From Alkalinema sp. RU_4_3 (GTDB lineage: Bacteria; Cyanobacteriota; Cyanobacteriia; Leptolyngbyales; Leptolyngbyaceae): a stretch of DNA of 33,374 nt. The notes beneath the pieces were generated by a model. That model did not search any database, was not told where the DNA came from, and was given only the letters and a program-made list of their open reading frames with translations. The position numbers and the translations under genes are program-made. Shown here piece by piece: positions 1 to 33,374 of this stretch (the first letter of the stretch is position 1; each line of letters opens with the position of its first letter). The stretch covers positions 1 to 33,374 of the forward strand of contig JAAUSA010000028.1 of the NCBI GenBank assembly GCA_012031975.1. Direction: 5' to 3'.

Positions 1-315
1 AAGTCTTCAATGAACGGCAAGGGTTTGTTCAGCCACATCTCATCACACCGAGGTATCAATTGCCTACCAACATAACGTGAGACATGATTCTCTGCCAGGT
101 CGGCTGAAGCTTTGAGCGCTATGATTCGCTGCTGGAAGGTATCTTGGCTTAAGATAGCAATCTACTACTATCGTACAAATGCACTGCTTTATGGGTTGTT
201 GAAAAACTTGAACATCGAGTAAAAGTTGACCTAAGTCCAAATTCGATATATTAATCAAACGTTTTGAAAGAGGTGGAATTGGAAGATTTGGTTTTGGAGA
301 TGTATTACTAGGCAT
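1..315 (-). pseudogene. Broken or partial hypothetical ORF at left edge
   Basis: An ATG at 315 opens an 83-codon frame that ends at a TAG at 64-66. From about position 155 leftward, the neighbouring minus-strand frame is open to the window edge and reads like real protein (it contains AENHVSRYVGRQLIPRCDEM). That second frame has no ATG or GTG start and is closed upstream by TAG codons around 155-165. The simplest reading is one gene whose frame shifts by one base near 155-165 and continues off the left edge. The translation matches no family I recognise. The Shine-Dalgarno upstream of the ATG is weak. Whether the lesion is biological or a sequence error cannot be told here. Confidence 0.4.
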
Positions 316-679
316 GGTTTTGTTACTCTTTAATGAATTGAATCCAGTAAAACCTTTTGCAATTGCAGTATTTAGGTTGGTTAGAGATGAGAAAAGTCGA
401 TGGGTTAGGTGAACCTGTGCGATCAGATGTCTGGTTGCTAGCTATGGCGCAGGGGGGGTGATGATGTATAGGCTAAACGACTTACTCCTATCAAGGCAGC
501 CATATGTACTATCCTTGATTTATCAGGATTTGAGCGATCTCCAATTTTAGGTGATGACTCGTAATCAACAATTGCTGTTTTTTGCTGAAGTATAATAATT
601 TTCCCGAGAGCTGAAACGCTTATTCTACGGTCAAATTATTAGTGCAAATGGTTGTCTTGACAGGGGTAGCTAAACGGCT
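316..679. other. Intergenic region, no gene recognised
   Basis: This AT-rich stretch of about 360 bases lies downstream of the beta-lactamase-like gene and upstream of the broken ORF at the edge. I see no convincing coding frame, no strong hairpin followed by a T-run, and no tRNA-like structure. It may hold a promoter for the ORF to its left, but no clear -35/-10 pair was found. Confidence 0.5.
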
Positions 680-2599
680 CTAGATATATGGATTTTGATA
701 AAGACAGCCCCTTAAAGTCGAACAATCATTTGGAACATCCATTGATATGGTGTCTTGGATAATCTGTGCGATTGGAGCCACTTTCTGATTGTCGGGATAA
801 TTTTGCCAAGTCACCACATAAGAAACATCATTACTATTCTTAATAATGAATGCTTCCGATCTCACCCCCCCACCCTTTTTGAGGGGGCCGTGTCCTACTT
901 TACTATGCGTAATCGTATATACCTGTAAAGGTGGTTCTAATCCAGTCCAAGTAGCTCTTCCTCGCATTCGCCATAGCATTTCTTTGCTACTATTTTTTTG
1001 TCCCGGATCATCAAAAAGTTTCTCATCCCAGAGCAATGTAAACAGCTCTGCCATCTGAAATGTTGTTGTAGCTTGAGCAACTTTTTGATCATTAACAGAA
1101 TCAAGTAGTATATAAGGCCAATGCCGCTTATAGTCACCTGCTAACCAGATCCCACTCCCGATAGTCTGATCAAAGAACCCTCCTGATTCAAGTGCTCCAA
1201 TGATGTAGCCATACCCCAAACCATGAATACTTTCGTAGGCGTGATCATTTGTTAAAGGTTGCTGAGCAATGTTGGTGAGGTGACTGTCATACTCTATAGT
1301 AAACTTCACAAGACCTTCATTGGGAAAATATTCAAAGATTTTCTTGTAATCCGGCTTCAGACTGCGATGATTTTTAGGAACTCGACTTCTATCGACCTTA
1401 CTTCCCAATGCCATTAAAATGGCTTCAATTTTCTGATGGATCTGCGGCGTAATTTCCTGCTCTAAAGCACTAAAAAATGCTTGATTCGTTGTTGGCTTTA
1501 ACGTTTGAACGAGTCGATTAGCAGCAGATCGGAGTTCATGCGCAGCATATATTGCTGCAAGCTTTATGAGGCTTGCAGAGTAATGTACTTCATGCTCTAA
1601 ATGTCCCGCTCTTTGATGACATTTCTTTTTGTCTTTACTCAATTGAATAATGGTGAAAGCTACTTTGTCTTGCAACTCAATCGGCATATATTTCTTGATC
1701 GCCGTATTAAGTTTATTTTGTAATTCTTTATTTCTGCAAGTTCTTCCTAAAGGTACATTGGGGAATGCATTTTCTTGAGATAGTGCATTGATTTCATGAT
1801 GGAAGTTTTTGGACGGATAATGAGGGGGCGTATAGCGTTCTGGAAATGCCTTGACTGAACTGCGAGTGCGAGAACTTTTTGTGCAGTATCGCCCAGGCAC
1901 AATAGATCTAAGCACGATGCAGGAAGATTTTTGATTGTTCGTTAGGAGTTGGCTGTTCAACTTTACTTCTACGCATCGACAAGGCTGAACTCCCTTCTTC
2001 TTCCATTGTAGGTAGGTTCGCCAAGTTTTTTTTAGGGCTGATTCGAGACGAGCAGGATTAGACCGAATTGAGTCTCGAAATACAATAATCGGCACACCGT
2101 GCATTGGATTCTTTGGCTCAAGAAAAAGAACCGCATCTTCTTCCTGTGGAATGATTAACCACCACGAAGAATTTATCTCCCTAGCTCGTAGTGCAGGAAC
2201 TCTTTGATCTTCTTTGTAAATACCGCCTAGTTTGCCAGACTTGACTGCGGCTACCATGCCAGACGCATCAGCACTCATTACCGGATCCTTAGACATGCGT
2301 AGGAGCGCTCGTTGCGCAAAGATATCAATGCGATCGCTCCGTACATCATCATAAGTTAATACTCGTTCTGGAGTTGATATTCTGAGGGAAGAGCTTGAAG
2401 AAATGCCCACATTTGCTAAGCGAGATGGTAGACGTACTCCCTTGAGAGCAGGTTGATCCTGTCGGTTGGTGTTAGAGGCTACGACAACTGACTTGGATGA
2501 AAGAATTGTTCCCCACTCATTATCACTTGCGACCAAGTGATCTATAGAGGCACTGGGCACTAAAGGGGCTTCAAATAACTGCTGGTTGTGTGTATCCAT
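680..2599 (-). CDS. Two-domain protein: FEAP-tagged N-terminal domain plus serine beta-lactamase-like domain
   Basis: This is a 639-aa protein of no named family. Residues 8-12 read LFEAP, a motif shared with the next gene. Residues about 85-180 (RIDIFAQRALL, then VKSGKLGGIYKEDQRVPAL and SSWWLII) align by eye with the whole of the 151-aa neighbour. From about 310 to the end it resembles a class A beta-lactamase / penicillin-binding fold. An SxxK motif (SLIK, S343-K346) opens a helix (LAAIYAAHELR). A helix reading TTFQMAELFTLLWDEKLF follows, and a KxG-type strand motif (KKGG, 574-577) precedes RSEAFII. The fold assignment rests on motif order; the middle S/YxN element is not obvious. Such domains can be peptidases, esterases or inactive binders, so activity is unknown. 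AGGTGA precedes the ATG. It is the last gene of the array, 42 bp after the 151-aa gene. Confidence 0.7.
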   Translation of the reverse strand: MDTHNQQLFEAPLVPSASIDHLVASDNEWGTILSSKSVVVASNTNRQDQPALKGVRLPSRLANVGISSSSSLRISTPERVLTYDDVRSDRIDIFAQRALLRMSKDPVMSADASGMVAAVKSGKLGGIYKEDQRVPALRAREINSSWWLIIPQEEDAVLFLEPKNPMHGVPIIVFRDSIRSNPARLESALKKTWRTYLQWKKKGVQPCRCVEVKLNSQLLTNNQKSSCIVLRSIVPGRYCTKSSRTRSSVKAFPERYTPPHYPSKNFHHEINALSQENAFPNVPLGRTCRNKELQNKLNTAIKKYMPIELQDKVAFTIIQLSKDKKKCHQRAGHLEHEVHYSASLIKLAAIYAAHELRSAANRLVQTLKPTTNQAFFSALEQEITPQIHQKIEAILMALGSKVDRSRVPKNHRSLKPDYKKIFEYFPNEGLVKFTIEYDSHLTNIAQQPLTNDHAYESIHGLGYGYIIGALESGGFFDQTIGSGIWLAGDYKRHWPYILLDSVNDQKVAQATTTFQMAELFTLLWDEKLFDDPGQKNSSKEMLWRMRGRATWTGLEPPLQVYTITHSKVGHGPLKKGGGVRSEAFIIKNSNDVSYVVTWQNYPDNQKVAPIAQIIQDTISMDVPNDCSTLRGCLYQNPYI

Positions 2600-2641
2600 G
2601 ATTCACCTATTATCAAGAAGCAATACATTACTTGAAGTTGT

Positions 2642-3097
2642 TCAACAGGCTGCTGTGAGAACAGGCTTTCCGAACTCCAAACGAATTTCCTGAATCAGCA
2701 GTTGCTGATTCAAATTCCGACGAAAAACAAAAGTAAACGGCGCACTCATAGTTGCTGGCTCACAGAACATATCTGAATTTGAATTTCCTAACAAGAGCCA
2801 CCACGACGTGTTCATTCGTCTAGCTAATAGTGCCGGCACCTTTTGATCTTGCTGATATAGCCCTGTAACATTGCCAGATTTCACGGAACTGACTGTTCTG
2901 AGAGCGATCGCACGATCTATTGGATTACTATTCAGCATAGTCATGAGTGCACGCTGTGCACTCACATCAATACGTGGATCAATGACACTACGTGAATCTA
3001 TTCCAAAAGTTGGTAGAACTTCAAATTCGGAGTTAATTGATGAATTTGGAAGTGCTTGATAGGGTGCTTCAAATAGCCATTGATTTTGATTTTTCAT
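2642..3097 (-). CDS. Short FEAP-tagged protein, paralogue of the N-terminal domain of the downstream gene
   Basis: This 151-aa protein begins MKNQNQWLFEAP, with the same LFEAP motif at nearly the same position as in the 639-aa product. The body contains RIDVSAQRALM, VKSGNVTGLYQQDQKVPAL and NTSWWLLL. Each has a counterpart in residues 85-150 of the downstream protein, so the two share one domain. This copy stops where the longer protein goes on into its linker and beta-lactamase-like domain. I cannot name the domain. The pair looks like a tandem duplication in which one copy is domain-only, possibly a partner, regulator or immunity-like subunit (inference). It has no membrane segment or classical signal peptide. 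Confidence 0.65.
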   Translation of the reverse strand: MKNQNQWLFEAPYQALPNSSINSEFEVLPTFGIDSRSVIDPRIDVSAQRALMTMLNSNPIDRAIALRTVSSVKSGNVTGLYQQDQKVPALLARRMNTSWWLLLGNSNSDMFCEPATMSAPFTFVFRRNLNQQLLIQEIRLEFGKPVLTAAC

Positions 3098-3218
3098 TTT
3101 TTGAACCTACAGTTTAAACAATAGAGACATTGAGCTAGGAACTTGAGACGCTGAAGTTAAACCGTTAAGAATTAAAATCTCGCTTCATAGTTCTGAGCAC
3201 ACTCCAAATTTTGTCCAG

Positions 3219-4379
3219 CTACCCCATAATTATTGGCGCTGGCATTACCCCATTCGATCGCCCCACCACAGCATCCCGTCTCATCCCACTCGGCGGCGGT
3301 CCCTGCATATACACCTGACGCGGTGGCGGAGTCGGACGATTCATCTGCATCCCCTCCGTACTCGATAGCCATTCCTCCGAGTATTCCGCAATCCGATAGA
3401 GCAATGTTTCAAAATCCGTCCGGCTCTTTTGCAGCACATAGGGTTCCGCCAACCAGCGCAGAATCTCCCGCCCACTCACCGCCATCCGATTCATCGTACT
3501 GGCATGAACCGACTCATGGAAATATTGCCACAGCACCAGTTCAATCATTTCCCAAGCATTATCCGCCCCAAATTGTGCCTTCAGATCCGGCGCATCCAAC
3601 ACCTTAAAGCATTCTGCCAAGGCTTGACTCGTTTCCACCCGTAGCACATTCACATAGCCATAGGAAGCATTTTTCACGTTATTCCGTAGATCGAGTCCTG
3701 CCCGTCGCACGATCGCCATCGATCCAAACGTGGGATCATTCGATCGTTCCCGCACCACTTCACTCACCCGCTTATCCCGCCAGTATTTCGCCACTTCGCC
3801 AATAAAATGAGTGAACAATCCATGGAACTGTGGATTCGGTCGCGCCCCAGAACCAGGATCAACAGCGGTGTACCCAAAGACACGACGATAAGCCTGCATT
3901 CGATCGCGCTGGTGATAGCGCAAAATATTATGCTTATCGAAACGATACAGTCCATAGGCTCCTTCACCACTCGAAATCCGCAATGTACCTGCGCGGAAAA
4001 GCTCTTGCAGCTTGTTCATAACGCGGAACACACCGAGGCGTTCATGGACATAGAGATAGTAAAGATCGGCAGTAGCTAGGAGGCGATCGCTCGTTACCGA
4101 GTCGTCATAATCGATCACCCCACCGGAGACTTGGGCATCCCCTAAATCTTTAGAGGAATCTTTCCCCAATCCAATCAAATCAGCCAGTCCGCCATCGGTA
4201 GGTAATCCTTTGCCATTTTGGGACTCATCAAATTTGCGCAGTTGGTCATCCACCATGCGATTGAGAATTTCTGCCATTTGGGGATTGGCAGCTAGTTCGG
4301 GACCGAGTTGTTGAATGGTGTTTTGGAGAAGAGCCGCAACGCGATCGTTGCGCTGATCATATTCTTTAGTCTTTAGCAT
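3219..4379 (-). CDS. Hypothetical protein with HExxH-like motif
   Basis: This 386-aa protein is predicted to be soluble and matches no family I can name. The N-terminal half is helical and charged. The second half contains FHESVHAS with H288-E289-x-x-H292 in a hydrophobic context (ELVLWQYFHESVHAS), the pattern of a zincin active-site helix. A possible downstream Glu ligand is not clear, so the motif could be chance. The last 45 residues are Pro/Met-rich and low complexity. It sits between the 470-aa gene and the short FEAP gene in the same orientation. Its conserved look and spacing suggest a component of the same system. The C-terminal tail might be disordered. Confidence 0.6.
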   Translation of the reverse strand: MLKTKEYDQRNDRVAALLQNTIQQLGPELAANPQMAEILNRMVDDQLRKFDESQNGKGLPTDGGLADLIGLGKDSSKDLGDAQVSGGVIDYDDSVTSDRLLATADLYYLYVHERLGVFRVMNKLQELFRAGTLRISSGEGAYGLYRFDKHNILRYHQRDRMQAYRRVFGYTAVDPGSGARPNPQFHGLFTHFIGEVAKYWRDKRVSEVVRERSNDPTFGSMAIVRRAGLDLRNNVKNASYGYVNVLRVETSQALAECFKVLDAPDLKAQFGADNAWEMIELVLWQYFHESVHASTMNRMAVSGREILRWLAEPYVLQKSRTDFETLLYRIAEYSEEWLSSTEGMQMNRPTPPPRQVYMQGPPPSGMRRDAVVGRSNGVMPAPIIMG

Positions 4380-4456
4380 GAGGTTTGTTCCTGAAAAATG
4401 ATGTTACCAAGCAATCACAGCAAACTGAAGTGACTTTGAGCCGCAAAGCTGATACC

Positions 4457-5869
4457 TTAAACACCCAAGTCAGCTAAAGTGTTCAGTTGAAATAAGAGTT
4501 CTTTGAGTGGCTGTTCAACGCGATCGAAGGATAAGACTCGACCCAGCAAACGCTCTTGTGCATTGCGACGCTCAGTGCGCTCATCGTCAGAAATAGGATC
4601 CACTCCAGGAGGGCTGGTTGCTGCTGGAGGTTTGAGATAGTCTAAGACAAAGCCAATAATCCAGAAGAGAGTATCCGCCTGATCGGTAACAAAATCAAGA
4701 CCAAATCGACCAGATGAACTTAAGAGTGAAGGAGCTTCCTCCTCAACGAATCGATCGATCCAATCATTAAAATCATTCATTGTAATTTCTGCAAGATTAA
4801 CTGTAAGAGGATTATCTTCCGGTGAGTTAATACTCAGCGTAAAGCCTGATCCCAAAGCAGTAAATAATGCTGAAGCTGATCGGCGCTCACTGACGGTAAA
4901 GCCCACAGCATCCATCGCATTCATAAAACTCCGATTACTATCCGCAATCACGGTGAGCATAATATTCACCCGTGAAATCTTGTCACTGTATAAACTTTGA
5001 ATGTCTTGTGAACGAGTATTTTTCACATATTCCTGAAAAGCACTTCGTAATGTAGCTGCATAACTTTTTAATAATTCATAAGCTGCAATTTGTGTCTCAT
5101 CTTGAATTGTGACAGCAATTGCATCACCTGTTGAAATGCCGCTGGTGTTTCTTCCCACCTGACGAGTCAATCGAATTCGTTTTCCCAGTTCTTCAATTGA
5201 CTTCTTCAATGTCATGAATGAGGTATTCACCCGTTCAATTCGAGGACCGTCAAGTCGTCCAAACTCCTCAACCAAGATGCTCACCTGAACCTTGATTAAA
5301 CTCCGAAGTGCTTCTACCGCATCAATATCGGCGGTTGGATCAAAAGGTTCTAAACTTGCTAGTACTTTTAAGGCATCAGCCGCAATAATACTACTTTGGC
5401 GATAAAGATTTGCCTGTTGAACAGGAAGCTGCCCCCCACCAACTGCACCATTGCCACCATATAAATGACTCTCAAGCGCGACCGCACTTCGAGACGGAGC
5501 CGTCAACACAGTACCATTCTGCGCGGTAGGAAATGCATCATTCAATGCCTTGATGAATCCATCAATTCCCTGTCCCGGTGTTCTGCCGAGAACTTGAGAG
5601 ATCGCTCGTTCCACTTGACGTGTGAGCAAACTTGCGTTTCCGGTTGCACTGCTCGTAATACTGCCATTTTCAAACGCGGTCGATTCAGTAGCCGCCGATC
5701 GGTTTAGCGTTTCAGAGATCTGAGCTAGTTGCTCAGCAATAGGGTTTTGGGCAACACCTTCTTTGATAACCAGCTTATTAATGAGTGATTTACGGAGTTG
5801 CTTTAATTGGGAAGGATTAGTAATCCAATCTGGCTGGGGCTGAGTGCTTAGAGGAAGTGGGAAAGTCAT
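4457..5869 (-). CDS. Hypothetical protein, largely helical
   Basis: This is a 470-aa product with no recognisable domain. The first 70 residues include PIAEQLAQISETLNRSA and look like a helical lead. The centre has long amphipathic helices (for example DAVEALRSLIKVQVSILVEE and INTSFMTLKKS-like segments). Near the C-terminus there is one moderately hydrophobic stretch (TLFWIIGFVLDYL) followed by a Pro-rich linker and a final helix. There is no signal peptide and no catalytic motif that I can see. It lies between the predicted metalloprotease and the HExxH-like protein with about 100-bp gaps, so it is probably co-expressed with them. A structural or scaffold role would fit but is a guess. Confidence 0.55.
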   Translation of the reverse strand: MTFPLPLSTQPQPDWITNPSQLKQLRKSLINKLVIKEGVAQNPIAEQLAQISETLNRSAATESTAFENGSITSSATGNASLLTRQVERAISQVLGRTPGQGIDGFIKALNDAFPTAQNGTVLTAPSRSAVALESHLYGGNGAVGGGQLPVQQANLYRQSSIIAADALKVLASLEPFDPTADIDAVEALRSLIKVQVSILVEEFGRLDGPRIERVNTSFMTLKKSIEELGKRIRLTRQVGRNTSGISTGDAIAVTIQDETQIAAYELLKSYAATLRSAFQEYVKNTRSQDIQSLYSDKISRVNIMLTVIADSNRSFMNAMDAVGFTVSERRSASALFTALGSGFTLSINSPEDNPLTVNLAEITMNDFNDWIDRFVEEEAPSLLSSSGRFGLDFVTDQADTLFWIIGFVLDYLKPPAATSPPGVDPISDDERTERRNAQERLLGRVLSFDRVEQPLKELLFQLNTLADLGV

Positions 5870-5976
5870 AGGTTACGTTTCTCATCTCAATAAAGTGAAC
5901 AAAAAGAGAAATTCTCTGCAAGGTAAGATTAACGATTACGATCAATTCTGTGAGGAATCGAATATCTGGATATAGG

Positions 5977-7347
5977 TTATCGCCGTCCAAGAATGCGGTA
6001 AAAGTTGTCCGTAATGATTTGTGGTTTTGCTAGCTGGTTATCGATCGCAAACCGTGCCGCACTGATCATCAGTCGAACCGGAATCGTACCCGGATCTTTG
6101 CCTGCCGCTAACCGTCGTCCCGCCTCTTGAATCAACTCCTGCTGCGTTGGCCCAAAATCGACAATCTGAGCCATCGACTTATCACCCAGTTGCTTATAAG
6201 GCTGGAACACCATCGTATCCACCACCAACTCAGCCGCCGCCGAGGCAGTCTTCATAAATTGAGGCGGAATATCGATCGATGAAACATGCGGATACAACCG
6301 TTGCCAAACCCGCGTCAGATCATCCGCCATCGGCTTAAAACCTAACCGCCGTAACAGAATCAAATTAATCAAGACCCGTAAATAGGGCGTGGGATGAGCC
6401 GATGTCGGACTAAACTGCAAAGTTGCCTTGCGTCCCCGTCCCACCACATCCATCAGAGACTCCACCGCCGCTGGCCCCCCCAACACCAGCGCAAACATAT
6501 CCGCCATCATCTCCTTATGCCAATGCGCCCAGGTCTTAGCAATATCCGGCGGGATTTTCCCTTCCGTTGTCAGTCGCTGGAAAATCCGTACAGGCATTAC
6601 CTCCCATAAGCCCAAATCCGCTTGGAGATTATGCGAAACCTCATGCAACACACTTGACAAAGCCCACACATTATCCAAACGATGCTGCGGAATCACAATC
6701 AGCGGAAACAGATTGGGATTATGCTGGAGCCGCTGCATCGGCACACTACGACGAATCGTATAAGGACTAAATCCACTATCAGCATAGCTAAAGGGCAACA
6801 AATTCGGCATCGGGCGAGCAATCCCCAAACCCACATAAACCTTCTCGTAGCACCCCACCGCAATCCGATCGATCGCCCGCAACTTCTCCCCAAAGCTGGA
6901 TAACCGCTGGACAAACATATCAAAGTAGAAATCCCAAATCCCTTCCAAATAAAGCACTTGGTCGCCTACCTTTTGTTTGCGCTCCAGGAGCAATTGGAGA
7001 CGATCGCCATTGGGATCTCGGCGAGCTGCTTGAGCCGCCTCATCCACCCAACGGGCTTTCTCCATCAACTTATGGCGATACTTTCCAATCAATTGATTTA
7101 CCGCCTCAATATGCCCCTCACTGGGAGCCGTGATCCCCGTACCAAACTCATCGAGACCAAATGGGCGTAACGCCTTGACTTGGCGACACAGATTAATCGA
7201 CTGGATATGCAGCCAATTATCCATGAGGCGTTGTTCCGTCGGTGTCGTCGCGCCACGTCGAGGGGTTACCTTACTGGGGAACCGTTGAACCGATGATTGT
7301 ACGATCGGCTTTGCCTGTGGGGGCGCAATGGGGGAAGCAATAGCCAT
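5977..7347 (-). CDS. Predicted zinc metalloprotease-like protein (HExxH...E)
   Basis: This 456-aa protein carries a convincing gluzincin-like signature. The helix SSVLHEVSHNLQADLG gives H235-E236-x-x-H239. About 40 residues later HKEMMADMFALVLGG offers E279 as a third ligand in the usual E-x-x-A-D setting. The N-terminal 40 residues are Pro/Ala-rich and probably disordered. The rest is helical. There is no signal peptide or transmembrane segment, so it acts in the cytosol or is exported by an unusual route. AGGA lies just upstream of the ATG. Known families with this arrangement cleave proteins, but the substrate here is unknown. Neighbouring Glu/Trp-rich proteins encoded upstream are candidate substrates by context only. 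Confidence 0.65.
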   Translation of the reverse strand: MAIASPIAPPQAKPIVQSSVQRFPSKVTPRRGATTPTEQRLMDNWLHIQSINLCRQVKALRPFGLDEFGTGITAPSEGHIEAVNQLIGKYRHKLMEKARWVDEAAQAARRDPNGDRLQLLLERKQKVGDQVLYLEGIWDFYFDMFVQRLSSFGEKLRAIDRIAVGCYEKVYVGLGIARPMPNLLPFSYADSGFSPYTIRRSVPMQRLQHNPNLFPLIVIPQHRLDNVWALSSVLHEVSHNLQADLGLWEVMPVRIFQRLTTEGKIPPDIAKTWAHWHKEMMADMFALVLGGPAAVESLMDVVGRGRKATLQFSPTSAHPTPYLRVLINLILLRRLGFKPMADDLTRVWQRLYPHVSSIDIPPQFMKTASAAAELVVDTMVFQPYKQLGDKSMAQIVDFGPTQQELIQEAGRRLAAGKDPGTIPVRLMISAARFAIDNQLAKPQIITDNFYRILGRR

Positions 7348-7400
7348 AGATCCTCGCGTTACATACGGGTTGAACTAATTTCTGACGATACGATCGCAGG

Positions 7401-8363
7401 CTATCGTCCAGCCGCCGCACATTTCGGACAGGGAGCCGCTCCCGTCGATGGCATATTCATCCGACGAGGATTCGGTGGGGCAGTTCTTTGCCGAATTACC
7501 GCATTCCGTACAACTGCTTTTTGCACGGCTTGCGGATTGCTGAGTACCCGATTAGTCGCCGTTGCCATGGCCTTCACCGCCGTTGCACTATTAATCGGCT
7601 GTCCTTGGCGTGCAGCGGCTTTGAGTGATGCGATCGTTCGCCGTTGAATGGTTGGGATTGTTCGTAGGAGCTGTTTTCCGACTGGCCCTTGTTGGCTTAA
7701 CACTTTGGCCAATCTGCCTGTTGCTTGTGTCATCGTCGGCATTACCGATCGCAACGCCCGCTTGCCACCCATAATCGTGATTGTGATTGGCAAAGTTGCG
7801 GCGATCGCGGCTTCTGCTTCCGCTTCATTACTGGACTCGGCTGCTTGTGCTGCGAGAAACTCAGTCAACGCGGCTTCATAGGCTACCTCAGCATTGGCAA
7901 CTTCAGCCTCGGCTTCATTCGTCCCAAACAAATTTGCTTCCATCTGCGCTACTTCCATCTCAGCCTCTTGTAAGAGAGCACCTGTCAACTTTCCTGCCCA
8001 CGGTGATGCGACAGCGCCAACGCCTGGAATCATCCCCACCAAACTCCTCGCCACATTCGGTGCTAGCTTTCTTGCTAAAGGAACCGCCACTTTAGTCAAA
8101 GAACCCAACCCTTTACGCATCCGTTTAAAGAAAAACTCACCTTCAGGATTTACCTCAGGATTGCTATAGGGATTCGCTTCCCAGGAATTTTCAAACTCGG
8201 GGTTGCCGTAAGGATTCGTTTCCCATTCATTCTGCATTTCAAATTCTGGATTAGTCTCCCATTCATTGTTGGCTTCCCAGGAACTTTCAAATTCCGGATT
8301 GCTGTAAGAATTGGCGCTATGAGGAGCAGATGCTTCAAACATGGTTTCATACTGCATTGCCAT
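7401..8363 (-). CDS. Acidic-aromatic repeat protein with glycine-rich hydrophobic segment and C-terminal CxxC
   Basis: This is a 320-aa unknown protein. Residues 8-12 (MFEAS) resemble the FEAP motif seen elsewhere in the cluster. Residues 20-76 are repeats built on NPEFE-x-SWEA and NEWETNP units. Residues 84-131 form a Gly/Ala-rich amphipathic to hydrophobic region (LVGMIPGVGAVASPW), reminiscent of bacteriocin or pore-forming segments. Residues 142-302 are alignable with the upstream neighbour (GGKRALRSVMPT, IPTIQRRTIASL, RVLSNP, VVRNAVI). It ends with a single CPKC (312-315). A strong AAGGAG precedes the ATG. It has no classical signal peptide. The role is unknown; the composition suggests a secreted or processed precursor, which is inference. 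Confidence 0.65.
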   Translation of the reverse strand: MAMQYETMFEASAPHSANSYSNPEFESSWEANNEWETNPEFEMQNEWETNPYGNPEFENSWEANPYSNPEVNPEGEFFFKRMRKGLGSLTKVAVPLARKLAPNVARSLVGMIPGVGAVASPWAGKLTGALLQEAEMEVAQMEANLFGTNEAEAEVANAEVAYEAALTEFLAAQAAESSNEAEAEAAIAATLPITITIMGGKRALRSVMPTMTQATGRLAKVLSQQGPVGKQLLRTIPTIQRRTIASLKAAARQGQPINSATAVKAMATATNRVLSNPQAVQKAVVRNAVIRQRTAPPNPRRMNMPSTGAAPCPKCAAAGR

Positions 8364-8412
8364 AATTTATTACTCTCCTTCGAGTTTAATCAACGTACTG
8401 CCAAACCTTATC

Positions 8413-9180
8413 CTATACCGATCGAGTTGTTCGTTTTTGGATTAAGGCATTGCGAATAATGCCACTCGTAACTAATTTCGGATTACTCAATACCTGCTTA
8501 GTATGAGTTGCGAATATCTGTCGTGCAACACCAGCATCAACTTTTCGACCCGATCGATATGCCGCCCTTAGGCTGGCGATCGTCCGTCTTAAAACTGTTG
8601 GGATCAGGCGCATTAACCGCTGTCCTGCTGCACCTCGTTGATGCAGTAAACGAACTAATTGGGCATTAGCTTGCACCAGAGTTGGCATCACCGATCGTAA
8701 AGCCCGACTTCCACCCATACTGCTGACCATGCTAGGCAATGCTGCACCCAGAAATGCCTCCGCTTCCGATTCGCTATTGCTATGACTGGCTTCCGCTGCT
8801 AACACTTCTGCCAATGCTGATTCATAAGCCATTTCACTATTACTCACTTCAGCTTCCAATTCTTGATTGCCAAAAGCCTCTGCTTCCATAGAAGTGGCGA
8901 TCGCTTCGCCCTCCCTCAACCAAGAATTAATCAAATTTTGTGCCACAGGACTACGAATCGAGCCAGCCAACATTTTGGCAGCAATCGGAGCCATTTGTTG
9001 CGCGGTAGGAACAGTTCCTCTGGCCGTTTTTTGTAGACTACTGAGTATGCTTGGCCAGGAATACTCATTTTCCGCTTCCCATTCCCCCTCACGGAAGGAT
9101 GAAGCATGATGGGAGGCTTCTTGTACCTCCCACTCCTGTTCGGCTTCAGCCATACGATAACCATTGAAAGTGGGGTTCAT
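8413..9180 (-). CDS. Glu/Trp-rich protein, paralogue of the downstream acidic-repeat protein
   Basis: This is a 255-aa protein of unknown function. The first 42 residues are acidic and aromatic (EQEWEVQEA, EGEWEAENEYSW). A helical central region follows, then residues 98-251 that match residues 142-302 of the downstream 320-aa protein (MEAEAFGNQELEAEVSNSEM, GGSRALRSVMPT, LIPTVLRRTIASLRAA, QVLSNPKL, IIRNALIQKRT). It lacks the long repeat block, most of the glycine-rich segment and the terminal CPKC of its paralogue. GGAGG is eight bases before the ATG. The stop codon of the receiver-like gene directly abuts this ATG, which points to coupled translation. The pair arose by tandem duplication. 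Confidence 0.65.
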   Translation of the reverse strand: MNPTFNGYRMAEAEQEWEVQEASHHASSFREGEWEAENEYSWPSILSSLQKTARGTVPTAQQMAPIAAKMLAGSIRSPVAQNLINSWLREGEAIATSMEAEAFGNQELEAEVSNSEMAYESALAEVLAAEASHSNSESEAEAFLGAALPSMVSSMGGSRALRSVMPTLVQANAQLVRLLHQRGAAGQRLMRLIPTVLRRTIASLRAAYRSGRKVDAGVARQIFATHTKQVLSNPKLVTSGIIRNALIQKRTTRSV

Positions 9181-9540
9181 TCAGAATCCTCCCAAGTAAA
9201 TCTGTCGAATTGACTCAATCAACCCCTGCGACGACAACACCTGCATTTGCTGACAATGTAAATCACGCCAATAGACGATCGCTTCATTCCCAGCCGTCGT
9301 CAACAACACAATTTTCAACCGAGGATAATCCCCCAAAAGCTGAAAACAGAACTCCGGCAACTGATACACATCATCCGTCCCAAAAAGTAGAACATCCGTC
9401 TGATGCATCATGGCCACAACCCCATCCCACTCCCTGATTGAACCGAGCCAATCAATATCCACCTGTTGCTGCAACATCAGGTGAACCCAATCTGCAACCA
9501 TATTCGGAAGATTAAAAGTGAGAACACGAATGTTTGCCAT
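9181..9540 (-). CDS. Degenerate stand-alone receiver-like protein
   Basis: This 119-aa product has the length and beta/alpha rhythm of a response-regulator receiver domain: IRVLTF, then DVLLFG, LKIVLLTT and a final IESIRQIYLGG. The key residues are missing. The N-terminal acidic pair is replaced by NLPN, the phospho-acceptor Asp after the DVLLF strand is Gly, and the conserved Lys position reads SSQ. It is therefore probably not phosphorylated and may act by protein contact. It is encoded between a receiver-HTH regulator and the Glu/Trp-rich gene, with no gap to the latter. The assignment is by pattern only. Confidence 0.55.
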   Translation of the reverse strand: MANIRVLTFNLPNMVADWVHLMLQQQVDIDWLGSIREWDGVVAMMHQTDVLLFGTDDVYQLPEFCFQLLGDYPRLKIVLLTTAGNEAIVYWRDLHCQQMQVLSSQGLIESIRQIYLGGF

Positions 9541-9626
9541 GGCTGTATTTCGTATTCGGAATTGACTCTATCTTGGCAGTTCATCCACCCTAAAAACAAC
9601 TAATCGAAGACCAGTTTTTCCCAAAC

Positions 9627-10226
9627 CTATCGATCCATCTTCGATAGATCTTGGCGATCGATCGAGGATCGATCCCCCCTAAACCAATCATTATCCCGCG
9701 CCAACTGCATCGCCTGCCACCGCGACTGCACATTCAACTTCCCCAGCAAATTATGCACATGATATTTCACCGTCCCTAACGAAATTGACAGCTCCGCCGC
9801 AATCTCCCCATCTCCCTGATTTTGTTGAATTCCATACAGCACATCCCACTCCCGATTCGTCAGAGAAGCCGGACGCAGTAGCTTTGTCCGTTGTGGCACT
9901 AACTGCTCCACCAATCGATCGAAAACCGCTATCGGACATTGAAACAAACCCCGTTCAACCAACCGCATCATCTCCGCAATCTGTGCCATAGCTGCCCCCT
10001 GCAAAACATAAGCATGAGCCCCCGCCGCAATACAATCCACAATCACCTCCGGATCATCCGGCAACTCGATCGCCATCAAATAACTCTCTGGATATTGCAT
10101 CCGCCAATCCCGCATCGCCCCCATCAAAACATCGCGCCCAACCCCGTAATCCCACAAAACCCACCCACGTATCAATCCGGTTTCCTGCAGCTCCACCCGA
10201 ATCAAATTCAAAACCGATTCACGCAA
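9627..10226 (-). CDS. LuxR/NarL-type response regulator with atypical receiver
   Basis: The C-terminal 65 residues are a clear LuxR-type HTH (LTNREWDVLYGI, then GEIAAELSISLGTVKYHVHNLLGKLNV). The N-terminal part is a receiver lacking a normal first strand. WVLWDYG supplies an Asp at the expected phosphorylation position, while AYVLQGA has Gln where Lys is usual. The start is uncertain: the only upstream start in frame is a TTG at 10226, with an in-frame TAG four codons before it. The codons just before that TAG read LPLVH, followed after it by SEPSLRE, which resembles an intact receiver start. It may therefore be a shortened or nonsense-interrupted gene. It probably regulates the downstream array. 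Confidence 0.7.
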   Translation of the reverse strand: MRESVLNLIRVELQETGLIRGWVLWDYGVGRDVLMGAMRDWRMQYPESYLMAIELPDDPEVIVDCIAAGAHAYVLQGAAMAQIAEMMRLVERGLFQCPIAVFDRLVEQLVPQRTKLLRPASLTNREWDVLYGIQQNQGDGEIAAELSISLGTVKYHVHNLLGKLNVQSRWQAMQLARDNDWFRGDRSSIDRQDLSKMDR

Positions 10227-10503
10227 AGATGGCTCGGACTAATGCACTAATGGGAGCTTCCGGCTGAATCCATTGCTTTTGAATCAACTGTCTTTGGGTC
10301 AACTGATCTAAAATGGGTGATTCCATAGATTGAAAGCGATCGACATCCGGCCGAGATGAGAAGCAAACCATATCAATACGTTCTCCTGAAAGCAGAAGGG
10401 GGCAATACGTAGCTTTTTTATCCGTGAAATTACTGTAGCAAACCGAAAAAAAACTGTCGCCCATAATCTTGTGATTTAGAGCAAAATCTTGCGATGCACC
10501 CAA
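10219..10503 (-). CDS. Doubtful small ORF upstream of the regulator
   Basis: This open frame of up to 94 codons begins at a TTG, with later ATGs at residues 14 and 45. It overlaps the start of the receiver-HTH gene by 8 bases. An AGGAG lies about 11 bases before the third start (translation MVCFSSRPDVDRF). The product matches no known family. It could be a small coupled gene, a leader, or the decayed 5' part of the regulator. I include it because the interval between the AraC gene and the regulator otherwise holds nothing. Confidence 0.25.
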   Translation of the reverse strand: MGASQDFALNHKIMGDSFFSVCYSNFTDKKATYCPLLLSGERIDMVCFSSRPDVDRFQSMESPILDQLTQRQLIQKQWIQPEAPISALVRAIFA

Positions 10504-10510
10504 ATTCTTT

Positions 10511-11422
10511 CTATAGCTTCCGAAACTGGTTCGGATTCAGCCCCGTCAGTTGCCGGAAGCACTTCGCCAAATGACTCGAACTCGCAAAGCCGCACTCTAA
10601 CGCAATCATCGTCACTGTTCGATCGGACTGTTTGAGCAAAATCTTGGCTCGCTCCACCCGTTGTCGAATCAGATACTGATGGGGAGACAGTCCTGTCGAT
10701 CGCTTAAACAGATGACAGAAATAATATTGACTCATCCCCAATTCCTGGGCGATCGCACCCAAGGATAAATCCTCACCCAAATTCGCTTGCATATAATCGA
10801 TCGCTTGTTGTAATTTTTGTTTTGACAACCCATCCTTATACTCCCGCAACACATGATCACGCGTCGTGTAATAGCGCAGCAAATGCGCCGCCATTGCCGT
10901 TGCCATCGCATCCGCATAAAACCGATTACCATTCGATCCATCCACCAAACTGGAACGCAGCGCCAGCGCAATCTGATGCATCAGTAAATCGGGCGTTTTC
11001 GGAGTCAGCATCAGCTCCACCCGATCGGGATTGACTGACTCATGGGCAACCTGCGCCAAAAATGTCGGTTCCAGATAGCAATGAATCAATTCCATTCTTT
11101 GATTGGGTGCAGTCGAATGGAGTCCATAGGGTAAATCAGCAGGCAGAACCTCAATACAGCCCCCCGCAAAATCTTTTTCCCGGTAAGAAATCGCCTGGGA
11201 ATGCCCCTCCGAGACCAATTCCAGGTCGATCGACTCATGACCCAACGGCACAATCACAATATGTTGGGCATTCGCGACTTCCGGTAGATCGATCGAAGAA
11301 TAACGATAATGGGCAATCTGCGCTCCATTCCAACCCGATTGAAAACTCGCAAGTAATGGTGAAGTCGGCAAAAACTCTGGCCAGTCCGCACAATCAGTCG
11401 CCAAAGGTTGATGGGTAGGCAT
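10511..11422 (-). CDS. AraC-family transcriptional regulator
   Basis: This is a 303-aa protein when started at the ATG at 11422, which is preceded by a perfect AAGGAG at good spacing. A longer in-frame extension runs back through a 15-bp tandem repeat and is unlikely to be translated. The N-terminal two-thirds is a cupin-like sensing domain. The C-terminal 100 residues contain both AraC helix-turn-helix units (LSLGAIAQELGMSQYYFCHL and TVTMIALECGFASSSHLAKC) and the usual GLSPHQYLIRQR and GLNPNQFRKL elements. The ligand is unknown. It is transcribed toward the accessory array and could regulate it, or itself, through the repeat just upstream. Confidence 0.9.
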   Translation of the reverse strand: MPTHQPLATDCADWPEFLPTSPLLASFQSGWNGAQIAHYRYSSIDLPEVANAQHIVIVPLGHESIDLELVSEGHSQAISYREKDFAGGCIEVLPADLPYGLHSTAPNQRMELIHCYLEPTFLAQVAHESVNPDRVELMLTPKTPDLLMHQIALALRSSLVDGSNGNRFYADAMATAMAAHLLRYYTTRDHVLREYKDGLSKQKLQQAIDYMQANLGEDLSLGAIAQELGMSQYYFCHLFKRSTGLSPHQYLIRQRVERAKILLKQSDRTVTMIALECGFASSSHLAKCFRQLTGLNPNQFRKL

Positions 11423-11441
11423 TAATTTTCTCCTTGAGCAC

Positions 11442-11471
11442 AGCTTAAAGTAAACAAGCTTAAAGTAAACA
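11442..11471 (-). repeat. Two perfect 15-bp tandem repeats upstream of the AraC gene
   Basis: AGCTTAAAGTAAACA occurs twice back to back (11442-11456 and 11457-11471), ending 20 bases upstream of the AraC start codon. Direct repeats in this position are typical of AraC-type binding half-sites, so autoregulation is possible. A simple slippage duplication is the alternative. Confidence 0.5.
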
Positions 11472-11781
11472 ATCTTCTCTCTCAAGAAAATTGCCTAATA
11501 ACTCCTAAAGCGACGAGGGATTGCCAGTCTATATCTTGCCCCATTCAGAAACTCAATTTAAACACTCCAAATTAATAGGCAACCCAACGAATATTCGTAT
11601 AAATCTCTAGTTAAAAGACTTTATAACGATTTTGAACCCAGTATATCTACTGAGCCTAGATAGATTTATTTGCTTCACAAAATGTTAATCTTACCTATCC
11701 GTCGGTGGATGCCAGGAAAATTTAATCCACACCGATCGTGCCCGCACCACATAGTCATTATTCAACTGCAATGCTCTACCG

Positions 11782-12357
11782 TTGCCCTACCGATCGGCGT
11801 ACGCCCCCGAACGTAAGTCTCCCATTTTCCCAAACAAAATGCTCCAACCAGTGATGCCAATAAAAGTCCTAATCGTCAAGAGCGAAGATTTGCGACGGAG
11901 CTATGTACTGTGGGAAGAAAAAGGTATCCTACCGCAGTTTGTTCTAGAAGTTGTTTCGACGAAATACCGAGGTGAATACAGCACCAAAAAGGCAATGTAC
12001 GAGCAGCTCGGTGTCCTCTACTACGCCGTCTACAACTCAAAACGCAAACGCAAGCCAACCCTAGAAGTCTACAAACTAATTAATGGTCAATACCTACCTG
12101 TGGTTGACAACCCCATTTGGATGCCAGAACTGCAACTAGGACTCGGGAAAGAGCGGCACAGTTTTCAGGGGCGCGATCGCGAGTGGCTGTTTTGGTATGA
12201 CGTAAGGGGCGATCGCTATCCCACACCCGAAGAGCGGATTGCTGCCGCAAATGCCAAGACCGTCGCCGCCGAAACCAGAGCTGATCAAGCTGAAGCACGA
12301 CTACGGCAGCTAGCCGATCGTCTACGGAAACTGGGCATCGATCCATATGTAGGTTAG
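11782..12357 (+). CDS. Uma2-like (DUF820) family protein, N-terminally short
   Basis: The central part (SYVLWEEKGILPQFVLEVVS, then STKKAMYEQLGVLYYAVYN) is the characteristic core of Uma2 / DUF820 proteins, a PD-(D/E)XK-like nuclease fold very abundant in cyanobacteria. After it come LEVYKLINGQYLPV, a PTPEERIAAANAK segment and an Ala/Glu-rich coiled tail ending LRQLADRLRKLGIDPYVG, all typical of the family. About 60-80 N-terminal residues seen in full-length members are missing, and a stop closes the frame 27 bases upstream of the TTG at 11782. The true start may be an ATG at 11839 or 11854. It may be a 5'-truncated remnant. The stop interlocks with that of hisC. Confidence 0.7.
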   Translation: MPYRSAYAPERKSPIFPNKMLQPVMPIKVLIVKSEDLRRSYVLWEEKGILPQFVLEVVSTKYRGEYSTKKAMYEQLGVLYYAVYNSKRKRKPTLEVYKLINGQYLPVVDNPIWMPELQLGLGKERHSFQGRDREWLFWYDVRGDRYPTPEERIAAANAKTVAAETRADQAEARLRQLADRLRKLGIDPYVG

Positions 12358-13421
12358 GCTGGCTTCAATCCCAAGCTAACCAATAGATCCAACAGCAACT
12401 GGTTCTGGTCGTCTGTCCCGATCGTAATCCGCAATTTATCCGATAGTCCCGGCTGTTTAAAATAACGCACCAAAATCCCGCGTTCTTTTAGCCCCAAATA
12501 TAATTCCTCCGCTCGATTATCTGGAGCCGTCGCTAAAATAAAATTGCCATGGAGTTCAGATGGTACTTGAAACCCTAATTTTGCTAATTCTTTTGCCATA
12601 AACGATCGAGACTTCTTAACTTTCTCTGCGCAAGCGTTCTTGTAATCTTGATCCTTCATTGCTTCAGTTCCGATCGCGATCGCCAAAGCATCAATATTAT
12701 AACTATCCTTAACCTTGAACATCCCCTCTAAAAGCTTCGGCTGCGCTATCCCAAACCCCAACCGCAACCCCGCCAAAGAATACCCCTTCGACATCGTTCG
12801 CAGCACAATCACATTGTCAAACTCACTGACTAGATCCAAGGCATTCCCGTCGGCAAAATCTGTGTAGGCCTCATCTATTGCCAATACCCCCGATAATTCC
12901 CCAGCCAGGCGACGCAAGTCTTCTAAACCCACTAAATGCCCCGAAGGACTATTCGGGGTGGCAATAAATGTAATTGCACCTTGGGCTTGGATCAATGCCT
13001 CGATCGGCAAGGTAAACCCCGGCCCATAGGGCACCTCCACCACTTCCGCCGGCTGCATCTCACAGAGAGTCCGATATAAAACATAGGTCGGCATCGGGTA
13101 CACGACTTTACGCCCCGCACCCTCCGCACAGGCCCGCACCAAAATATTCAGCACATCATCACTGCCGTTGCCGACAATAATCCAGTCCGCCGGAACCCCG
13201 AGGGCCTCACTAACGGCAGCGCAAAACGCCTTCGCATAGGGGTCCGGATAGCGCCGCAACAGCTCGCTATTGAAATTCTTCAGCACCGCCATTGCCCTTG
13301 GAGAAGGCGGATAGGGATTCTCATTCGTATTGAGCTTGATAATCTGCGTTCCCGGCTTCGGCTGCTCCCCCGGTACATAGCCCGCCATCGCATTCACACT
13401 AGACCGAAAAAGACTGCTCAT
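12354..13421 (-). CDS. hisC: Histidinol-phosphate aminotransferase
   Basis: This is a PLP-dependent class I/II aminotransferase of about 355 aa that converts imidazole-acetol phosphate to histidinol phosphate in histidine synthesis. Diagnostic stretches include KLNTNENPYPPSP near the N-terminus, VGNGSDDVLN, FIATPNSPSGHLV, the VLAIDEAYTDFA strand, the PLP-lysine region RTMSKGYSLAGLRLGF, and a C-terminal ILVRYFKQPGLSDKLRITIG. I chose the ATG at 13421 because GGAG lies nine bases ahead of it; an in-frame ATG at 13442 has no good ribosome site. The gene runs convergent to the Uma2-like gene with overlapping stop codons. Confidence 0.93.
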   Translation of the reverse strand: MSSLFRSSVNAMAGYVPGEQPKPGTQIIKLNTNENPYPPSPRAMAVLKNFNSELLRRYPDPYAKAFCAAVSEALGVPADWIIVGNGSDDVLNILVRACAEGAGRKVVYPMPTYVLYRTLCEMQPAEVVEVPYGPGFTLPIEALIQAQGAITFIATPNSPSGHLVGLEDLRRLAGELSGVLAIDEAYTDFADGNALDLVSEFDNVIVLRTMSKGYSLAGLRLGFGIAQPKLLEGMFKVKDSYNIDALAIAIGTEAMKDQDYKNACAEKVKKSRSFMAKELAKLGFQVPSELHGNFILATAPDNRAEELYLGLKERGILVRYFKQPGLSDKLRITIGTDDQNQLLLDLLVSLGLKPA

Positions 13422-13454
13422 AAATCTTCTCTCCAAAGGCATCTCTACTACATT

Positions 13455-13482
13455 CTTCTATCTTCTATCTTCTATCTTCTAT
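13455..13482. repeat. Heptameric short tandem repeat, CTTCTAT x4
   Basis: Four perfect copies of the 7-bp unit CTTCTAT occupy the short gap between hisC and the glycosyltransferase gene, followed by a partial fifth. Heptanucleotide short tandemly repeated sequences of this kind are a known feature of cyanobacterial intergenic DNA. Confidence 0.85.
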
Positions 13483-13490
13483 CTTAAGCT

Positions 13491-14936
13491 CTAAACCCCA
13501 TCCCCCGCCCTAGCCGTCTTCACCCACTTCAACCGCTTCGGCCGGATCGCCATCCGCAGCGTCGTCAAACTCATCACAGGCAACCAATGGGTCATATACA
13601 ACGTACCGATCAGCGCCTGCCACCCCGGCACCAGCCAGCCCGATCGCCAATCCAACGTTTCCCCCCGCGCCAGTGCCGGACGCCTTAGCCCCCGCACCGC
13701 ACAGAACCCAAACAAACCAAAACTCAAAAACGTCAGCGGCATAAAGATCGGCCAATCCCGCCGGGCGATCGCCACCACCAGATCCGTCAGCCCCAGCATC
13801 GGCATCAGATACTGCATGATGATAAACACCACCAAATCCAGGGTCTTCACCGTACCCAAGCGATTCTGGCCAATCAATCGCCAATAGTCCAAATACCGCT
13901 GGAACCCACCTTCGGCCCAACGACCCCGCTGATGCCACAGCGCCACGGGCTGGGTCACACCCTCTTCGTAGACCGCTGGCTCACTCAGACAATCAATATC
14001 CCAGTGGTTGAGATGCAGCCGCAGCGTCAGATCCAAATCATCCGTCACCGTCTCCTCATTCCAGCCCCCGCACTGCTCCAGGGCCGATCGCCGCATGATC
14101 TGTCCGTTGCCCCGTAGCTCGCCCAAGCCCCCGCAAGCTATCTGCTGCTGCCGCATGAAGGCGTCTAGGGCCATCTCCACCCGCTGGCCAATAATCAAGA
14201 AATGATTGCGGTCTGGGTGGTCCAGCTTCTCCGCCTGAATCACCGCCTTGCGCAACTGCACCGCCCCAATCTTGGGATTGTTAAAGGCCCCGAGCGATCG
14301 CTGCAAGAAGTCCGGCGCGATCTGCGCATCGGCGTCAAACACGACTAAAAACTCCCCCATACATTGAGGCAACACCTGATTGAGGGCACCGGACTTGCCG
14401 CCCCCGGCCCCTGGCAGACGATGGACGACCCGCAACTGGGGATACTTCAGCCTCACAGCATCCAAAATCTCGGGGGTGCGATCGCTACTCGCATCATCAA
14501 TCATCCAGACCTCATAGCGATCGGCGGGATAGTCCAGATCACAGAGCTGATGGGCCAGGTCCGCAATCACCGCCGCCTCATTCTTCGCCGCCACCATTAG
14601 ACTGACCCGAGGCAATTCCCCCAGCCAAGCCGGAGCCTTCGTCCGCGCCTCCCCCAGGTACAACCGCGCACAATACAACCCCAACAGGATGGCAAATCCC
14701 AGGGTAATCTCAGAACCCCAAGGCGACTGATGGAGCCAATAGGTCACGCCAAACAGCAACAGCCAAACCAACGCCGACTTTAGCCGCCGCCCCTCGACCC
14801 CCTGCAAAAACGCTGGATCAATCTCTAAATTAAATTCCTCATCAACGAGGGGCACAAATGCTGCCCCACCGCTATCAATTGCCGTTCCATCAAACGTTTT
14901 GAAGGAATCGTTTTCGGGCCAAGAATTCTCCGGCAT
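13491..14936 (-). CDS. Processive family-2 glycosyltransferase, membrane-bound
   Basis: This 481-aa protein has two hydrophobic segments (about 54-68 and 77-95), then a GT-A catalytic domain: SLMVAAKNEA, WMIDDASSDRT, the FDADAQ metal-binding motif (D201, D203), TDDLDLTLR around 298-306 (general base region) and QRGRW at 336-340. Several transmembrane helices follow. This DxD / TDD / Q-x-x-R-W set is that of processive inverting enzymes (cellulose, hyaluronan or poly-GlcNAc synthase-like), so it probably makes and extrudes a surface polysaccharide or glycosylates a lipid; the sugar is not predictable. Its start overlaps the end of the radical SAM gene by 47 bp, so the two are probably co-translated. 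Confidence 0.88.
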   Translation of the reverse strand: MPENSWPENDSFKTFDGTAIDSGGAAFVPLVDEEFNLEIDPAFLQGVEGRRLKSALVWLLLFGVTYWLHQSPWGSEITLGFAILLGLYCARLYLGEARTKAPAWLGELPRVSLMVAAKNEAAVIADLAHQLCDLDYPADRYEVWMIDDASSDRTPEILDAVRLKYPQLRVVHRLPGAGGGKSGALNQVLPQCMGEFLVVFDADAQIAPDFLQRSLGAFNNPKIGAVQLRKAVIQAEKLDHPDRNHFLIIGQRVEMALDAFMRQQQIACGGLGELRGNGQIMRRSALEQCGGWNEETVTDDLDLTLRLHLNHWDIDCLSEPAVYEEGVTQPVALWHQRGRWAEGGFQRYLDYWRLIGQNRLGTVKTLDLVVFIIMQYLMPMLGLTDLVVAIARRDWPIFMPLTFLSFGLFGFCAVRGLRRPALARGETLDWRSGWLVPGWQALIGTLYMTHWLPVMSLTTLRMAIRPKRLKWVKTARAGDGV

Positions 14937-15867
14937 AGCTCACTTGGTTAAGTACCCAATACTTGTCAATCCCCTTGAAGAAGCTAGGAATTAAGTAGCA
15001 CCAAACCGTACAGCCCTCGCAGACCGAAAGCTGGCCCTGACTTTGGCGGAACTCATCCACTTCCTCAGACTTTTTGTATAAGTCATAAAGTTTACCTGCA
15101 ATAGGCACGCCTTTCTGCGCAAAATGGTAACAGGGCAGCAGGAGTTCGTCATTGGGGGAAATGGCGATCACTGCATCCACGGCCTTACAGCGCGGATTTT
15201 TTGTGTCATTGCCGCCCGCCTCGATGAAGGCGAGGGCCGCCCTATTGTAGCCAAGATTATTGTATTTCTTAGCGGCGGTTTCGATGGCCCGCACCATTTC
15301 GGGCGTAGGGTTTTTCTTGTTGTTGTAGTTGGCGTAGGCGGTGAAGGCGGGGTTGAGCCAGACGCGGGCGCCCAGCTTCAGGCCCAGTTCTGCGACTTCC
15401 GAGATGCGATCGTAGTTTTGGGCGGTGACGGTGTGGTTTAGAACAGGGTATTCGCCGAGGGACTTGGCCAGGGCGACGGATTCCACGAGGGTGTCGAAGA
15501 TGGCGACGCCACGGGACTGGTTATGGGTTTCGGCATCGCCGCCGTCGAGGGAGAAATTCAGATAGTCCACCAGGCCCTGGATTTCCTTGGCCCGCTTCGG
15601 GTAAAGGATGGTGTTGCTGGTCATGCTGGTGATGAAGCCCAGGTCCTTGGCGGCCCGGTAGATTTCCGGGGCCTCCTTCTTCAACAGCGGTTCGCCCCCG
15701 GTGAAGTCCACGTACTTGATGCCCAGGCGCTTCAAATCCTTGAGGTTATTAACGATCGTCTCCAGGCTGGCTTCTTCTTTCGGATCCAAGGCCCAAATAT
15801 CACAGAAATGGCAGCGGGCGTTACATCGGTAGGTCAAATAGTAGTTTGCAACCAGGGGAGCAGCCAT
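14890..15867 (-). CDS. Radical SAM enzyme of unknown substrate
   Basis: This is a 325-aa protein. YLTYRCNARCHFCDIW provides the CxxxCxxC motif for the SAM-binding 4Fe-4S cluster, and YVDFTGGEPLL is the following GGE motif. A TIM-barrel-like middle contains LNFSLDGGDAETHNQSRG. The C-terminal part has further cysteines (PRCKAV, LLPCYHF, VCEGCTVWCY), consistent with an auxiliary SPASM-like cluster. Such enzymes modify peptides, lipids or sugars; the specific reaction is unknown. AGGTGA lies nine bases before the ATG. Overlap with the glycosyltransferase gene suggests a shared pathway, for example envelope glycan or glycolipid modification (inference). Confidence 0.88.
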   Translation of the reverse strand: MAAPLVANYYLTYRCNARCHFCDIWALDPKEEASLETIVNNLKDLKRLGIKYVDFTGGEPLLKKEAPEIYRAAKDLGFITSMTSNTILYPKRAKEIQGLVDYLNFSLDGGDAETHNQSRGVAIFDTLVESVALAKSLGEYPVLNHTVTAQNYDRISEVAELGLKLGARVWLNPAFTAYANYNNKKNPTPEMVRAIETAAKKYNNLGYNRAALAFIEAGGNDTKNPRCKAVDAVIAISPNDELLLPCYHFAQKGVPIAGKLYDLYKKSEEVDEFRQSQGQLSVCEGCTVWCYLIPSFFKGIDKYWVLNQVSYAGEFLARKRFLQNV

Positions 15868-16228
15868 AGGGATAGGTCACCTAATTTGTGAAGAGATTCG
15901 AGTTCATCAACTTGTCCCCACAATACGGCTTGAGTACGACCCAAAACAAGGTTTTCCTTTAGCAATCTAGCTAAGGGCAGAGATCTGGAAGGATTGTCCC
16001 CAGTTGGATCCTAAGTAGATACCTACAGTTATCCTACGGACGTTGTAAAACCCTGACTTTCCATTGGCCAGCCTAAATCCGTACAATCACCGATCGCTCG
16101 ATCGCCCCTGCCTTGGGGATTCTGGGCACGTTGAATAGGAGCTTGCAAGAGTTTGCCCGGAGCTGGGATGGGTTCGATGCGATCGATAGACATCTCCTTC
16201 CAGTTACGGGTTTTATCCTGCCCCGGAT
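15868..16228. other. Divergent intergenic region
   Basis: This 361-base gap separates the radical SAM gene (minus) from the TPR gene (plus) and must carry promoters for both. I see HIP1-like GATCG clusters around 16090-16105 but no confident -35/-10 pairs, RNA gene or terminator. A short minus-strand open frame at 16029-16241 has no family resemblance and is not called. Confidence 0.4.
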
Positions 16229-17176
16229 ATGCCCAAGCCAAGCCCCCGATCGATTAAATGTTTGCTGCCGATTCTCAGTTTGCCAGTTCTCTCTTTGCCA
16301 ACCCCAATTCCTATGTCCCTTGCCTCTCCGTCAGTGCATCCCATGCTCGCTCAACGTATGGTTTCAGGTGATGTTAAAGTCCGGCGTCCAGTCCGGTCGA
16401 ACCGCTCCGCCCCAGATCCCACCCCGCCCGTCGAAAACGCCTCCCATCGAACGGAGGGCTGGATCCGTCGGGGCTATGCCCTAGAAGAAAGTGGCTATTA
16501 CGAAGAGGCGATCGCCAGTTTTGAGCGGGCGATCATGCTGGATGCCGCCTGTCTTGATGCTTGGCAGGGACGGGGCATTGCCCTGGCCCAGTTGGGCTAT
16601 TTTGAGGAGGCCCTGGCCAGTTTTAGCCGGGCCACTAAGCTGAACCCAGCGGACTACCGCGCCTGGCAGAACCAGGGCAAGGTGATGATGAGCTTGGGGC
16701 GCCATCGGGAGGCCCTGGCCCAGTTCGATCGCGTGCTGCTATTGAAGATGGATAGCTACAAGGTCTGGTACCACCGGGCCTTGGCCCTGGATGCCTTGAA
16801 CAAAACCCAGGCAGCCCTGGCCAGCCTCGATCGCGCCCTCAAACTCCGCCCAGACTGCTACTACGCCTGGACCGCCCAGGGCATGCTGCTGAACAAACTC
16901 AGCCGCTACGGCGATGCCAAGGCCAGTTTTGACTGTTCCCTGCGGCTGCGCCGGGGCAACTTTGGGGCCTGGTATGGCAAGGCCTGCTGCTACGCCCTCC
17001 AGGGCTGGGTTAGTCCGGCGGTGGAAAACCTCCAGCAGGCGCTGAAATGCTCACCCTACGTGGTGCGCAAGATGGTGCGGGCCGATCGGAGTTTTAACAT
17101 GATTCGCTGTACACCGCAGTTCCAGCAGGCCTTCCAGGAGGAGATGCCGGAGCCCCTGCCGAATTGGACGCGCTAA
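16229..17176 (+). CDS. TPR-repeat protein
   Basis: This is a product of up to 315 aa. From about residue 75 it consists of six to seven tetratricopeptide repeats with the usual W/A-x-x-x-G...Y...A...F..A pattern, for example GWIRRGYALEESGYYEEAI, AWQGRGIALAQLGYFEEALA and VWYHRALALDALNKTQAALA. TPRs form a superhelical protein-binding scaffold. The N-terminus (KCLLPILSLPVLSL) could be a signal peptide if the ATG at 16229 is used; alternative ATGs are at 16313 and 16343, and none has a clear ribosome site. Its stop codon interlocks with that of the convergent ExbB-like gene. Confidence 0.85.
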   Translation: MPKPSPRSIKCLLPILSLPVLSLPTPIPMSLASPSVHPMLAQRMVSGDVKVRRPVRSNRSAPDPTPPVENASHRTEGWIRRGYALEESGYYEEAIASFERAIMLDAACLDAWQGRGIALAQLGYFEEALASFSRATKLNPADYRAWQNQGKVMMSLGRHREALAQFDRVLLLKMDSYKVWYHRALALDALNKTQAALASLDRALKLRPDCYYAWTAQGMLLNKLSRYGDAKASFDCSLRLRRGNFGAWYGKACCYALQGWVSPAVENLQQALKCSPYVVRKMVRADRSFNMIRCTPQFQQAFQEEMPEPLPNWTR

Positions 17177-17847
17177 CTCCGAGGTTCTGAGGTGGGGATA
17201 TAGGGGGCACCTCGGTAGGGCCGACGGCGCTGCAAGAGCTCCAACTGTCCCCCATATTCCTGGATCAAAGCCAACTGCCGCTGGTAAAACCCCCGGAAGG
17301 CATTGGCAAAAAAGAGCGTCAAAATCGCCACCACGAGGCCTGAAGCCGTAGAAATTAGGGCCTCGCTAATCCCCACGGTGACGCCGCCGCTACTACCGCC
17401 TGCCAGGTCGGCGGCACTTTTGACATTCATGGCGGAGAAGGAGCGAATCAACCCCAGCACGGTTCCCAGGAGGCCCAGGAGCGGTGAAAGGTTGATGATG
17501 GTTTCGAAAATGGTGTTGAACCGCTTGAGCATCGGAATCTCCGCCTGGGCTGCACTCTCTAGGGCCAGGCGAAACTCGTCGGGGGTGGGATTGTCCAATT
17601 CCAGGGCTGCGCCGAAGATGCGGGCCATGGGCAGATCTTTGTTGCGTTCCAAAAGCTTGAAGGCATTGGGTTGGTTGCGTCGGTATTGGGTAAAAAATTC
17701 CCGCACGAAGCGATCGGTCCGCTTGACCACCTTGGTCCAAAACCGCACCCGCTCGACGATCAGCGTGACCGCCAGGATCGAAAACCCCAGCAGCGGCAGC
17801 ATTACTAAGCCACCTGATGTGAACCAGTCACCGGACTGTGTAGCCAT
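17173..17847 (-). CDS. MotA/TolQ/ExbB-type proton channel subunit
   Basis: This 224-aa inner-membrane protein starts at the ATG at 17847, chosen because AGGAAG lies five bases upstream; in-frame codons further up have no such site. The first membrane span is LVMLPLLGFSILAVTLIVERV. The conserved ExbB/TolQ core follows: IFETIINLSPLLGLLGTVLGLI, then GISEALISTASGLVVAILTLFFANAF, with the usual Thr and Pro/Gly residues. Such proteins form a proton-driven motor with an ExbD/TolR partner to energise outer-membrane transport or stability. No ExbD gene is adjacent in this window; the convergent neighbour is a TPR gene, so the partner must lie elsewhere. Confidence 0.9.
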   Translation of the reverse strand: MATQSGDWFTSGGLVMLPLLGFSILAVTLIVERVRFWTKVVKRTDRFVREFFTQYRRNQPNAFKLLERNKDLPMARIFGAALELDNPTPDEFRLALESAAQAEIPMLKRFNTIFETIINLSPLLGLLGTVLGLIRSFSAMNVKSAADLAGGSSGGVTVGISEALISTASGLVVAILTLFFANAFRGFYQRQLALIQEYGGQLELLQRRRPYRGAPYIPTSEPRS

Positions 17848-18124
17848 TAATCTTCCTACTACCGAAATTACCCGTAGTTTTTGCCACGCACAGTGTATCA
17901 GGCTTGCGCGGTAAAGCAATCATTTTCCCTGGCAATTTGTCCAGATTTTGTCTGCCCTAGGGTAGAGATTTTAGGCAATTCATCATAAATGGAGCAAATT
18001 TCCGTACTGAAGGGGCCAGCTAAGGTATAAAACGCGATCGATTTCGGATTCCTAGGGCTCAATTTTTGAGTAGATTAAAACCTGGCTGGCAGGTATGTTG
18101 GTTCAAGGCTGTTGAGGTGGCGGA

Positions 18125-19156
18125 ATGCGAAATAGTTTGATGCAGGCGGTGGCCATTTTGCTGTTTGGCCTGACGGCGTTGATTTTGAGCATGCGGGCGG
18201 GGGATGCGCAGTTTTTGGAGGGCCAGCGGTTGATGGTGCCGGGCTTCCGATCGGAGCCGATCGCCCAGATCGATCGCAATCCCCCGTCCAATACGCCCCA
18301 AAATCCCAACGACCCCCACAATCTCCTGTCTAAGGACTGTGCCTTTGCGCCGCCTCGGAAGCCCAGCCTTCCAACCAGGGCCGAAATGGGTCCGGTGCAG
18401 GTGCAGTTGGGGCTCGATCGGTTTCGATCGCGCAGTGGTCCGGATCCAAATGCCCCGAAGGAGGTGATTGCCCTGGCCCATCCCACCAATTTTGGTCAGC
18501 GCTACCAGAATGACCTGAATGGCAAACCAGTCGATAACGCCCCGATCATTGTCCTCCACGAAACCACCTCCTCGGCTTCCTCGGCCCTGGGTTTGTTCCA
18601 GACGCCCCATAGTGATGATGATGATCAGGTGAGCTACCACGCGATGGTCGATCTCGATGGCACAGTCATGTACGTGGTGCCCCCCGATCGACGGGCCTAC
18701 GGGGCGGCTAACTCCTTTTTCAACCAGGAATCCGTCCGCACCAGTGCCAACAATCCCCCCTCGGTGAATAACTTCGCCTACCATATTTCCCTGGTGACGC
18801 CCAAGGATGGCCGGGGGCGCAATGGTAATCACAGTGGCTATACCGATGCCCAGTACGAGTCCCTCGCCTGGCTGGCCTCCAAAACCGGGATTCCCGCTGG
18901 TCGAATGACGGCCCATAGGTTGGTCGATCGATCGGGGTCGAGATCGGATCCCAGGAGTTTTGACGGCCCGAGGTTTTTGGAGCGGTTGCAGGCTTACCCG
19001 GCGACCAGTGAGATTAGTCTGGCCTGTACGCCAGTTTCGGGGGAGGCGATCGCTCCATCCCCTAGACCTGCGCTTTTTTCCAAACCCAATCCGCGCCCGC
19101 TGCCCCCAAAGGCTAGCCCGAGTCCTGAAACCGCTGAGAGGAAGCCTACGAAATGA
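18125..19156 (+). CDS. N-acetylmuramoyl-L-alanine amidase (Amidase_2 family), membrane-anchored or secreted
   Basis: This is a 343-aa protein. Residues 6-22 form a hydrophobic N-terminal segment (signal peptide or anchor). A proline-rich linker follows, then a peptidoglycan-recognition/amidase fold. Zinc ligands fit H145 (IIVLHETT), H264 (MTAHRLVDRSGSRSDPRSFD) and D275 in the DPRSFD motif. SYHAMVDLDGTVMYVVPPDRRAYGA is the typical central region. It should cleave the amide bond between muramic acid and the stem peptide in the periplasm. The C-terminus is a proline-rich tail. GAGGTGG precedes the ATG. Its TGA overlaps the ATG of the HAD gene as ATGA, indicating coupled translation. Confidence 0.9.
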   Translation: MRNSLMQAVAILLFGLTALILSMRAGDAQFLEGQRLMVPGFRSEPIAQIDRNPPSNTPQNPNDPHNLLSKDCAFAPPRKPSLPTRAEMGPVQVQLGLDRFRSRSGPDPNAPKEVIALAHPTNFGQRYQNDLNGKPVDNAPIIVLHETTSSASSALGLFQTPHSDDDDQVSYHAMVDLDGTVMYVVPPDRRAYGAANSFFNQESVRTSANNPPSVNNFAYHISLVTPKDGRGRNGNHSGYTDAQYESLAWLASKTGIPAGRMTAHRLVDRSGSRSDPRSFDGPRFLERLQAYPATSEISLACTPVSGEAIAPSPRPALFSKPNPRPLPPKASPSPETAERKPTK

Positions 19157-19928
19157 TTGTTGTGTTTGACATTGACGGTGTGATTCGGGATGTGGGGGGC
19201 TCCTACCGCCGGGCCTTGGCGGATACCGTGGAGCACTTTACGGGTGGGAACTACCGTCCGAGTCCCCGTGATATTGATGCATTGAAGGCGGAGGGAAGGT
19301 GGAACAACGATTGGGAAGCTTCGCAGGAGTTGATGGCTCGCTATTTCCAACCCCAGCAGCTTGATTTGACCTATGAGGCGATCGTGGCTTTTTTTCAAAA
19401 ACGCTATCGCGGCGACAATCCCGAATCCACAAACTACCGGGATTGGAATGGCTATATTTGCCAGGAGCCTTTGCTGGTGGGGAAGGATTATTTTGCGGCC
19501 CTGACGGCGGCGCAGATGCCCTGGGGTTTTTCAGTGGGGCGACGAATGGGTCGGCTAGGTTTGTGTTGCAGGGTCGGTTGGGCTTGGGTGATCCGGTGCT
19601 GGTGGCGATGGATGATGCGCCGGGGAAGCCGGACCCGACGGGGTTGTTCGATGCGATCGCCCAGTTGGAGGCCCTGCACCCAGGTTGTGCACAAACCCCA
19701 GTGGTTTACGTCGGCGATACGGTGGCCGATATGCAGACGGTGGTGCGGGCGAGGGCAGAACGACCCGATCGCAGTTGGTTTGGTGTCGGTGTACTGCCGC
19801 CCCATGTTTTGGCGGATGGTGAGGTGATTGCGGCCTATCGGCAGGGGTTGGTGGATGGGGGGGCGGCGATCGTGGTCGATCGTACGCTTGATCTGACGCC
19901 CGATCGGTTGCGAGGGCTGAACTACTGA
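19153..19928 (+). pseudogene. HAD-IA family phosphatase ('hyp1' type), interrupted by one frameshift
   Basis: The first frame starts MIVVFDIDGVIRDVGGSYRR, with the DxDG-type catalytic motif of HAD hydrolases, and follows the TIGR01548-like family up to AQMPWG near 19535. There it runs into nonsense translation. The next frame takes over with FFSGATNGSARFVLQG, then DDAPGKPDPTGLF and VVYVGDTVADM, the expected motifs II to IV. Joined, the product is about 258 aa, normal for the family. The break lies in GGGGTTTTT (19525-19533). One missing T would repair it. The site also matches a canonical -1 slippery heptamer, G-GGT-TTT, so programmed frameshifting is a formal alternative. The gene overlaps the amidase by ATGA. 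Confidence 0.8.
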
Positions 19929-20028
19929 GTTTCTTTCATAACTATTAAGTTTCCTGGGTATTCCCTGGCGGAGTCTGGATTTCGGGCGATAGGATAATTT
20001 TCAAGTGTGAACGTTTTCCTGGGTTTGA

Positions 20029-21030
20029 ATGATGGCTAGCGATCGCCTGAGGGTTGTATTTTTTGGGACGCCGCAGTTTGCTGTACCGAGTTTGGTGGGG
20101 CTTTTTTGTGATGGGCGGTTTGAAGTATTGGGGGTGGTGACGCAGCCCGATCGCCGTCGCGGGCGGGGCAATGAGCTGTCGCCCTGTCCGGTGAAGGCGG
20201 CGGCGGTGGAACGGGGGTTGACCGTTTGGTCGCCGGAGCGGGTGAAGAAAGATGCTGAGGTTTTGGCGACTCTGCGAAGTCTAAACGCTGACTTTTTTGT
20301 GGTGGTGGCCTACGGGCAGTTGCTGTCCCAGGAAATTTTGGACATGCCGAGCTTCGGCTGCATTAATGGCCATGGGTCCCTGTTGCCGAAGTATAGGGGG
20401 GCCGCGCCGATTCAGTGGAGTCTGTACAACGGCGAAGCGGAGACCGGGATGACGACGATGCTGATGGATATTGGCATGGATACGGGGGCGATGCTGTTGA
20501 AGTCGGTGCTGCCCTTGGGGTTGTTCGATCAGGCCCAGGATACGGCGATCGCTTTGTCAAACCAAGCTGCTGCCCTCATTTTGGAAACCCTGCCGAAGCT
20601 GGCGGTGGGGGAGATTGGGCCGATCGCCCAGGACAATGAGGCGGCGACCTATGCGCCGTTGATTAAAAAAGAAGATTACAAGCTGGACTGGTCGAAGTCG
20701 GCGTTAGCTATCCATAACCAGGTGCGGGGTTTCTATCCAAATTGCGTAGCGACGTTTCGAGACAGCCCGCTGAAGGTGCTGGCTACGGTGCCGTTTGACG
20801 GGGTGGAACTGCCGGAGCCCCACGAGGGACTGCGATCGGAGCTGCCGTTGTTGGAAACCACGGGTCAGCCGGGGGAGGTGATAGCGCTGATTAAAAACCA
20901 CGGTGCTGTTGTCCGTACGGGTAAGGGATCGCTATTGCTGCGGGAGGTCCAGCCAGCTGGAAAGCGATCCCAGAGCGGCTGGGATTTTGTCAATGGGGTG
21001 CGGGTTCAAGTGGGAGATTGTTTATCATGA
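20029..21030 (+). CDS. fmt: Methionyl-tRNA formyltransferase
   Basis: This 333-aa enzyme formylates initiator Met-tRNA using 10-formyl-tetrahydrofolate. The N-terminal domain begins [16 protein letters not shown]. The catalytic region reads [19 protein letters not shown], with the Asn-x-His pair, and [13 protein letters not shown] supplies the conserved Asp. The C-terminal OB-like tRNA-binding domain follows after ALSNQAA. Length is slightly above the usual 310-320 aa. Two consecutive ATG codons open the frame; either could be used. Its TGA overlaps the ATG of the pentapeptide-repeat gene, so the two are probably one operon. Confidence 0.95.
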
Positions 21031-21854
21031 TGGAAAATGTGCGTCTGTTGTTGGGGGCGATCGCCCTCCTGTCGGGGTTGAAAGTGGGCTGGGAGTTTCT
21101 GCTGGGGCCGAGGGCGGCGCTGCGGCAGGTGGTGCCGGAGATGTTTGGGGAATGGAAGGCGGAGAATTTGGTGGACTATAGTGTGCCGCACTTTTTCCAT
21201 CGGCCCGATCGCACGGTGGATGACGGGAGTGATCGATCGGTGACGGCGGGGGATATTCAGGATTTGTTCAAGGTCTATGGTCAGCAGTTGGGGCGGCTGA
21301 AAAGCTATCGGGTGGTGGAGGAAAAGATTGGCCAAAATTCGGCGACGGATGCCAAGGCTTCCACCTATGCGAGCTACAAACTGGCGGCGGAATTTGAGAA
21401 GGCTCCGGCGACAATTCGTTTGTACCTCGATCTCTACGGCAGTTGGAAACTCAGCCACTTTATTGTCCAGTCCGAGGCCCTGAGTCCATGTCTGGCCCAG
21501 GTGGACTGGCAATTGTGTTCGGCGGAGCAGGCAAAGAAGGCGACTCCTAAGGTGGTGCAGCAGTCGGTGCAACGGCTGCTGAATCGGCGGGAATGCGTGA
21601 ACTGCGATCTGAGCTATGTGAATCTGGCGGGGGCGGACCTGACGAAGGTGAATTTGACGGGGGCCAATCTGACGGGTACGAATCTGGCGGGAGCCCATTT
21701 GAATGGAGCGAAGCTGCGCCAAACCAAGCTGAAGTCCGCCAATCTGACGGAGGCGCTGCTGGTGGGGGCGGATTTGCGGGGGGCGGTGGCGCCTGCGGTG
21801 AATTTCAATCGGGCGAAGCTGGCGGGGGCGGATCTCAGTGGCGACAGTATATGA
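21027..21854 (+). CDS. Pentapeptide-repeat protein, N-terminal part of a split frame
   Basis: This 275-aa product starts at the ATG at 21027 (or 21030), interlocked with the fmt stop. It has one N-terminal hydrophobic segment ([20 protein letters not shown]), a soluble domain of about 150 residues, and then pentapeptide repeats ([43 protein letters not shown]) that build a right-handed quadrilateral beta-helix. The frame stops at TGA 21852-21854 in mid-helix, but repeats resume at once in the neighbouring frame (next entry). Restoring one base keeps the five-residue period exactly, so this was probably one gene of about 385 codons. Confidence 0.8.
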
Positions 21855-22177
21855 AGGCGGGGTTTGCGGGGGCGAATTTGCGGGGGGTGAGTTTTGCGGG
21901 CAGTGATTTAGAGCAGACGAATTTCTACCAGGCGAACCTGCGGCAGTCCTTGCTGCGGGGATCGTCGCTGTTTCGGGCCAATCTGCGGCAGTCGAATCTG
22001 GAGGGGGCGCAGCTAGCAGGATCGAATCTGCAATGTGCCAGCCTAGGCGGTGCCCATGGGGATGGGGTGGGTCTCGATGGGGCGCTGCTGGATGGGACGG
22101 TGTTGCCGAACCAGGCAAGGGTGATTCCGGTGACGATCGGGCGGCGCAAGGACGTGGCGCTGCGCTGCTCGACCTAG
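21851..22177 (+). CDS. Pentapeptide-repeat protein, C-terminal part
   Basis: This 108-codon frame opens at an ATG that overlaps the previous stop as ATGA. The translation [20 protein letters not shown] continues pentapeptide repeats (YQANL, RANLRQSNL, AGSNLQCASL) and closes with a non-repeat cap (VIPVTIGRRKDVALRC). It has no ribosome-binding site of its own, but ATGA overlaps allow re-initiation, so a two-polypeptide product is possible. The alternative is a single-base deletion between about 21840 and 21851 in an originally continuous gene. It is followed closely by a terminator-like hairpin. Confidence 0.7.
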   Translation: MKAGFAGANLRGVSFAGSDLEQTNFYQANLRQSLLRGSSLFRANLRQSNLEGAQLAGSNLQCASLGGAHGDGVGLDGALLDGTVLPNQARVIPVTIGRRKDVALRCST

Positions 22178-22194
22178 GGATTTAGAAAGAATAA

Positions 22195-22222
22195 AAGGAC
22201 GGACATAGATGCACCCGTCCTT
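22195..22222 (-). terminator. Hairpin terminator between convergent genes
   Basis: AAGGACGG (22195-22202) pairs with CCGTCCTT (22215-22222) around a 12-base loop. On the minus strand the stem is followed by TTTATTC, so it fits a rho-independent terminator for the peroxiredoxin gene. It may also slow transcription arriving from the pentapeptide gene. Confidence 0.7.
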
Positions 22223-22250
22223 ATACGGTGATTGAATCAATTAACGGGTT

Positions 22251-22985
22251 TTATGCTACCCCAAAGTGGGCCGCAAGTTCCTCTGATCCACCAATTAATT
22301 TTCCGTCGATGAATACCTGAGGTACCGTAACGGCGGCAGTGGCGGCCTTCAGGGCGTTCAGGGAGACATCTTTGCCGACGTAGATCGCTTCGTAGGAAAT
22401 GTTACGGTCATCGAGCATCCCTTTGGCCTTGGCGCAGAAGGGGCAGCCCTCCTTGGCGAACATGAAGACGCGGCTGGGTTTGGTAGCGCTGGGGTTGATG
22501 TAGTTGAGCATGGTGTCGGCGTCGGAGACCTTGAAGGGGTCGCCGGGCTCTTCGGGCTCAATGAACATTTTTTCGATCGTGCCATCTTTGACCAGCATGG
22601 AGTAGCGCCAGGAGCGTTTGCCGAAGCCCAGGTCGGACTTATCGACGAGTAAACCCATGCCTTCGGTGAATTCGCCGTTGCCGTCGGGGATGAAGGAAAC
22701 GTTGTCGGCGCCTTGGTCCTTGGCCCATTCGGCCATGACGAAGGCATCGTTGACGGATAGGCAGACGATGTCATCGACGCCGCACTGGGCGAAGGTGCTG
22801 GCGTATTGGTCGTAGCCGGGGACGTGGGTAGATGAGCAGGTGGGGGTGAAGGCGCCGGGGAGGGAGAAGACGACGACGGTTTTGCCGTTGAAGAGTTGGT
22901 CGGTGGTGATATCTACCCAGTTGCCGTCCTGGCGGGTGCGGAAGGTGACGGTGGGGACTTTTTGGCCTTCGCGATTCTGTAGCAT
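22251..22985 (-). CDS. Hybrid peroxiredoxin-glutaredoxin
   Basis: This is a 244-aa fusion. Residues 1-165 are a Prx5/type II peroxiredoxin with peroxidatic Cys50 in [16 protein letters not shown]. Residues 170-244 are a glutaredoxin with the CPFC active site (181-184) and the [17 protein letters not shown] glutathione-binding region. The fused glutaredoxin lets the enzyme reduce peroxides with glutathione directly. AAGGAG lies seven bases ahead of the ATG. A good sigma-70-like promoter containing an imperfect palindrome lies about 50 bp upstream, consistent with stress-regulated expression. It is probably monocistronic, ending at a hairpin terminator. Confidence 0.95.
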
Positions 22986-23032
22986 GGGGCAATCTCCTTG
23001 GATTTGATGTCTTTTTGTTTCGTTCTTCGTAA

Positions 23033-23062
23033 AGTGTAGTCGAAATGACTTCGAGTTGTCAA
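23033..23062 (-). promoter_or_regulatory. Promoter of the peroxiredoxin gene with embedded imperfect palindrome
   Basis: On the minus strand a perfect -35 box TTGACA (23057-23062) is followed after 18 bases by TACACT (23033-23038), a four-of-six match to -10. The spacer holds AGTCGAA and TTCGAGT facing each other across five bases (plus-strand 23038-23056, one mismatch). This is a plausible operator; the regulator is unknown. Confidence 0.55.
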
Positions 23063-23135
23063 CCTATCTCCTGATAATGCTGGCGAATTCCTCACTACGC
23101 TACTGCCCCGCCTAGGGTTAAAACCATAAGGATTG

Positions 23136-23184
23136 AACCCGTTTCAACGGGTTTGAGCTGTTAGCCTGGGATTTTAATCCCAGG
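23136..23184. repeat. Twin-hairpin intergenic repeat
   Basis: Two perfect inverted repeats with 2-base loops stand side by side: AACCCGTT/AACGGGTT (23136-23153) and CCTGGGATT/AATCCCAGG (23165-23184). The arrangement resembles dispersed palindromic elements common in cyanobacterial intergenic DNA. No T-run follows directly, so a terminator is less likely. Confidence 0.65.
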
Positions 23185-23313
23185 TGGGCTATGCGATCGT
23201 CGGTTAGCACCCTGATTGAATTCACCAGCAGAGGGACTAGGGGGATCGCCTTTATGACTATTTCGATCGGCTGTCTGTTTACAATGGATCGAATCCTCTG
23301 CCCAACCTTCTGC

Positions 23314-24381
23314 ATGGCTACTGTTCGCCTGGACCAAATTTCCCGCCGCTTTGGTAAGACTACGGCGATCGCGGACATCACCCTTGATATCCCTGATGGT
23401 GAGTTCTGGGTCTTGGTGGGGCCTTCGGGCTGTGGGAAGTCTACGATTTTGCGGATGATTGCGGGGTTGGAGGAGATTAGCTCTGGAGACTTATATATTG
23501 GCGATCGCCGGGTCAACGATATTCCGGCTCGGCAGCGGGATGTGGCCATGGTGTTTCAGAACTATGCGCTCTATCCCCATATGTCGGTGGCGGAGAATTT
23601 GGCCTTTGGATTGAAGATGCGGGGGATGGAGGGCGGTCAGATCCAGGGTCGGGTGCAGGCGGTGGCCGAGATGTTGGATATTGCCCATCTGCTGGATCGC
23701 AAACCCCGGCAGCTTTCGGGGGGACAGCAGCAGCGGGTGGCCCTGGGACGGGCTATAGCGCGATCGCCCCAGGTGTTCTTGCTCGATGAGCCCCTGTCCA
23801 ACCTCGATGCCCAACTGCGGGACGAGACGCGGGCGGAGTTGAAACAGCTTCACAGCCGGGTGGGGATTACGACGCTCTATGTCACCCATGATCAGGTAGA
23901 GGCGATGACCTTGGCGGACCAGATTGTCGTGCTGGACCAGGGGCGGATTCAGCAGATTGGCGATCCCCGGACGATCTATACCCAGCCGGCCAATCGGATG
24001 GTGGCCACCTTTGTGGGTAGTCCGCCGATGAATATTTTGCCCGTGGTGTATACGGGGTCGGGGTTTCAACTGGGATCCCAAGTCTTGCCGGAGGATATAG
24101 GGGCAAAACTCCAGCCCAATCAGCGGGTAGAACTGGGGATTCGGCCTGAGCATATTCAGGTAGGGCCGGAGGGCGATCTGGCGGTGCAGGTGACGCTCGT
24201 GGAACCCCTGGGGCGAGAAATCTTGCTGCGGGCGGTGGTGGCCGATACGCTGGATGTCTTCTTGAATCTTCAGGTGCCGATCGCTCAGGAAGTGAAGGTG
24301 GGCGATCGCTTGGGCCTGCGGTTTGATCCCGAGCAGATCTGTTTGTTTGATCCGGGGTGTGGCGATCGTCTCTATCCCTAA
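23314..24381 (+). CDS. ABC transporter ATP-binding protein, UgpC/MalK type
   Basis: This is a 355-aa protein when started at MATVRLDQ (ATG 23314), which matches the family start; the frame stays open about 40 codons upstream but that extension looks non-coding. Motifs: Walker A GPSGCGKST (36-44), Q-loop MVFQNYALYPHMSV, signature LSGGQQQR, Walker B VFLLDEPLSNLDA and H-loop VTHDQVEAMTLAD. The C-terminal third is the OB-like regulatory domain (TOBE) typical of sugar or glycerol-phosphate importers. Cyanobacteria usually encode this ATPase apart from its permeases, and none is adjacent here, so it may serve several importers. Confidence 0.92.
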   Translation: MATVRLDQISRRFGKTTAIADITLDIPDGEFWVLVGPSGCGKSTILRMIAGLEEISSGDLYIGDRRVNDIPARQRDVAMVFQNYALYPHMSVAENLAFGLKMRGMEGGQIQGRVQAVAEMLDIAHLLDRKPRQLSGGQQQRVALGRAIARSPQVFLLDEPLSNLDAQLRDETRAELKQLHSRVGITTLYVTHDQVEAMTLADQIVVLDQGRIQQIGDPRTIYTQPANRMVATFVGSPPMNILPVVYTGSGFQLGSQVLPEDIGAKLQPNQRVELGIRPEHIQVGPEGDLAVQVTLVEPLGREILLRAVVADTLDVFLNLQVPIAQEVKVGDRLGLRFDPEQICLFDPGCGDRLYP

Positions 24382-24385
24382 ACCG

Positions 24386-24410
24386 ACTTCCTACTTCCCA
24401 CTTCCTACTT
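24386..24410. repeat. Heptameric short tandem repeat, ACTTCCT-type x3
   Basis: The units ACTTCCT, ACTTCCC and ACTTCCT stand in tandem with a partial fourth copy, directly after the ABC ATPase gene and touching the stop of the small membrane protein on the other strand. It is a second, diverged example of the heptamer repeats seen between hisC and the glycosyltransferase gene. Confidence 0.7.
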
Positions 24411-24588
24411 ATCGCGTTTCAATCAACCCATTGACGATCGCCCCGCCCCAAACCAGCAGACAAAGCAACCCAAAGACCCAGCCCGGAATCACCGTCAACA
24501 GGCCAAAACCCCGTAATAGCAGCAATAGCAGGGTGACCAGAACAGCGACCCAGAAGACAAACAGACGGGAATTGGGCGATCGACTCAC
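24409..24588 (-). CDS. Small two-helix membrane protein (59 aa)
   Basis: A GTG at 24588, preceded by AAAGGAG at ideal spacing, opens a 59-codon frame. The product has a short basic N-terminus (SRSPNSR), one hydrophobic helix (LFVFWVAVLVTLLLLLL), a GFGLLTVIPGW turn and a second helix (VFGLLCLLVWGGAIVNGLI). This topology and the strong ribosome site argue that it is a real gene, though I cannot name it. It is convergent with the ABC ATPase gene and its stop lies in the heptamer repeat. Confidence 0.7.
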   Translation of the reverse strand: MSRSPNSRLFVFWVAVLVTLLLLLLRGFGLLTVIPGWVFGLLCLLVWGGAIVNGLIETR

Positions 24589-25058
24589 GGATAGACTCCT
24601 TTCAAATGCGCCAGTGGGGCAATCCTAATCTATGCTAGGGGATGTGAGCAACTTTCTTTATGGCGTTGCGAACTTGATTGCAACCTGCCTCCGACAAGGG
24701 CAAATCTACGCATCCTCTTGTTGGCCCAGGCCCCGATCGAACGGTGACTTGACCATCTCCACGGATCACAAACCTTCTTTCTGTTTGCCAAGATATCCTT
24801 GGACCCCGCTGTGCATGCTCGATGCCCAGTCAGGTTCCGGGTGCGAAGGCTAATCGCGATGGGCGGACGGTGGATTCATTTTTTTTGAATCTTTATTGTT
24901 CGCTAACCCGAATTTCATGATTAGAAGGTTACGGTTGGGGAGATTGTGGTTTTGAATCTGGACTTTTAGAAAGTACGTGGTTTTTTCTCCTCGCCTCAGC
25001 CCATCACCCTTTTAAGACACCCCTAATTCCCGTTGATACTTTGGATTGACAAACCATC
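24589..25058. other. Intergenic region with a T-loop inverted repeat
   Basis: These 470 bases between the small membrane protein and the SRPBCC gene contain no convincing coding frame. An open plus-strand frame at 24632-24853 is Cys/Ser/Pro-rich and unlike a real protein. GATTCA and TGAATC face each other across a loop of seven T residues (24873-24891); its role is unclear. Promoters for both flanking genes are expected here but none is clear. Confidence 0.4.
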
Positions 25059-25631
25059 ATGGCATTATCGGCTGGCAAACTTTGCGATCGACTTGAAGCA
25101 CCCATGGACCTGGCAGCCCTGATGAAGGGCGAGGTGGTGCTCAGAACCCGTCCCTACTCTGCCGTTGGTGGCTCAGTGGTGGCCCAGATCTACCTTCCGC
25201 TGTCGCCTCAATTGGTGTGGCATCAGTTGACCGACTATTCCCGCTGGACGCAGTATTTTCCGGACATCACCCGCAGCGAAATCATCCACAATGGCATTGC
25301 CTCCGTCGGCGGTGCCCAGTTGAAAAAACAGGTGAAACGCCTCTATCAGGCCGCCAGCAAAGCCTTTTTATTCCTGACCGCCAAGGTGGAAATCTACCTC
25401 AAGGTCCTCGAAACCCAGCACCAGCGGATTCAGTTCTATTTTGAATCCGGCAGCTTTAACGATTTTGCGGCGGACTTGCAATTGCAACCCCATGGGGAAG
25501 GGACAATCCTTACCTATGTGGTGCAGGCGACCCCGCTGATTCCGGTGCCGAGCATGTTTATTGAGCATGCAATTCAGATGGATTTGCCCGCCAATTTACG
25601 GCGGATGCGGCAGGTGATCTGCGCGGCCTAA
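25059..25631 (+). CDS. SRPBCC / START-like (cyclase-dehydrase type) protein
   Basis: This 190-aa product resembles the polyketide cyclase/dehydrase (COQ10/START-like) superfamily. VVAQIYLPLSPQLVWHQLTDYSRWTQYFPDI is the classical N-terminal strand-helix region. Extended strands follow (KVEIYLKVLE, RIQFYFESGSFNDF, GTILTYVVQATPLIPVPS), and an amphipathic C-terminal helix (LPANLRRMRQVI) closes the hydrophobic cavity. Such proteins bind lipids, quinones or pigments. In cyanobacteria related genes are often annotated only by fold. It lies upstream of hemE on the same strand, but a 160-bp gap makes a common transcript uncertain. Confidence 0.75.
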   Translation: MALSAGKLCDRLEAPMDLAALMKGEVVLRTRPYSAVGGSVVAQIYLPLSPQLVWHQLTDYSRWTQYFPDITRSEIIHNGIASVGGAQLKKQVKRLYQAASKAFLFLTAKVEIYLKVLETQHQRIQFYFESGSFNDFAADLQLQPHGEGTILTYVVQATPLIPVPSMFIEHAIQMDLPANLRRMRQVICAA

Positions 25632-25793
25632 GGGCTATGGCTCAGGGGTTTTGGGCGATCGTCCAAAATGCCAAACCTAGCTTGGATTACAAATCCGTTA
25701 CATTAATTCGCTTTGCTTCCATTGGGTTCGCCCCGAATGATAGGCTGATTTTTGTATCCAATTGATAAACCCAAGTTAGGAAAAGGCGCATAC

Positions 25794-26861
25794 ATGACCG
25801 GGCCAAACGACATCCCATATTTGTTACGAGCGGCACGTAAGGAGGCCTTAGACCGACCTCCCGTTTGGATGATGCGTCAGGCAGGGCGCTATATGAAGGT
25901 GTACCGCGATCTGCGCGAGAAGTACCCTTCTTTTCGGGAGCGATCGGAGAATCCCGACCTCTCGATTGAGATTTCCCTCCAGCCCTGGAAAGCTTTTTCC
26001 CCCGACGGCGTGATTATGTTCTCGGACATTTTGACCCCTCTGCCGGGCGTGGGTATTCCCTTTGACATTATTGAAAGCAAAGGCCCGATTATCGATCCCC
26101 CCATCCGCACCATGGAGCAGGTCAAGCAACTGCGCGTGCTGGACCCCGATGAATCCCTGCCCTTCGTGAAGACCGTGCTGCAAACCCTGCGTCAGGAAGT
26201 GGGTAACAAGGCGGCGGTGTTGGGCTTTGTCGGATCGCCCTGGACCCTGGCGGCCTATGCCGTGGAAGGGAAGAGTTCTAAGGACTATGCCGTGATCAAG
26301 CGGATGGCCTTCTCGGAGCCCGAAACCCTGCATGCCCTGTTGGGGATTTTGGCGGATTCCATCGCCAATTATGTCCGTTTCCAGATCGACAGCGGTGCCC
26401 AGGTGGTGCAGTTGTTTGACTCCTGGGCCGGGAACCTGAGCCCAATAGACTATGATACCTTTGCCCTGCCCTACCAGCAGCGGGTGATCCAGCAGGTGAA
26501 GCAGACCCACCCGGATACGCCGCTGATCATGTACATCAGCGGTAGCGCCGGGGTACTGGAGCGCATGGGTCAGTCGGGCGTGGATATTGTCAGCGTGGAC
26601 TGGACCGTGGACATGGCCGATGCCCGCCGACGGTTGGGGCCGGACATGGGCGTGCAGGGGAACGTGGACCCTGGCATTCTGTTTGGGTCGAAGGATATGA
26701 TTCGCGATCGCATCCATGACACCGTCCGCAAGGCGGGCAATCGCGGCCATATCCTGAACCTGGGCCATGGCATTTTGCCGGGTACGCCGGAGGAAAATGC
26801 GGCGCACTTCTTTGAGACGGCCAAACAGATCGATCTCAAACAGCTAATGGCAGCGCGCTAG
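25794..26861 (+). CDS. hemE: Uroporphyrinogen decarboxylase
   Basis: This 355-aa enzyme converts uroporphyrinogen III to coproporphyrinogen III in haem and chlorophyll synthesis. The family signature [14 protein letters not shown] is near the N-terminus, and [40 protein letters not shown] and [17 protein letters not shown] follow as expected. I chose the ATG at 25794 ([17 protein letters not shown]) because family members begin here; the frame continues upstream to a weaker start at 25752. A hairpin terminator lies 23 bases after the stop, so hemE probably ends a transcript. Confidence 0.96.
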
Positions 26862-26883
26862 GTCTGGAATCCATCGGAGACAT

Positions 26884-26935
26884 GACGACCGGGTTCGGGT
26901 AAGATTCTTACCTACGCTCCCGGTTGTCGTATTTT
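26884..26935 (+). terminator. Hairpin terminator downstream of hemE
   Basis: A 10-bp stem with one G-U pair (GACGACCGGG 26884-26893 with CCCGGTTGTC 26919-26928) encloses an inner perfect 6-bp stem (GGTAAG/CTTACC, 26898-26912). The outer stem is followed by GTATTTTC. It ends about 15 bases before the next start codon, so it could also fold in the leader of the downstream gene. Confidence 0.6.
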
Positions 26936-26949
26936 CTGGACCCTTAAAC

Positions 26950-27912
26950 ATGAATCGAAAGCGCATCTTTATGACTGGTGCCGGTGGCTGTATTGGCCAC
27001 TATATTGCCGATGCGCTGATTCGGGAGACGGATCATGAGTTGTTTTTACTCCTGAGAGATCCGGGGAAATTGCGCTTTGACTACCAGATGCGACCGGGGA
27101 TTAAGATTTTGCAGGGGGATATGCGATCGATCGCCCAGTACAGCGATCTACTCAAGGAAATGGATACGGCGATCTTGACGGCGACTTCCTGGGGCGGGGA
27201 GCAGGAGGCCTATGAGATTAATGTCCAAAGGACTGAGGAATTAATCGATCTGCTGGACCCGGCGGTATGCGAGCAGATTATTTATTTTTCGACGGCGAGT
27301 ATTCTCGATCAGCAGAATCAGCCCCTAGCGGTGGCGGGGCAGGTGCAGGGGCAGGACTATATTCGATCGAAGTATTTGGGGTTTCAGAAGCTGCAACAGT
27401 CGCCGATGTTCGCCAAGATGACGGTGTTGTTTCCGACGATTGTGTTTGGGGGGAATGAGCGGTTTCCGAAGTCGCCGCTGACGGCGGGGCTGGGGGATGT
27501 GATGCGGTGGGTGCCCCTGGCGCGGTTTTTTAAGGCGGATGCGAGTTTCCACTTTATCCATGGGCGCGATATTGCGGAGGTGGTGCGACATTTTGTTGAT
27601 GTACCGCCAGCACCGGGGGAGTCTAGGCAGTTTGTGTTGGGGAACGATCGCTTGACGGTGGAGGCTTTGGTGGGAGAGCTAGCGGCCTATTTCGGGCAGC
27701 GCATCTATTTTCAGGTGCCCTTGACCCAGGCTTGGGTGAACTTTTTTATTAAGGTGTTTCGGATTCAGATTGGCGAGTGGGAGCGGTTTGCGATCAACCA
27801 TCGGCATTTCACCCACCAAAATGTGGTGAATCCGGCCTCCTTTGGGCGTCAGACGTTCTATCCGACGCTGTCTTCTGTGTTGCAGGTCTGTGGGATCGCG
27901 CCCAAACGTTAG
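26950..27912 (+). CDS. NAD(P)-dependent epimerase/reductase, extended SDR family
   Basis: This 320-aa protein has the extended short-chain dehydrogenase layout: a Rossmann motif MTGAGGCIGHYIADAL at the N-terminus, an acidic strand after GIKILQGDM, STAS preceding the catalytic pair YIRSK (Tyr-x-x-x-Lys), and a substrate domain (FHFIHGRDIAEVV). It probably acts on a nucleotide sugar, isoprenoid or pigment precursor; hemE upstream is suggestive but not proof. The stop TAG interlocks with the stop of the convergent SpoIIM-like gene. Confidence 0.85.
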   Translation: MNRKRIFMTGAGGCIGHYIADALIRETDHELFLLLRDPGKLRFDYQMRPGIKILQGDMRSIAQYSDLLKEMDTAILTATSWGGEQEAYEINVQRTEELIDLLDPAVCEQIIYFSTASILDQQNQPLAVAGQVQGQDYIRSKYLGFQKLQQSPMFAKMTVLFPTIVFGGNERFPKSPLTAGLGDVMRWVPLARFFKADASFHFIHGRDIAEVVRHFVDVPPAPGESRQFVLGNDRLTVEALVGELAAYFGQRIYFQVPLTQAWVNFFIKVFRIQIGEWERFAINHRHFTHQNVVNPASFGRQTFYPTLSSVLQVCGIAPKR

Positions 27913-28871
27913 GGGTTTGGTCCTTTGCGGTTTTGTAGGTAGGTCATGAAGAGGACGAAGATGGCGGTGCCGATCGCGTACTTGATCAGATCCGGAATCA
28001 GGGGACTGGGGGACAGGAAGCCTTCGATGACGCCCGCGATGATCAGCATGGGGACGATGCCGTAGACGAGCTGGGTGGCTTGCTGGCCGTAGATCTTTAG
28101 GGCGTCGATGCGTTTGTATTGGCCGGGGAAGAGGATGGCCCGCGCTAAAAGTAGGCCCGCGCCCCCGGATAGGAAAATGGCGGGGAGTTCTAGGGAGCCA
28201 TGGGGCAGGACAAACCCCCAAAAGGGTCCGGCGAGGCCGTTTTGACCGACGAGGGCGGCGACGCCGCCGATGAGCAATCCGTTGAACACCAGGAGCAGGC
28301 AGGTGAAGAATCCGGCGCTGATGCCGCCTGCCATCACTTTGAAACAAACCCCAATGTTGTTGGTCATGATGTCGCTGGCGGCGGCGGGTTCGGAGCCGAG
28401 AATAGAGCCCATCCAGAGTTCGCCGTCGTTTTGGACCTTATGGATCAGGTGCTCGGGGACGATCATCGCCATAAATTCTGGATCGCGCGCTGAGTACCAC
28501 CAGGCGATTAGGCCGCTGCCGATGAAGAGGGCGGTGGCGATCGCCGTATAGATCCAGGTCTGGCGTACGACTTCCGGGAAGCCCTGGCGATAGAAGCGGA
28601 GGAGCGATCGCCATTCCTGCTTGCGGGAGCTTTGGTAGATCAGGCTGTAGCCGCGACTGGTGAGAGCTTGGAGGCTGCCTGTGAGGGTTTCGCTGACCTG
28701 GTGGGTTTGGGCGCGGGCGAGGTCGGCGCTGGCCGATCGGTAGAGGCTCGCTAGGGTCTGGATTTGGTCGGGCTTGAGGCTTTTGAGGCCTTTGCCCTCG
28801 GCCTGTTTGAGGAGTTGTTCTAGGGTTTTCCAGTTGGGTTCTCGACGGGCGATCCAGCGCTTGAAGTTCAT
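27909..28871 (-). CDS. Stage II sporulation protein M-like (SpoIIM/DUF95) membrane protein
   Basis: This 320-aa protein has a cytosolic helical N-terminus of about 110 residues and then several membrane spans (TWIYTAIATALFIGSGLIAWW, GISAGFFTCLLLVFNGLLIGG, LPAIFLSGGAGLLLARAILF, YGIVPMLIIAGVIEGFL). The MTNNIGVCFKVMAGG segment and GFVLPHGSLELPAIFLSG are hallmarks of the family. In non-sporulating bacteria these proteins are commonly encoded near RDD and other membrane genes; here a membrane protein and an RDD protein follow divergently. Function outside sporulation is not established. Confidence 0.9.
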   Translation of the reverse strand: MNFKRWIARREPNWKTLEQLLKQAEGKGLKSLKPDQIQTLASLYRSASADLARAQTHQVSETLTGSLQALTSRGYSLIYQSSRKQEWRSLLRFYRQGFPEVVRQTWIYTAIATALFIGSGLIAWWYSARDPEFMAMIVPEHLIHKVQNDGELWMGSILGSEPAAASDIMTNNIGVCFKVMAGGISAGFFTCLLLVFNGLLIGGVAALVGQNGLAGPFWGFVLPHGSLELPAIFLSGGAGLLLARAILFPGQYKRIDALKIYGQQATQLVYGIVPMLIIAGVIEGFLSPSPLIPDLIKYAIGTAIFVLFMTYLQNRKGPNP

Positions 28872-29037
28872 GGGGGTTGGTGGGGTTGGCGGGATGGATG
28901 GGTGTTGTGGGTGGCTGAATCATGAACCAAAGCCTTAATTTTTCGGCCTATTCCGTCCACTCTATCTAACATAGCCTTAGGGGCAGTGATGGTCGCCGCC
29001 CCCAACGATAATTTCTCTCTATCTAAACTTTCCCCCT

Positions 29038-30024
29038 ATGAGTTCAACTCAACCCATTCGTCCCCTCAGTGTTGGTAATGTGGTCAGTGCGTCGATTCGC
29101 CTGTTTCGATCGCATATGGGCCAATTTCTAGGAATTGCCTTGAAGGCTGTGGGCTGGATGGCTCTCCCTTGGATCCCGATTTTGCTGGCCGTTGTTGTTT
29201 TTGCAACAGCCATGGCGACCTTGTCCTCGGCGGGCAGTAGTAGCAATCCCGGTGGCTTGATCGCCTTTGGGGTGCTGATGATCCCGGTATTTCTTGTTCT
29301 GTTGATCTTCTGTTCGGCCAAGGTGCTGACGAATGAGGCGTTGATTTCTCGCTTGGCGTTTCAAGATTTAATCAGTCAGCCCGAGAGTACGGCGGTGGCT
29401 TGGCAGCAGGTGCGTAAGCGGACATGGCATTTCTGGTTTGCTCGCTTGATGGTGGGGTTAATCCTGGGGGCCGTGAGTTTTGCCTTCTCCCTGCTACAAA
29501 ATATCCTGACGGCCATTCCCCAGGCCCTGGTGGGTAGTAGTAGTCGCAGTGGCTCAGCGGCGGCCATGCTGGTGGGCTTGATTGTGCTGGTGGTGTTGCT
29601 GGCGAATTATGCGGTGCAGCTATGGTTCCAGGCAAGGTTTTTTATTCCGGAGCTGCCGATCGCCCTGGAAGAGAATGTGACGGGGGACCAGTCGATCGTG
29701 CGCTCTTGGGAGCTGTCTAAGGGCAATGCGGTGCGGATCTCGCTGGTGATTCTGGTGGCGGGGTTGATTACGGTGCCGCTCTTTTTGTTGGCCTTTGTGC
29801 CAGGGATTGTCAGTTTGATCGCGCTGGCGCCAACGATGCGAGCTGGGGTCTCGCCGGAGACGACGGCGGTCTTCACGATTATGGGTCTGTTTGGTCTGGG
29901 GTTTGTGTTGGTGCTGGGGTTGAGTATCTTTACGATGCCCTTCTGGCAGACGATTAAGGCCGTGATCTACTATGACCTGCGCAGTCGGCGCGAAGGCATG
30001 GGGCTGGAGTTGCGTGAACGTTAG
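29038..30024 (+). CDS. Polytopic membrane protein of unknown function
   Basis: This 328-aa protein has about six membrane spans (WMALPWIPILLAVVVFATAM, GVLMIPVFLVLLIFC, AMLVGLIVLVVLLANYAVQL, LVILVAGLITVPLFLLAFVP, FGLGFVLVLGLSIF). It begins RPLSVGNVVSASIRLFRSH and ends with WQTIKAVIYYDLRSRREG. This frame is typical of the DUF975/YckC-neighbour class of membrane proteins (start 'IL...A..L...', end 'YYDLR.R.EG'). No catalytic motif is visible. It lies between the divergent SpoIIM-like gene and the RDD gene, a conserved type of neighbourhood that suggests a common membrane process. Confidence 0.7.
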   Translation: MSSTQPIRPLSVGNVVSASIRLFRSHMGQFLGIALKAVGWMALPWIPILLAVVVFATAMATLSSAGSSSNPGGLIAFGVLMIPVFLVLLIFCSAKVLTNEALISRLAFQDLISQPESTAVAWQQVRKRTWHFWFARLMVGLILGAVSFAFSLLQNILTAIPQALVGSSSRSGSAAAMLVGLIVLVVLLANYAVQLWFQARFFIPELPIALEENVTGDQSIVRSWELSKGNAVRISLVILVAGLITVPLFLLAFVPGIVSLIALAPTMRAGVSPETTAVFTIMGLFGLGFVLVLGLSIFTMPFWQTIKAVIYYDLRSRREGMGLELRER

Positions 30025-30081
30025 TTGCTGGCAAACTCCCAATTTCTTGGATCACTTTTATTCTTCTCATCTTCCTGACCC

Positions 30082-30876
30082 ATGCGTTTCTTCAATCGGA
30101 TTAAGCTGAAAACCCCGGAAAGCGTGGAGCTGGAGTTTGTTCTCGCGGGCCTCGGCGGTCGGGTGCTGGCCTGGGTGATCGATTCCCATATTCTCTGGCT
30201 GTCTTACATGCTGGTGTTGGTGGTGTTTTCGTTTTTGTCCGAAGGGATTACGGAACTGCTCGATCGCACCGGACTCCTGGCCCCTGGCTTCCAAAACTGG
30301 GTGGTGGCGATCATTACCCTGTTTACTTTCTTCTGGTTTACGGGCTACTTTGCCCTGTTTGAAACCCTCTGGCGGGGCCAGACCCCTGGGAAACGCTGGG
30401 CTAAGATCCGGGTGATCCGCGATGATGGGCGGCCCGTGGGGCTGGCCCAGGCTTCGGTGCGATCGCTGCTGCGTCCGATCGATGACCTCCTGTTTTTGGG
30501 TTTCTTCTTCGTCTTGATTGGCCAGCAGGAGAAACGAATTGGCGACTGGACGGCCGGTACGGTGGTGGTCCAGGAGGAACTGGCACCAGTCGGATCCAGT
30601 GCGTTCCCCTTGGGTGCCAAGGCCCAGAATGTAGCCGATCGACTGTTAGATGTGCCCCAAATCCAGGAGCTGCTGCCCGATGACTTCGCGATTTTGCGGG
30701 AATACCTCCAGCGACGGATTGCCATGGAGCCGCCTGTGCGTCAGGAGGTCAGCCTCAAATTGGCCCGGCAGTTTAAAAATCTACTTCACATGGACGAGTT
30801 GCCCTTTGAGATGACCAGTGATTTGTTCTTGGAGGGAATTTATCTCGCCTACCAGCAACAGTCTCCGGAACTTTAG
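30082..30876 (+). CDS. RDD-family membrane protein
   Basis: This is a 264-aa protein. GGRVLAWVIDSHILWLSYMLVLVVFSF contains the Arg and Asp that define RDD proteins. Further spans include WVVAIITLFTFFWFTGYFALF, and the segment LWRGQTPGKRWAKIRVIRDDG is the conserved GQTPGK motif. DDLLFLGFFFVLIG and RIGDWTAGTVVV complete the domain. The last 90 residues form a soluble helical tail. RDD proteins are proposed transporters or channels. It starts 57 bases after the preceding membrane gene on the same strand, so the two probably share a transcript. Confidence 0.9.
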   Translation: MRFFNRIKLKTPESVELEFVLAGLGGRVLAWVIDSHILWLSYMLVLVVFSFLSEGITELLDRTGLLAPGFQNWVVAIITLFTFFWFTGYFALFETLWRGQTPGKRWAKIRVIRDDGRPVGLAQASVRSLLRPIDDLLFLGFFFVLIGQQEKRIGDWTAGTVVVQEELAPVGSSAFPLGAKAQNVADRLLDVPQIQELLPDDFAILREYLQRRIAMEPPVRQEVSLKLARQFKNLLHMDELPFEMTSDLFLEGIYLAYQQQSPEL

Positions 30877-31097
30877 GCTGCGCGCGATCAAATTCAAGGA
30901 TCTGGCCCAGGGGACCCTAGCCGATCCAATCCCCTGCTGCGTGGGAATACTATACCCAGCGACATAGGCTCCAGTGGGGGATTTTATTTTTTTGATAAAT
31001 CTACCCCGCAGTACACGGATTCTCCGTAGCGTCTTGGTATACATAAGTAGCTACGATCACTTTGTCTCAGATCTCTCTAGAGTTTTTGGTCTTTCCT

Positions 31098-32219
31098 ATG
31101 CTTGACTGTATCGTCGTGGGCGCAGGCCCCGCAGGTGGCAGTGCCGCCTATCATCTCGCTAAGCGTGGTCGCTCTGTCCTCGTCCTTGAACGGGAGGCCT
31201 TGCCTCGCTACAAGCCCTGTAGTGGCGGGGTTTCCCCGGCGATCGCGGCCTGGTTTGATTTCGATTTTGCGCCGGTGATTGTTCAGAAGGTGGATACGAT
31301 TCGCTATACCTGGAAGGTGGGCGATCCGGTGGAGGCGGTGTTGAATACGCCGGAGCCGATGTGGATGGTCCAGCGCGACAAGTTTGACCAGCATTTAATG
31401 GAGCAGGCGGTGGCGGTCGGTGCTCAGGTTCAGGACCAGACGGAGGTCCTGGGGATTGAGTTCAAGGGCGATCACTGGCAGGTGAATACGAGCAGTGGCA
31501 CGATGCAGGCGCGCTACCTGGTGGCGGCGGATGGGGCGAAGGGGCCGATGGCCCAGTGGCTGGGGTTTCCCGCCAGGGTTTGCCGGATGGGGGCGGTGCT
31601 AGAGGTGCCCGCGAGTGCCGTGAGTCCCCAGGCTCAGTTTGATTTTGGTCTGCTGAAGAATGGGTTTATTTGGCAGTTTCCGAAGGGCGATCGCTATTCG
31701 ATCGGCACCGGGATTCTGCGCGGCAAGGATGAGCAGGACCTGAATGATGTCCTGGCGGACTATGCCAAGAAGCTGAAGATTGATATTTCCCAGGCGAAAA
31801 TCCATCAGCATCCGATCTGTCTGTGGGAGGGAGATGAGGATCTCCATGGCCGTCAATCTCTGCTGGCGGGTGAGGCAGCGGGGGTTTTGGATCCGATGAC
31901 AGCGGAGGGGATCCGGCCTTCGATGTTTAGCGGGGTGAAGGCGGCGGAGGCGATCGATGGGGCCTTGGCGGGCAATGCCCAGGCCTTGGCGGGCTATACC
32001 CAGACGATGCAGGAGGAATGGGGCAAGGATATGGCCTGGGCAGCGAAGCTGGCGGGCATTTTCTACCGTGTGCCGAATATTGGCTATAAAGTCGGTGTGA
32101 AGCGGGCTTCGGCCACCGATCGCCTCGGCAAAATCCTCTGCGGCGAGCTGCGCTATGCGGATGTAGCCAACCGGGCCTTGAAGAAGCTCGGTGGTGGTTT
32201 GATCCCAGGGTTGGGTTAG
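31098..32219 (+). CDS. Geranylgeranyl-reductase-family FAD-dependent oxidoreductase
   Basis: This is a 373-aa flavoprotein. The N-terminus MLDCIVVGAGPAGGSAAYHLA is an FAD-binding dinucleotide fold, followed by PRYKPCSGGVSP. WMVQRDKFDQHLMEQA, YLVAADGAKGP and the GEAAGVLDPMTAEGIRPSMFSG motif are typical of the GG-reductase family, which reduces prenyl side chains of chlorophyll, tocopherol or archaeal-type lipids. It is not clearly the canonical ChlP, so I give no symbol. The ATG at 31098 is the first in-frame ATG; no strong ribosome site precedes it. A repeat and a strong terminator follow. Confidence 0.85.
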   Translation: MLDCIVVGAGPAGGSAAYHLAKRGRSVLVLEREALPRYKPCSGGVSPAIAAWFDFDFAPVIVQKVDTIRYTWKVGDPVEAVLNTPEPMWMVQRDKFDQHLMEQAVAVGAQVQDQTEVLGIEFKGDHWQVNTSSGTMQARYLVAADGAKGPMAQWLGFPARVCRMGAVLEVPASAVSPQAQFDFGLLKNGFIWQFPKGDRYSIGTGILRGKDEQDLNDVLADYAKKLKIDISQAKIHQHPICLWEGDEDLHGRQSLLAGEAAGVLDPMTAEGIRPSMFSGVKAAEAIDGALAGNAQALAGYTQTMQEEWGKDMAWAAKLAGIFYRVPNIGYKVGVKRASATDRLGKILCGELRYADVANRALKKLGGGLIPGLG

Positions 32220-32228
32220 AATAGCTGG

Positions 32229-32307
32229 CCCCCTAAATTCCCCAATTCTGGGGGACTTTGAGACAGTTTGGGTTCGGAAGTCCCCAGAATTGGGGGGTTG
32301 GGGGGCG
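32229..32307. repeat. Large imperfect palindromic repeat, C/G-run type
   Basis: CCCCAATTCTGGGGGACTT (32240-32258) is matched in inverted orientation by AAGTCCCCAGAATTGGGG (32278-32295), one base apart in a C-run, around a loop of about 19 bases; C- and G-runs extend both ends. This architecture is that of dispersed, MITE-like intergenic elements common in cyanobacterial genomes. It lies between the reductase gene and a terminator. Confidence 0.7.
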
Positions 32308-32332
32308 GCTCGCGAGGATTTGTTGCATTAAT

Positions 32333-32375
32333 AACAAAAACGGCAGGTGTAGTGAATACACCTGCCGTTTTTGTT
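32333..32375. terminator. Strong bidirectional rho-independent terminator
   Basis: A perfect 19-bp stem (32333-32351 with 32357-32375, core CGGCAGGTGTA) with a GTGAA loop is flanked by A5 on one side and T5 on the other. It lies between the convergent reductase gene and frr and can terminate both. Confidence 0.9.
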
Positions 32376-32394
32376 GGGGCAAAACGCCGAAGGA

Positions 32395-33374
<980 letters not shown>

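Follow-up and report, generated by a model that had tools for sequence, protein, structure and literature searches.

A conserved bacterial gene cluster with a short N-terminal tag on predicted peptidoglycan-active proteins

The nine-gene array and its core proteins

The DNA analysed here (the window, 33,374 nucleotides of Alkalinema sp. RU_4_3) carries between positions 680 and 10226 nine minus-strand ORFs, all confirmed, with intergenic gaps of 0–121 nt (Table 1), as expected from a preliminary description of nine packed, co-directional genes. The cluster is probably truncated where the contig ends, at window position 1. Contig C28 of the same genome, on which an untagged NlpC/P60 gene adjoins the cluster's Amidohydro_2 gene, is suggested to lie next to the left end of the window from gene order in relatives only; an overlap between the two was sought and none was found.

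Table 1. Genes of the array in window coordinates
Gene	Position	Strand	Assignment	Basis
g1	680..2599	-	tagged cargo MDTHNQQLFEAP; putative C-terminal serine beta-lactamase/DD-peptidase-like domain	PF13354 just below cut-off, motifs by eye
g2	2642..3097	-	tagged cargo MKNQNQWLFEAP; domain common with g1, without the beta-lactamase-like part	identity to g1 and L012 cargo
g3	3219..4379	-	most conserved core protein; not a metallopeptidase	alignments of relatives
g4	4457..5869	-	helical core protein	alignment of relatives
g5	5977..7347	-	gluzincin-type predicted metalloprotease	invariant metal-site residues
g6	7401..8363	-	scaffold-like protein, N-terminal MFEAS tag MAMQYETMFEAS	alignment, composition
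g7	8413..9180	-	g6 paralogue, without FEA tag	43% identity to g6
g8	9181..9540	-	receiver-like regulator	cluster analysis; kept in 6 loci
g9	9627..10226	-	LuxR/GerE response regulator, frameshifted compared with its relatives	PF00196, 3.6e-16
g9 (5' part)	10219..10503	-	disrupted piece of g9 in a different frame	QLIQKQWIQP match to the N-terminus of the L009 g9 homologue

None of the core families (g7/g6, g5, g4 and g3) matches Pfam, NCBIfam, PHROGs, PADLOC or PDB by sequence, and weak Pfam rows for GvpK, Spidroin_N, PARP and DUF1699 were dismissed as composition or chance. For g3, which is 64–92% identical among close relatives, profile searches of the same libraries were likewise negative. 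This protein contains the string HESVH and had been put forward as a second HExxH-like protein; alignments, however, show RESVH in locus L014, HRSVH in L016, NERLV in L018 and other strings elsewhere. As the HExxH is not conserved, g3 is not a second zincin, and its reading as a metallopeptidase was ruled out. The likely zincin, g5, has fared better: its metal site (H235-E-V-S-H239 followed by E279xxxD283) comprises an HExxH and a downstream ExxxD in which H235, E236, H239, E279 and D283 are invariant across 13 homologues with identities as low as 22%. Judged by sequence, g5 is the only conserved HExxH protein and the only recognisable enzyme among the core families. Profile searches of Pfam, NCBIfam and PDB gave no family match for g5, the integrase rows from PDB being at chance level. 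The AF2 model of g3 has a pLDDT of 39 with no readable fold, and that of g5 a mean pLDDT of 55 with a poor N-terminal part, the top Foldseek and VIA-align rows being uninformative helical bundles; because these predictions are too poor, no fold is claimed for either protein.

Relatives of g4 carry an additional N-terminal transthyretin-like domain (PF01060, E = 4e-4 in L029), and a profile search with g4 found no PDB match. The two acidic-aromatic proteins are indeed paralogues, as first described. In alignments g6 shows NPEFE/NEWE repeats, a conserved C-terminal helical domain and a CPKC tail, with E, F, W and Y making up 40% of its first 80 residues, while g7 has a shorter, Glu/Trp-rich N-terminus.

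Recurrence of the core and of the N-terminal tag

Gene order in the core is fixed: one to three acidic-aromatic proteins of the g7/g6 type, then g5, g4 and g3. This arrangement was found in 18 sampled loci from three phyla, namely in five families of cyanobacteria, on one Thermomicrobiales contig and on one Paraburkholderia plasmid, and g3 and g5 co-occur at the genome level far beyond chance (Fisher p = 1.8e-7). Recurrence of at least five of the families with the FEA motif kept had been named beforehand as support for one system, and the core families indeed recur in order at all 18 loci, with the motif on variable downstream genes (cargo) and on the g6-type scaffold. We regard it as nearly certain that this is a conserved gene cluster. 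Its spread is patchy (7 of 386 cyanobacterial genomes). Genes flanking the core vary from locus to locus; an untagged M20 peptidase and an Amidohydro_2 gene are conserved neighbours. The open-licence papers searched contain no description of the cluster or of the motif strings LFEAP and FESPF, and the cluster is apparently undescribed. The two atypical receivers originally counted as array members are present as a receiver-like g8, which has no Pfam match, and a LuxR/GerE-type g9, but they occur in only 6 of the 18 loci and are therefore lineage-specific regulators rather than core components; the N-terminal part missing from g9 sits in another frame in this assembly.

Genes directly downstream of g3 begin with a 12-residue consensus, M-x-x-Q-x-Q-W-L-F-E-[A/I/L/V]-P. 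The preliminary description had noted an N-terminal FEAP or FEAS on three products and a QEWEVQEAS lead on a fourth, and all were recovered: LFEAP occupies residues 8–12 of both g1 and g2, MFEAS residues 8–12 of g6, and QEWEVQEAS lies near the N-terminus of g7. Across 19 loci, a Met followed by FE[AST] within 16 residues was found in 24 of 96 cluster genes versus 2 of 200 flanking genes (Fisher p ~4e-11), and one of the latter (L016:11210-12799) actually adjoins g3. The exact QWLFEAP DNA pattern occurs in four of 386 cyanobacterial genomes; two of these have the core, with the pattern N-terminal and within the cluster, and in the remaining two it falls in a spurious 76-codon frame. Fourteen N-terminally tagged proteins were collected from nine genomes; 13 of them hold the cargo position beside g3, and the last comes from a separate Thermomicrobiales contig. 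The tag marks two classes of protein, the variable cargo and, as a close variant, the g6-type scaffold. A distant lineage also shows an FE[AST] N-terminus; in the L029/L037/L061 and L018 lineages, downstream genes lack the FEAP-type tag or have a different one. That the tag is real we hold with very high confidence.

The tagged cargo

BLAST between most cargos aligns the first 10–30 residues only, the bodies being mostly unrelated. A domain is common to g1, g2 and the L012 cargo: g2 is 43% identical to residues 90–178 of g1 (~90 aa) and 35% identical to residues 172–292 of the L012 protein. The match of g1 to PF13354 (Beta-lactamase2, E = 1.6e-4) scores 21.5 bits, just short of the curated threshold of 22, and covers profile positions 131–210 of 214 only; the candidate SxxK (SLIK) and K-V-G motifs of g1 were spotted by eye only. 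Other cargos match PG_binding_1 (9e-16, 2e-15 and 5e-15), SLT (1.6e-5), M74 (1.8e-13) and Extensin-like_C (1.3e-14), and a sister-lineage cargo combines M15_3 with PG_binding_1. The second L015 cargo and both L028 cargos were called wall enzymes by eye only, and g2 and the cargos of L011, L012, L013 and L066 have no recognised wall-acting domain. Taken together, the cargo is quite probably mainly peptidoglycan-active.

No hydrophobic segment of membrane-helix strength was detected in the core proteins or in 14 cargo-position proteins. These 14 have no N-terminal signal peptide, and a reading of the cargo as wall hydrolases exported by Sec or Tat was rejected on that ground. A defence system was dismissed, as none of eight proteins had a significant PADLOC match to known anti-phage defence. 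Phage origin was likewise dismissed: there was no significant PHROG match, neither g3 nor g5 matched any of 50,697 phage records, and viral contigs gave no match.

A possible tagged-cargo system

Wall enzymes that carry no export signal yet one common tag suggest undescribed packaging or delivery. We infer that the motif docks wall-lytic enzymes on a g6/g7-g5-g4-g3 assembly for non-canonical release, a reading to which we give a probability of roughly 50%. The preliminary description had suggested that the motif directs proteins to a shared carrier, export route or protease; in our reading the tag would be a docking motif, and its recognition by the core is reasonably likely. In the L011 cargo the tag is fused to a domain of the g6/g7 type, and a second WLFE motif lies internally; the L014 cargo has an internal WLFEAP. 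Such internal copies speak for docking rather than for a leader that is cleaved off. The acidic-aromatic repeats of g6 and g7 may form a multivalent scaffold that recruits tagged wall enzymes; g3 and g4 would then serve as structural or adaptor subunits, g5 would mature or release scaffold and cargo, and LuxR-type regulators would control the system. The loaded assembly could move its enzymes from the cytoplasm along a non-Sec route (release by particle, vesicle or lysis), although the cluster has no conserved transporter, membrane anchor or channel, which counts against this step, and we consider it somewhat less probable than its opposite. The most likely target would be the walls of neighbouring cells. 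We infer such antagonistic use with considerable doubt and think it rather unlikely; no clear immunity gene was noticed in an unsystematic look, which counts against it. As a whole, a new horizontally spread system in which the Q-W-L-F-E-A-P tag loads signal-peptide-less peptidoglycan hydrolases on g6/g7, g3 and g4, and g5 releases them for non-Sec delivery to other cells, is a tentative proposal that we hold to be less likely than not.

Comparable arrangements are known. In encapsulins and other compartments, cargo-loading peptides are short linear motifs borne by enzymes that lack signal peptides and are not otherwise related, a feature also seen in the present cluster, which in contrast has no recognised shell protein or PDB sequence match, bears its tag N-terminally and has cargo that would need to act outside the cell. 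In Tolypothrix, Burkholderia, Bradyrhizobium and Sinorhizobium, distant plasmid loci encode lytic enzymes (S8 peptidase, patatin, CHAT, amidase or PG-binding genes) next to homologues, recognised at profile level, of g3 (E-values down to 4.7e-31) or of g5 (1.6e-41), but there the g3 domain forms the C-terminal portion of a ~600-aa protein, the partner genes are others, and no g6/g7 or FEAP tag was found. Effector loading in secretion systems and in eCIS (PMC8213781 for the latter) also sets variable enzymes, including peptidoglycan hydrolases, on one recognition element beside conserved apparatus genes, whereas no sheath, tube, spike, ATPase or membrane channel was recognised in the present cluster.

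Among the rival explanations, self-directed wall remodelling or programmed lysis is the strongest, though improbable. Here the core would keep the tagged hydrolases inactive in the cytoplasm until g5 frees them on a signal, so that the producer itself is lysed or remodelled. Cargo without signal peptides, a protease and regulators of the LuxR type within or next to the cluster, and the lack of a clear immunity gene in our unsystematic look all suit this account, as do the untagged M20 peptidase and Amidohydro_2 neighbours, which could process freed peptides; fast cargo turnover and patchy spread, however, are commoner features of conflict systems than of lysis as a housekeeping process. Less probable again is a tag that acts as a degradation or processing leader, with g5 as the pro-peptide protease that cuts at FEA|P, g6 and g7 as other substrates, and no carrier. 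The invariant gluzincin site of the sole recognisable core enzyme and the short, usually N-terminal tag would fit such a leader, but the internal motif copies fit docking better and g3, the most conserved member, would be left without a role.

It is unlikely that a contractile injection system encoded at another place in the genome uses the tagged proteins as effectors, with the tag as loading signal. Cyanobacterial systems of this kind exist (PMC8894136), one eCIS-associated toxin is a predicted peptidoglycan hydrolase (PMC8213781), and a sheath gene is present in 14 of 17 core-positive genomes, including, on another contig, the present one. The gene is nevertheless about as frequent without the core (13 of 19 genomes, p = 0.45; within the order, 5 of 8 core-positive versus 24 of 34 core-negative genomes), three core-positive genomes (G011, G118 and G279) have no sheath match, and none was found in any cluster locus; an effector locus of such a system was rejected on these grounds. 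Finally, the differences among loci outside the core could hint at a genomic hotspot of coincidental, unrelated neighbours with a chance motif, which the fixed order in three phyla, the g3/g5 co-occurrence and the motif enrichment make extremely improbable.

Wall hydrolases must work outside the cytoplasm, and those of the cluster lack a signal peptide and carry a tag in common with a conserved putative assembly. Should this tag serve for export or loading, it would represent a new protein-delivery principle, and would provide both a simple sequence rule for finding effectors and a programmable short loading tag. Since the core families are absent from the libraries searched, naming them would annotate a cluster found in several bacterial groups.

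Core gene order and distribution

The window is one complete contig (G000:C235) of a 5.25 Mb cyanobacterial assembly, and its nine minus-strand genes (g1–g9, numbered left to right; intergenic gaps 0–121 nt) form the co-directional array of the preliminary description. Searches of GTDB contigs with g3 and of whole genomes with g5 returned loci that hold these families in one constant order, g7/g6, g5, g4 and g3, some with a 220-aa helical protein between g5 and g4. Each of g3 and g5 occurs in 17 of 18 loci, the absences being contig ends, and g4 and g6/g7 each in 15/18 (stringent BLAST). Among the carriers are five families of cyanobacteria, besides a Thermomicrobiales contig (L016) and a Paraburkholderia plasmid (L018). 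g3 is rare both in cyanobacteria (7/386 genomes of an evenly drawn sample) and in the L016 phylum (1/251 genomes); g5 is found in 8/42 genomes from the window's order, and the two co-occur at genome level (p = 1.8e-7; overlapping sample, own genome left out). This patchy distribution, together with 64% identity of g3 between cyanobacteria and Thermomicrobiales, implies that the core cluster spread horizontally. Tolypothrix, Burkholderia, Bradyrhizobium and Sinorhizobium plasmids also carry g3- or g5-like domains, with genes for S8 peptidase, patatin, CHAT, amidase or PG-binding proteins close by; this suggests that such clusters are related and make up a larger superfamily.

The core proteins (g3, g4, g5, g6/g7) gave no significant match in Pfam, NCBIfam, PHROGs, PADLOC or PDB, and their AF2 models were of poor quality. 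In g6/g7, acidic-aromatic repeats occur together with a conserved C-terminal domain, and g4 relatives have an additional N-terminal transthyretin-like domain. HExxH and ExxxD are invariant among 13 g5 homologues of identity as low as 22%; judged by these motifs, this is a gluzincin-type site. The HESVH of g3, previously taken for a second HExxH-like motif, is not conserved.

Two receivers had also been placed within the set: g8 and g9 are kept in six loci, of the close lineage only, and seven others have a different small GerE-type protein. The LuxR-type regulator g9 is broken in the window, its N-terminal part lying in another frame; its relatives are single genes of 246–260 aa, and the disruption is either a real frameshift or an assembly error. 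In relatives an Amidohydro_2 gene, in some also an M20 peptidase, follows the tagged genes described below. The window's own genome has this Amidohydro_2 gene just within the end of contig C28, preceded by an NlpC/P60 gene; assembly has therefore probably cut short the cluster in the window.

Coordinates of the array and of loci elsewhere
Sequence	Positions	Feature
Window	680-10226	g1–g9, minus strand
Window	10219-10226	Break in g9
Window	10219-10503	ORF, N-terminal part of g9
C28 (own genome)	2800-3546	Amidohydro_2 gene
L083 (C28)	1-3561	CARDB-like fragment, NlpC/P60 protein, Amidohydro_2 gene, lying at a contig end; the part that the window's cluster lacks, probably
L063 (Tolypothrix plasmid)	12990-20686	Apparently related, unnamed cluster
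L064 (Burkholderia plasmid)	6743-20894	Apparently related, unnamed cluster
L019 (Bradyrhizobium plasmid)	6405-24895	Apparently related, unnamed cluster
L017 (Pleurocapsa)	1959-8692	g3 fragment adjoining C39-type ABC exporter and HlyD-like protein fused to receiver
L018 (Paraburkholderia plasmid)	3861-3962	102-bp 'GIM-2 beta-lactamase' call in PLSDB, too short for a gene; probably spurious
L014	3640-4506	~290-aa family (CVLDPxLALSxYGLxLVKQL...) adjoining core; no Pfam match
L028	4880-5896	Same family
L031	4748-5611	Same family
L038	14017-14889	Same family
L032 (distant cyanobacterial locus with g5 homologue)	6276-14426	ESPF/DSPFL/ESPFL repeats near protein N-termini, possibly a tag of analogous kind; one of the proteins has a trypsin-like domain at its end

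A shared N-terminal tag

The FEA strings lie where first reported, around residue 10 of g1, g2 and g6. The g2 product starts MKNQNQWLFEAP, and genes directly downstream of g3 in close relatives start MNRQTQWLFEAP, MNKQNQWLFEAT, MNRQTQWLFEIP, MKTQRQWLFEAP, MKTQNQWLFELP, MTLQNQWLFEAP, MKTQYQWLFEVP, MNKQNQWLFEAP, MNKQTQWLFEAP and MNRQQWLFEAP. The Thermomicrobiales protein at this variable (cargo) position starts MSTPRMALFEALPETG, and a separate contig of the same genome encodes MAGSEGGWLFEAP. Homologues of g6 start MAMQYEAMFEAP and similar, while scaffold-type proteins of a distant lineage (L031/L038/L039) start MYQAFEADVMDDL or MDQPFESDVMDDL, keeping FE[AST]. BLAST alignments between most cargos are limited to the first 10–30 residues, which indicates one tag on bodies that are for the most part unrelated. 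This does not apply to the PG-binding cargos L009a, L009b and L010, nor to a domain common to g1, g2 and L012. The N-terminal FE[AST] motif is enriched inside the cluster, in 24/96 genes versus 2/200 flanking genes. As a gene start, QWLFEAP was seen in only 2/386 cyanobacterial genomes, both with a close-type core, and not found in the other 384.

Cargo domains and a possible delivery route

Among 14 N-terminally tagged proteins, six have recognised domains: PG_binding_1 in three (one also with SLT), Peptidase_M74 (Thermomicrobiales cargo), Extensin-like_C (L015) and, in g1, Beta-lactamase2, a match half a bit below cut-off. Three others, two from L028 and the second of L015, resemble wall hydrolases by eye only. 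The L030 cargo has M15_3 and PG_binding_1, with ESPLENPF/ESPAENPF repeats replacing LFEAP. Neither the core proteins nor 14 proteins at the cargo position have a hydrophobic stretch of membrane-helix strength.

Peptidoglycan enzymes have to get out of the cytoplasm and the cargo has no Sec/Tat signal, making the shared tag and adjoining assembly natural candidates for recognition and delivery. Cargo and scaffold are linked, since g6 bears the same tag and L011 joins the tag, a g6/g7-like domain and additional sequence in one protein. On these grounds we favour, over self-lysis or wall remodelling, a carrier of tagged cargo in which g5 would be the protease for maturation or release. The tagged proteins might instead serve as effectors for a contractile injection system encoded separately, but no association of one with the cluster was found. 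Simple pro-peptide processing is a further rival; motif copies internal to the L011 and L014 cargo favour docking over a cleaved leader.

We found no named system with this gene set in the libraries and open-licence literature searched, in agreement with the preliminary description, though subscription papers may hold one. For the favoured carrier, we infer that the core assembly would recognise the tag and dock tagged cargo, that g5 would mature or release it, and that tagged peptidoglycan enzymes would thus be delivered out of the cytoplasm, where they may serve antagonism.
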